From Haematobia irritans (taxonomy: Eukaryota; Arthropoda; Insecta; Diptera; Muscidae), in contig NC_134400.1 in the NCBI RefSeq assembly GCF_050003625.1, positions 226,526,085 through 226,590,084 on the forward strand: a stretch of 64,000 bases of DNA, read 5' to 3'. Shown here piece after piece: positions 1-64,000 of this stretch. Below the pieces are notes generated by a model that saw nothing but the letters and a program-made list of their open reading frames with translations, was not told where the DNA came from and searched no databases. The position numbers and the translations under genes are program-made. Positions within the stretch are counted from its first letter, which is position 1. The number at the start of each line of letters is the position of its first letter.

Positions 1-93
1 GAAGCAATTTTGTATATAGCTCTCATTTGTATTTTACGAACGATTTCAGAAACGTTTATTTTGAAATTTACTGAAAATATTCGTGTATAACAT

Positions 94-410
94 GTGGTGG
101 GAACTCGATATTTCAGACTCACTTAGACTATTCAGTCCCTTGTGATACCACAGTGGTGAACTTCTCTCTTATAACAGAGTGCTGTCCGATTCTATCTTCA
201 GCTCCTCTTTATGGCCGAATCCGAACGGCGTCCCACATTGCGGTGAAACCACTTAAAGAAGCTTTGAAACACTCAGAAATGTCACAAGCATTACTGAGGT
301 GGGAAATCCGCCGCTAAAATTGTTTTTGGTGTTTGGTCGAAACTGGGTTTGAACACACAAACCCTGTGTATGCAAGGCGGGCATGCTAATCATTGCATCA
401 CGGTGGCTCC
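94..410 (-). repeat. tRNA-derived SINE, near full-length
   Basis: Read on the minus strand, the element starts with a tRNA-like head (GGAGCCACCGTGATGCAAT) with an A-box-like TGATTAGCATG and a B-box-like GTTCAAACC. It continues into a body and ends near position 95 in a region matching the tail of the copy at 33261-33587. The same body is shared with the copies at 33261-33587 and 50466-50740, which shows a dispersed family. A-box and B-box heads are the internal RNA polymerase III promoter of tRNA-derived SINEs (family knowledge). No clear flanking duplication was found here. The short ORFs across it are incidental. Confidence 0.85.
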
Positions 411-2560
411 CTATATCATTCTATACGGACCATATTTCTTTAGGATGTACCTTTGCCTATTGTGCTTTGCCGCCTTCACAGTATGCAAAATTAGCACCAG
501 TGTTGACGAGTGTTGTTGTCTACGCCACCTCATCTTCGGCCCGTTGGCATAAAATAGTACATAATCATGACAGTAATAAATGCCTTTGTAGTTTTGTAGT
601 AGCTTTCAGCGTATCAGCAAAATCCTGTCATAGATAGATCAACAACTTCCCCATCATTGTGCCATTTCCAATGTGACACTTTATCAGACTCTTTCCTTTG
701 TGTCACTTTTTTCTCTCTTCCTCTCTCTGCGCCGTCTTAATGTCAAGGTTAAGCTTTATTTTCTTTACTCTAGTTCGCTTCCTTGTCCATTTGCTTTGAT
801 TAGACACTGCACTTTATTAAATACGACAGGCACACTTTGGCCTATGTCATGAAATGCACTTGTCTCCGTGAAGCAGCCAACTCAGACAACGGGAAGTGGT
901 GATGGAAATGCGAATAGCACTGTATGGAATGACAATACCAGGAAACCTCGTGGTATTAGTCGGATGGTTGTGGTGTTTCTGTTGTGCTATCAGACGACAA
1001 CATTATCAACTTCAATCCATTATCCTTGAAGTTATTTCTCGTCATGGTCATTTACTGTGATTAACATTATTTCTTAAGTTGTCTTTATTCAAGCTTGCTG
1101 CAGGACATTTCTATTGCCTGTTTTGCTAACAAACAGTGGGAATTTTCTTACCATCCGGAGAAGACTGGTAAGTCTGTCCATTGCTATTTCAGCATGATTC
1201 TCAAATAAACAAAAAAGATTGATAGGAATTTGGCATAACAAAAGCTATAATTGTTTATCATCTTAGTTAATTCATACTTGAAATAAGAATGAATTTCCTA
1301 TGAACTTACATTTAGCATATCGAGTCGCACAATTGATAATAGAGAAGCCTGAAATGATGGGCGGCCCAACCTAAGCTATTTTTTGGTAAGTACCGCATTA
1401 ACTGTTATTAGAAAATTTCAGAATGTCATCTGCAAACGAGCATTTATTCGCCCACTGTGCTATTCATCTACTTCCATTGTAATAGTTGTCTTAGTTAGTT
1501 TGTGTCCACTCTATAAGCACACTTTGTCGATTTGGACATTGTTGATATCCTATCGGAGTTGTTGACTGCTTGTTCAGAGTTTGTGTTCTGAGGCGAGTTG
1601 ATAACATTCAGCTACGAAGATGTTTATACTGATGAATTGGCAGACATTGCCTGACCAAGCCTCTTGGCCTGGCAATTAATTTTATGTATTGTCTATCTAA
1701 TATTTTATTCCAGCTGACGTTGCAACATTTTCTGGATCCGTCAAACTTGAAGTAGACACAAAAGGGCCAAAGCTATAAAAATGATGAGCTTGAATGGGGT
1801 TGAGGAAAAAGTTAACATTGTTCACATTGACTTTCCTAGTATTGCAATAAAGTGAGCAGAAGACTATTTTTTTTTATTAAAGTAACCTTTCATAAAAATT
1901 AAAAAAAATATATATCGACCGTAGGTGTCAGAGATTTTAGAAGTGCAAAATCACCGATAGTTTCATCTTAAATAAGTAAGGGCTTCTAAGTTTCAAATAA
2001 ATTATTCAAATTTTTGAAAGTTCAAATATTCCCAAATCTAAATATCTGGTGCTTTAAAATTTTTAAAATCGGTTGCTTTATATGTACGACTCACAGTCCT
2101 GATACCCAGCCTCTTAATTGAAGTAATCTAAACATATGGTGAAATAGGACAAATGCAGAGTGAAATACCAAGCCACAAATACGAAGCCACAATACAAAAG
2201 CTAATGGTCGCCTAAATGTATGCAAAACTCATAAAAATCCAAATGAAGTTCACCAAAAATTTGAACATAATAACAAAAGCGTCATGTAAAACATCTGAAG
2301 CATTAAAAGCGAAATCGAATGGGTAGTAATGGAATGACGATGATGGTCCTCAACCACATGTAAAAGAAAACAACTTAAGTCCAAGCTCACAAAAAAGGCT
2401 ACAGCGTTTAGCCACAATTGTAAAACAGGAGATATATAACGCACGCTTTATTGGAGAATGGGATTTAAAGTTGGATTCACGAAGATTTCCTCCCTTTTAG
2501 GAATACAAAGAAAAACAACTACAATTTCAACGCTGAACACGCATCTATAGTTCTTGAATA
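411..2560. other. Unique AT-rich DNA, nothing recognised
   Basis: I see no gene, RNA or recognisable repeat in this stretch. ORFs are short and lack start context or splice signals. Long A/T runs occur near 1867-1915. Confidence 0.5.
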
Positions 2561-2904
2561 TGTTTCAAAAATAAAGATGGCTAGAGAAGTAAAACAACTG
2601 GCAACATGGTTTTTTGAGATTTTTGTTTGTTTTTTTTTTGTTCTTTATTTCATTTCCCATTGAAACAAGAAGAAGAAAAAAATTAGACTGAGTTGTGGAA
2701 GAAGGGTGGTATGATAAGTTTACGCACCAAGCAAAAACAAATTGGAAGTTTTGTCCCCAACCAATTCTTTTTAAGAGCATCCTTCATCAATTTCTTCCAC
2801 TTCCACGATGGAGACGTCTTCCTCCAAAATTTAATTTTTGGACCATTAAATGTCGCAAAGAAGACTAGCAAATCTATAAAAAAAGTAAAAATAAATTTAA
2901 AAAA

Positions 2905-2935
2905 CCCTCGAGGGGATTTGAACCTGTGCCAGTTG
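2905..2935 (-). repeat. Possible tRNA-like B-box fragment
   Basis: The minus strand reads GGCACAGGTTCAAATCCCC, which fits an RNA polymerase III B box. No A box or tRNA fold is visible next to it, so at most this is a decayed tRNA-derived piece. The surrounding sequence also contains a short palindrome, ACTTCCATGGAAGT, at 2944-2957. Confidence 0.25.
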
Positions 2936-3037
2936 ACTTTTTTACTTCCATGGAAGTTATTTTGAGGTTACGATTTTTTTAATTTTTTGTTGTGTTTAAA
3001 TTTTTCGCTAGTGTGATTTGAGATTTTTTTTTTAATT

Positions 3038-3355
3038 TTGTTCATTCAAATGAACTTCCAAGGTACAACAAAAGCCATGCAAAGGATCCGGAAATTAAAT
3101 GCTTTCGTCCCAGGACAAGCCCATGTTATATTCTCTGGAGGTGATCCAAATTTTCACTATTTGGAGGTAGGTCAATCTCAAAATGTGGAGAACTTCATAA
3201 CTATAACTTTGGACTATCACTTAGGCGGAAAATTCAATGAGGAAACAAGTAGTGTAGCAATAGGGCAACAAATGTTCGCAGAAACTAAAATCGTCTTTGT
3301 TTTGCGGAATCTTGGGAAAAAGTGTAAATTGGAAAATATTATTAATAGAAACTAG
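3038..3355 (+). CDS. Orphan 105-codon ORF, possible exon or gene fragment
   Basis: This ORF has mixed amino-acid composition and is not low complexity, unlike most ORFs in the window. Its middle reads RIRKL...GQAHVIFSGG...LEVGQSQ...ITITL. That arrangement (an A-x-V-x-SGG core followed by SQ and a beta-like end) loosely resembles the small secreted MBF2-like proteins of insects, but this is a tentative impression from memory. There is no signal peptide and no clear upstream exon. It could be an isolated exon, a decayed copy, or chance. The start codon is not secure; a second ATG lies at codon 14. Confidence 0.25.
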   Translation: MFIQMNFQGTTKAMQRIRKLNAFVPGQAHVIFSGGDPNFHYLEVGQSQNVENFITITLDYHLGGKFNEETSSVAIGQQMFAETKIVFVLRNLGKKCKLENIINRN

Positions 3356-3449
3356 TTAATATTATTTCCACTACATCACATCACCATTTTAGCAAGAGGA
3401 CCAGTGTGACTCATAGGATTAAAGGCCGTTATGAAAGCTACTTATAATC

Positions 3450-4115
3450 TAGAATGACATGACATGACATGTCATACAGATGTTATTTCCATATTTTTTG
3501 TTTTCTCATATTTTTAATTTATATTTCGGTTTTTTTTTTCTGATAACAGTCTCGTGCTAGGAAAATAATTCAAAAAACCATACAACATTCCTAACAAAAA
3601 TTGATTTGGTAAAATAAAAAACGACCACGAGCCACAAAACTAACCAGAAAAAACAACAACTACCAAAAACTTTAAATAAATTGTAAGGCATAGGAGAAGA
3701 CAGCTCCAACGAATCCCCCTAAGAATCACAGTCCAAGTATCCCAACATTCATCGTTTATTCCAAGCCAAAACAGAACGAAGCGAAAACAAAGCGATCCCA
3801 TGCAAAGTAATCAAGTATGGTGGTTGGCTGACTGGCTAGCCCCGGTTGGATGAAAATCTGACATGTCATAATATTTTGAAATGACATCTCATGCCATGTC
3901 TTTCCAAATGGGAAATTTCTATATGAAAACTCAATGCATTTGCCCCATAACTCTTGGTCGGATGCATTCAATTTTCACACTCTCTAGTATTCTCACACTC
4001 ACGCATGCACAGGACATGGATGGACCAAAATAGACCATGGATGGTCGATAGGTCTGGCGGATGGATGGCGATAGTCACCAAGTGGCAAATGGATGTGGAC
4101 AATTTGTCATGTCAT
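3450..4115. repeat. Scattered ATGACATGTCAT-type palindromes
   Basis: The sequence GACATGACATGACATGTCAT at 3457-3476 contains a perfect 10-bp palindrome, TGACATGTCA. Similar GACATGTCAT, ATGACATCTCATG and GTCATGTCAT stretches recur near 3860-3900 and 4105-4115. No gene is seen in 3356-4520; these motifs are the only local regularity. Confidence 0.4.
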
Positions 4116-4527
4116 TTAATTGGAAGAAAAAACTATTACATTTTATTAAAAAAATGCCTGGTGTGAATCTGCTCTCAATTGCTGTTTTTGTATCTGAAAT
4201 AAGAAAAAAAAAACAAAATTTTTTCTCTATCTACAATTGTAAAATTTCTACCTATATACAAGGAAGAGGAAGTTACTGCCCCTATTCCACACATGAAAGA
4301 GTAATGATGGGCACAGGGGATCTAACCACTAAAGGGTGAATGTCAGATGACATTTTAAATAAACTTTGTTTGGGTACAAAAGTTACACTCTGTGGTTTTT
4401 CTTCAGAGTGCAGCCACATCACAAATCATATCCTTTGTTCTGTTTTCTGTAAAGCTCTGAAAGGGGAAATTGAGACCTAAATTTTTGTTTTTGCCACAAA
4501 AGGCTACAACATTTGAGATATGTTCTA

Positions 4528-4960
4528 CACTGAAAAAATAATCACTTGATATTACAGATTACGCAATTTACACAATTTTAAGGACAAATTTCTTAAAAAT
4601 AATCTAAATAACTAAAGCGTAGAAATAAAAATACGCTTATCCAAATCTAAAGATGACTTAGATGGCTATGTAGAGTTACTTTTGATTCAAAACTTGCTTG
4701 ACAGTTTAAACTGATCGTATTGAAAGTAAGGTAAAGGAAGTAAATAAATCGTTTTATTGAAAAGGGTGTGAAGATAAATTTCCGAGTTAAATTCGTGGTT
4801 TGTGTCTTGGCTAAGCAAAATTCAAATTTGAAGAACGAATTCAACTTTGTGGGACGAATTTAACTTGTGGAACGCATTCAAAAAAATAGTTTTTCTTAAA
4901 AAGAGGCAAATTTGTGGTGGAAAAACTGCCAAACACCGTCAGTTATTTTATGTGTAGTCA
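4528..4960. repeat. CACTGAAAAA-type repeat, one end visible
   Basis: The stretch starts with CACTGAAAAAATAATCAC and continues with about 90 bases that match, in reverse complement, the segment 23270-23390 inside the foldback element FB1 spacer (shared ATTACGCAA and AAGGACAAATTTCTT blocks). It is therefore a copy of a dispersed element. The right end is not clear. Confidence 0.4.
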
Positions 4961-5139
4961 TACTATGCATTGGTGGTTTTATATCGTCGAAAAATTTATC
5001 CATAAGAGATAACCGCTAATAATTCTAAAGTCGTATAAAAATACCAATATATTCTGAAGTAATGGACATAAGATATTAAAATACAATAATAAAAACATCT
5101 AAGGGGCACCAAAATAAGATTCTTAAATAAATTCAAAAA

Positions 5140-5690
5140 TCTCGTGCACAGTATTTGAGATATAGTGTCATCAGATATCGGCTATATATAGCCCCGATAT
5201 TAAATCGCCTATACCTAAGGAACTATTAGAGAGGAATTGACCAGACAAAATGCCAGTGGTAGATATTGGCCTGCACCAAAAACCAAAATTACAAAATCAA
5301 AATGTTCGTGTAGGGTATTTGAGATATAGCGTCACTGATATCGGCTATATAGCCCCGATATTGGATCTTTTATATCTAAGATACCATTTGAGAGGAATTG
5401 ACCAGACTAAATGCAAATAATAGATATTGGTTACTACAAAAAATTAAAAAGTAAAAAGTCTCATGTACAGTTTTTGAGCTATATTATCGCAAGATATCGG
5501 CTATATGTAGCCCTGATATTGGATATCGTATATCTAAGAAACCATTTGAGAGGAATTGACAAGACCAAATGCAAGTAATAGATATTGGTTACTACAAAAA
5601 ATCAAAATTAAAAAATAAAAAGCCTCATGTACAGTTTTTGAGCTATATTATCGCCAGATATCGGCTACATATAGCCCAACACCATTGAAT
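5140..5690 (+). repeat. Tandem repeat, about 156-164 bp period, four units
   Basis: The landmark GATATCGGCTA recurs at 5174, 5337, 5493 and 5657, giving spacings of 163, 156 and 164. Units also share AGAGGAATTGAC and TAGATATTGG. Divergence between units suggests an old array. There is no coding potential. Confidence 0.85.
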
Positions 5691-5734
5691 GTCATTTTGT
5701 ACAGAGTTGATAGCTTAGGAGGAAAGTGCTTCGG

Positions 5735-6195
5735 TGCAACTAAGTAAAAATTTCCGTAGTTAAACTAACGCTAAATTTAACTTATTTTTATTGGAAACAA
5801 ATTATTTGCTAGTAGTTAAATTTGATTAGTTTTTTTTTGAAATTTTCTACACCTTCATGAAATCTTACTTTTTTAAGTATGTCTCAAAAATTTTATGAAC
5901 TAAACGTGGGAATAAAGTTCAATGACCGTACACATAATACGATGCCCAAAAATAGTAAGAATGAACTACTGTACTCGTATGGTTAAAATGGTGATGATTT
6001 GGCGCCAATGATTTTCTTCTTTACTTTTATTTCATTTTTTCTTCTATGAGAGGATGTAATTTCGTGAACTGCAGTTAAAAAGTACAAGAGGGCATTAAAT
6101 TTTCCTGGTTTTAACAACGCTTTGGAAATCTCACAATGTGGAGTAAAATTTAGCTTCGTGCGAGGTAGTTCATTCTTCCTATAAAAAAGTTAAAA
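5735..6195 (+). repeat. Dispersed repeat, homologous to 43658-44075
   Basis: This segment is collinear with the 418-bp element at 43658-44075. Shared blocks include ACGCTAAATTTAACTTATT, ATGAACTAAACGTGGG and AACAACGCTTTG. The better-preserved copy has TA-flanked CACTGAAAA/TTTTTTCCCTG ends; here the ends are degraded. Confidence 0.7.
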
Positions 6196-9162
6196 TGCGC
6201 GAGAGTGTTGCCCTCATTTCTTTTTACAGATTTTATTCTCTCGTATAGTTAGTTTTGTATTCTCACTCTTTTTCCACCTCTCTCACCTTCTGTTTATATT
6301 TATGGTACAATATGTATTTTAAAACTTAAAACTTCAATTTAGAAAACATGATTCCTGAAGGATGACAAAATATTTAATAAAAAGAAAAAAAGAAATAAAA
6401 ATCATTATAAATATGGGGAGTTTCGGCATGATTCGAACCATTACCCCAAGATATGATGTGTTTCGTGTTCGGCGACTGGTAGCGGTTATTTATTGTGAAT
6501 GACAATCCATTCACTAGTGGTTACCCAGTTAATGCTTAGCCATTTCAAGAGCAAAATATTCTTTTTGACGGGCTCTGTTTAAACTGTTAGTTTTAGTGCG
6601 TGTGAATGGCGAAAATGTCTGCGAGTTCTAAAAAAAATCGATGCGCGATTAACTTTCTCAAAGAGCATTTGCAATCTGTGGATGATAACACTTTCCTTCT
6701 ATGGAGAATTTCAAGATGTGAAACAACACGACCCCGTATTGGCCTTTGAACGAAAGTGTTACTGTTACACACCGGCACAGTGAACAGTGGGGTGAAATCC
6801 ACACCTGTGGATTTTTACCTGTACAAGGGTAAAAATCACAGGTCTGTACAATGAAGAATTTTCGACAGATCCGCCACTGAAAACACCAGCTGAACACTTT
6901 GGTCCCTTGAATATCATCATATGCCAAATTCGTTATTTTTTTGCCAGGCAAGCGATGTCAAGTATACTAGTTTTTGCTACGTGAACAATTATTTTTGGTT
7001 AATATGGAGTTTAACATATTTTTGCTTCAAACCCTGAATGTAGTTCCAGGCTTAAGTGTATTATTGTTACATTTTCTTTTTTATTACTTATGAGCACTTA
7101 AACAATCTTGGGTAATATTAGCTTCTATTCCCATTAAGGCGAGAGGCATGATATTTGGAGGAAAAGGAAACTCATGTTTTCCTAATAAAGTTAGGTGCAT
7201 GTTCATTACCATATATGGCAAAGGAAAATTAGTTATAAATTTGCTTTCAGTTTCAATTTGTTTCAATTTAGGTTTCCCTATTATTATGTTGAACTAGGTA
7301 GCGTTTACTAGTTCCCCCAAATATCATTATCAAGATTCTACAGAATTTAATTTAATATACAATTAATCTGAAAAAGTCTCGCTGAACTCTACAAAGAAGA
7401 AAATTGTCCATCTATGCTGACTTTATTACACCTCGCAGATAGAATTGGTTTCTATTGCTGTTTCCCTTTTTATTATTAATTAAAGTCTTTATTTAACAGC
7501 AATGGGAGAATGAACTTAATTGAGACTGCAGTTACCGGATCGAAATCGGGAACTACAATGGAATTACAAGCGAATACAATTGACTTGGGCGTCATCAACA
7601 CCGTATGCCTCGTGATAAGATGGAACATCTCAGCACATTTAGCACACAATTTCACCAACTATTCTCCGCTTCGTCTGGCTCATGTGACTTTGGAGATGGC
7701 ATTCATTTATTAAAACATCCGGAGAGATGGCACATGACATACAATGTGGCAAGTGTGTAGAGAAGCCGACCAGAAAGACAAATCACGGCTGACTTCATTT
7801 ACGTAGGGAGAAGGGGATATGGAGTAACTAAAACTACTCCAGAATTTATGGTTCAATCGAGAAGCAGGGCAAATGTGGCGGGACTCACAAACAAAGTTTC
7901 CGAACCGAACAACCACAAAATCTAAGAGAAGAAATATGATTACAAGAAGTGCTTTTAATGGCATCCTCACGATAAAAATCGCTTAAGAGCCCGCCTTATG
8001 TCTTTCATTGGACACAGGACATGGGAGTAGCTAATGAAACGTTAAAACAATTCTTTTTCGATTTTCCTTCGTGTGGTTTAGTTTCCATTTTTGTTGTTTT
8101 AGTTAATAATTTTCCCATCATAAGTTACTGGCACACTCATATGGAGAGGAAATACAAATATATGGCGGCTCCACGTAATAAAGTGGGAGAAGAGTGAGGG
8201 AATGGAACATTAGCACGTGTTATGTGTACCCAGTGACGGCTAATGTAAACACACATGAACTTTAATGTTCTTCCCTGATTTCGTTGCTTTTCTTATTTTC
8301 TTTTTCTTCTTATTGTCAGTACTTCTCTCAGAGCTATAGGATGAGAATGTGGAAACAAATGCGATTACATAAGTCCCTCACACACACACAGTGGAATGTC
8401 AGAACAATGTGTAATCGCGTTGCCATACAATAAGAAAAAATCCGTAAAGTTTGTTATATTTCAAAACACCATATGATTTATTTAATTTACACTGAAAAAA
8501 TTAATTGGACATATTAATTGTTTTGTTAAAAATTTTCTGTTACACAAGAATTGATATTCTACTCCAAGGCATGGATCTATACAACGATGTAAATCAGGGA
8601 AGTTAAATAGTGTTGTGATATCGCTCTCTAATTTCACCCCTGTTCCGGTTTGCGAACTGATATATTTTTAGACATGCAATTTTTACAAATTAAATTCCTT
8701 ATTTAGAGGAACAGCTTATGAAAATTTCGTATTATATTGTATATATTGTTGTGGTTCCGAAAACAAAGATTGAGAAAAATGTTGTAAACCAGAACAGGGG
8801 GATTATGTTTATTTTTTATTATAATTTTATTTCGAATAAATTAATTTACTAAAAAAAATATAAAAAGTACACTAGAACTAGTTGCCAGAAGCGTTGCCTA
8901 CAATATCGAATAGTGTGTGTTATTTCGAATAAGGACATTAAATAAATTATATATATTTTTTTTTTCAAGAATAATTGTAGGTAAATAGGATTTCAATCAC
9001 TGACATCAACTAGCATTAACATTAGCATGGCACTATCATTTGGCGGATGTACAATGAGCTTCTGATAGCATCATGTATATGCTAGATCGCTGGAGCGTAT
9101 GATTTACAAATTGAATCTGCAAACACCATACGTCATACGCCTCAAAGGACATTCATACACTA
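6196..9162. other. No gene found; a tRNA-like B-box fragment and one hairpin
   Basis: The minus strand near 6420-6445 reads TGGTTCGAATCATGCCGAAAC, like a decayed RNA polymerase III B box. A hairpin lies at 6803-6843. ORFs around 6590-6950 and 7510-7970 look like chance openings. A CACTGAAAAAATTAATTGG start near 8491 may be the edge of another TA-target repeat. Confidence 0.4.
6803..6843. other. Hairpin, 16-bp stem with one bulge
   Basis: The left arm 6803-6819 (ACCTGTGGATTTTTACC) pairs with the right arm 6828-6843 (GGTAAAAATCACAGGT), leaving an 8-base loop and one bulged G. It may be a remnant of a small inverted-repeat element. Confidence 0.6.
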
Positions 9163-9166
9163 TTAA

Positions 9167-9408
9167 CCCTCTAATGCCCCAATTTTTTTGTCAGCTGATT
9201 AAATATTCAATGATAATGACACAAAAGCAAGAAAGCTAATCAAGAAAAATTTAAACGGTAGAATTCAGTATATGCTGCAAAGGTTCTTGAACAGGTTCAC
9301 CTAAGTTTTCTTTTTATTTTATTCATTTTTGTTGACTTAAGGTGTGTTTTACTAAAAGCTTCCTTATTTAATGAAGCCAGCCTAACGGCGGGATTGGGCA
9401 TTAGAGGG
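9167..9408. mobile_element. TTAA-target MITE (piggyBac-like), 242 bp
   Basis: The ends are inverted repeats, CCCTCTAATGCCCC and GGGCATTAGAGGG, each directly flanked by TTAA (9163-9166 and 9409-9412). A second copy of the same family lies at 59053-59285. TTAA duplication is the hallmark of piggyBac transposition. The element is non-coding, so it would need a transposase supplied elsewhere. Confidence 0.85.
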
Positions 9409-9412
9409 TTAA

Positions 9413-12400
9413 CAGGTACTCTTATTTGTGTTATTTCAAGTTGTCATTTATAAATTCCTGACTCGAACGGGCTAAATCTGCCCGTATAACCGTAGGCGGG
9501 TCTTCCTAGTAACGCTGATGATAATAATTTAGAAAATATTTTATTTTTATGTGTATATATATTATTATTATTTTTATTTTAATGTTTAACCGTTAGATTG
9601 ATACCACTGTTTCTTCAATCTCATTTTCGGATATCGCTGTTGTTTTTGTAGTTACCAAACGTTATTGTTTTTGCGATTACCAAATGTTATGGCTTGAAAT
9701 AGAGCCTACTAACAGCATCATTTCAACGTATGGAATGTGTTATTCAGTTTTATGGATCCGAGTTATGCACGTTTTATACCACGTAACGAAAGATGAAACG
9801 ACAATAAAACTTGCAATGACGACGATGATGGGGGAGGGGTGCACTGGCAGCAATGCTCCCATCATTGCTTCCCTGTCATCGATGTCATCATCGTCATCAA
9901 AAGTGACAATGATACTCACGTCCCATTACGGATGTGCGAACCAAAATCAGGTCAAATTCTACGTTTCGCAATGTTTCCATACCGATTTGTGTTTTTCCTT
10001 CACTTCTTTTAATGTTCCAAGTGCATGGATTTCGTTCTTTCAATGCGGTGTACTACAAGCACAAATGCAGAAACTATGGCCAGGGGTATACATTCTTGGT
10101 GGGACGATGGAAAACACAATAACAAGAGATTTATTGAATATCCTTGAACAGACAAGAGACGCAAATTTCAACGAAATGCAAACATTTTTTCTTGTTTTTT
10201 TGTGGGTTTTTGGTATTTAAATGCGAAAAAAAAAACAAACCTGTGTCAGTGTGAGCGAAAAAACGAAGGATTTTCAACAAAGATAAAACATCTCCTTCCG
10301 CCAAATTCTTTATACATTAAAATTAGTTTAATTTTGTGGAATTTTCGTTTATTTATTGTTTTCTTTTTTTTGCGCACAACCGCCATGAAGAACATTACTG
10401 TTGGAAATTCGGAGGATGAAATTCCTGGTACAGAGTACTGATGAAGTAAAGCATTCGGAAGAAGATTTTTCAATTATTTCAGAATTAGTTTCTGTTTATC
10501 TGTTTACGTTAAAGCAATGTTAACATAAAATTTTAAAGTTAACTTTATTGTAAACTTTAAAGTGAAAAAAACATGCACTCGGTTGGGCTTCCAACTGTAT
10601 ATGTATTTTTTTCGTATAAATCTTTAATCAATAGCCATATTTATGGAAAAAGTTTTAAAAGCAAGCCATATAAATTTCCGAAATAGACAACATGCACTGC
10701 TTTTTTAACGTAGACGTTAAAAACTCCAAACAATTTAGAATTTTTCGAACCAAATAAATTAGTGAAAAGTTTCCAAACTTAAGTACAACAACCTTCAACT
10801 TCACCAAGGAGAAAAAGGAAAAACTACCTAAAAATTGTCTAAAGTTCGTAGTTGAAAGCCAACCAAAAGAAATACGACTTTTGAATTTCATATCCATGAG
10901 AGCAAAGAAAGTTGTGAGTATTCTACTTCGCCACAGGGAAGTCCTATGAATTTATGACTCTTCAGTTTTTTTTTTCACGCACAAAATCCATACAAGGAAT
11001 TATCACAAAGCACAACCAGGAGAAATGAAATATCGAGAAATATGAAGATGGAAACCAGCATTAGACTAAGCACCCCAAACCCCATTTGTGTGCGAAGAGA
11101 AAACTTCATAAACTGCGACGGTGTTGCCAATGGACAGCATGATGTTGAAAATCAACAAAAGATGTTACATTGGAGATACCAGGAAGACACAATCCACACA
11201 TTGCCATAGCTCCAGATACGGATCAAAGATACTTTGGTGGACCTCAACTATTGGGAAGTTATTTTCCTTTTTTAGTTGTCCGGGAGCAATGTGAGACTTG
11301 TGTTGTCAGAGTTGATTTTTTCTAGGAATGAGAGTCAGATATTTATGGTGGTGGCTGTGATTCAAAAGCTTTCTGTTACGGAAATCCTATTTAGCATCTG
11401 TTTCATTTTACATATGGAAGAGTTATCTAGAGGAACCACTGAGGCATCTTAATTGAGAACTGACCTTACTAGCTAGAGTTTTGTGTAGGTTAGATTTTAA
11501 AATATTCGACAGATACAACGAAAAGTGACTTTGCTAATGGTTAAAATGGCCCTTTAACGGAAGTTAAAAACAAAAAATAGATTTATACCCACTTTTTTTG
11601 TTTAGACATTTGAACAACGGAAATTTTTGAATTGCCAAAAACTGTTCCATGCTCTTCTTTAAAGTTTTCTCAAGTTTGATTGCTTGCTCTCCAGAATGAA
11701 CGTCGGGCCTCCCAATAGCCTCCACAGTCTTTAAAACTTTGCATAGATTGTAATTTTAATATGAGATGAGGGAAACTGACACCATGTACTGAATATGGTA
11801 CATTTCCGCCTTCAATACAAATTATTGTGTGTCAATCACACCGTGGTCAAACACTAAAAACTGGTTTATAATATAGGGGAGATTTTTGTAAATGATTCAA
11901 AGGTTTTCTAAGCAGTGCAACTCACCGCTCAGAATTTCTCATTCGCAGTGGACTTCGGTGCCAAAGTGAAACAGCCGCATTATCGACATTAGGTCAATCT
12001 ATTACATAACTCCTTTATGGTCCGATACTGTTGTTTTACTTCTGGAGTATTTCAAAGCTCCAACGCTGATGTATCTATTTTCAATTTGATTTGTGGTATG
12101 AAAAGGTAGAAATTTTTTACTTGAAAATGTGATGTGATGGCTTTAGTGTGAAATACCATTTCATCTGAGACTTTACCGATGCCATAGTGATGTCTGGTAC
12201 TCGCCAGACATCCCATCTATATCTATGTGGGAAAACTAGCATACACATACGCACACATGTGTAACATCAACGAAACTAAGTGCACTGACTCTCTAATGGT
12301 TGCACCATCTTCCGCATCCTAGTTTCCTTCTTCTGCAATGAAAACTCTTGAAAGACCATAAGCAACACACACAGCAGGTTAGATAACAAAACAGGGATCC

Positions 12401-13271
12401 TCTATGCAACTCCAATATTGAAGTGGTTGCCTTTGCACGCCGTATTTGCTTCAAAACATATTCCATTGGAAACTATTTTTTAGTGCCTTTTGCTTTTGTT
12501 AAACATTTGACGCTCAATGAACGTCCGGCTTTCAGCTTTAGCGAATACAAAAGTAATGAGCTTATGCAGTGACGGTGTTGCCCTTAAGAATTTCCCTTGC
12601 CACATCCTAATCGCGCTTTTTGTTCATCTTCTGCTGTTGGCAATTGAAAATAGTTACCACCTTCTTATCCGTTTATTTCACTTCGAAGGACAATACTTTC
12701 ATCAGCTCCCGGCAGAGAATTTTACGCAAAACAAATGTTTTGTGGTTTAGCAAATTTCTACTCCTTTGCGATCCAAGAATTCAAAAGTTTCATTGTGGTG
12801 TTCACTCTGTGCCTGCCACACACATTGCAGCAGGGAATAAGTACAGAATGTGAAGCTATTTCGTTTCTTTTTTTTTTCTCCAGAACAATTGCGGTTTTAG
12901 AAAGCGGTAGAGACCTACAAATGTTGGTTAAATAAGAATTTCGTTTTTCTTTACTTCCCCTTCTTCGCTGTGCAGTTAAGTTGGTTTTATCCCCCTTTGT
13001 TTGTGGTAGCCTGCAAACAAACATGCACCCCATTACCAACATTACCCAAGCGCAACTTCAAGGAAACGGAAGCTTAAAGTTTATTCGCCCTTTACCATAT
13101 GTCGGCTCACAGATAATCCTTTGCCAAGGATGGAAGTAAATGCATTTTAACGATGAGATTTTTTTCCAGCTAAAATAAAAGTTAATTATTTTGTACTTTG
13201 ATTTTTGTACCGAGAATTTTTGTTTTTACATCTGCGGAAGAAAATGGCTTTAGAAAAGCTTCGTACATCAT
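9413..13271. other. No supported gene; long chance ORF at 9684-10220
   Basis: A 178-codon plus-strand ORF at 9684-10220 is the longest here outside a transposable element. It matches nothing I recognise, has no domain or splice context, and contains a low-complexity serine run from a GTCATCATCG stretch. I do not call it a gene. An 8-bp hairpin (ATGTCTGG/CCAGACAT) sits at 12190-12211. Confidence 0.4.
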
Positions 13272-14340
13272 ACACACAGAGAAGAAACATGATTGTCGCA
13301 ATCGTATTCGAAGAGCACAATAATATAATAGGACCTATTGTTGCGGCGACCATGTAACATTTTAAACTGCAACCATGTTGGCTCAGTGAACATGGCTTTA
13401 AGAAAAATGTAATTGTCCTCATCTAAAGTGTTATTATATTGATAAAAAGAATTTTGTTTGAATGAAAAGACAATGGTCACGATTTAAAATGTTATGGTAT
13501 TCATTAAAGTGTTTTTCTTCCAGATAAAAGAACATGGTCACAACCTAAAATGTTTTGATCTTTATGAAAAAACTTTTTTCATCGTCGAAAAAAGGACGCC
13601 ACTTGAGAAAAGAAAACACAAAATTAACTTTATTTATTTGTTTTTATTTATAAACTAATTCATTGTTTATTTGTATTTATAATGACGTGCAAGCAACATC
13701 ATATATTTTTACACACTCTATTTTATTTCAATTTCAACAATAAGTAATTATTCCATATTTACATCGTGCCCATCAAATGTACAAACACAGACATCATGTA
13801 ACTGCCAATAAAAATAAATGATCCATATAGCAAAATGCAGAACAAAAAACAGGTACATTTTTCAATTACACTTTCCTTTTTTGTGTTCACATAAAACCAC
13901 GTGCCACACAAAACACAGTAAATCCGTATTCTCTGTCCATTCCAAGAAACAATCAACACACGACTGACGCGCAAAATGAAAATCGTGTGTACCTGCTCAA
14001 TGTTTTTATAAAATTCTTTTCGCTGCAAAAAAGTTAAAAAATTAAATGGTCACGAAAAAAATGTAAATGGTCTTTATGGCCATGTAATGGTTCTAGACAT
14101 GTCTATACTTAACCTATAAAAATACTTTGTTCCTGTAAAAAAGTAAAAAAAAATTGAATGGTCAGGTACATGATTTTCCCGACCATTTAATGGTCTCAAA
14201 TTCTATCATTTAAATAATAGAACTTGTTTGCGGCATTTGAGAACCATTTAATGCTTATTGCCATCATACATTTTTCTCCGCTCGAAAACTATTTTTACTA
14301 AGACAAAATACATGGTTTTCGCGGCAAGTACATGCTCTAG
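13272..14340. repeat. Region with recurring ACATGGTC / AATGGTC motifs
   Basis: The motif (A/C)ATGGTCAC and its relatives (ACATGGTC, AATGGTC, GACCATT) recur more than ten times across about 1 kb, often next to TTTAAAATGTT or TTTAATGG. This looks like an internally repetitive, decayed mobile element. Its ends were not resolved. Confidence 0.45.
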
Positions 14341-14799
14341 ATTCTAAGTTGATAAAAATCCACTGCTTTCTTTTGCCTGCCTAATACCGAAGTGGTCTTG
14401 TTTCTTTATATCCAAATATGCGTTTTTTGTGTGGTGTTTGTTAACATTAGTTTACACTGAAAATATACATTTGATGACTTTTCTTATGTATTTTGATCTG
14501 CTGAATTCGAAAATGAAGGTTAAAAAAATTTTCATGAAACCGTTTTTGAGATATCCCGTTATTTTTAGTTTTTCTGACGTTTTTCGCTAAACAAATTATA
14601 TCTCGAGCTAGAAATGTCCGATTATATCGTTGTTTGTACCTGAAAGCAAGGTATTGAGATGTCGAACAATAATAAGATCTGTGATAAGTTAAGTGGTTCC
14701 AAATATATCGATGAAAACAGGGCGAATTTTCAAAACAATCTTGATTTACAATTACATTTTCATGTATCGGATAAAAATAATGCCCTTGGAATAAAATCG

Positions 14800-15420
14800 A
14801 GAGATCGGTCTATACGTGGGCTATACCAACACAATGATTCACCTCATTTCCGTTACATCTATTTGTGATCTTAAAATAATTCTAGATTTTAAATTTAGGC
14901 AAAACGGATAGAAAGTACGTTTTCTAGAAGCCCAAAAAATAAAATCGGAAGATCGGTATATACAGGGGCTATACCAACACATGAACCTATAACCATCATT
15001 TTCTTCACAACTATTTGTGTATTTGAAGTTTAAGGCAAATCGGATAGTCTATATGGGGCTATATAAATACATGGACCGATAGACTCCATTTTTGGTACTC
15101 CTATTAGCAGTCCTAAAATACTTCTAGATTTCCAATTTCAGGGAAATCGGAGAGAAACGATGGTTCCTAGAAGCTCAAGAAGTAAAATTAGGAGATCGGT
15201 CTATATGGGGGCTATTCCAAAACATGGACCCATACATACCATTTTTAGCACACCTACTTTTGGTCCTAATATACCTTTAGATTTCAACTTTCAGCCAAAT
15301 CGGATAAAAAATACAGTTTCAAGAAGCCCAAGAAGTAAAATCGGGAGATCGGTCTATATGGGGGGCTATACCAAAACGTCATCAATCAATCCCATTTTAT
15401 CATTAAATAGTCCTGACATA
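14800..15420 (+). repeat. Tandem repeat, about 150-bp units (AGATCGGTCTATA family)
   Basis: The landmark GATCGGTCTATA or GATCGGTATATA occurs at 14803, 14951, 15194 and 15347, with a partial unit near 15045; clean spacings are 148 and 153. Units share AGAAGCCCAAGAAGTAAAAT. A single degraded unit near 32290-33100 belongs to the same family. Short ORFs across the array are by-products of the repeat. Confidence 0.8.
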
Positions 15421-15492
15421 ATTATAATGTCGTGACCGACATATAGCACCGACCACTGTGCACTGTGATATCACAATGGACTGATTTGGCTA

Positions 15493-16542
15493 CACCCAGA
15501 AAAAAGTGCTTTCGAAACTAAAGGAAAAAATATTAATCAATTTAGTTTAGCCATTTTATTTCCAAATAGTTCCAAATAGTTAATTAACCCTTTCACTACC
15601 GAAATAAACCCACTGCTAAGAACTTAAATTTGTCTTCTTTTTTAAAAAAAAATTAATTGTGAGTACCTATCTCAATTACTTCAAGAGCTATAAAGTTTAT
15701 TCCGAAAACTTGATTCTTGAATTGCGACCAAATGGCCTTACGAAAATAAGCGATATTAGGCCTATAATATCTATCGAAATTTGAGAAAATATTCAAAAAA
15801 GAACCCGAGACAATATCAGCTATAGTTTGTGTATGAATTTCAATTTGCTAGAGACATACAATAGAAAACTGATCTCAGAATTTCGTATTTTTCGTTTATT
15901 CTGAGATCAGTTTATAAAAATTCAAATTTTAGTGCTCACTAATATGGAAAATATTTATAGCTTATTTAGATTAAAGCCTCTACTCTAAGATAACATCGAG
16001 AAATAAATAGAAACTAAGTGGGGAAAGAGTTTGGTGTATCGGCAGTCAAAGGGTTAACTAGAATAAGGAATGGAATTTTACTAATACTGATTTCTTCTCG
16101 GGGTATAAGAATTTATTCGCTGATAACAACGCACTCATTAAAATTAACAAAAATCAAGTTTCCTCAAAAAGAGGACAAAATCGTTAGGCATAAAAATATT
16201 TAGTATTATTGAAGAAAATAAAACTGTGTTTATTTAAAAACGTATGTAAGCAGTTCGAATTTTGAAGCAAAACGGTTACCACAAATATGAAAAATTTGCC
16301 CACATTAATGAAAAAAGTTTAATAAAAACATTCCAAATATGAATTCAATTCAGTTAAATATGTTAAATAGTATGGTGGTATATAAATATAGGAAAATGAT
16401 ACTAATATATAGGATGCATTCTTCCCAATTTGTACGAAAATCACATCGTTCAAACAAATAAAAATGTCTTTGGCGCCAGACCAAGTTCAACTTTCTTAAA
16501 AATTTGTTCATGTTAACTAAAAGAAGGGTTTCTTTCTGGGTG
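15493..16542 (+). mobile_element. CACCCAGAAAAAA-end element, copy A
   Basis: The left end is CACCCAGAAAAAAGTGCTTT and the right end is TTTCTTTCTGGGTG. The inverted copy B lies at 17668-19012, and the two match in reverse orientation (for example 16440-16490 with 17735-17785, sharing ATCGTTCAAACAAATAAAAA). This copy is interrupted by the MITE at 15588-16053. No coding capacity is seen. Its right flank has AA where copy B has TA, so the expected TA duplication is not clean here. Confidence 0.75.
15588..16053. mobile_element. TTAA-target MITE inside copy A, 466 bp
   Basis: The ends are CCCTTTCACTACCGA and, reversed, CCCTTTGACTGCCGA. TTAA flanks both sides (15584-15587 and 16054-16057). Copy B of the host element lacks this insert, so it arrived after the two copies diverged. 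The ends and TTAA target fit the piggyBac superfamily. Confidence 0.85.
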
Positions 16543-16999
16543 AACCTAACCTAACCTAGTAAGTCTTGAAATTTAAATTAAGTTGCCAACATGACTACCA
16601 AATACCTACCAGCGCTGAAGCACATATAATTAAATAAATTATTGTATATAAGTCATAAATAAATAGAAGCAATAAATATTTTAGAAATAAATATTTTTTG
16701 TCTTCAAACACGATATTAATTGAGTAATTATTTATTCAAACAACTTTTAATTGAAATTTGTTCAGTTTAATTTATGCAATAATTTTTATGAATTATTATC
16801 CTTTAATTTAGTTGAATCAATATTTAATTTGTAATAATATTTTATTACGCAGAGTTTAAAGTACTTAGATAGGGTCTTATATGCCCACTTTTAATATTTT
16901 TATTTCGAATTTGATCGCAGTTTATAAAGTTTTTTTTTTTAATTCAAACAAAAAACGTGCTTTTGATTATCTTCGCATAAAACCATTCGAAAACCACGC

Positions 17000-17068
17000 A
17001 TGGTGTTCGACCGAAATTAGCGCACCCGACTTCCTTTGTATGGAAGTCGGGTTCGCTAATCATTGAAT
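17000..17068 (-). repeat. SINE head fragment forming a 19-bp hairpin
   Basis: The order GGTGTTCGACCGA...GGGTTCGCTAATCATTG parallels the tRNA-like head of the other SINE copies on the minus strand. Positions 17016-17034 and 17042-17060 form a 19-bp stem with a single mismatch around a 7-base loop. It is a divergent, truncated copy or a different SINE subfamily. Confidence 0.5.
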
Positions 17069-17386
17069 GTAAGCGAATTGTCACTCAATTTGGACAGACT
17101 CCATTTGAGATACACTGTTTCGATTAAAGTGCATATTTATCAAGGATACAAGTAGACAGTTAGAAAACTACAACCGGAGCAACGGACCAAGGAATAAGAA
17201 AATAAATAACAGGTAGACAGGTGCCAACTGCTGTGATTTCGAGTTCTCCACTCCTGTCGTACACGAACAGCATCATCGTCAAGTTCAAGAGATTAAAGTG
17301 CAACATTTACATTGAATATTCGGATTTCGGTTTCTTGCAATTTTCTAAATTGCCACATGTTTTACCCAATAAATCTGTCATTGGCA

Positions 17387-17533
17387 ATGGCTGACCAGGA
17401 GCCACAAAGTGGCATGGATATACACTCAAGAATTCATTTTGACAAGAGAAACCGAAATAGCATAGGTCTTCCTTTTTCACTTCCCATCGTAGGCTGCTTG
17501 TCTCGATTATCTTCCGTTCAAAGTGTTTTCTAA
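17387..17533 (+). CDS. Short ORF with good start context, unidentified
   Basis: TTGGCAATGG gives a reasonable fly start context. The 48-codon product begins MADQEPQSGMDIH and ends at TAA. The preceding 300 bases (17080-17386) look like an untranslated leader more than a repeat, and the ORF lies in the only non-repeat gap between the two inverted elements A and B. I do not recognise the product. It could be a processed-gene fragment or a genuine small ORF. Confidence 0.2.
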   Translation: MADQEPQSGMDIHSRIHFDKRNRNSIGLPFSLPIVGCLSRLSSVQSVF

Positions 17534-17667
17534 GTTTCTAGATGAGTGCATGTTTACAAACTCACATATACAACTGTTAAATATGTAACCACATCTATGA
17601 TATTCAACGGCGCAAAAAATGAAACCAATCAAGTAAAATGTTAAACCAGTACCCGGAACGAAAAGTA

Positions 17668-19012
17668 CACCCTGAAAAAATGGCCCCTTCTTTAAGTTAA
17701 AATGAACTCATGGTGAAGATGGTTGAACTTCGTATAGCGCCAAAGACATTTTTATTTGTTTGAACGATGTGATTTTCGTAGAAATTAGATACAATGCATT
17801 CCATATATTAGTTAACATTTTCCTATATTTATGTACCACTACACTACAGAGTGAAAAAATTTAACTGAATTGAATTCATATATGGAATAATTTTATTGAA
17901 CTTTTTTCATTCATTTTGGACAAATCTTACATATTTGTGGCAAACCTTTTACTTCAAAATTAGAACTGCTTACCTTCATTTTTAAATACAATTTTATTTA
18001 TTTATATAGGAATTTTTTTCTTCAATAAAATACATGTTTTCTTAATATATTAAATATATTTATTAAGAATCAAACGCATCGAAATATTAGTTTATTATTC
18101 CACTATTTCCAATTTGCATGTAATGTTATCAACTGTAAAAACGTAATTTTTTCTTCTTATTGTACCTTTCACTTTTAATAAGTTGCTGCCTAACGATTTC
18201 GTCCTTCTTTTACAATTTCAATACCTACAAATATAAACAAATCATAAACCAATTTTTTCACAAGAGGTTAGCTTCACTGAATGTTACCTGATGAGTGAAG
18301 GGGTTGTTATTCTGTTACTGTTTTCTTTCTTAATACACCATCACGAACATTGATAGACTGATTGTTTGTTATTTATGTTTAATAATTTTCAAAAAACGAA
18401 AATTTTCTCACTAATTTAAATAACACATATTTTATATATTTTATTAATTATTATATTATTTTACTATATTGTTTTTTAACAATATCTCCGTATACCATAA
18501 CAAAACGATTTCAACTAAAAAAACAACCCACGCGCAAACATATCGATTACATCGATGACTGGTATTGATTACTGGTAGATAAAGGAAATATAGGAAAATT
18601 TCGTATATTCTAACAAGTGTGTATCCTTAAGTTTTGAAAGGATTGAATACTTATTAGTACGATGTATTCGTATGTATGATGAGCTTTCTATGATAAAGGA
18701 AGTCAGTATTATCGTTTTATAAGAAATTTTATTAAATTTGAGGAAACTTGGTTTTAGTTCGTTTTTTGAATGCTTTGTTATCAGTGGATAAAATTTTCTT
18801 GTTCAGTAGTAAATTCTTTACCCAGCGAAGAAAAATTCCTTGCCTTATTCTAGTTAATGAACTATTTCTAATAGCTTTCAGTGTAGCATTTTTTAGTGAA
18901 ACAGGTAAATTTTATTATTTCACACAAAAATTTAACTTAATGGAAATAAAATGGCTAAATTAAATTGATGAAAATTTTTTCCTTTAGTTTCGAAGGCACT
19001 TTTTTCTGGGTG
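17668..19012 (-). mobile_element. CACCC-end element, copy B (inverted relative to A)
   Basis: The left end is CACCCTGAAAAAATGG and the right end is GGCACTTTTTTCTGGGTG, flanked on both sides by TA (17666-17667 and 19013-19014). It is homologous to copy A in the opposite orientation and lacks the MITE found there. The TA duplication places it with Tc1/mariner-like or similar elements. Confidence 0.8.
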
Positions 19013-20062
19013 TAAATTTTGCAAAAGCTCTGCACTAAACAAAAAATGATTTGTTATGCACAGAAAAAAAAGTGTCTCGTAAATTTAAGAAGATTTTTAC
19101 AATAATTTATTACAAGAATTTTCCAGAATTTTAGTTCATTTTTCGTATCTTCAACGAAAATTAACTTCTCGAAAGGAAATTTTACAAATTCTAAGTAGCA
19201 ATCGTTTAGTTCATGGCCTACAAAATACGATGGAAATTTCGTTAAAAAATTTCTTAACTGGTAGTTAAAAATTCGTTTGTCATGCTATAAAACTACTTGT
19301 GAAATGTAAAGTATTTTCTAAATAATAAGTGCAATTTACTATAAGATTTTTTTGTATGAGAAAATATTTTTTTACGAAAAATGAACTTGAAAGTGGATAG
19401 CAATTTCTTACTGACAATTCCTTAGTTAATATTTGTTGGTAAAAAATTACCCAATGAAATATTTTTAGTTCACATGTAATTAAATTTATAGACATTTTCG
19501 TCAAAAATGGTTGATAACATTTCATGAAAACTTTGCAAATTTTAAGTTAAACGTTTCATCGTTCATAAACTGGTGTGCCTTTACGAATATTATTCTTAGA
19601 GTAAATTGTCAGCAGATGCGAGATCTTTATCGGCATAGTGGAATGTGATTAATGTAAAGATGATGTTACTTGAGTTTTGTTGTGTATACATGAGCGTGGG
19701 GTTGTTTTTATTTTTGTTCATTTAGTGGTTTGTGTATGTGTGTGTTTGTTATTCGCGGATGGTTTATTTGGCTGGATGAGGTGTTGTTTTCAATAAAGGC
19801 ACATGTGTTTTTGTTGTTGTAGGAATGTTTTGGCTTTGCTTGGTTTTGTTCGGCATGCTTCAGTTGTATAGTTGGCGTTGGCGTGGGCTGTTGCATCTTT
19901 TAAGTAGGTATGCAACAAGGGAGACAAATATTGGTGTTTGTTTATTAAACCTTTTAAATGAAAGTTATTAATATTTTATCGGTAGTTTAGAAAAAAGTTA
20001 TTAAGAATATTTAGGAAAATATGTTAAAATTGAAAGTGTATTGAAATTTTTATTATTCTATG

Positions 20063-20071
20063 TAAAAAATT
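20063..20071. repeat. Target-site duplication of FB1, left
   Basis: TAAAAAATT directly precedes the element and is repeated perfectly at 28228-28236. The uninterrupted paralog near 35933-35950 shows a single copy of the equivalent region. Confidence 0.9.
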
Positions 20072-20325
20072 ATGTAAGGGAAAATAAATCCGTATATGAA
20101 AATTCGTTTCAGCGCCACCTATATGTAAAAAAATGAGTTATATACGAATAAATTTTTTTTTTTGCGATATAATCCTCCGTAGAAATTGGCACAAATTGGC
20201 CAAACGGGAAGAGATAGAAAAGCCAAATTTTAACCAAAGATAAACTGAAACGATAGCTTTCGATTGGAATTCAAACCTTTTGCCAGAAATCTTCCGAATC
20301 GGAGTAATGTTGCATATACGAAACA

Positions 20326-22660
20326 GAGAGAAAAGTGACCACTGTGGCCAAATGGAAAAAGATGGGGTTCCAGATTTATATGTGAAAGATAGATCTTTTA
20401 GTGCTCTATCCGATGGTAAAAACGGATACAGCTAAATGTGTTTGGGAGTCTCAATATATGGCTTGGAAAAAAGTGGACACACTGCTCCCGGAGAGAAAAG
20501 TGACCACTGTGGCCAAAGGGAAAAAGATGGGGTTCCAGATTTACATGTGAAAGATAGATATTTTAGTGCTCTATCCGATGGTAAAAACGGATATTGCGAA
20601 ATGTGTTTGGGAGTCTCAATATATGGCTTGGAAAAAAGTGGACGCACTTCACCTCAAGAGAAAAGTGACCACTGTGGCCAAATGGAAAAAGATGGGGTTC
20701 CAGATTTATATGTGAAAGATAGATATTTTAGTGCTCTATCCGATGGTAAAAACGGATACAGCTAAATGTGTTTGGGAGTCTCAATATATGGCTTGGAAAA
20801 AAGTGGACGCACTGCTCCCGGAGAGAAAAGTGACCACTGTGGCCAAATGGAAAAAGATGGGGTTCCAGATTTATATGTGAAAGGTAGATCTTTTAGTGCT
20901 CTATCCGATGGTAAAAACGGATACAGCTAAATGTGTTTGGGAGTCTCAATATATGGCTTGGAAAAAAGTGGACGCACTTCACCTCAAGAGAAAAGTGACC
21001 ACTGTGGCCAAATGGAAAAAGATGGGGTTCCAGATTTATATGTGAAAGATAGATATTTTAGTGCTCTATCCGATGGTAAAAACGGATACAGCTAAATGTG
21101 TTTGGGAGTCTCAATATATGGCTTGGAAAAAAGTGGACGCACTGCTCCCGGAGAGAAAAGTGACCACTGTGGCCAAATGGAAAAAGATGGGGTTCCAGAT
21201 TTATATGTGAAAGGTAGATCTTTTAGTGCTCTATCCGATGGTAAAAACGGATATTGCGAAATGTGTTTGGGAGTCTCAATATATGGCTTGGAAAAAAGTG
21301 GACGCACTTCACCTCAAGAGAAAAGTGACCACTGTGGCCAAATGGAAAAAGATGGGGTTCCAGATTTATATGTGAAAGATAGATCTTTTAGTGCTCTATC
21401 CGATGGTAAAAACGGATACAGCTAAATGTGTTTGGGAGTCTCAATATATGGCTTGGAAAAAAGTGGACGCACTGCTCCTGGAGAGAAAAGTGACAACTGT
21501 GGCCAAATGGAAAAAGATGGGGTTCCAGATTTATATGTGAAATATAGATATTTTAGTGCTCTATCCGATGGTAAAAACGGATACAGCTAAATGTGTTTGG
21601 GAGTCTCAATATATGGCTTGGAAAAAAGTGGACGCACTTCACCTCAAGAGAAAAGTGACCACTGTGGCCAAATGGAAAAAGATGGGGTTCCAGATTTATA
21701 TGTGAAAGATAGATATTTTAGTGCTCTATCCGATGGTAAAAACGGATATTGCGAAATGTGTTTGGGAGTCTCAATATATGGCTTGGAAAAAAGTGGACGC
21801 ACTTCACCTCAAGAGAAAAGTGACCACTGTGGCCAAATGGAAAAAGATGGGGTTCCAGATTTATGTGTGAAAGATAGATCTTTTAGTGCTCTATCCGATG
21901 GTAAAAACGGATACAGCTAAATGTGTTTGGGAGTCTCAATATATGGCTTGGAAAAAAGTGGACGCACTGCTCCCGGAGAGAAAAGTGACCACTGTGGCCA
22001 AATGGAAAAAGATGGGGTTCCAGATTTATATGTGAAAGATAGATATTTTAGTGCTCTATCCGATGGTAAAAACGGATACAGCTAAATGTGTTTGGGAGTC
22101 TCAATATATGGCTTGGAAAAAAGTGGACGCACTTCACCTCAAGAGAAAAGTGACCACTGTGGCCAAATGGAAAAAGATGGGGTTCCAGATTTATATGTGA
22201 AAGATAGATATTTTAATGCTCTATCCGATGGTAAAAACGGATACAGCTAAATGTGTTTGGGAGTCTCAATATATGGCTTGGAAAAAAGTGGACGCACTTC
22301 ACCTCAAGAGAAAAGTGACCACTGTGGCCAAATGGAAAAACATGGGGTTCCAGATTTATATGTGAAAGATAGATCTTTTAGTGCTCTATCCGATGGTAAA
22401 AACGGATACAGCTAAATGTGTTTGGGAGTCTCAATATATGGCTTGGAAAAAAGTGGACGCACTGCTCCTGGAGAGAAAAGTGACCACTGTGGCCAAATGG
22501 AAAAAGATGGGGTTCCAGATTTATATGTGAAAGATAGATATTTTAGTGCTCTATCCGATGGTAAAAACGGATATTGCGAAATGTGTTTGGGAGTCTCAAT
22601 ATATGGGTTGGAAAAAAAATGGGGGCACTGCTCATAGAGAAAAATAGAAAAGATGGGGTT
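20326..22660 (+). repeat. FB1 left array, 14 units of 165 bp
   Basis: The landmark GTGCTCTATC recurs at exactly 165-bp steps from 20401 to 22546. Units come in two types, one with GCTCCCGGAGAG and one with TTCACCTCAAGAG, which mostly alternate and so form a 330-bp higher-order repeat. Because 165 is 55 codons, reading frames persist through the array. They are broken mainly by the CAGCTAAATG variant, while TGCGAAATG units read through. The resulting 55-residue repeat ORFs on both strands are a consequence of this period and I do not call them genes. The innermost unit is degraded. Confidence 0.95.
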
Positions 22661-24204
22661 CCATTCACAGAAATATCACTAAAATATTTTAAATTGAAAA
22701 CGCAATCATTTAAAAAATTAACTTTTTAGTAAAATTCAAAAATATTGTAAACAAAATGAGTGAATGTTTTTTAACACTTTAATTCAATAAACAAAATTTT
22801 TCTCGGAAATAAACATACATATACTCAAAAAAAGATTACTTGGATCCAAAGATTTTGACCTTCCCTTAAGTATTTTGTTATTGATTTCGAGCCAAAGATG
22901 CGGTTTCTTTAAACTAAAGAAATCTCATTTATCAAATTTTTCATTTTCTTTTCGTGGTTTATTAATAATAGTACTCATGTACAAACAAATGCCAGTTAAA
23001 AAATCCAAATTGTAAATCCAAAAACTTTAAACCAAAGACGTTAAATCCTCAAAATAAGTCTTAGCCTATATTTGAAGCGTTTTTACCTTAAACCTAAAGT
23101 TTCAATATTTCAGTTAATTTAAGGACAATATCTTCAAATAAAAAAATCGTTTCTTTACATTAAGGGAAATTTGCATTAGTTCAAAGACATGCGACTTCAA
23201 CGGAGGGACGCAAATTTACAAAATTTGTGTCCTAAATTTAATGAAAAAAATTTTGAAGCAAATATTATAAACTTTTAATTAAAATTTCATTATTTTAAAG
23301 AAATTTGTCCTTAATATTTTGTAAATTTCGTATCCTAAAATTTAGGTTGCGTAACCTTTAATATCACGTAAATATTTTTTTCATTGTACTACACATTTTT
23401 TAATAAAACTTTGACGTAAATCTAAAGGAAAGTCAAACTATAATTAAAATCGCAAATATTTTTTTCAGCGTACTACATATTTTTTAATAAAATTTTGACG
23501 CAAAGAAAAGTCAAACTATAATTAAAATCGCAAATTTATGAAAAATTTAAACTTTTGTAAGATTATAAGAATATTAATTCATCTAACCGACAATTAATTA
23601 TAAATAAATTAAAATTGGAACAAAAAACAAATAATTTCCTCAATTAAAAACTTAAAACTTAACGTATCTGCCACGTAAAGCGAGGTCTAGAATGTTTCGA
23701 CCAAAATCAGTAAAATTTTTAATTCAAATAGAATATTAATTAACAAGTTACGAAGAAATCAAGTAATTCAAATAATTTGTGTTTTTATACCTTTCGCCAT
23801 TACTTCGTTATTCCGGTTTTAACACATCGAAATATTGGTTTCAGACCCTATAAAGTCTATATATTCTAGGTCGTCGTGAAATGTGCGGTCGATCTACCTA
23901 TCTCCGTATGGTGAAATCACACTAACTTCTGAACAAAACAAGTTATCGACTTGGAACTTGGCGTAAGTAGTTGTTATTCATGTAGGCCGGATGGTATTGC
24001 AAATGGGCCATATAGGTATAGCCCTTATATAAACCGATCCCCAGATTTGATTTCCGCAGCCTTGTGAAACACCAAATTTCAGATACGGTTAAAATTTAGT
24101 ACGTGAAATTAGTGTGCGGTCTCCAACCATCATGAACAAATTAGTCCATATCAGTTCAGTATCATATCATAATTATATATAGCCCCCATATAAACCGTTA
24201 TTCA
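22661..24204. repeat. FB1 central spacer (captured or older repeat DNA)
   Basis: Part of this single-copy middle resembles other families. Positions about 22820-23393 run from TACTCAAAAAAAGATTAC to TTTTTTTCATTGTA and match the repeat at 4528 in reverse. Positions 23385-23535 hold an imperfect 80-bp tandem duplication. Positions 23790-24204 match the dispersed family also seen at 60090-60250 (shared TATAAACCGATCCCCAGATT). There is no ORF of interest. Confidence 0.6.
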
Positions 24205-27200
24205 AAGCCATATATTGTGACTCCCAAACACATTTCGCAATATCCGTTTTTACCATCGGATAGAGCACTAAAAGATCTATCTTTCACATATAAATCTGGA
24301 ACCCCATCTTTTTCCATTTGGCCACAGTGGTCACTTTTCTCTTGAGGTGAAGTGCGTCCACTTTTTTCCAAGCCATATATTGAGACTCCCAAACACATTT
24401 CGCAATATCCGTTTTTACCATCGGATAGAGCACTAAAATATCTATCTTTCACATATAAATCTGGAACCCCATCTTTTTCCATTTGGCCACAGTGGTCACT
24501 TTTCTCTCCAGGAGCAGTGCGTCCACTTTTTTCCAAGCCATATATTGAGACTCCCAAACACATTTAGCTGTATCCGTTTTTACCATCGGATAGAGCACTA
24601 AAAGATCTATCTTTCACATATAAATCTGGAACCCCATCTTTTTCCATTTGGCCACAGTGGTCACTTTTCTCTTGAGGTGAAGTGCGTCCACTTTTTTCCA
24701 AGCCATATATTGAGACTCCCAAACACATTTAGCTGTATCCGTTTTTACCATCGGATAGAGCACTAAAAGATCTACCTTTCGCATATAAATCTGGAACCCC
24801 ATCTTTTTCCATTTGGCCACAGTGGTCACTTTTCTCTCCGGGAGCAGTGCGTCCACTTTTTTCCAAGCCATATATTGAGACTCCCAAACACATTTAGCTG
24901 TATCCGTTTTTACCATCGGATAGAGCACTAAAAGATCTATCTTTCACATATAAATCTGGAACCCCATCTTTTTCCATTTGGCCACAGTGGTCACTTTTCT
25001 CTTGAGGTGAAGTGCGTCCACTTTTTTCCAAGCCATATATTGAGACTCCCAAACACATTTAGCTGTATCCGTTTTTACCATCGGATAGAGCACTAAAAGA
25101 TCTACCTTTCACATATAAATCTGGAACCCCATCTTTTTCCATTTGGCCACAGTGGTCACTTTTCTCTCCGGGAGCAGTGCGTCCACTTTTTTCCAAGCCA
25201 TATATTGAGACTCCCAAACACATTTAGCTGTATCCGTTTTTACCATCGGATAGAGCACTAAAAGATCTATCTTTCACATATAAATCTGGAACCCCATCTT
25301 TTTCCATTTGGCCACAGTGGTCACTTTTCTCTCCGGGAGCAGTGCGTCCACTTTTTTCCAAGCCATATATTGAGACTCCCAAACACATTTAGCTGTATCC
25401 GTTTTTACCATCGGATAGAGCACTAAAATATCTATCTTTCACATATAAATCTGGAACCCCATCTTTTTCCATTTGGCCACAGTGGTCACTTTTCTCTTGA
25501 GGTGAAGTGCGTCCACTTTTTTCCAAGCCATATATTGAGACTCCCAAACACATTTAGCTGTATCCGTTTTTACCATCGGATAGAGCACTAAAAGATCTAT
25601 CTTTCACATATAAATCTGGAACCCCATCTTTTTCCATTTGGCCACAGTGGTCACTTTTCTCTTGAGGTGAAGTGCGTCCACTTTTTTCCAAGCCATATAT
25701 TGAGACTCCCAAACACATTTAGCTGTATCCGTTTTTACCATCGGATAGAGCATTAAAATATCTATCTTTCACATATAAATCTGGAACCCCATCTTTTTCC
25801 ATTTGGCCACAGTGGTCACTTTTCTCTTGAGGTGAAGTGCGTCCACTTTTTTCCAAGCCATATTTTGAGACTCCCAAACACATTTAGCTGTATCCGTTTT
25901 TACCATCGGATAGAGCACTAAAATATCTATCTTTCACATATAAATCTGGAACCCCATCTTTTTCCATTTGGCCACAGTGGTCACTTTTCTCTTGAGGTGA
26001 AGTGCGTCCACTTTTTTCCAAGCCATATATTGAGACTCCCAAACACATTTCGCAATATCCGTTTTTACCATCGGATAGAGCACTAAAATATCTATCTTTC
26101 ACATATAAATCTGGAACCCCATCTTTTTCCATTTGGCCACAGTGGTCACTTTTCTCTCCAGGAGCAGTGCGTCCACTTTTTTCCAAGCCATATATTGAGA
26201 CTCCCAAACACATTTAGCTGTATCCGTTTTTACCATCGGATAGAGCACTAAAAGATCTATCTTTCACATATAAATCTGGAACCCCATCTTTTTCCATTTG
26301 GCCACAGTGGTCACTTTTCTCTTGAGGTGAAGTGCGTCCACTTTTTTCCAAGCCATATATTGAGACTCCCAAACACGTTTAGCTGTATCCGTTTTTACCA
26401 TCGGATAGAGCACTAAAAGATCTACCTTTCGCATATAAATCTGGAACCCCATCTTTTTCCATTTGGCCACAGTGGTCACTTTTCTCTCCGGGAGCAGTGC
26501 GTCCACTTTTTTCCAAGCCATATATTGAGACTCCCAAACACATTTAGCTGTATCCGTTTTTACCATCGGATAGAGCACTAAAAGATCTATCTTTCACATA
26601 TAAATCTGGAACCCCATCTTTTTCCATTTGGCCACAGTGGTCACTTTTCTCTTGAGGTGAAGTGCGTCCACTTTTTTCCAAGCCATATATTGAGACTCCC
26701 AAACACATTTAGCTGTATCCGTTTTTACCATCGGATAGAGCACTAAAAGATCTACCTTTCACATATAAATCTGGAACCCCATCTTTTTCCATTTGGCCAC
26801 AGTGGTCACTTTTCTCTTGAGGTGAAGTGCTTCCACTTTTTTCCAAGCCATATATTGAGACTCCCAAACACATTTCGCAATATCCTTTTTTACCATCGGA
26901 TAGAGCACTAAAAGATCTATCATTCACATATAAATCTGGAACCCCATCTTTTTCCATTTGGCCACAGTGGTCACTTTTCTCTCCAGGAGCAGTGCGTCCA
27001 CTTTTTTCCAAGCCATATATTGAGACTCCCAAACACATTTAGCTGTATCCGTTTTTACCATCGGATAGAGCACTAAAAGATCTATCTTTCACATATAAAT
27101 CTGGAACCCCATCTTTTTCCATTTGGCCACAGTGGTCACTTTTCTCTTGAGGTGAAGTGCGTCCACTTTTTTCCAAGCCATATATTGAGACTCCCAAACA

Positions 27201-27970
27201 CATTTAGCTGTATCCGTTTTTACCATCGGATAGAGCACTAAAGTATCTATATTTCACATATAAATCTGGAACCCCATCTTTTTCCATTTGGCCACAGTGG
27301 TCACTTTTCTCTTGAGGTGAAGTGCTTCCACTTTTTTCCAAGCCATATATTGAGACTCCCAAACACATTTAGCTGTATCCGTTTTTACCATCGGATAGAG
27401 CACTAAAAGATCTACCTTTCACATATAAATCTGGAACCCCATCTTTTTCCATTTGGCCACAGTGGTCACTTTTCTCTCCGGGAGCAGTGCGTCCACTTTT
27501 TTCCAAGCCATATATTGAGACTCCCAAACACATTTAGCTGTATCCGTTTTTACCATCGGATAGAGCACTAAAATATCTATCTTTCACATATAAATCTGGA
27601 ACCCCGTCTTTTTCCATTTGGCCACAGTGGTCACTTTTCTCTTGAGGTGAAGTGCGTCCACTTTTTTCCAAGCCATATATTGAGACTCCCAAACACATTT
27701 CGCAATATCCGTTTTTACCATCGGATAGAGCACTAAAATATCTATCTTTCACATGTAAATCTGGAACCCCATCTTTTTCCCTTTGGCCACAGTGGTCACT
27801 TTTCTCTCCGGGAGCAGTGTGTCCACTTTTTTCCAAGCCATATATTGAGACTCCCAAACACATTTAGCTGTATCCGTTTTTACCATCGGATAGAGCACTA
27901 AAAGATCTATCTTTCACATATAAATCTGGAACCCCATCTTTTTCCATTTGGCCACAGTGGTCACTTTTCT
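24205..27970 (-). repeat. FB1 right array, 23 inverted units of 165 bp
   Basis: The landmark GATAGAGCAC (reverse complement of the left-array landmark) recurs every 165 bp from 24259 to 27889; the unit at 25744 carries a C-to-T change. Units show the same two variant types as the left array. The extra nine units relative to the left arm show unequal expansion. Confidence 0.95.
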
Positions 27971-28227
27971 CTCTGTTTCGTATATGCAACATTACTCCGA
28001 TTCGGAAGATTTCTGGCAAAAGGTTTTCATTCCAATCGAAAGCTATCGTTTCAGTTTATCTTTGGTTATAATTTGGCTTTTCTATCTCTTCCCGTTTGGC
28101 CAATTTATGCCAATTTCTACGGATGATTATATCGCAAAAAAAAAATTTTATTCGTATATAACTCATTTTTTCACATATAGGTGGCGCTGAAACGAATTTT
28201 CATATACGGATTTATTTTCCCTTACAT

Positions 28228-28236
28228 TAAAAAATT
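28228..28236. repeat. Target-site duplication of FB1, right
   Basis: TAAAAAATT, identical to 20063-20071. Confidence 0.9.
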
Positions 28237-28386
28237 AATATTCAATTCCAGATGAATTTGGAAAATTTTTGTTATATCTCAGCGTATAGTTTATTCATAA
28301 ATTGGTAAGTATTTTTTTAATATGACTTTCTTTTAAAAAGAATATTTTTATGTATATTATTATTTATTATTTTTTTTGGAAACCAG

Positions 28387-28395
28387 TTTAATGTT
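28387..28395. repeat. Target-site duplication of FB2, left
   Basis: TTTAATGTT, repeated perfectly at 30070-30078. The related module at 36482-36490 has a single TTTAATGTT in the same context. Confidence 0.9.
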
Positions 28396-30069
28396 ATGTC
28401 CGTGAAAATAAAGTTAACTTTAAAATTTATGATAACATTGTCTTAACGTTAACAGAGCGTTAACAGTGCTCTGCTAAGTGCTTAACAGAGAAAAAATAAA
28501 GTTAACTTTAAAAAGAACAAATAGTTAAAATAAAAAAAACGATCATTGTGCCAAAACTATAGAAGGGGCAGTATACACCCATATACCAAATTGTAGGGCA
28601 CGATGAGTAGAATCTAAATCCGAAATAATTTCATAAAGTTCATTGCCAGAATTCGAGATATTTTCATTTTTAGTGCCAATTGAGTTAAAGTTAAAAACAA
28701 ATGTGACCACTGTGCCAAAACTATAGAGGGGGCAGTATACACCCATATACCAAATTGTAGGGCACGATGAGTAGAATCTAAATCCGAAATAATTTCATAA
28801 AGTTCATTGCCAGAATTCGAGATATTTTCACTTTAAGTTGCGATTGAGTTAAAGTTAAAAACAAATGTGACCACTGTGCCAAAACTATAGAGGGGGCAGT
28901 ATACACCCATATACCAAATTGTAGGGCACGATGAGTAGAATCTAAATCCGAAATAATTTCATAATGTTCATTGCCAGAATTCGAGATATTTTCAATTTTA
29001 GTGTCAATTGAGTTAAAGTTAAAAACAAATGTGACCACTGTGCCAAAACTATAGAGGGGGCAGTATACACCCATATACCAAATTGTAGGGCACGATGAGT
29101 AGAATCTAAATCCGAAATAATTTCATAAAGTTCATTGCCAGAATTCGAGATATTTTCAATTTTAGTGTCAATTGAGTTAAAGTTAAAAACAAATGTGACC
29201 ACTGTGCCAAAACTATAGAGGGGGCAGTATACACCCATATACCAAATTGTAGGGCACGATGAGTAGAATCTAAATCCGAAATAATTTCATAAAGTTCATT
29301 GCCAGAATTCGAGATATTTTCACTTTAAGTTGCGATTGAGTTAAAGTTAAAAACAAATGTGACCACTGTGCCAAAACTATAGAGGGGGTATATGGGTGTA
29401 TACTGCCCCCTCTATAGTTTTGGCACAGTGGTCACATTTGTTTTTAACGTTAACTCAATCGCAACTTAAAGTGAAAATATCTCGAATTCTGGCAATGAAC
29501 TTTATGAAATTATTTCGGATTTAGATTCTACTCATCGTGCCCTACAATTTGGTATATGGGTGTATACTGCCCCCTCTATAGTTTTGGCACAGTGGTCACA
29601 TTTGTTTTTAACTTTAACTCAATCGCAACTTAAAGTGAAAATATCTCGAATTCTGGCAATGAACTTTATGAAATTATTTCGGATTTAGATTCTACTCATC
29701 GTGCCCTACAATTTGGTATATGGGTGTATACTGCCCCCTCTATAGTTTTGGCACAGTGGTCACATTTGTTTTTAACTTTAACTCAATCGCAACTTAAAGT
29801 GAAAATATCTCGAATTCTGGCAATGAACTTTATGAAATTATTTCGGATTTAGATTCTACTCATCGTGCCCTACAATTTGGTATATGGGTGTATACTGCCC
29901 CCTCTATAGTTTTGGCACAATGATCGTGTTTTTATTTTAACTATTTGTTCTTTTTAAAGTTAACTTTATTTTTTCTCTGTTAAGCACTTAGCAGAGCTCT
30001 GTTAACGCTCTGTTAACGTTAAGACAATGTTATCATAAATTTTAAAGTTAACTTTATTTTCACGGACAT
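28396..30069. mobile_element. Foldback-type transposon FB2, 1674 bp
   Basis: The termini are ATGTCCGTGAAAATAAAG and its reverse complement. About 155 bp of unique arm on each side leads into 164-bp tandem units: six on the left (landmark CCAAAACTAT at 28551, 28715, 28879, 29043, 29207 and 29371) and four inverted on the right (landmark ATAGTTTTGG at 29414, 29578, 29742 and 29906). The arrays meet head-to-head near 29388 with no spacer, so the whole element is one giant palindrome. It has no coding capacity. The 9-bp duplication and design make it a foldback relative of FB1. Confidence 0.92.
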
Positions 30070-30078
30070 TTTAATGTT
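30070..30078. repeat. Target-site duplication of FB2, right
   Basis: TTTAATGTT, identical to 28387-28395. Confidence 0.9.
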
Positions 30079-30419
30079 TTCCTTTGTTGTAAAAACAATA
30101 TTTAATTTCAGAGAAAATACAGATGGATTCGAACAAATTTAAAAAATAGAGAATTGGTAAGTTTTCTTTTAAAAATTGACTTTATTTCAACTAGAATATT
30201 TACGTTTTTGTGACCTTTTTATCATCAAAATTACAGGTTTTTAATACCTTTTCTTTTTTTTTTCTTTAATCAAATTTTTTGGAAACTAATGTAATATTTT
30301 TAATGTAAAAACAAATATTTAATTTCAGAATAAACCCTTAAAAATTTGGATAAATTTTTAGTACTCCTTTGCCTGTAATTTAACAGTGAATTGGTAAGGA
30401 TTCTTTAACTTTCTTTTAA

Positions 30420-30701
30420 CCCTGGACAGTCATCCTTTTTTTTTTGTACATTAACGTCATCTTTCGTCATTTTGACTACGGCTGATTTTAAGACGCTATA
30501 ATTTTCATCGTGAGCGAAAAAGTGAACCAAACTTGAATTTATTTTCTTATTCAATTTGGTTTTAATTAGTATAAAACAAAAATTCATAAAACGGTCGAAT
30601 TAGTATAACTAAAATTTACCATTTCCCAATAGACTAAAATGCATTTTAAATCAAAAATGAAATTACGTGTTGTCATTTTGACGAATGATGACTGTCTAGG
30701 G
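30420..30701. mobile_element. TTAA-target MITE in copy 1, 282 bp
   Basis: The ends CCCTGGACAGTCATC and GATGACTGTCTAGGG are inverted repeats with one mismatch. The flanks are TTAA (30416-30419) and TTAT (30702-30705). Copy 2 has the uninterrupted site TTTTAACCAGAATATTTA near 36815, which confirms the insertion. Fits the piggyBac target preference. No coding sequence. Confidence 0.88.
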
Positions 30702-31799
30702 TTATCAAGAATATTTGGTTTTCTATGCATATTATTATTTTTTTCATTTTTTGAAAACCTATTTAATAATTTTTTTAATGTAAAAAATAAATATTTAATT
30801 TCACAGTAACCCAAATAAATTTGGACAACTTTTTATATTTCCCCTCAGCGTACAATTTAATAGAGAATTGGTAAGTTTTATATTAAAACTTTGTCTTTCT
30901 TTCAACTAGAATGTTCATTTTATTATATCCTTCACATCGATAACAACACAGTTTTATGAGTTTATTTAGAATACTTCATTATTTCTCTAATTGTTTCAGG
31001 TACAAAATTTATGAGATACGTTTTCCAAAGAAAAGTTGAATTCCTTACACCATTTGATAAAAACTAAAAATTATATTTCATTACATGGTGTTAATTTTTA
31101 ACAATTTTCATTATTGTTTCCATTTTTTTCCAGAAAGATATGTGAAAAAATTACCTACGATGACTAAAAAAAGGATAAGTCAAAATGTCCAAACAGCGGG
31201 TTCAAATGAACTACTCTCTGTTCCACGTGGTCATAATTTTTATTCACAAAAAACATTGTATTAAGAACTTTCATCATAAGTTTTTATAATAAAGTAGTTT
31301 TGCTTAAAGAAAGTTTCATTTTAATGTATGAAAAATTTCATAATAGTAAAACGGTTTGTTGTTCCTTTAATTATTTAATTTCTCTGTACTGTGGAATGAT
31401 TGATTTAAAAATAGTTTAGTCGTCGACATTTTAAAGAGACTGTTAACCAATTTTAATTATCGGGTTTCCCACAAAATAAGCAAGTAAAACAAAATAATAC
31501 TGATTTTTTAACTTGGTAGGGGTATATAAATCTTATGGTGTTGTAAAAATGAACTAAACTACAATGTTATAGATGAACTAAAATTTAAGAGAATTATAAA
31601 CTAGACAAGTTGAAAAAAATCTTAAGGGCTAAATCATGGTCAATATTATTACAGTTTAGTTCATTTTGCAATGGAAAAGGGTTCACTGTTTTTTCAGTGT
31701 GATTTAAAGCGAAAAATCGGATTTTTTTTATAAAAATTTAGAATTGAAGTAAAGCCAACCTTGATTCGCCATACATTCTTAAGACTTTTACTTTTAGAA

Positions 31800-33259
31800 A
31801 GTTTGGCGAATCCAGGAGGTGTTTTTATTGATCTAGATGAGTTATTTCAGTCGGTGTCACTGGTATTTATAGAGACTACATAAAAATGAACTCTAACACT
31901 AACGATATTTAAGCGCAAGTCGTATGGGACTAGGGGTACGGTCCTACGGAGACCTAAATTCTGTAGATTTGTATATATTGGAATACTAAGGATATGATCA
32001 GTAGGACTGCTGGAATCATGACGCGACACTTGGACCACAAGGCACACTTGTACCATGTAAGTGAAGCAAATGATAGTTTATGCAGGGTATTCGGAGGACG
32101 AATGTATACTTAAAAGATTATTTGCATATGATGCATATAACATGGAACCAAATTAGGCAATTGATCGAGAGCACAGAATTTTTAAAGTTTATAATCTATC
32201 TGGATTAGATACAGCTGTCCATGGACCTAAACTACTAAGTTTTCAATTTTAAGCATCTCGGACGAAAATTTGCCGCTTCTATGCCTTCCAGAAGCCAAAT
32301 CGAGAGATCAGTCTATGAGAGCTACAGTCCACTCTCGATAATTTGAAACTCAAGGGACAAGAGAAAAAGTTCAAATGACCAAGTGTTTCAAAATAATAAG
32401 AGATCAAATTATCGAGAGAGAACTGCGAAAAAGTTCAAATAAAGAAGAGTATTAATAAATCAGGAAAAATAGTTTTACTTCATATTATTTTGAAAAAAAA
32501 AAATATGTTATTTTCTTCTGAGTTAGCGATCTATCATTATCTAATGAATTAATCTATTGTTATGAGTGCTGAATACAATTAGTTAATTGTGTCAGTTCTA
32601 AGGGCGTAGGAGCGTAGGTTATTAATAGATTTTCTTGCCTCGCTCAATGTTACTGGATTCAGCGGTTGGTATTCTTCATTTTCCTTCTTGTTTTTGTCCA
32701 AATTTTAAAGTTCAGCATCAGTAAACACAGATGCCAGTATCAACGTGAACAAAATCCTATATTCACCTTTTCATTCATGCAATGCTATCCAGCACAAGAG
32801 AAACAATTTCTCTGTGGTAGAGAGTTTTAAAGTTCTGGATAATGCCTTGGTCTAATGGCTGTACTTTGATGTCGTGCTGGGTGGAAAAATATTAATTTCA
32901 CGTGATCTAAGGGGGGCGGGTTATTATGCACGGTGCAGTTATCCAAAATTATAAGATTCTGCGTTTTTCCTTTTTCATGTCATCGTTAACCGAGGAAAGT
33001 TTTTTTAAGGGACCGGTAAAAGACTTCAAATAATCAAGTGATTCAAATTAACGAGTGTCAAATTATCGAGAGTCGACTGTATACCGAAACATCGACCGTA
33101 TTATGTCAAATTTGGTATCTGCTTTTGAACGTATTTTAACGTCTAGATTTACATTTTCGGACGCACACTGAATGGATGGATTTACGTGATGGACGAATGC
33201 ATTTAGAGCCATGATATCTGGTTAACTTCATACATATAGGATGTAAGGATATACGGAAT
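31800..33259 (+). repeat. Diverged dispersed repeat hosting a Tigger insert
   Basis: Outside the insert at 32325-33079, the sequence GAGATCAGTCTATGAGAGC joins TATACCGAAACATCGACC across it. This matches the AGATCGGTCTATATGGGGGC/TATACC units at 14800-15420, so this is another, older copy of that family. Nothing else is recognised in this stretch. Confidence 0.5.
32325..33079 (-). pseudogene. pogo/Tigger-type DNA transposon relic
   Basis: The terminal inverted repeats CAGTCCACTCTCGATAAT and CAGTCGACTCTCGATAAT differ by one base, and TA flanks both ends (32323-32324 and 33080-33081). The minus strand encodes a piece of a CENP-B/pogo-type DDE transposase: ILDNCTVHNN (second catalytic Asp), then after a frameshift VQPLDQGIIQNFKTLYHREI (third Asp). 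The element is only 755 bp, so most of the gene is deleted, and the remaining frames are broken. Confidence 0.85.
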
Positions 33260-33260
33260 G

Positions 33261-33587
33261 TTAGGTTAGGTTAGGTTCGATTAGGTTAGGTGGCAGCCCG
33301 ATATATCAGGTTCACTTAGACTATTCAGTCCATTGTGATACCACAGTGGTGAACTTCTCTCTTATCGCTGAGTGAGTGCCGATTCCATGTTAAGCTCAAT
33401 GACACGGGACCTCTTTTTTATAGCCGAGTCCGAACGACGTTCCACATTGCATGAAATGTCACCAGCATTACTAAGGTGGGATAATCCACTGCTGAAAAAC
33501 TTTTTGGTGTTCGGTCGAAGCAGGAATCGAACCCACGACCTTGTGTATGCAAGGTGGGCATGCTAACCATTGCATCACGGTGGCTCC
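33261..33587 (-). repeat. tRNA-derived SINE, full-length
   Basis: The minus strand starts with GGAGCCACCGTGATGCAATG, has a GGTTCGATTCC B box, and ends in repeated CCTAACC. ATGTTAG occurs on both sides (about 33257-33263 and 33589-33595) and may be the target duplication, although the tail overlaps it. This is the best-preserved copy in the window. Confidence 0.9.
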
Positions 33588-33729
33588 GATGTTAGTAAGA
33601 ATAGATATGGAGCAGTGATCCTGTGTCACGAAGTAACCATCTCTTTGGTTTATTTGTTTGTGTGTTAAATATGGATTCGCCTGCATTTTGAACAAAACGA
33701 AGAAGATGAATGAATTCTAGTTGTATATC

Positions 33730-33780
33730 CTTGCACACACACACACACACGAGTGTATGTGAGTGTGTGCGTGCGAGTAA
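33730..33780. repeat. CA/GT microsatellite
   Basis: A CACACA run at about 33734-33751 is followed by GTGTATGTGAGTGTGTGCGTG. Confidence 0.85.
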
Positions 33781-34765
33781 CATTGAGTACAGGTGCGTAG
33801 CGTGATTCCCATTAAACAACAGGAAAGGGGAGATAAATTGTTCTGTAGTGCTTATGTAGGCCCATTATATAGATCAATTAAGATTTTAATTGATTCATTT
33901 AAAAAAACAAGTGAGTAAAGTAGAAAGTCGGGCGGGGCCCTAAACCACCCCTACTGAATTAGTAAACATAAGCATTTGTGGGGTATCATTGGTATAGGTT
34001 TTGGAGAACATAAAGGGGGTACATGTTTATGGGAGTCTTGTCACAATCTGAACAGAAATGTCTGCTATTACGTATATAGTTTATTTTGCACCAAAAGAGT
34101 TAGTATGCCACTAATATTGAGTCCATTATTAAAAAAAGAGGAAATCGTCAATTAGTTTGTGGGTAATAAATCCAAATTTGTAAAAATCGGGCAATATTAT
34201 TATGTATGTTAAGAGCTACATGTAAGTCTAAATACGATCAGCTAACATAGTACATCAAAATTTGAAATTTGAATAACATAGGTTAATATTATTGCCAAAT
34301 ATAACAAAATGAGCGATATATGGGACCTATATCTAAATCTGAACCAATTTGTATAATATTTTGCAGGTATGATTGATACCACAGAAGGTTACCTTTTGTA
34401 AAATTTGAGTACGATCAGTTACTAAATGAGGCCCCTATGGTCAAAAATAAGGTTATTAGGGGCAAATTTTTCAAAATCGGGCGATACATATATATGGGAG
34501 CTATATCTAAATTTGAACCGATTACGATGAAAATTTGCACATACAGTTAGTGCTATAGAAGATTACATTTAGCCGACATTGGTTACGATCGGTCTATAAA
34601 TAAGGTGTTTACTAGATAGGGTCACGAAAAAAAGTTGATGCGGTCACCCCCCAGTTTTGTAGCATATACGAAGACAATTTGCAACGTGCTCTCAAATTGT
34701 TCTAGCAAAACCACATGCACTTTGCATAACGCAGAAAATGCCGTAGTGCAAACAAGGAGTATGTA

Positions 34766-37700
34766 CACAGAAAAAAAAGTGTCTCGTAAATTTAAGAAGA
34801 TTTTTACAATAATTTATTGCAAGAATTTTCCAGAATTTTAGTTCATTTTTCGTATCTTCAACGAAAATTAACTACTCGAATGGAAATTTTACAAATTCTA
34901 AGTAGCAATCGTTTAGTTCATGGCCTACAAAATACGATGGAAATTTCTTTAAAAAATTTCTTAACTGGTAGTTAAAAATTCGTTTGTCATGCTATAAAAC
35001 TACTTGTGAAATGTAAAGTTTTTCCTAAATAATAAGTGCAATTTACCATAAGATTTTTTTGTATGAGAAAATATTTTTTTACGAAAAATGAACTTGAAAG
35101 TGGATAGCAATTTCTTACTGACAATTCCTATAGTTAATAATGGTTGGTAAAAAATTTCCCAATGAAATATTTTTAGTTCACATGTAATTAAATTTATAGA
35201 CATTTTCGTCAAAAATGGGTAGATATCATTTCATGAAGTTTTTGCTAATTTTAAGTTAAACGTTTCATCGTTCTTATACTGAATATGCATTTAAGAGTAT
35301 TGTTTTTAGAGTAAATTGTGGACAGATGCGATGAACTAATGCATAGTACAGAGATCTTTCTCGTCAAAGTGGAATATGTTTAATGTAAAGATGATGTTAC
35401 TTGAAATTTTTTTGAGAGTGAGAGCATGCAATGCAATAATGAGAAATGGTAGCGAGTGATGGGGATGTTGTGTATATCTGAGCGTGGGGTTGTTTTTGTT
35501 CTTTCAGTGGTTTGTGTGTGTGTGTTTATTATTCGCGAATGGTTTATTTGTCTGGATGAGGTGTTGTTTTCAATGAAGGCACATGTGTTTTTGTTGTTGT
35601 AGGAATGTTTTGGTTTTGCTTGGTTTTGTTTGGCATGCTTCAGTTGTATAGTTGGCGTTGGCGTGGGCTGTTGCATCTTTTTAGCAAGTATGTAACAAGG
35701 GAATATAAAGGTATGGAATATTTTGGTTTTTTTTAGACATATATTGGTGTTTGTTTATTAAAACTTTGAAATGAAAGTTATTAATATTTTAGCGATGAGA
35801 TGTACGATGGCGAAGTGATGATCGGTAGCTTAGATAAAAGTTATTAAGAATGTTCAATATTTAGGTAAAAATGCTGAAATGGAAAGTATATTGAAATTGT
35901 TTTATCTAATTTAATTTTTATTACTCAATGTAAACAATAAATATTCAATTTCACAGTAACTCCAGATGAATTTGGACAATTGTTTGTTACACCTCAGCTT
36001 ATAGTTTAATGGTAAATAGGTAAGAGTTCTTTTTCAATGTGTTTTTTTTTTTTTTTAAATAATATTCTTTATGTATATTATTATTTGCTAATTATTATTA
36101 TTATTATTTTTTTTAACAAGTTTCATGTTTTTCTTTGTTGTAAAAAAATATCTAAGTTAAGAGCAACCCCAGATGGATTTGGGCAAATTTTTATATTTCT
36201 CCTCAGCGTATAATTTAATAGAGAAGTGGTAAGCTTTCTTCTCACTAGAATATTTACGTTTTAATAACATTTTTATTGTCAAAAATTACAGGTTTTTAAT
36301 ACCTTATTTTAGTATTACTTTAATCAAATATTTTTGGAAAATTTTTGTTACACCTCAGCATATAGTTTAATCATAAATTGGTAAGTATTCTTTTTAAAAT
36401 GTGGTTTTCTTTTAAAAAGGATATTTTTTATTTATATCATTATTTGCTAATTATTATTATTATTATTTTTTTTGAAAGTAGTTTAATGTTTTTCTTTGTT
36501 GTAAAAAAATATTTAATTTCAGAGCAACCCCAGGATGGATTCGGGCATATTTTTATATTCCTCCTCAGCGTATAATTTAATAGAGAAGTGGTAAGTTTTC
36601 CTTTAAAATTTGGCTTTCTTTTCACTAGAATATTTAAATTTGTATGACCTTTTTATTATCAAAATTACATGTTTTTAATACCTTATTTTAGTATTACATT
36701 AATCAAATATTTTTGGAAACCAATTTAATATTTTTATTGTAAAAACAAATATTTAATTTCAGAATAACAATTTGGAAACATTTTTTTGAATTGGTAAGCT
36801 TTCTTTAACATTCTTTTAACCAGAATATTTAGTTTTTTTATACATATTATTTCTTTAATTAGATTTTTTGGAAACCAATGTAATGTTTTCTATTTAATTA
36901 AAAAAAATATATATAATTTCAGATTATCCCCAAATGTATTTCGATAACTTTTTAACCTCAGCGTACAATTTAATAGAGAATTGGTAAGTTTTATATTAAA
37001 ACTTTGGCTTTCTTTTGACAAGAATATTTATTGTATTATGTCCTTCACATCGATAACAACACAGTTTTATGAGTTAATATATTACTTAATTCATTATTTC
37101 TCTAATTGTTTCAGGTACAAACTTTACGTTTATCTAAGAAAAGTTGAATTCCTTACACCATTTAATAAAATGCCCCCAAATATGGTAAGTTACAAGCTAA
37201 TTTAAAGAGATTAAAAATTATATGTTATTACATGTTAATTTTTAACAATTTTCATTATTCCTTCCATTTTTTTCAGCAAGATATGTGAACATACTAACGA
37301 TGAATAAAAAACTAAGGAAAAGTCAAAAAGTCCAAATAGCGAGTTAAAATAAACTACTTTCTTGTTCCACGTGGTCATAATTTTTATTCACAAAAACATT
37401 GTATTAATAACTTTCATCATAAGTTTTTATAATAAAGTACTTTTGCTTAAAGAAAGTTTAATTTTAATGTATGAAAATGTTCATAATAGTAAAACGGTTT
37501 GTTGTTCCTTTAATTATTTAATTTCTCTGTACTGTGGAATGATTGATTTAAAAATAGTTTAGTCGTCGACATTTTAAAGAGACTGTTAATCAATTTTTAT
37601 TATCGGGTTTCCCAAAAAATAAGCAAGTAAACCAAAGTAATACTGACTTTTTAACTTGGTATGGGTATATAAATCTTATGGCGTTGTAAAAATGAACTAA

Positions 37701-37842
37701 AATACAATGTTATAGATGAACTAACATTTAAGAGAATTATAAACTATACAAGTTGAAAAAAATCTTAAGGGCTAAATCATGGTCAATATTACTACAGTTT
37801 AGTTCATTTTGCAATGGAAAAGGGTTCACTGTTTTTTCAGTG
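34766..37842 (+). mobile_element. CACAGAAAA-end element, copy 2, 3077 bp, uninterrupted
   Basis: It starts CACAGAAAAAAAAGTGTCTC, ends TTTTTTCAGTG, and has TA on both sides (34764-34765 and 37843-37844). It is collinear with copy 1 and serves as the empty-site reference for FB1, FB2 and the 30420 MITE. It carries a series of exon-like modules (see 35957-37436). A minus-strand ORF beginning MQQPTPTPTIQLKHA is kept in both copies (19708-19896 and 35380-35676). That could be simple sequence conservation. Confidence 0.85.
35957..37436 (+). other. Reiterated exon-like modules with splice signals
   Basis: Modules bounded by AG and GTAAG: 35957-36019, 36162-36228 (weak acceptor), a partial one ending at 36380, 36523-36590, 36763-36793, 36923-36983 and 37115-37184, then a last acceptor at 37276 and an AATAAA at 37431. 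The repeated modules share (C)AGATG(G/A)AT...CCTCAGCGTA(T/C)AATTTAATAGAGAA. Joining 36923-36983, 37115-37184 and 37277 onward gives a 43-codon ORF from the ATG at 36934 to TGA. Joining one repeated module to the next creates TG|A stops, so they would work only as alternatives or are decayed. No protein family recognised. Confidence 0.5.
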
Positions 37843-39305
37843 TATACAAAGGTACCGTTAGAAATTTACAGATAAACAGGTTTTGTGTTCTAAATGCCTT
37901 ATAAATCAATTTCGTAGATATGAATAACGATGTGCATGTGGTTTCGATCGGACATCATGACAACACAGCAAAAACTATTTAGTGTTGTGTAGGGTGACCT
38001 ATTGACTTTTTAAAATCTCTATAACTTTTTTGTTTATGAATATAAGTAAATACTTCAAAAGCAAAAGTTTCATATTTTGTTAAGATCTTTAAATGGTTAT
38101 TAGAAATGGGTGTCATAGGGGTATACGAAGCGAAATAAAAAAATTAAAAATCAAATTTGACGTTGGAGTCAAAAATGACCAATGCACGAAATATAGCCCC
38201 TGATCAACCACGAACAACGATATGCGTTTCTTTTCGATCGGACTTCAAATGACGACACAGCACAATAAATTGTATTTCGGGGGGTCGTGTGGTGCACGGA
38301 AAAAAAAGTTTTGGTGTTCTGAAATTGTCTTCGAATGTGCTACAAAACTGGGGGGTGACCACATCAACTTTTTTTTTCCTTTAGGCCGTGACCCTATCTA
38401 GTGTTTACGGCCAAATTTGACCAAATCGGGCGATACATATATATGGGAGCTATATCTAAATCTGAACCGATTTCGATGAAATTTCGCACAGTAAGTAATT
38501 GCTACAGAAGATTACATTTAGCAAACTTTGAGTACGATCGGTTTATAAATAAGGGGTTTACGGCCAAATTTGACAAAATCGGGCGATACATATATATGGA
38601 AGTTATATCTAAATCTGAACCGATTTCGATGAAATTGCGCATATACGGTAAGAGGCATAGAAGATTATATTTAACCAACTTTGAGTACTATCGGTTGATA
38701 AATAAGGGTTTTACGGCCAAATTTGGCAAAATCGGGCGATACATATATATGGGAGCTATACCTAAATCTGAACCGATTTGGATTATTTTTAGCACATATT
38801 GTCAGTACCATAAAAGATTAGAGTAAGCCACGTTTGAGAATGATCGCTTAATAAATAAGGTTTTTATTGCCAAATTTGGGAAAATCGTGCGATACATATA
38901 TATGGGAGCTATATCTAAATCTGAACCGATTTCAATAAAATTTTACAGACTTAAAGGGTGATGAAAAAGTTTACTATGTGCAAAATTTGATGACGATCGG
39001 TTTGTGATGACGGTCGGTTTGTCGAAATCGGGCGATACATATATATGGGAGCTATATCTAAATTTGATCCGATTTCTTCCAAATTCAATAGCGTTCGTCC
39101 TTGTGCCCAAAAAACCGGAATCCTGTGAACAACAAATACATGGACAAACAGACGGACGGACGGACACCATGCGCTGGATCGACTCAGGAGGTGATTCTGA
39201 GTCGATCGGTATATATTTTATGGGGTCAAAAATCAATATTTCTGGTAGGCACATTTTTTGGCCGATCAAACTTATTATACCCTGACCACTATGTGATTTA
39301 GGGTA

Positions 39306-39480
39306 TTATTAATAGAAATTTGCTAATGAAATCAACTAATAACTTAAACAAGTGTTTTTTATGCCCAAATAAAACCTAAGATTGATACTAACATTTTAGT
39401 AAGTGCAGATATTTCAATTAAAAATAATTGGATCAAATATATGAACTAATTTCTTGAAACTCGCAGCAATAATAAATGAC
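39306..39480 (+). repeat. Diverged copy of an ATTAATTG-rich repeat
   Basis: AAATTTGCTAATGAAATCAA and following blocks match 41505-41640, indicating an old copy of the AATTAATT family. The rest of 39481-40780 shows no gene; a T-rich run with TTTATTTATT lies at 40390-40460, and a GAAATGAAATGAAATAAA tail near 40682 could be the end of an old retroposon. Confidence 0.4.
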
Positions 39481-40784
39481 AATATAATAAAATAAGACAT
39501 AGAGAAAAAATATGTTTAATAGTTTTTCTAAAATTCGAAAAAAACAAGAAAACCAAAGAATATAAATTTTTCAAATTCATTTTGCACATCTATAGGAAAA
39601 CATCTATGTTTTTCATTGACTGAATCAATTTTATCGCGAGTCCATGCCATTCGGTATTAATTAACTTATTATTTTTTATTTCAACTTTTATGAGATCGTA
39701 ATTAGTTTGACGAATTAAATGTTTCCCTCCCCATTCCCTATCATCGATTACCTATGAAATATATCCCTTATATGTTTTTTCCATCCTTACATCTGGCTAT
39801 GACAAAAATAAAGAATTTAACACAGTGCCAATTAAAAGTTGCCAAGACTTAAAGAGCAGAAAAGTTAAGTTGTCATTACTGTCATTGTTAATGTTCTGGT
39901 GAGTTCTTTAGGCCTCCATAATTGAGGGTGTGAGAAAATTTCAATTAGTCATTGACCAATTTCACTTTTTTTTTTTTGTTTGGCCAAAGATTGTCATTCG
40001 TAAGTGAAAACTCAATTGAGTATATCCCGAAATATACAACAAAACGATTGATAAGTTCAATTGTTTGTCAGTCAAACTATAGTTCCAACAATGTTCTCTG
40101 ATTCATATCGAAGTCATAATTGGAATGAGTGGTGTTCTAATATCAGTGATATGACCATAATGTTTGTTGATAACACAGACAAGCTAAAAAATACCTACAA
40201 ACGAATTGGTCAACCAAAGTTTAACCCTATGATGAAGTGCTGATAGATATTCTAACGGTAAGATGGCATGACTAAGAACACCATCATCTGACAGAGTATA
40301 CAAAATTGGTTGTAAATTAAACTATCAAACAAAATGTATTTTTTAACGTTAACAAAATATATTTTTGATATACTACCATTTTCTTATTGTTATCATTTTT
40401 TATTTATTTATTTATATCTTATCTTTTTTTTGTATATATATATTTTTTTTTTCTTTTCTTTTGTTATTCTCATAATGTTATTTTAACGAAAACATATTTT
40501 TCTTATTTTCCACTCCTGTTCTCTCCCTTTGTTAAATTGCTTTTATTTTACTTTAATTGTATTTATTTATTTTAAAACTATTTTATAATTACTACGATAA
40601 TCAAATGTATTATTCAAATTAATAATCCTATACTATAATTATAAGATTTTAATCTTGTTGTGTAGGAATGCATTTAATAAAGAAATGAAATGAAATAAAA
40701 GGAAGAAACTTTCCGTCCATTCGAATTTTAGATAAATTAAGAAAAGCTTTAAATAAAAAGTCTTAATTGAGTTATAAAAAATAT

Positions 40785-41660
40785 TCAATTAAACATTTAA
40801 TTGATTCAACAAATTGTTTAGTTGAAACAAAAATCAATCACAAAAATTAATAGTAGCAATTAATTTTTTAATTGGATCAATTAATTTTTTCATTGACTCA
40901 ATTAATTTCGTGATTGAAATAAGTATTAATTAATTATATCTTTCCGGAACGAATTTTTGACCAACGAAGTTTTCTTTTATTGATAGACAATAATACTCTA
41001 ATGCCCCATTGTTTCGTTTATCTAATAAAATAATCCGAGGTTTAACACCCTTTTACAGTAATAACTAAGTTTTTGTTATATCAAACACGTTATTGTTGGC
41101 TTAACCAGAAATAAATATCACCAAAATATTTCCAATTAAAAAGTTGATTGAAATTGAAAAATTTTCAATTAATTAATTAATTGATACAATCAAATTTTTA
41201 ATCAAGATGGAAACATTAAGTTAATTTAGTAAATGATTGAAAAATTTACAATTTTTAATTAAAAATTAATTGATACAATAAATTTTTTAATCAAACTCGG
41301 AACACATTTAAGTCATTTAAAAAAAGTGATGGAATTTTTTTTAATTTTTATTTAAATTTTTTTTCAAAAAAACAATTTTTTAATTAAACTAAAAACACTG
41401 AGTTAAGAAAGTAATTAAAAATAGTTACGTTTTTAATGAAAAATTGTATGAGATCTGCAATCAACATCAATTAAATTTTTAATTGAATCAATTAAAATAT
41501 TAAGTGAAAATTGCTAATGAAATCAATTAACTTTTTAATCAAGCATTATTTTAATGTACAATTAAAACTGTGATTGATACTATCATTTTCGAGTTTCAAT
41601 TAAAAAATTAATTGGATCAATTAATTTCGTGATTGTATCTGAAAATTTTTTTGTGTGTAT
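40785..41660. repeat. AATTAATT-rich palindromic repeat block
   Basis: AATTAATT, CAATTAATTTTTTAATTG and related self-complementary strings occur many times, in two or more adjacent copies. The block lies inside a decayed piece bounded by TAATGCCCC (40993) and GGGCATTAATGG (41714), which resemble the ends of the 9167 MITE family. The right edge TTTTTTTGTGTG matches the end of the copy at 46536-46825. Confidence 0.6.
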
Positions 41661-41849
41661 GATGGGTTTGACCAACAAATTCCCAGTTAATTGAAGACCG
41701 TCTAAATGCGGGCTTGGGCATTAATGGCTGATGTGAATAAGTATTAAATTTGTTAATCATTTACCCTTCTTATGTTAGCTATTAGCTTGAACTATTTTTT
41801 TAGGGCGGAGGCGGATGTTAATAGTACTTATTTAATAAATAGAATTAAA

Positions 41850-43540
41850 AACAAGTAAGGAAATTCTAAAGTCGGGCGGGCCGACTATATTATACCCTGC
41901 ACCACTTTGTAAATCTACGTTTTCGATACTATCTCAAATCCGTCAAGTGTGTTGGGTGCTATATATATATATAAAGGTTTTTGTCCCAAATACATACATT
42001 TAAATCTGACTCCATCTGAACAAAATTTATAATCTATAAACATAAAATTTAAGTCGACTAATGCCCTGGGATGGTACACTATGGTAGTAAAAAAATATGG
42101 GAAACATTTTAATCTGAACCAATTTTGAGGCAACTTCGCAAAAGTGTATTTATGATTTATCGGTCGATAGATATGTATTAGAAATAAAATAAGCAGTGGC
42201 GATTTTATAATGAAAATGTGGGTATTTTGGTCATTTTTGCCCAAGTCGGAAAAGCATATATATGGAAGCTATATAGAAATCTGAACCGATTTCAACCAAA
42301 TTTGACGTGCATACTTAGTATTATAATTCTACTCCCTGTGCAAAATTTCACGTAAATCGGACTACAACTTTTAACTCTGTGGTCATATGACGGAAAATCG
42401 GGCGAAAGATATATTTATTTATTTATTTCGTCTATATGGGAGCTATATCTAAATCTGAACCGATTTCAATAAACACTTGACTACACTACTAATTGTATTC
42501 CAAGTGCAAAATTTCAACCAAATTGGGGTAAAACTCTGGCTTCTGGGGCCATATAAGTCTATATCGGACGAAAGAATATGAAAGCTATATCTCAATCTGA
42601 ACCGATTTCAATCAAATTTGGCACACCTGACAATAGTACTTATTGTTCTCCTCGTGCAAAATTTCAAGCAAATCAGGATAAAACTCCGGCTTCTGGGTCC
42701 ATATAAGTGCATATCGGGCGAAAGATGTATATGGGAGCTATATCTAAATCTGAACCGATTTCTTCCAAAATCAATAGGGTTCTATTCTGACCCAAACTTA
42801 AACTGGGACCTAGACTTTGATCACAAAAATGTGGTCACAGACAGACGGACAGACGGACATGGCTAGATCGACCCTGGGATAGAGGTGTGCACGTGACACG
42901 AAATTGTCGTGACCCACGAAAATTTTGGTGACTCACGCGTGAGTCACGCTCATGGCAACGGCGTGAGTGTGCATGAGCGTGATTAACAAACCAAAATGTC
43001 GTGGGTGAGCGTGAGTCACGAAAATATTACCTTCGTGAGTGTGCGTGAGTAAAGATTTACGCTCACGAAAACAACCCCTCCCACCAACATAAAACGCTTA
43101 AGAGTTAAATTCATTTACAATTTTAGTGACACCTGGGATGCTAAGAGTGTAATAACGCTCTCGATTTTAAAAATGCTCATATTTTCAGACACGTCGCTAA
43201 GGTAAATTACTCAAAAAATTGTTCGTGAGTCATGACATTTTTCGTGAGTCACGGTATTTTCGTGAGTCACGACATTTTCGTGCGTGAGCGTGCGTGAGTA
43301 CAAATTTTATTTTCGTGAGTGTGCGTGAGTCCTACCAAACAATATCGTGCGAGAGTGTGCGCGAGTAAGATTTTTCCGTCGTGAGTGTGCGTGAGCAAAA
43401 TATTACTCACGTGCTCACCTCTACTCTCGGACCCACCCTTGCCAAAGACACCATGTTTCTATCTCGTCTCCTTCTGGGTGTTGCAAACATATGCACTAAC
43501 TTATAATACCCTGTTCCATAGTGTGGTGCAGGGTATAAAA
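41850..43540 (+). repeat. Dispersed repeat, second plus-strand copy, with hAT-like insert
   Basis: It begins AACAAGTAAGGAAATTCTAA then GTCGGGCGGGCCGAC and contains TATACCCTGCACCAC near the start and the inverse GTGGTGCAGGGTATA near the end. Internal units carry GGGAGCTATATCTAAATCTG and end with a GACGGACAGACGGACATGG block. It is interrupted at 42880-43423. It has no protein gene. Confidence 0.75.
42880..43423. mobile_element. hAT-like element rich in CGTGAGT, 544 bp
   Basis: The ends are inverted repeats, TAGAGGTGTGCACGTGA and TAGAGGTGAGCACGTGA. The 8 bases outside (CCCTGGGA and CTCTCGGA) agree at six of eight positions, consistent with an aged 8-bp duplication of the hAT type. Inside, CGTGAGT or its close variants occurs more than a dozen times, mainly in two blocks around 42900-43080 and 43220-43405. 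No ORF. Confidence 0.7.
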
Positions 43541-43657
43541 AAACTTTTTTAGTAAATATGGCTTTTGGAGAAATGCAAAAAAAAAGTAACAAAATAACAA
43601 CTTTTGTGATATCCACTTTCTAAACGTGTTTTTTTTTTTTTGTTGCGTTTGCGTGTA

Positions 43658-44075
43658 CACTGAAAATATCTGTAGTTAAATTAACGCTAAATTTAACTTA
43701 TTTTTATTGCAAAAAAAAAAAACTATTTGTTAAATTTTATTATTATATATTTTTTTTTAATTTTTCAATGAAATTTTCCTTTTTTTAAGTATAGCTCGAA
43801 TATTTTATGAACTAAACGTGGGTATAAAGTTGAATGGCCGTACACATAAGTTCAAGAAGAACTACAGTACGGTTAAAAATGTCATGATTTGGCAACAATG
43901 ATTTTTTCTTTACTTTTAGTTCATATTTTCTTCTATGGCGTGATGGAATTTCATGCGTTGTAGTTAAAAAGGACACCATGTTTTAACAACGCTTTGTGGA
44001 AATCTCAAAATATATAATTTAGTTTAATTTTCACACGACGTAGTTCATTCTTGCCATAAACCAGTTTTTTCCCTG
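43658..44075 (+). mobile_element. TA-flanked CACTGAAAA element, 418 bp
   Basis: The left end is CACTGAAAATATCTGTAG and the right end is CCAGTTTTTTCCCTG. TA is present on both sides (43656-43657 and 44076-44077). It is homologous to 5735-6195 and partly to 46270-46390. Non-coding. Confidence 0.75.
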
Positions 44076-44077
44076 TA

Positions 44078-46533
44078 TATATACTATAGAGGAGATGCAT
44101 TGTTTCAACCATTTACAGCGCATACTTAAAGGATTTCATTTTTATTGATTCTTTCACTGTTTCACGAGTATTTTCATTCTTTGCACCGGTAATTTGTCAT
44201 ACAAATATAAGTATGAGAAAATGCGGTGCAATTAAAACCCCAAACGAAATAAAAACATTTATGTTTGTCACTATACACAACCGTACACAGACATATCGAG
44301 TGCCAGTGCCGATGGGAGTCGAGGGAAGAGAATAATTCTTCGTTGTCTATTAGAGAGTTGTTTTATTTTTACATTTATATATTCCAGCTCTTATCGGAAT
44401 TCATGAAATTCTCCCTTTTCCCCATAAGTTGTCACTTGCACATCACGCCAGCATGTTCAGGGACTGATAGCGGCAAAATTATGTCATGTAATACCATGAT
44501 TAATTGGCTTTTTTTCTTCCTTTATTCTCATTGTGTTTAACTTCTCGATTGATGCTTTCGTACAGTTCCGAAAGTTTATGGACAAAGTTTGCCCAATTGT
44601 ACGGAGATGGAAGGCGAGACATGAAGAGACGAATAATTATGCAACCACAAAAGATTTGACCGTCACTATTTGTAGAATATTTTCATTAAAAAGAAAACTG
44701 TCATTTTCCTATTCAATGAGTACAAGAGTGCTTACCATTCAACTGAACAGAGCTACAATTACAATTTACATTTAATATCCTCAAGCGGATTAAGAAGTTA
44801 AAATCAATTATTATATATATTTATTTTTTTCTGTTTTTACCAAGCACTTTTTAAGCACTCAAAAAATTACTTCATTTTGCTGCCTTTAAGGAAACAAATT
44901 TAACAATAAAAGAAAACTACATCGTTGGTCCAAAGTTTCATTTCGGAGGAAAATATTCTTTTTTATGTGACTGGGACTACGCATATTGGTACCCAGTTGT
45001 TTTTGGCAAATTTTTTAGCACCTTGTAAGAACTGCAACAACAACAATTGGACAACTGTTTACATTCCGAAAACATAATCTTTGTTAGCAATATACGAACG
45101 AACATAAGCTATTGTGTTATCCCAAAACAAGAGGAACAAACCGTTTACTATCGGCCACGATACTCAACAACATGTGTTTGAATTCGATATCGCAATGGAT
45201 GAAATTTTAAAATTCCATTTCTTTCTCTTCTTGTGTCTGAGATAATTTGCAATTTTATTAAAAACTTTTTATAGGAATTTACATGTCGCCCGCACGGTTT
45301 TAAGGTTTTAAGCGAAATGGGCAAAGGATTGTGGCTTGCAACATTTGCAATATTTTCACGATTTACTTAGCTTCCAAGGAACTTTATTGATTTTTTATGT
45401 CAGAAAGCAACATTTATATTTTTACGGTTTCCAACACATTATGTATTCAAATATCGGTTTATTTGAATTTCGCTGTGTATTTTATGTCCCAACATATGAG
45501 TTCCGTCTGTTAACATTGTATCTTCATTCTTGCGTAGAAGGGATTTCACTTCTCCTCGACAACTTTACGAGTACTACCACATGTGCCAAGGTGAGACCGT
45601 TTGGCAATGTTTACTAGCTTTTATGCTCCTGTATTTCCCTCATTTTGTATTTGGGAGATACCTTTTGCGTCGTCATATCGCTTCATTGTAAACGGTGCGT
45701 GTTTTTCATTGAAGTTGCTTTCACATGCGGCAAAGACAGCTTCACCCAAATGACACAGGCTTTTATAAATCTCTCGACTGCTGGTTCTTTGCACCTAATT
45801 GACTCGATGGGTATGACTCATCGACCACCGACTATCATATCAGTGTACGTGTTGTGCAGCCAGGGAAGCTTTCTACCTTCGTTTCGTGTCCTCTTTGGGA
45901 TAGGGCAGCATCTCAGGGCATAGTACTGTTCGATCTGTCAAAACTCAATTTGGTTTTCAGAGGAATGGTACTCTTTTCAATTTATGGGACACTTTTCAAA
46001 ACAAAAAAAATATGTTGAGTAAAATTCAACCTGAAGGAAAATGGTTAACTGCAAGTTTAATTACAATAAATAAAAGTTTAATTGCAAAACATAAATGACC
46101 TCTTTTAATTTGTAGTCAAAAACTATTAAATGAGGGACATTTTGGCAGGAGGTTCGAGAGGGATGCACAGTGTACTGTAGTCCATATATGCTACTAAAAC
46201 AAAACAATAATAAAACAATTTTCTTTATTCCAAGTCCATCTGAAAAACGCAAAAATAAGTTCAAAAATAATAGTAATGATTTGGTGGCAATGATTTTTTC
46301 ATTTACTTTTGGTTAAAGGAATACAATTGAATTCAAGTTTTGCAAGAGGTAATAAATTTTTCCCATAAAAGAGTTTACTGTTTTTTCTGTAGGTAAGTAA
46401 CATGATTTTCTGCAACAGGATTGTTTGTTTGTAGATGGTATTTATGAGCATCGATCTTGGGGAATTTAAGGTCATTCCTATATGATTTGTATTATAAAGG
46501 AGCCGATGTCAAACCTTGATTCTGTTGAAATAC
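44078..46533. other. No supported gene
   Basis: Several 80-93-codon ORFs occur (44265-45923) but I recognise none, and no splice context links them. A partial copy of the 43658 family is visible at about 46270-46390. Confidence 0.4.
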
Positions 46534-46535
46534 TA

Positions 46536-46825
46536 CACAGAAAAAAATCTCACGAAAAATTTTCCAATTAAAATTTTAATTGAGTTTTAAAAAATATTCA
46601 ATTAAAAATTTAATTGGTTCAACGAATTTTTTAATTGAAACAAAAATCAATCACAAAAAATAATAGTATCAATTAATTTTTTAATTGGATCAATTAATTG
46701 TTTAATTCACCTTCAATTAATTTTTTAATTGATACTATCATTTCTGTTATTGAAGACATTTCAATTAAAAAATTAATTGGATCAATTAATTTCGTGATTG
46801 AATCAGAAAAATTTTTTTTTGTGTG
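46536..46825. mobile_element. TA-flanked AATTAATT-rich MITE, 290 bp
   Basis: The ends are CACAGAAAAAAAT and ATTTTTTTTTGTGTG, with TA on both sides (46534-46535 and 46826-46827). The inside is made of self-complementary AATTAATT, TCAATTAATTTTTTAATTG blocks, as at 40785-41660. Confidence 0.8.
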
Positions 46826-47289
46826 TATGATGAAATAATTTTTCAGAACTATTTTTTTCAATGACTAGTCACACTCAAATCCTGATAATTCAACATACTG
46901 AAGAGATTTCGTACATAAATCTCGCGAATAATTTGATTTTTTGACCAACTGGTGATGTCTGTAAGCACAACAACGGAACGATGATTAGATACAAGTTTCC
47001 AATGTAGTTGACCCCCACCTACGACCGCCTGCTTCACATTTAAGAAGGTATTAATTATGTTTATATTTTGTTGCTGTTGTATTGGTTCCTTTTTTAGTTT
47101 TGTTTTGTTTATGTGAATGCGAAAAACAACAAAACGATTCAATGTTTGTGGGTGTACATATTCCATAATCATATTAATAAGCAATGGGAGCGAAGAAAAG
47201 GGGCAGCGTATTGGTTAGGAGTGGAATGAAATAAAGTGGAGAATTGGATATTGCCTTGCTGTAGTCTGGAGGAAATGTGGGTATATGGC

Positions 47290-47470
47290 AAAACAAATAA
47301 TCATTACCAGCTGCTATGGGTACCAATTGAAGCAGACAACAACAGCAACGAGTTAGTGTAGACTTTGTGCTAAAAGCAAGCAATAAAGCCATAGCAAAAC
47401 CTGCGATTAATTTACCAATAACCCAAACGTAAATAATAATAAAAATACTCGACTCGCAATAATATAATAC
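47290..47470 (-). CDS. Possible exon encoding a membrane segment
   Basis: On the minus strand an acceptor-like TTGTTTATTTCAG precedes an open frame reading LYYCESSIFIIIYVWVIGKL and then IAGFAMALLLAFSTKS, a plausible transmembrane helix. The frame at the acceptor would fit the phase left by the donor at 52708. The downstream donor is unclear, and T-rich DNA can give hydrophobic ORFs by chance. Not recognised. Confidence 0.22.
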
Positions 47471-47482
47471 TGAAATAAACAA

Positions 47483-49100
47483 GAGATTATTAATGAAAAC
47501 TAATTGTGTTTTGAACGAGTATTAATCAGAGATAATAGAACGAAAATAAAAAACTTACTGTAGCATATTTCCAAAATCTTTTAAAATATGAAGGTCAGTT
47601 CTAGCATTGAGTCTCGGATATTGGGGAAACTTGGTCTGGGGAAATACGATCATCATCTAAAATGTTGTGATATGTATGGGTGACAATGTAACCAGTAAGT
47701 TTATGACCTTGCACAAAACGCATTGAAAGTTTATACCAACTTATGCCACACAGAAGAAATATTTTCGAATTCAATTAAGGGATCCAATTATTCTTTATTT
47801 ATTTATTATTATGTTTTTCCTTTCTGATAAGACATAAGTGCACAGAAAAAATGTAGGTCGTAATTTATAACAATTCAATTTAGCTAATCGCGTTTCTACC
47901 CAGTGAATTCAAATTTCAAGAATTTTATGAAAATCTTGTAATTCTTATTATTTTGAACTCTTTTGCAGTTAGTTTAAAAATTTACTTAAAGTGGGTTACC
48001 CTGATATATATTTTTTAATTAATTATTCAAAATATTATTTCATTACAATTCAAAGTAGTTATGCCTCAGCGTCAAATTGGGCTTTGTAGAGGCTAGCTGG
48101 CAATTAACACTTGAAAAAAATCTAATTAAAATTACGTCCTATGAACAAATTTAATTTAATTTAATTACATTTTGGAATTACAAAGTGGTGGTCAGACACA
48201 TATTATAAAATTTGTCCATACCAGTCAGTACTGTTTTGAAAAAAATGTATGTCTGTTTTTTCTTAAATGGTAGTAAAGGTGATTTCGCCCTTAAGACAGC
48301 TTTGCCGTCAGTAAGTTCATTTTTTTACTATGTTGCACGAAATTTGTACCAATTTTCTACGGTTTAGTGAAATCATTCTATTTATTTACCAGTTGTAGGT
48401 GTTATGTATTTATATTTACCAATGGCAGGTGTTATGTCACTTTGGACAAAGTGAGGATGGTGGAGTGGTAGGGATTATAGGGTAATTTAAATTTTAATGA
48501 TTAGTATTGATAATTTTACAATTACTATTAGTGTATTACTATTTTTAAGAGCAATACCATTTATTGGCCACGAAGGCTTATTGAATTGTTAAATAAATGA
48601 AATGAATATTTGGAATAAATATTAACAAGACTTTTTTTAAAGCAATAACTAAATTAAATTTATTTTTTATTTCAGCTAAGAATTCAATAGAAAATATTCT
48701 GTTGATTTTTTTTTTTCTGGGCATGAAGATCTTTTTTGCGGATTTGGGGAATTTGTATGTTTTACTTGACGACGTAAGGCAAACTGTCACCTAAAACATA
48801 TTACGATAGTGCTTATTGGAAATTGACACATCAGCGGGCGACGCGTGAAGCTGCTAAAGCCAATACATTTTTGGCAAGAATTTTTGATATATAAACATGT
48901 GGTAAATACTATGTTTTGTTATTAGGTATTAAACACAATAAAAATCATTTCAAAAGCCCGCCAAGTGTCCCAAAGTACCAATGATTCGAAAAATGTTTGT
49001 TTTCCACTTTTTTTTTAATATTTAGTAAAACGCCACGTGACATAAATTCGTAAAGAGCAATGGGGAATCTTAAATGTTTGGCCTTATATTTTATGCATTA
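47483..49100. other. No supported gene
   Basis: AT-rich DNA. A GCACAGAAAAAATG start near 47840 may be one end of a CACWGAAAAA-type repeat. A TGGCCACGAAGGCTTATTG...AAATAAATGAAATG stretch at 48565-48605 looks like the tail of an old retroposon. Confidence 0.4.
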
Positions 49101-49102
49101 AC

Positions 49103-49316
49103 CCCCATTTTCAAGAAGCTCCGTTCGTGCTCCGTCAACTAACTAACTTTTAACCCGTATTATGGACATAGCTGCCATCTTGTATGTATATTCCATATGC
49201 CAGTTAGGAACTTAACTGCCGAAAATTTTTCAGTTAATGTTAACCGGAGAGAAGATATTTGCAATTTACTTTCTTAACTGGAAGTTGAAGCATAACGGAG
49301 CTACATGAAAATGGCC
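49103..49316. mobile_element. Small inverted-repeat element, about 210 bp
   Basis: The left end CCATTTTCAAGAAGCTCCGTT (49105 onward) matches the reverse of the right end (CCATTTTCATGTAGCTCCGTT on the minus strand, from 49314). The arms then continue weakly inward. The target duplication is not clear. Confidence 0.55.
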
Positions 49317-50465
49317 GTAAGTCTGGTAAGTTTGCCTAAAATTAAAGTTCCCTGTAAAGAAGAGGAGTTTTATTTATCTCAAATTTTGGTCCTGGAGGAA
49401 AATATTTTTTCTTTGTGTGTACACTTTTAACAATTGCCAGTGAAAAAAGACGAAGTTTCATATTCAATTACACCGTAAATGGCCGTAAATAAAATTTTCA
49501 TATAAATGCGAATTTTATCTTAGAAAAAAAATCCTTGGATCTTAGTAAACTGGTATTGGACACTACTAGTTTCCAACGATACATTCTTATTTAATTTGAA
49601 ATAACTATTGGATTACTCAACTCAATACTAGTTAGGTTCAAATGCTGAAATATCGTGGAAACTAAATAGTCATACAGATATTCGGGTGAACTGCCGTAGA
49701 GCATGAAAAATATTCAGTACTTTCGGTAAGGATACGGAATTCTTTGGATGAGAAATATTTTAGATACTTTCGTAAATTGACTTGGAAATTAAATGATCTT
49801 ATTTCATATTCTGTTTTGAGAAAATATTCGTTCATTGTTCTTGTTTTTTTTTTTTCTGGTAATCTTTTGTGATAAATGTTTCGTTATCATGAGAAAAAGT
49901 AAACAAATTTCAGTATAGTTCGTTCATTACGAAAGAAGGAATAATTTTGACAGAAGATATCAAAGTTGTCTTTATCTTGCAAATAAGTACTAAAATAGAA
50001 CATGGATGAAAAATATCAGCTCAAAAGTATAAAGGAATACTAATAAATGTGATACTTTAAAGTAGAAATGAAAAAATGGGTCACATGAGTGGATTATTTA
50101 ATTGCGAATGTCAGTCAATGATTAATTAAGAAGGTTTAAGCAAAAAGGTATTGTTTTTTTTTCTTTCTTGCTATTAAGTTATTAAAAGAAAAATGCACTG
50201 TTACTCAACTTCTCCTAATTATCTAAAGAATCTCAACACCAAAATGAAAAGTTATTGGATTTTCCTTCGTTTGGTCATTGGATTTTCTGCTAGAAACGAA
50301 AATTTTGATGTAGATGAAAGTGAGAAACTAAATTTTGGATACCAAAGTCTTAAATGTGTATCTACATAAAATTAGAGATTGCACTAACAATACCAAATAG
50401 GTTGACGGATCCTATATATTTTGTGCATTTACCCATTTAAGCTATTCAGACGTTAGATATAGATA
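49317..50465. other. No gene or repeat recognised
   Basis: AT-rich sequence with only short chance ORFs. Confidence 0.4.
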
Positions 50466-50740
50466 TGGTGGCAGCTTTACTTTACTTCAGGCTCAGACTA
50501 CTCCGTCCATTGTGATACCACATTGGTGTACTTTATGCTAATCAGTGAGTGATTCTATGTTTTAGTTCATTGTAGAGAAACCACATGGGGAAGCTTTGAA
50601 GCACTCAGAAATATCACCAGCATTACTCAGAGACAAAAATTCACCGCCGAAAACTTGTTAGTTCTTTGGCCGGATCTTCGATTGAACCCATGAGCATTTG
50701 TTTGCAAGAGTTGCATGCTAGCCATTGCACCACGGAAGCA
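50466..50740 (-). repeat. tRNA-derived SINE, diverged copy
   Basis: The body matches the copies at 94-410 and 33261-33587 (TCCATTGTGATACCACATTGG, CACCAGCATTACT). The head on the minus strand reads CGTGGTGCAATGGCTAGCATG with a degraded B box, GGGTTCAATCGA. The 3' tail is short. Confidence 0.8.
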
Positions 50741-50745
50741 TTTGA

Positions 50746-52700
50746 TTTCTTATTATTTTATTGTGACTACGTAATCTTAGGAAGTAGTGAAATACTTAAG
50801 AATTTAAATCCTTTGGAAATACAAATTTACTTTGCCTCGAATTCTAACCGCAAAATTTGCTACTTTCCGCAAAGCTTATAAGAAAGCAAAGAAAAAAATA
50901 TAGTTGGAATATTTTTTAATAATCCAATTTGCTTCATTGTTGGATTGAGAGATATTATTTATTATTTGTTTACGTTTGTTTCATTGTAAACACCCACATA
51001 TACTCGAACATTACAGCAATTGCTTTGTTGGAAATAAATAATGATGCTAATGCAAAGTTTTTAATTAGATAATAAAGTAAATATAAATAGAACTGCTGCT
51101 CGTATTGTTATGAACACCACATACTAAGACGCCGACAGTAAGAAAATGATATTGGCCCACTACTATTTGCTTAAGGGTATCTTTGCACTGCTTCGTTTAT
51201 ATGTAAACACCATATGCATGTGTAAAACTGCCTGTCTTTCAGAACAATTACTCACGGCGGACAAAAACGTAGATTTCTTGAAATTTCATTTATTATGAGT
51301 CTCGCTAACAATCCTTAACTCCGATAGCCATAAGGGAAAATTCGACCTAAAACACTATATTCGTTGAGTTACTATTACATGATTGCCATAGATCGCCAAT
51401 TAATCATTAATGAGCGGCTGCATTGGTTAGCGAAATTGTGCATGTGCATGTTCATCTGTCATTCGCTTCACCTTGTTGGTCTTGTCGACTTATTAAACCA
51501 TGGTAGGGCACTGACTCAAATTTCTCGTCTTGCTACATTCAAATTGTTTATTTGTTTTTTTTTTTTTGCATTATAATCGAGCTAATTTTAGCAATATTAT
51601 ACAATATCAATAATGTAATAATACTACAATAAAAATACTCTCCAAACTTGGCTCTGTAAGCCAGTATTGATTGCATACTTCACAAAGCCACTCGCTGGAC
51701 AGAAGTAGGGGGAGGACTCCCCCACAGAAGCGTGAAAATGTATTTTTCAGAAGTGTGAAGATAATTGAATCATACCTGGAAGAAGTAAGAAGAGTATATT
51801 GTGGGAAAAATAGATCATCACTTTTCGAAAATGTTTTTTGTTGTTGTACAATGTAGGACCTGTAGGACCCCATTCGTAAGCAATATGTATATTTTAATTT
51901 AATTTATTATAATGGATCCAGTTTTTGATAAATAATTAATTTTTGAAGTATTTTTTATTTTTCTCAATTTTTGTTTCATTTCGGCGAATACCTTTTTTTG
52001 GGAGGTTCAAGTGGAATTTGCAACAGGTTTAGCTAATTCACCGAAATGATTCTGATAATTGGTTTATAGTTTCGCTGCAAGTTGGGGAATGTGAAGTTCC
52101 AAAAAGATCGTTCAGTGAACCGTATTGCAGTTTATTATTTTGCCCTAATAAACTTCACAGACATGTCCAAATTTCTTCGACTGGTAAACAAAAAACTACA
52201 CAGACACTTCCATTTCAATATGCAATAGAAACAAAGCTTCTCGTGGATCTGGTTGGTATCGACAGTAGCCGTTTACAAGAATGTAAACTTGCTCTTGCAT
52301 CGGAGTATGAGACTAAGTGTTTATCGGACCCCCACATTTATGCACAGCCCAATTTGTATGTTTTAGCATTGACAGTCTGCAGTGTAGACAGAATTGTAGT
52401 TAAATTTTATTTAGAAAATATTTTCCAAAATAAGTTTCCGCAGGATTTCGGGCAAATAGTGACAACCTCCCATTAAATTATGTAATCGATTTCTTATTGC
52501 AACACAAGGCTGCACTCTGATGTTATACAAAGATACTCGGAGCCTACGTCTCATTAGCATTAGATGCGACAATCCAAGGTCTGCAAATCAATCAAGGTCC
52601 GTTTTTGATGACCCGCAAAAAGTGACATTGTTAAATACAACAGAAACAAGTGGGGGCAAAGTCATAGTCCACCGGTTTTCGTTACGATACTGGTTGGTTG
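50746..52700. other. No supported gene; likely start of an intron
   Basis: If the exon at 52709-52796 is real, this stretch is downstream of its donor and would be intron. ORFs at 51364-51873 and 52243-52476 are unrecognised. A short GGGGGAG/CTCCCCC hairpin occurs at 51708-51723. Confidence 0.35.
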
Positions 52701-52708
52701 CCACTTAC

Positions 52709-52796
52709 CATCTTTTGAATTTGTTGTTTGAGCTGCTGCCGCAGAGGCCATTGTCGACGTTTGGCTGCTGGTTGTAGTCGATATACTCCGCTCCAT
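52709..52796 (-). CDS. Candidate first coding exon of a host gene
   Basis: The minus strand has TATCAAATGG, a good fly start context, then 29 codons (MERSISTTTSSQTSTMASAA and AAQTTNSKD) and one leftover base, ending exactly at a consensus donor G|GTAAGT (intron begins at 52708). Low-complexity Ser/Thr/Ala/Gln-rich N-termini are common in fly regulatory proteins. The 250 bases upstream look like a 5' leader: less AT-rich than the surroundings and free of repeats. I do not recognise the protein. The next exon would lie at lower coordinates or beyond the window. Confidence 0.5.
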
Positions 52797-53080
52797 TTGA
52801 TAGTGCATTAAATACGTTGGGAATTCTTGAGGTTTGATTTTTGTGATTTTATTATTTAATTTTTCTTTTTCTGAAGGCTATGAGGCAACTGCAGAAATTC
52901 CCTCACCCATACACTCGACAAACACACCACCGGACAACTTTGCAACAGAAACGAGAAACAAAGATTGCAATAAAATAAAGACGTACGAAACGTAAAACGA
53001 GCGCACAAGATAATCACCGCACACACAAGGAATATAATCGAGCGGTTTGCAAAGGCCTACTTGCGATGAACATATGAAGG
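52797..53080 (-). promoter_or_regulatory. Probable 5' leader and promoter area of the exon at 52709
   Basis: This non-repetitive, relatively GC-rich stretch lies directly upstream of the candidate start codon. No TATA box stands out. The exact transcription start cannot be read from sequence alone. Confidence 0.35.
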
Positions 53081-53942
53081 CGAAGAGTTCTGGAATTTGA
53101 GCCCATTTGATGTTTCAAAGGGAGGAATTAACGACAATGCACTTTATTACTTTGGTTTCTTTTATTAATACAACAACAACAAAAACAATTTATAGTGGTG
53201 ATTAAGATAATGGCTTCGTCAAATAAGACTGCAGTAAACGGGCCATGGATGTTGGTCACCACTCCTCGCAGGATTCTATATGGACACTTCCTTGTGAATT
53301 GGGAAATTGGCACTTTATATTAAACTATTTACATTACATTTATGGAAATTTATCCATAGGTTGAAAGCAATTCTCCATGGACTGCAGATAAACTTCACAA
53401 ATCAAAACACAATAATAAAAATGAAATAATGAGCAGAGAGCGGCGGCCCACGTTTGACTGAATACACTTGGCTATCTCTTTCACTCACACTTCCAATAAG
53501 AATTGACATCTGCTGTCAAGTGTTTTGTCTCGTTGAAAATTGCTCTGAATTGATAAAATCACTGATTTTTGTGTTATTTCATTTATTGCAAAACCCTAAA
53601 GAAGGACATACACCGATTGAACTTTGTACTCTTTATATTTTACGCGGTCGTTTACTTAAATTTTCATCAATTTCCCTTTGTATTGGGATATTATTAGAGC
53701 AACAACCACAGCTTTCAGCTATGGAACACAATTGAACATTCCTCATTAGGACGGACTGACAATTCGGCAATGACATTTGGGTTGTGTTCATTGACACAAG
53801 GCAACTCTGGCAATAAATCAACCCTGTATGAAGCAGTGCCATCTATCTGTGAAATCGAATATGCACTTAATGGGGCTCACATGCGATGACTAATTAAGAG
53901 ATAAACCCAATCAAAAGAAAATTGTTTTCAGGCGCCGCCGAC

Positions 53943-54184
53943 TAGAGAATGAAGCCGACCCATTTTTGTCGGGGGCGGCTGACACTAAATTTTTGTCTCC
54001 GGCGGCGGGGGCTTGACAGCTAAGTCGATATAAATTTGTCCATTAGGCGGCGCACAATTATCCATTATAAAATCAATTTGAAGTTATTCGAATGGTGATG
54101 AGATTAGTTGTAGTTGGCATCGACTGGCAAACAATGGTCGGCGGCAACTGAAATCAGCGGCGCGACTCGACGCTTCAATCTCTG
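53943..54184. mobile_element. GC-rich hAT-like element, degraded copy
   Basis: It starts AGAGAATGAAGCCGACCC (from 53944) and ends GACGCTTCAATCTCTG, matching the ends of 54485-54943 with changes. The inside has the same GGCGGCTGACACTAA and TTATCCATTATAAAATC blocks. No clean duplication is seen. Confidence 0.65.
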
Positions 54185-54234
54185 CTCAGAAAATTTGAAT
54201 GAAATGTAAATTTGATTGTCAGTTTGGTCGGACA

Positions 54235-55092
54235 ATGCGCCGTCCAGATTATAAGTTTTCCGGACGGAATGTCTGTGTTTGTAAAGAATCTTACAATATG
54301 GCCGAACACTAAGAATTGTCGCACGTAAATAAAATATCGATAAACCTGTTATCAATCTCATAAACAAGCAGCAATATCGATTATTATCTTCGAGCATAAC
54401 TTATTAGCCAATATTTGAGATATGTGCGACACGAACACTATCGTCCGGATAAACGTATAGTCTGGACGAAGGCATAGTCGATACCAGAGAATGAAGCCGA
54501 CCCATTTTTGCCGGCGGCGGCTGACACTAATTTTTTGCCTCCGGCGGCGGCGGCATGATGGCTAAGCCGATATAAATTCGTCTATTCGGCGGCGGACAAT
54601 TATCCATTATAAAATCGATTTGAGGTAATCCGAATGGTAATGAGATTAGTTGTACAACCAAACTTACAATCAAATTTTCATTTCATTTACATTTTCTGAG
54701 CTAAAAGGTTGCAAAGCTATTATAGAAACATGATACTGATGGATTTTGGGTTGAAAGTTAAACATTTTAACAAAAAATACAACAATTATTAATAAATTTT
54801 TCTGATTTAAATCAATATTTTTGATTACTTGGCGGCTAATTATGAGTCGAGATGAGTCGATATATTCGGCGGCGGCTTCGGCTGGAAGAAACTGGTGGGC
54901 GGCGGCTAAAATCGGCGGCGCGACTCGGCGGCTTCATTCTCTGGTCGATACTGCTGCATGTTTATGGGATCGATAACACATTTACCGGCTATTTAGTCAT
55001 CAACGAATTGTCGATTTCGATTGGACACATTGTAAGATTCTTTACAAACACAGACATTCCGTCCGGAAAAACTTATAGTCTGTAAGACGCAT
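54235..55092. mobile_element. Inverted-repeat element with about 150-bp arms, split by a hAT
   Basis: Positions 54235-54385 and 54952-55092 are inverted repeats sharing CCGGACGGAATGTCTGTGTT and TGTAAAGAATCTTACAAT. Between the arms sits the hAT-type insert at 54485-54943. Target duplication unclear. No coding content. Confidence 0.75.
54485..54943. mobile_element. GC-rich hAT-type MITE with 8-bp duplication, 459 bp
   Basis: The ends are CAGAGAATGAAGCCG and its perfect reverse complement. The 8 bases GTCGATAC occur on both sides (54477-54484 and 54944-54951). An 8-bp duplication and CAG-type ends are typical of hAT elements. GGCGGC runs give the element far higher GC than its surroundings. Confidence 0.88.
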
Positions 55093-55155
55093 TAGCCATC
55101 TAGCCGCCGCCGCCGGAGGTAAAAATTTAGTGTCAGCCGCCGCCGACAAAAATGT
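55093..55155 (-). repeat. Fragment of the GC-rich hAT family
   Basis: CGCCGCCGCCGGAGG...AGTGTCAGCCGCCGCCGAC is the reverse of the first 70 bases of 54485-54943. It is truncated at both ends. Confidence 0.7.
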
Positions 55156-57040
55156 TGTATAGTTTAGAAATTCAAAGCAAGTTATATGCAGAAAAGAATT
55201 ATGGAAATCGGTCCATAATTGCGGATTTGACAGTTAAAACTAAATTTTATACACCCGAGATGACCAACTTCCAACGCCTATACGCCAGCCCGTAGACCTA
55301 CTAGGGACCCACAAACTTGTAAACTTACAGCCTTATGCAAAAAAAATTCTAATTGAGCCTTATAGTGTTCAATACTTAAAATAGATATATCAATTTGATA
55401 GTGAATCCCATCTTCAACATTAATTCAAATGGCCTTGCAAATTGCTTGCTTTCAACAAATTTTCCAAAAGGTTTGCAGCATTAAAATGAAATTTAGTTTG
55501 AAAAGTTGTTGCTAATAAGTTGAGATATTGTTGCTAACGTGTTGAATTCTACTGTTGAAGGTAATGTCTGTTTTTTGTTGAGAACGCGATTTTCTCAACA
55601 ATTTCTCAAATTGAATTCTAATCTAATTCTTTGAAAAAATGTTTGAAAGCGTATTGAATATAAGCATTTCTCCAATGCTTGTGTTTATTGAGAACGAATG
55701 TCAGATATTCATCAGTGATAACTAACAATTATTTGTTAGGTTCTTATGACAATCGGTTCCCAAAAAATAACATATTTTAATGTAATATATTTGGTTACAT
55801 AGAAGAAACTTTTTTCTTGTGTTACATGCACGTTCACCAAAAGTCTGCCTAAATTGTCGCGAGTGTTGACGTTGCCGGCATGCTGGCGCCGGACGGAGGT
55901 AGGTTCTTGCCAACACCACGGAAAGTTGCATCACAGGAACAAAAATTAAAATCATACCGGACTTTACATACATGAGGTTCAAGAAAAAAAAAACACAAGA
56001 CCCGAAATGTGAAAGTGTACTATGGACAAAAACCCTGGTAACATGTACTCACGATAAAGAAAAATACATACGATAACAAACACTTACAAAACGACCGGTT
56101 GGCAGATGTTCCGCCAACATTATCCCACCCCACAGGAAACTCCGAAGCTTCCTTATCATGATGCTACTAATGAAATTTCGAGCATCCCAGACTTGAGTAC
56201 CTCTACTTACCCTCAACTTACTTTTCCATCCCCACCCTCAAGAGGCCTCTACGGCGAACACTTCGTTTTCATTGATCAAACGTTACGAAATAAGCCTGAG
56301 AAAATAAGAAAAAAACTATTCAGATTCGGATATACAACATGATCAAGATCAAATGATTAGAACAAAAATGTGTCGGATTATAATACAATGAAATAAAGGT
56401 AAGATTTTAAAGGCAAGAACATCCATAACGTTCAAAGAATATATAAAGGATCGTCGTCGGTAAGGCTTCTGATTTGGCTTCTTCTTCCGACAGCAACCCA
56501 AAAGGTCCCCAAAGCTGGAGTTTTCCGTATTTTGTTCTGTTTAAGTATGTTTAGCAATGTCCGTCCGTCCCGTCAATATACATATACCAACTTTAATTCA
56601 ATTCCTGTTTTTAGTTTCTGGGAACTTTGCCGTGTGACTGGCAAAGTTCCCAGAAGACCTACCTAGATTCGAGCTCGAATCTCGGCGAATAACCCATAAA
56701 ACACAAGGTAAGTAAAACAAAATCTAACAAGAATTGTCACGCCTAGCAAAAGTTAGGAAAATCACAAAATCGTGGTATGTAATTAAAATATCACCTTCAC
56801 AGCAGTATATATATACATATATTTAAATGGTATCGATAAATAATAAGGTTTATGTCTTTTCAGGTCGTCTGTCTTGTCCCAGGTCCAGCTTTACCACTGC
56901 AAGCCCGGAGGGGAATGCGCAGAATTCTGGAGCTCCCACGATGTATCGGACTGGCTGAAGGATGTAGATTTCGTGTCTTGATTTTCTTAATAAATTCAAA
57001 TGATTTCAAATTATATTCTTGGATAATCTCAGGTCGATTT
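55156..57040. other. No confirmed gene; P/S/T-rich ORF and a hairpin
   Basis: The plus-strand ORF 56106-56342 encodes a Pro/Ser/Thr-rich 78-residue peptide, and a GGTAAGTAAAAC donor-like site near 56709 faces a TTTTCAG acceptor-like site at 56862, but no continuous coding sequence joins them. A 16-bp perfect hairpin lies at 56616-56655. A minus-strand 86-codon ORF at 55722-55982 starts with a hydrophobic stretch but is unrecognised. Confidence 0.3.
56616..56655. other. Perfect 16-bp hairpin with 8-base loop
   Basis: TTCTGGGAACTTTGCC at 56616-56631 and its exact reverse complement at 56640-56655 enclose GTGTGACT. Confidence 0.85.
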
Positions 57041-57053
57041 TAGTTTTACTGTT

Positions 57054-57114
57054 TATCACAATGGACTAAATAGTCTAAGTGAGTCTGAGTCTTAATCGGG
57101 CTGCCACTTTAACC
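57054..57114 (+). repeat. 5'-truncated SINE with 13-bp target duplication
   Basis: TATCACAATGGACTAAATAG through CGGGCTGCCACTTTAACC is the 3' end of the SINE family seen elsewhere. TAGTTTTACTGTT occurs perfectly on both sides (57041-57053 and 57115-57127), with the first base of the right repeat possibly shared. A 5'-truncated copy with this duplication indicates LINE-driven retrotransposition. Confidence 0.88.
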
Positions 57115-57813
57115 TAGTTTTACTGTTCATTAGATTGGCTTATTTATATATAGTTCATATAGCTTTATTCACTGTGATATTAATGTATACTTTTAGTTTG
57201 TAGAATTGTTCATTAGTGTTAAGTTAATGTATTGTTCATATAACTTCTTTTTCACTTGTTTTAGTTTCAATTGAATTTCATAAGCTCCATATTTTTCATT
57301 AGGGCTGTTTTCTTTTTGCACTGATAACCAGTGCTAAAATAAAACGCAAAAAAAATTTCAGTTCAAATTTCGATTTTGATTGGCAACACTTGGTCGTCAA
57401 AAGTCAAAATCAAAGTTATTGTTTACAAATAAAAATAGGGGGTATACATTTAATAATCAATTTATAGAAATAAGTGTACCAAAAACGAAAGAGTGATTAT
57501 TAATTTTAAAGGATTTGCTGCTTGCCTTTCAAAAACAAATGACTGCTGGCAACAGCTACGTGCGTGGAAACAGATTCAGTGCGTCATGTTTATCAACCAA
57601 ACGCGTGGAAATATGGGAATTTGCTCAAGTGGTGGATTTACAAGTGGCTAATACCACAAGCATGTGTGGTATAGAAATGGATATGCCAATTGCATCAAAA
57701 TCACAAAAGCCTAGTTAACGTAGAATTACAGACTTCGGCCAGCCATCACAAGAGGGAGAGAATATACAGGAAATATAATTCAACTTAATACCACAAATTA
57801 TTTAATTAAACAC

Positions 57814-58111
57814 CATGTCATCGCAAAATGTAAAATAATTTACCCACGCCGATCGAACAAGCTGGTAAAGATGCTACAGAAAATTTCGAAGAAGTTGGTC
57901 ACAGTTCATATGCCCGTGAAATGATGCAACAATACAAAATCGGTTAACTAGTTGCTGAAGAGCGTACAAATGTTCCAGAAAAATCCGAACCCACATGGAA
58001 TACTGAGCAAAAGAACGAGGAATCGTAATGAAGTCATGGCTGATGCCTTTTGTCTTGGGTTTAATAGCCACCTTGGTTTATAAGTTTTTCTTTGGAACGA
58101 AATACCAATAA
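57814..58111 (+). pseudogene. Cyt-b5: Cytochrome b5 pseudogene
   Basis: The order of blocks is that of fly cytochrome b5: MSSQNVK, stop, FTHA; then [31 protein letters not shown], stop, LVAEERTNVPEKSEPTWNTE; then, in another frame, the tail-anchor KSWLMPFVLGLIATLVYKFF. The functional protein is a haem-binding electron carrier of the endoplasmic reticulum. Here about 35 residues are missing near 57850, including the HPGG haem ligand motif, although the second ligand (VGHS) is kept. There are in-frame stops at 57835, after KIG, and before the tail. The lack of introns suggests a retrocopy, perhaps of an exon-skipped transcript, but no poly-A tail is visible. Confidence 0.88.
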
Positions 58112-58219
58112 TTGTAGGCAGAGAAAAACATCACCACCACCAGCCACAAACAAATATCGCAAGTTTATTTGTATATTTAGTTGAGAAAGGGATTTATTGC
58201 TGTTTTAGACAAACATATA

Positions 58220-58800
58220 CAGTGACTCACAAAAATATTCTTTTTTATATCTTGAAATCGCAAACCGCTTAACATTTATATGAACAAGTTTTATTAAAAT
58301 GTTTCCATGGATATACATAACAGCAAAACGTAAACAAAAATCGTGAAATTAATTTTATTGTATTATTTTTAATCATTAAATCAAAAAACTACAAAAAAAG
58401 CTCACAAAAGTATTCGTCGTATCAGTAATCACATTGTATGAGACATTATTTTGGTCCACTTAGTATTTGGAATAGTACCCTTTGTTAGCGCAAATGGCTT
58501 CCAGTCGTCTTGGCATCGACACGTTTCTTGAGAGATTTTGCCCCATTCTTCTTGTAACACTTTTTTTAAGGGCTGTCCAAGATGAAATTTGGTTTTGTCC
58601 GATCCACGGTTCCAAATGAGATCCTAGTTTTCAATGGGGTTGCTACCTGGGCTTTGTGGTTGCGTTTTGAGATATTTAGTGTTGTGAAGGACCCATATTT
58701 TCACATCCCAGGCCGTGTGTTTGAGGTGTTTGCTTGTTGGAACAAGGAGTCTTTATCACGAAATCCCATTTTAGAGGCACTGGAGTGAAGATTTTCTTTC
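58220..58800 (-). pseudogene. Tc1-like transposon relic (3' part)
   Basis: The end CAGTGACTCACAAAAATATT follows a TA at 58218. The minus strand encodes the end of a Tc1 transposase: PQSPGSNPIEN (family SPDLNPIEN with the Asp changed to Gly), a stop, then VTRRMGQNLSRNVSMPRRLE and AICANKGYYSKY before TAA. The 5' half is missing or unrecognisable. The changed SPD motif, stop and frame changes make it inactive. Confidence 0.82.
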
Positions 58801-59052
58801 AAAATTTTAAATATGTTAAAAAACATTTAGGCGTTCATGGTTCCATCAATAAAAACTAAGTTTCATTACACTTGTTTTTACATTTTTTATTTTCAAGGTT
58901 CCCCTAAGCTTTCGCCGTGAAAATAAAAAATGTCGGAAAGTGTAAGACAAAGGTTTTTATTATTTTAAAATTTATTAAGAAAATGTAACCATTAAAAAAA
59001 TTAGGTTTATTTTAGTTATCGGAATTATTATTTCTTCAGCAAATTAACTTAA

Positions 59053-59285
59053 CTTTATTCATGCCCCAATTTTTTGGCCATCTGAATAAATATTTAATGT
59101 TAACGACACAAAAGCAAGAAAACTAAACAAGAAAATGTTATAGGTAAAATTCAGTATATGCTGCAAAGCCTCTTGAACAGTTCCAACTGTTTTCTTTTTA
59201 TTTTACCCATTTTTATTGTGTTAAGGTGTGTTTTACTAAAAGCTTCCTTATTTATTGAAGCCCGGCGGGATTGGGCATTAGAGGG
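59053..59285. mobile_element. TTAA-target MITE, second copy of the 9167 family
   Basis: It shares AAGCAAGAAA, CAGTATATGCTGCAAAG and GTGTTTTACTAAAAGCTTCC with 9167-9408. The right end GGGCATTAGAGGG is followed by TTAA (59286-59289); the left end is worn but follows TTAA at 59049-59052. Confidence 0.8.
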
Positions 59286-59459
59286 TTAACTAAAGAATAG
59301 AAAAATTATACACAAATGAAGCGTAAATATCTAAAAAACTCATGAAAATTTTAAATTTTACCGCAAAATCCAAACCAAAATCATACTGTCTTGGTGAATA
59401 TTTTCTAAATAATGATGAAGAAGGCAATTTTATTATTATATATTATTCCAAATGCTATA

Positions 59460-61312
59460 TTTATACCCTCCACCCTAAGATGGTGGTTTTTTAAGTTCAT
59501 CATTCCGTTTGTAACAGATCGAAAAATTGCTCTAAGACCCCATAAAGAATAGGGTGGTTAAATTTTCAAGGGCCGATGTTGATTTTGAATAAAACACAAA
59601 CTATTTAGGACATTATTGTAATTTTATTTTATTATGATATATTCGTATTACTCAATTATGTATGGAACAAACTATAGGCCAAATAGACGCCGCGACCTCG
59701 GTGGCACACCTCCATCCGATGGTCCAAATTTTCGATGACGCTGGGGCATAATTGAGGTTCTATGCCGTTAATGTGCCGAATTATCTCGTCCTTTAGCTAT
59801 TGAATTGTTGCTGGCTTATCGACGTACACCTTTTCTTTCAAATAACCACAAAGAAAAAAGTCCAACGGTGTCAAATCACATGATCTTGGCGGTCAATTGA
59901 CATTGCCATTACGTGAGATAACACGGACATTAAATTTGTTGCGCAAAAGAGCCATTGTTTCGTTAGCTGTGTGGCAAATTCGGGCCATACAAAGTTCGTT
60001 ATCATCTTACGATAGCGAACACCATTCACAGTAACTGCCTGACCGGCCTCATTTTGGAAAAAATACGACCCGATGATGGTCGGTCCGTCTGTTGAAATCA
60101 CGCCAACTTCCGTTCGAAACAAGCTATCGACTTGAAACTTGGCACAAGAAGTTGTTATTGATATAGGTCGTATCTTATTGGAAAAGGGCCATATCGCATT
60201 ACTTTACGTATAGCCCCCATATAAACCGATCCCCAGATTTGACCTTCGGAGAAATTTTGCACTAGGAGTACAATTGGTAGTATAGTCAAATGTGCCAAAT
60301 TTTATTGAAATCGGTTCAGATTTAGATATAGCTTCCATATATATCTTTCGTACGATATGCACTTATATGGATTCAGTCTGAGTTTTACCCTGATTTGGTT
60401 GAAATTTTGCTCAAACATAACGCTTGGCCATATAGTCACGAGTGCAAAATTTGATTGAAATCGGTTCAAATTTAGATATAACACCCATATATATCTTTCG
60501 TCCGATTTAGACTCATATGACAACAGAGGCCAAAGTTTACTACCGATTTTCGTGAAGTTTTGCACAGAGAGTATAATTAATATTCTAGCAATGCTTGGTA
60601 AATTTGATTGAAGTCGATTCAGATTTAGGTGTCGTTATGTGTGTTAAATTTGGTTAAAATCTTTAATATTTTAGATATTTAAGTGTGTAAAGTTTGATCT
60701 GATTTGGTTCAGATTTAGATAAAACCCCCATATATTCGTGTTTCCAGTTATTACAAATATGACCAAAATTCCCACACTTTAGACAAAACTCTGTGATGAT
60801 TTCCTCATATCTTAGTCATATCCTGTAGTGCCAGAATTTCCACAGAACAGTTGATTTTTAAATTTTCGACTTGACCAAATAATATGTTACAACCCACACT
60901 TGACCACATATCTTGGCGAGATCTACCAATATCCTTTTAAAATCGCCACTGGTGAGTAGCAAAAATTGCAAATATTACTAAAATTTTCCTATATTTGGTA
61001 TACATATGTATCGCCTGATAAATCATAAATGTCCTTTTGTACACTTGCATTAAAATTTCTCTCGCTTCATATTTCCCATATTTTTTACTAACATTGTGTT
61101 TCATCCCATGGTGATAGCCGATTTTAATTCTAGTGTTTTTGTACAAATATTCTCTTCATTATAAGTATTTGTATCTGGAAATGCAAACCTTTGCATAGCT
61201 CCCAGCAAATTTGAAGTAGTTAAGGTGGTAACACAAATGTTGGTATACATAGTGGTGAAGGGTATAATATAGTCGGCCCAGCCCGACTTTAGACTTTACT
61301 TACTTGTTTTTT
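59460..61312 (-). repeat. Dispersed repeat family, reverse copy
   Basis: Read on the minus strand it begins AACAAGTAAGTAAAGTCTAA with GTCGGGC and contains GGGTGTTATATCTAAATTTG-type blocks, ending near a TATACCCTCCACCC at 59463. It matches 33905-39305 and 41850-43540. A degraded mariner lies inside (59552-60085). Confidence 0.7.
59552..60085 (-). pseudogene. DD41D mariner-type transposase relic
   Basis: A GGGTGGTTAAATTTTCAAGG end follows TA at 59550-59551. The minus strand encodes GSYFFQNEAGQAVTVNGVRY, then after a deletion HTANETMALL, and then SCDLTPLDFFLCGYLKEKVY, each matching the intact transposase at 61521-62606. The segment with the second catalytic Asp (WFQQDGAT) is deleted, a stop replaces a Trp before PPRSCD, and the 5' half is gone. 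Confidence 0.85.
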
Positions 61313-61413
61313 ACTAACATTGTGTTCCACCCCAGGGCATTAGCAGACATAAATTTTAAGTCAATAGAATTTTGGTCTTAAATATATTGTCGGTTCAGAT
61401 TTAAATGCATGTA

Positions 61414-62719
61414 AAGGGTGATTTGTTAAGAGCTTTATAACTTTTTAAAAAAAAAAAACGCATAAAATATGCAAAATCTCATCGGTTCTTTATTTGAAAC
61501 GTTAGATTGGTCCATGACATTTACTTTTTGAAGATAATTTCATTTAAATGTTGACCGCGGCTGCGTCTTAGGTGGTCCATTCGGAAAGTCCAATTTTGGG
61601 CAACTTTTTCGAGCATTTCGGCCGGAATAGCCCGAATTTCTTCGGAAATGTTGTCTTCCAAAGCTGGAATAGTTGCTGGCTTATTTCTGTAGACTTTAGA
61701 CTTGACGTAGCCCCACAAAAAATAGTCTAAAGGCGTCAAATCGCATGATCTTGGTGGCCAACTTACCGGTCCATTTCTTGAGATGAATTGTTCTCCGAAG
61801 TTTTCCCTCAAAATGGCCATAGAATCGCGAGCTGTGTGGCATGTAGCGCCATCTTGTTGAAACCACATGTCAACCAAGTTCAGTTCTTCCATTTTTGGCA
61901 ACAAAAAGTTTGTTAGCATCGAACGATAGCGATCGCCATTCACCGTAACGTTGCGTCCAACAGCATCTTTGAAAAAATACGGTCCAATGATTCCACCAGC
62001 GTACAAACCACACCAAACAGTGCATTTTTCGGGATGCATGGGCAGTTCTTGAACGGCTTCTGGTTGCTCTTCACTCCAAATGCGGCAATTTTGCTTATTT
62101 ACGTAGCCATTCAACCAGAAATGAGCCTCATCGCTGAACAAAATTTGTCGATAAAAAAGCGGATTTTCTGCCAACTTTACTAGGGCCCATTCACTGAAAA
62201 TTCGACGTTGTGGCAGATCGTTCGGCTTCAGTTCTTGCACGAGCTGTATTTTATACGGTTTTACACCAAGATCTTTGCGTAAAATCTTCCATGTGGTCGA
62301 ATAACACAAACCCAATTGCTGCGAACGGCGACGAATCGACATTTCACGGTCTTCAGCAACACTCTCAGAAACAGACGCAATATTCTCTTCTGTACGCACT
62401 GTACACATTCGTGTGGTTGGTTTAATGTCCAATAAAGTAAACTGAGTGCGAAACTTGGTCACAATCGCATTAATTGTTTGCTCACTTGGTCGATTATGTA
62501 GACCAAAAATCGGACGTAAAGCGCGAAACACATTTCGAACCGAACACTGATTTTGGTAATAAAATTCAATGATTTGCAAGCGTTGCTCGTTAGTAAGTCT
62601 ATTCATGATGAAATGTCAAAGCATACTGAGCATCTTTCTCTTTGACACCATGTCTGAAATCCCACGTGATCTGTCAAATACTAATGCATGAAAATCCTAA
62701 CCTCAAAAGAATCACCCTT
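61414..62719 (-). mobile_element. Complete DD41D mariner-type element, 1306 bp
   Basis: The ends are AAGGGTGATT and AATCACCCTT, each flanked by TA (61412-61413 and 62720-62721). The terminal repeat is perfect for 10 bases only and then decays, which is short for the group. The single gene fills most of the element. The neighbouring repeat copy at 63366 provides the empty site. Intact ends, an open gene and a clean target duplication suggest a young, possibly active insertion. Confidence 0.92.
61521..62606 (-). CDS. Mariner-superfamily transposase, DD41D, full length
   Basis: The 361-residue protein is the DNA-cleaving and joining enzyme that moves the element at TA sites, acting in the nucleus. 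Residues 1-115 hold two helix-turn-helix regions for end binding (EQRLQIIEFYY near 7-17; RRRSQQLGLCYSTTWKILR near 92-110). The catalytic domain has Asp159 in FSDEAHF, Asp252 in FQQDGATCH and Asp294 in LTPLDYFLWG. The 41 residues between the last two define DD41D, as in the rosa group known from tephritid flies. No stops or frameshifts are seen, all three acidic residues are present, and the length is normal for the family. The first ATG fits the start of the conserved N-terminus. The gene is intronless. Activity is inferred, not shown. Confidence 0.93.
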   Translation of the reverse strand: MNRLTNEQRLQIIEFYYQNQCSVRNVFRALRPIFGLHNRPSEQTINAIVTKFRTQFTLLDIKPTTRMCTVRTEENIASVSESVAEDREMSIRRRSQQLGLCYSTTWKILRKDLGVKPYKIQLVQELKPNDLPQRRIFSEWALVKLAENPLFYRQILFSDEAHFWLNGYVNKQNCRIWSEEQPEAVQELPMHPEKCTVWCGLYAGGIIGPYFFKDAVGRNVTVNGDRYRSMLTNFLLPKMEELNLVDMWFQQDGATCHTARDSMAILRENFGEQFISRNGPVSWPPRSCDLTPLDYFLWGYVKSKVYRNKPATIPALEDNISEEIRAIPAEMLEKVAQNWTFRMDHLRRSRGQHLNEIIFKK

Positions 62720-62862
62720 TATATGGGAACATAAATCTTTATATATACCACTCAAAAAATTTGAAGGAATTCAGATGGTGTCGAAAATGTAGATCACAAA
62801 GTGGTGCAGGGTATAATATAGTCGGCCCTGTCCGACTATAGACTTTCCTTACTTGTTTTTCT

Positions 62863-63262
62863 ATAGAAAAATTTGCCAAAATTTTATTTCTATAGAAAAT
62901 TTTCTCAAAATTTAGCATATTTATTGAAAATGTATTTCTATAGTAAATATTCATATAATGTTATTTCGTGCTGATGGTCACTGATTGTTAAAAAACCTCT
63001 AATATAAATCTTTCGACCTATTATAAATTAAATTTTGCGAAATTGCCTAAAAATGTATACCCTGCGTCGCACTCTTTATAGAAGTATTACAATATACATT
63101 GTCCAAATCGAGTGAGGTAAATAGCATCATAAACCTTTATACAAAGCACTCAACAAAATTGAAGGATTGAGATTTTATCAAAATGTGGATCTAAATACAA
63201 AGTTGTGTATATTATAGTCTGCCCCACCAGACTTCAGATTTTCTTATTATTATTATTATTTT
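62863..63262 (-). repeat. Dispersed repeat family, third reverse fragment
   Basis: A TATAGTCTGCCCCACCAGAC piece at 63210-63230 is the degraded start of another copy; the region between contains TTCTATAGAAAATTTT-type sequence. No gene. Confidence 0.5.
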
Positions 63263-63479
63263 TTTTTACTAAAATTATGTTTCGTCCCATAAAGTTAGAT
63301 TCAAATATTAAGTACGTAGATTTTGTTGAAGTGTATACAATTTTGTCTAAATCGGTGCAGATTCAAATTCATGCATATGGGAATATCAACCTTTATATAG
63401 CTCGCAACAAACTTGAGATGGTATCAATGAATTTGGTCCACAATGAAGGGTATAATACATTATTTTTTTATTAAACATA

Positions 63480-64000
63480 GGAACGACATTGGCCTGAATT
63501 CGAAACATAGAGTACAAGTACACACACTTTTTCATTAGAAATAAGTTGTTTAAGCACACTATACGAGTGCTGGAGATCATGATCGCACTGAATAATCCAT
63601 GTAGACGGTATTTCCCGTGATTGTTATGGTAATATTACACGGGACAAACTGTTTTTGAAGATTTCCAAAAGCATAGTGCCCTCTATACTCTATAAATCGG
63701 AGCCATAACGTGTCTAAAAAACGACCCCCAGACCATAATATTACCCCCACCATTATTGAAGGAACTGTTTTTATTTCTTGGATTAAGACTTTTCTTTGGA
63801 CCTTCGTACTAAACTTCCACCACCCGAGCCATGCAATTTAAACTTTGATTTGTAGGAAAATAAAACACATTTCACTGATTCTCATGCCATTTAAGGTGTT
63901 TTTGTAAAAATTTAAGGCGCGGTTAAATTTTTTCGAACTCCATAATTATTGTGAGTCTCACGAAATACAGAGAAGGCCTTTGACGAAATGTCCAAATGAA
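63480..64000 (-). pseudogene. Tc1-like transposase relic, cut by the window end
   Basis: The minus strand encodes NNGGGNIMVWGSFFRHVMAP and IYRV, matching the GGGSIMVWGCF core of Tc1 transposases. Further on come DHDLQHSYSVLKQL (family QDNDPKHTS, second Asp) and NSG-NVV (family NSPDLNVVE). Stops and frame changes separate the blocks. The rest of the gene lies beyond position 64000. Confidence 0.8.

Follow-up and report, generated by a model that had tools for sequence, protein, structure and literature searches.

The FB element of Drosophila melanogaster is a foldback transposon with a 9-bp target site duplication (TSD) and subrepeats of 10–31 bp, a range well below the 165-bp period of the Haematobia irritans element described here. 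Long subrepeats are nevertheless known in flies: those in the terminal inverted repeats (TIRs) of Tetris in D. virilis measure ~220 bp (PMC4079207) and those of Galileo F in D. mojavensis ~210 bp (PMC3573991), which refutes the original claim that fly foldbacks have only far shorter subrepeats. The accounts given here follow excerpts of the cited papers. Tetris/TIR-220 (with DAIBAM) is, like the present element, a foldback in which an outer flanking domain leads into tandem repeats and then a variable non-coding middle; it likewise has no transposase found, and its TSDs are 8–10 bp (PMC4079207). The comparison is one of descriptions, not of sequences, and the period differs (~220 vs 164–165 bp), as does array size: 3 and 4 units are described for the two alleles of the Tetris arm, whereas arrays here reach 28 units, and 38 in a related family. 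Sister families with a common period, as found here, are not described for Tetris in the excerpts (PMC4079207). Galileo (G in D. buzzatii, F in D. mojavensis) also has long TIRs with direct repeats; Galileo G has four, with transposase-binding sites at 561–577 and 701–718 in the first two (PMC3688188, PMC3573991). In Galileo F a TIR has two or three copies of the repeat or none (PMC3573991) where tens are found here, and Galileo differs further in its 7-bp TSD, a length seen in none of the 21 copies of the focal family, and in having a known transposase sequence. Tm1 of Meloidogyne (Mutator/foldback) shares composite TIRs of variable length and mostly 9-bp TSDs with our element, but its repeat motif is ~14 bp and its 7-bp terminal motifs are asymmetric; one Tm1 group encodes a MULE-like transposase (PMC3169594). 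Muta1 and other mosquito MULEs resemble the present element in their TIRs, mostly >100 bp, their subterminal tandem repeats, 8–9 bp TSDs and many non-autonomous derivatives, but have tandem repeats of 9–15 bp and known autonomous copies (PMC5225508).

The stretch of DNA analysed here (the window) comprises 64,000 nucleotides of the H. irritans genome, and contains at 20072–28227 an 8156-bp element of inverted-repeat build, hereafter the focal element (Table 1). Its inverted arms (20072–22617 and 25682–28227) are 2546 nt each and 97% identical, and its arrays, of period 165, hold 13.9 units on the left and 22.9 on the right. Two inverted arrays at 165-bp spacing, outer arms and a perfect 9-bp duplication had been proposed for this locus, and all were borne out by recomputation; of the 37 units claimed, the split into 14 left and 23 right stands, with 35 units full and 2 cut at ~145 bp. 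Two random positions of the window agree in a 9-mer with a frequency of 7e-5, or nearer 0.002 for an A/T-only target such as that at the focal TSD. Neither chance nor a single misassembly accounts for the build and the 9-bp duplication, since both are found again at independent genomic loci.

Table 1. Features of the two elements and of the paralogous empty sites, in window coordinates.
Feature	Position	Strand	Remarks
Left TSD TAAAAAATT, focal element	20063..20071	.	
Left outer arm, family 1, starts ATGTAAGGGAAAATAAA	20072..20326	+	255 bp, 7 mismatches vs right arm; recurs in further copies
Left array, 13 full + 1 partial 165-bp units	20327..22617	+	box GTGACCACTGTG, one per unit
Non-coding core	22618..24197	+	homologous core in 16/21 copies
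Right array, 22 full + 1 partial 165-bp units	24198..27972	-	
Right outer arm, family 1	27973..28227	-	
Right TSD TAAAAAATT, focal element	28228..28236	.	
Left duplication TTTAATGTT, second element	28387..28395	.	
Left outer arm, family 2, starts ATGTCCGTGAAAATAAA	28396..28536	+	141 bp, 1 mismatch vs right arm
Left array, family 2, 5.1 units of 164 bp	28547..29388	+	
Right array, family 2, 3.2 units of 164 bp	29387..29919	-	abuts left array, no core
Right outer arm, second element	29929..30069	-	
Right duplication TTTAATGTT, second element	30070..30078	.	
Paralogous empty site, focal insertion	35735..36129	+	target once (7/9 letters), no element
Paralogous empty site, second insertion	36333..36820	+	target TTTAATGTT once (9/9), no element

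The focal element is a member of what we call family 1; our sample consists of this element plus 20 others, chosen by an outer-arm query in the same 1.17-Gb genome. Exact 9-bp TSDs, all different, flank 20/21 copies, with 8 bp in the remaining one (L018). The prediction that this is a foldback transposon, with further copies sharing ATGTAAGGG ends and carrying different 9-bp duplications, thus held; the shared end follows partly by construction from the arm query, and the duplications are the independent part of the test. Of the 20, 8 were located through one arm match alone, and the partner end was then recovered in all 8. The targets are rich in A/T (154/189 TSD positions vs 66% in the window). 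Long TIRs with internal tandem repeats place the element structurally among foldbacks, and its mobility is evident from several copies with TSDs and from paralogous empty sites. These sites lie within the window, in a diverged paralog of the locus that carries neither insertion and is 79–86% identical, a paralog rather than an allele.

The spread of family 1 is recent, because outer-arm identity is 98.8% within a copy and 98.4% from copy to copy. No ORF of ≥75 aa was found in the 16 homologous family 1 cores, and a Pfam search with the 74-aa frame of the focal core gave no match. The arrays range from 2 to 28 units per arm across the family. Within the focal element, units R08–R12 and R18–R22 are identical but for one difference, and the four units farthest out in the two arms show 2 differences in 660 places; from these near-identities it follows that the arrays turn over. 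The focal feature is genuine: a mobile DNA element with recent activity and no gene of its own.

A second element at 28396–30069, 168 bp from the focal element, had been overlooked along with the insertion-free paralog. It belongs to a different family (family 2) with 164-bp units, in which arrays reach 38 units in one arm and exact 9-bp TSDs flank 19/21 copies, with 2/21 lacking one. A further family with 164-bp units (family 3) was reached solely via the end motif, and the one copy read is a foldback with the TSD TTTTTCATC. Genome-wide, the end motif followed 100–130 bp on by ATAAA gives 166 matches, families 1 and 2 themselves included, vs 7 for the reversed control. A further locus bearing the end motif, L071, was considered as a fourth family and rejected, as the 3.5 kb read there shows neither array nor inverted arms. 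At least two further families are therefore related to the focal one, all with arms of 164–165 bp repeats and with a common end motif, period and 9-bp duplication.

The units of families 1 and 2 also share, once in each unit, a 12-bp box, GTGACCACTGTG, which is their sole significant similarity (score 32, against at most 27 among 500 null scores) and has the same orientation relative to the ends in both. Once the box is masked, alignment in register gives the units of the two families no greater similarity than rotation does (rank 32 of 128). Inside the arrays the box is moderately conserved in family 1 (rank 14 of 165) and not specially conserved in family 2 (12-mer rank 76 of 164), where 140/164 windows match or exceed its mean letter conservation; as a sign of selection within arrays, its conservation is weak in the former and absent in the latter. 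In the second element, the outermost unit on each side has a degenerate box. For the family 3 unit, similarity to the box is loose and not significant (score 23, reached by 7/300 null scores), and a candidate degenerate unit within the outer arm was likewise non-significant (score 23; shuffles reach 28). The box and end patterns have no match in viral contigs, nor has the box pattern in bacterial and archaeal genome contigs. In the paper text searched, the end string does not occur, and a box string turns up in 6 papers, which judging by titles and abstracts deal with human or mammalian topics.

We read the focal element as a young, non-autonomous foldback DNA transposon mobilised by a transposase in trans, with its arrays as extra candidate sites, and give this reading a probability of about 0.75. 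A transposase encoded elsewhere in the genome would recognise the ends, which begin ATGTAAGGGAAAATAAA..., excise the element and insert it via a 9-bp staggered cut, leaving 9-bp duplications at mostly AT-rich targets. Each 165-bp unit would present one box in an orientation fixed relative to the end, and the boxes would most likely be extra sites for the transposase or a partner of it, raising binding to the long-armed substrate. There is precedent in Galileo, whose THAP domain binds sites within the TIR direct repeats (PMC3688188). Arrays expand and contract, presumably by unequal exchange, slippage or inter-arm conversion, so that the arms vary in length both within a copy and from one copy to another. 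The TSD lengths of both families agree with those of Mutator-like elements (8–10 bp, mostly 9), and the families are probably non-autonomous, Mutator-like foldback transposons whose arrays multiply putative accessory transposase sites. We infer the trans transposase, the binding role of the box and the Mutator superfamily alike. Among 22 MULE-domain matches in the genome, the family ends and box are absent from the 15 loci read (~3.2 kb each, within about 1.5 kb of the match); the wider flanks of two MULE copies lack the family ends, and the one in which TIRs were found has other ends. None of 8 IS1595/Merlin-type matches lies at the ends in the lists, which are incomplete, and no autonomous partner was found among the MULE, IS1595 and P-type loci read.

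The period of 164–165 bp is near the usual size of a satellite monomer, and the subrepeats could be a satellite-like by-product of tandem duplication in long arms, their length held near 165 bp by chromatin or by recombination on the nucleosome scale, and play no role in transposition. The wide range of array sizes (arms of anything from 2 to 28 units in family 1 and as many as 38 in family 2), the unremarkable conservation of the box in family 2 and the conversion of Tetris repeats into satellite DNA (PMC4079207) all speak for such an origin; we find it possible but doubtful, as drift alone does not explain a single 12-bp box, in one orientation, as the only similarity between the units of two families. 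Somewhat more doubtful still is the idea that the length of the subrepeat, and not its sequence, is under selection, each nucleosome repeat offering one putative accessory site to the transposase in chromatin. It is unlikely that the box instead binds a host protein, such as an architectural or silencing factor, with the arrays serving chromatin, insulation or small-RNA roles rather than transposition: the outer arms do carry AGGTGGCGCTG, in this window confined to the two arms, which we take to resemble a CTCF-type core, but the box itself corresponds to no motif that we could name.

Placement in the P superfamily, as a Galileo-like foldback in place of a Mutator-like one, is rather improbable. 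Galileo's long TIRs do contain tandem repeats with transposase sites, and the P-type matches in this genome have open frames of up to 977 aa; set against this are the 7-bp TSD of Galileo vs 9 bp in 20/21 family 1 copies, and the finding that 0/9 P-type matches lie at the ends in the lists, themselves partial. Chimeric reads can produce long palindromes, but a fold-back artefact of assembly or sequencing has a negligible chance of accounting for the locus, given the unequal arms (7/255 mismatches; 14 vs 23 units), the asymmetric core, the TSDs, the build common to 21 copies at different places and the insertion-free paralog.

What is new among open-licence papers, as distinct from Repbase or Dfam, is a clan whose units are unrelated and yet keep a 164–165 bp period. 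In a single genome, three sister families retain ends, TSD size and period while their units differ, and two keep the box; they offer a natural comparison of what must stay and what may drift, with the box as a specific, testable site. Since the arms come with ready-made arrays of satellite size, the longest of 38 units, the elements are candidates for seeding satellite DNA.

A decayed relative of family 1 (L072, C1:75981368) was also seen, its units eroded to 70–78%. In the focal element, the start of the core is a degenerate piece of a unit, extending to ~22643, and the core segment 23903–24050 is similar to a repeat at 60084–60242 in the window.

The inverted-array structure of the original prediction is borne out in the window: outer arms of 255 bp each, with 7 mismatches between them, accompany arrays of 13.9 and 22.9 units (period 165 bp) in opposed orientation. 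Between the arrays lies a core of ~1.55 kb, the longest frame of which is 74 aa, with no Pfam match found for that frame. The terminus at either end is ATGTAAGGGAAAATAAA, and both flanks carry the duplication TAAAAAATT. Within the window, AGGTGGCGCTG, which we take to resemble a CTCF-type core, is found in both outer arms only (20110-20120 and 28179-28189). The end of the core is similar to the window's dispersed tandem repeats, several of which have a period of ~150-153 bp, with TATATGGGAGCTATATC-like words in common.

The second element, of the same build, starts 168 bp downstream of this focal element (150 bp excluding the two inner duplications). It has the termini ATGTCCGTGAAAATAAA, the flanking duplication TTTAATGTT, outer arms of 141 bp with 1 mismatch, and abutting arrays of 5.1 and 3.2 units of 164 bp without a core. 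The termini of the two elements are identical at 14 of 17 letters (binomial 4e-6, window composition). Alignment within the window showed the insertion locus to be part of an older duplication. When the flanks were joined across each element and aligned to the paralog, each target was present once and neither element was there, with a match of 7/9 letters for the focal element and 9/9 for the second; these empty sites are paralogous rather than allelic, and other gaps also occur in the alignments. From these alignments, both elements can be read as insertions with a 9-bp duplication. The older duplication (19059-31700 vs 34766-37843, 79-86%) has shorter repeats inside, and some of its pieces resemble small exons flanked by AG and GTAAG sites.

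Features of the window and places where families neighbour each other (C1 to C5 are contigs of the genome)
Feature	Position	Strand	Remarks
Focal element (family 1)	20072-28227		outer arms, 165-bp arrays, core, flanking duplication
Second element (family 2)	28396-30069		smaller, same build as focal element
Paralogous segment	19059-20056 vs 34766-35905		81%
Paralogous segment	28257-28395 vs 36333-36490		79%
Paralogous segment	30079-30333 vs 36491-36767		80%
Paralogous segment	30702-31700 vs 36816-37843		86%
Tc1-like transposase (DD41D, DUF4817)	61524-62615	-	open 364-aa frame
Dispersed tandem repeats	14792-15432, 34289-34612, 38403-39076, 42236-42762, 60290-60735
Other-family neighbours within 12 kb	C1:71112580/71124172; C3:51143639/51149436; C1:174183511/174187894

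Across the genome (1,173,491,510 bases, 181 contigs), in which the window occupies C4:226526085-226590084, the family 1 arm returned at least 39 full-length matches of 98-100% among at least 288 matches (39 of 514 candidates scored). Pairing resolved these into 26 elements, of which 13 (the window's included) have both ends among the matches listed and 13 have one. The 21 copies examined are the window's, the 12 remaining pairs and 8 of the single-ended elements (C2:138155634, C2:183387006, C1:203386986, C3:96172493 and C4:72993877 were left out). Other copies with such ends, as originally predicted, were found: all 21 have two inverted ends, each with at most 3 mismatches to the 17-bp motif (one copy, L026, begins ATGTCAGG), and the partner end was recovered in 8/8 single-arm copies. 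The target site duplication (TSD) is exactly 9 bp in 20/21 copies, window included, and 8 bp in L018, inside a T run. The queried arm end is common to the copies by construction, and partner ends and TSDs are independent of the query. Copies measure 1970-8156 bp, with 3-14 units on the left and 2-28 on the right (anchor count, n=21). A homologous core, often internally deleted, is present in 16 copies and absent from L010, L013, L014, L017 and L028; no ORF in the 16 cores reaches 75 aa, and the copies examined carry no gene. The core itself has at least 54 matches in the genome (40 of 6696 candidates scored). More diverged partial matches at C4:148475477 (87%), C3:5379856 (86%) and C2:98654007 (92%) may represent older relatives or the sequence from which the core derives.

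Identity of the outer arms is 98.8% inside a copy and 98.4% across copies, and therefore the spread of family 1 was recent; the two arms of one copy resemble each other hardly more than arms from separate copies do. The window copy shows more divergence in its outer arms (7/255) than in the outermost four units (2/660; Fisher p 0.0026), and units R18-R22 of the right array repeat R08-R12 with one difference, so the arrays have been reshaped by exchange or conversion. Insertion with a 9-bp duplication, spread to many loci and array turnover are established for these elements.

Family 2 was examined in 21 copies (the window's and 20 places from end pairs, with at least 3 further pairs left out). 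An exact 9-bp TSD flanks 19 of them (8/9 letters in L048, none in L044), unit spacing is exactly 164 save in L045, L049 and L050, and the longest arm has 38 units. The shared end motif, ATGTNNGNGAAAATAAA then ATAAA after 100-130 bp, gave 73+93 genome matches vs 3+4 for the reversed control, counts in which some places appear twice and for which locations cover only the first matches listed. Three matches outside both families were read. L071 does not fit, L072 is a decayed relative of family 1, and L066 (C3:51143938-) fits, carries other sequence after the motif and represents a third family. It is a foldback with inverted arms of 98%, tandem copies at exactly 164 bp over four spacings (a fifth copy matches the reference at only 60%) and the TSD TTTTTCATC. 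Scoring 40 of 97 candidates gave at least 40 genome matches to the L066 arm, which fall into two groups, 97-100% and 90-91%. Family 3 end pairs at C2:218511521-218532113 (20.6 kb apart) and C5:117658966-117669006 (10 kb apart) may mark an autonomous or nested copy. Family 3 also has GAGCACCCCCTATATGT at a position similar to that of AGGTGGCGCTG in the family 1 arm.

In both elements of the window each unit contains one 12-bp box, GTGACCACTGTG, which is exact in 36/37 focal units, with one mismatch in the remaining unit. The second element has 8 exact boxes and a degenerate form in the outermost unit on each side. Box orientation relative to the end is constant in both elements, and no exact box occurs in the window outside them. 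Exact boxes are present in 335/343 ungapped family 1 units and 228/240 family 2 units. The box and adjoining letters are common to the units of families 1 and 2 (score 32, against a highest value of 27 among 500 null scores), with no further similarity found in register beyond the box region. Among exact 12-mers the box ranks 14/165 in family 1 and 76/164 in family 2 for conservation, and 140/164 family 2 windows equal or exceed it in mean letter conservation, which leaves selective constraint on the box inside the arrays not proven. In family 3, TTGACCACATTGTG is a loose, non-significant match. The 164-165 bp period is thus common to all three families, between which the units are not otherwise related. 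A separate tandem array at 5135-5677 (period 164, 3.4 copies) has neither the box nor long inverted arms.

Tetris is the nearest known system in anatomy, and it refutes the original notion that subrepeats in fly foldbacks are always short (PMC4079207). Within the open-licence literature searched, what is new is a clan whose period stays at 164-165 bp and in which two families have a box in common. TSD size points to a Mutator-like class, the same argument as that made for Tetris (PMC4079207). Transposase would be supplied in trans, and the boxes may be accessory sites by analogy with Galileo (PMC3688188). The search for an autonomous partner gave 22 MULE, 8 IS1595-type and 9 P-type genome matches, none tied to the ends where their surroundings were covered, which was in part. 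One MULE (L069/L070, C4:56476331-56480212) has 63-bp terminal inverted repeats (92%) that begin near GGCTCCATGAAATAAGC, unlike the ends of the families studied. P-element-type matches with open frames of 814-977 aa lie at C5:83265973, C2:141004471, C1:89783420, C4:213356736 and C1:136457699.

Clustering of the families was assessed on 46, 44 and 27 places, one per element where pairable, from the incomplete set of matches listed. Four cross-family pairs lie within 12 kb vs 0.088 expected (500 random placements, maximum 2), one of them being the window pair that led to the families' discovery. Within 100 kb there are 9 vs 0.76 expected (random maximum 4), and within 1 Mb 12 vs 7.5, inside the random range (maximum 17). 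The window's Tc1-like frame matches a Haematobia irritans entry at 98% over 99% and a Musca autumnalis entry at 98% over 50%. This points to a muscid host, with the caveat that a mobile gene says little about the species; the Tc1-like element itself is possibly young.
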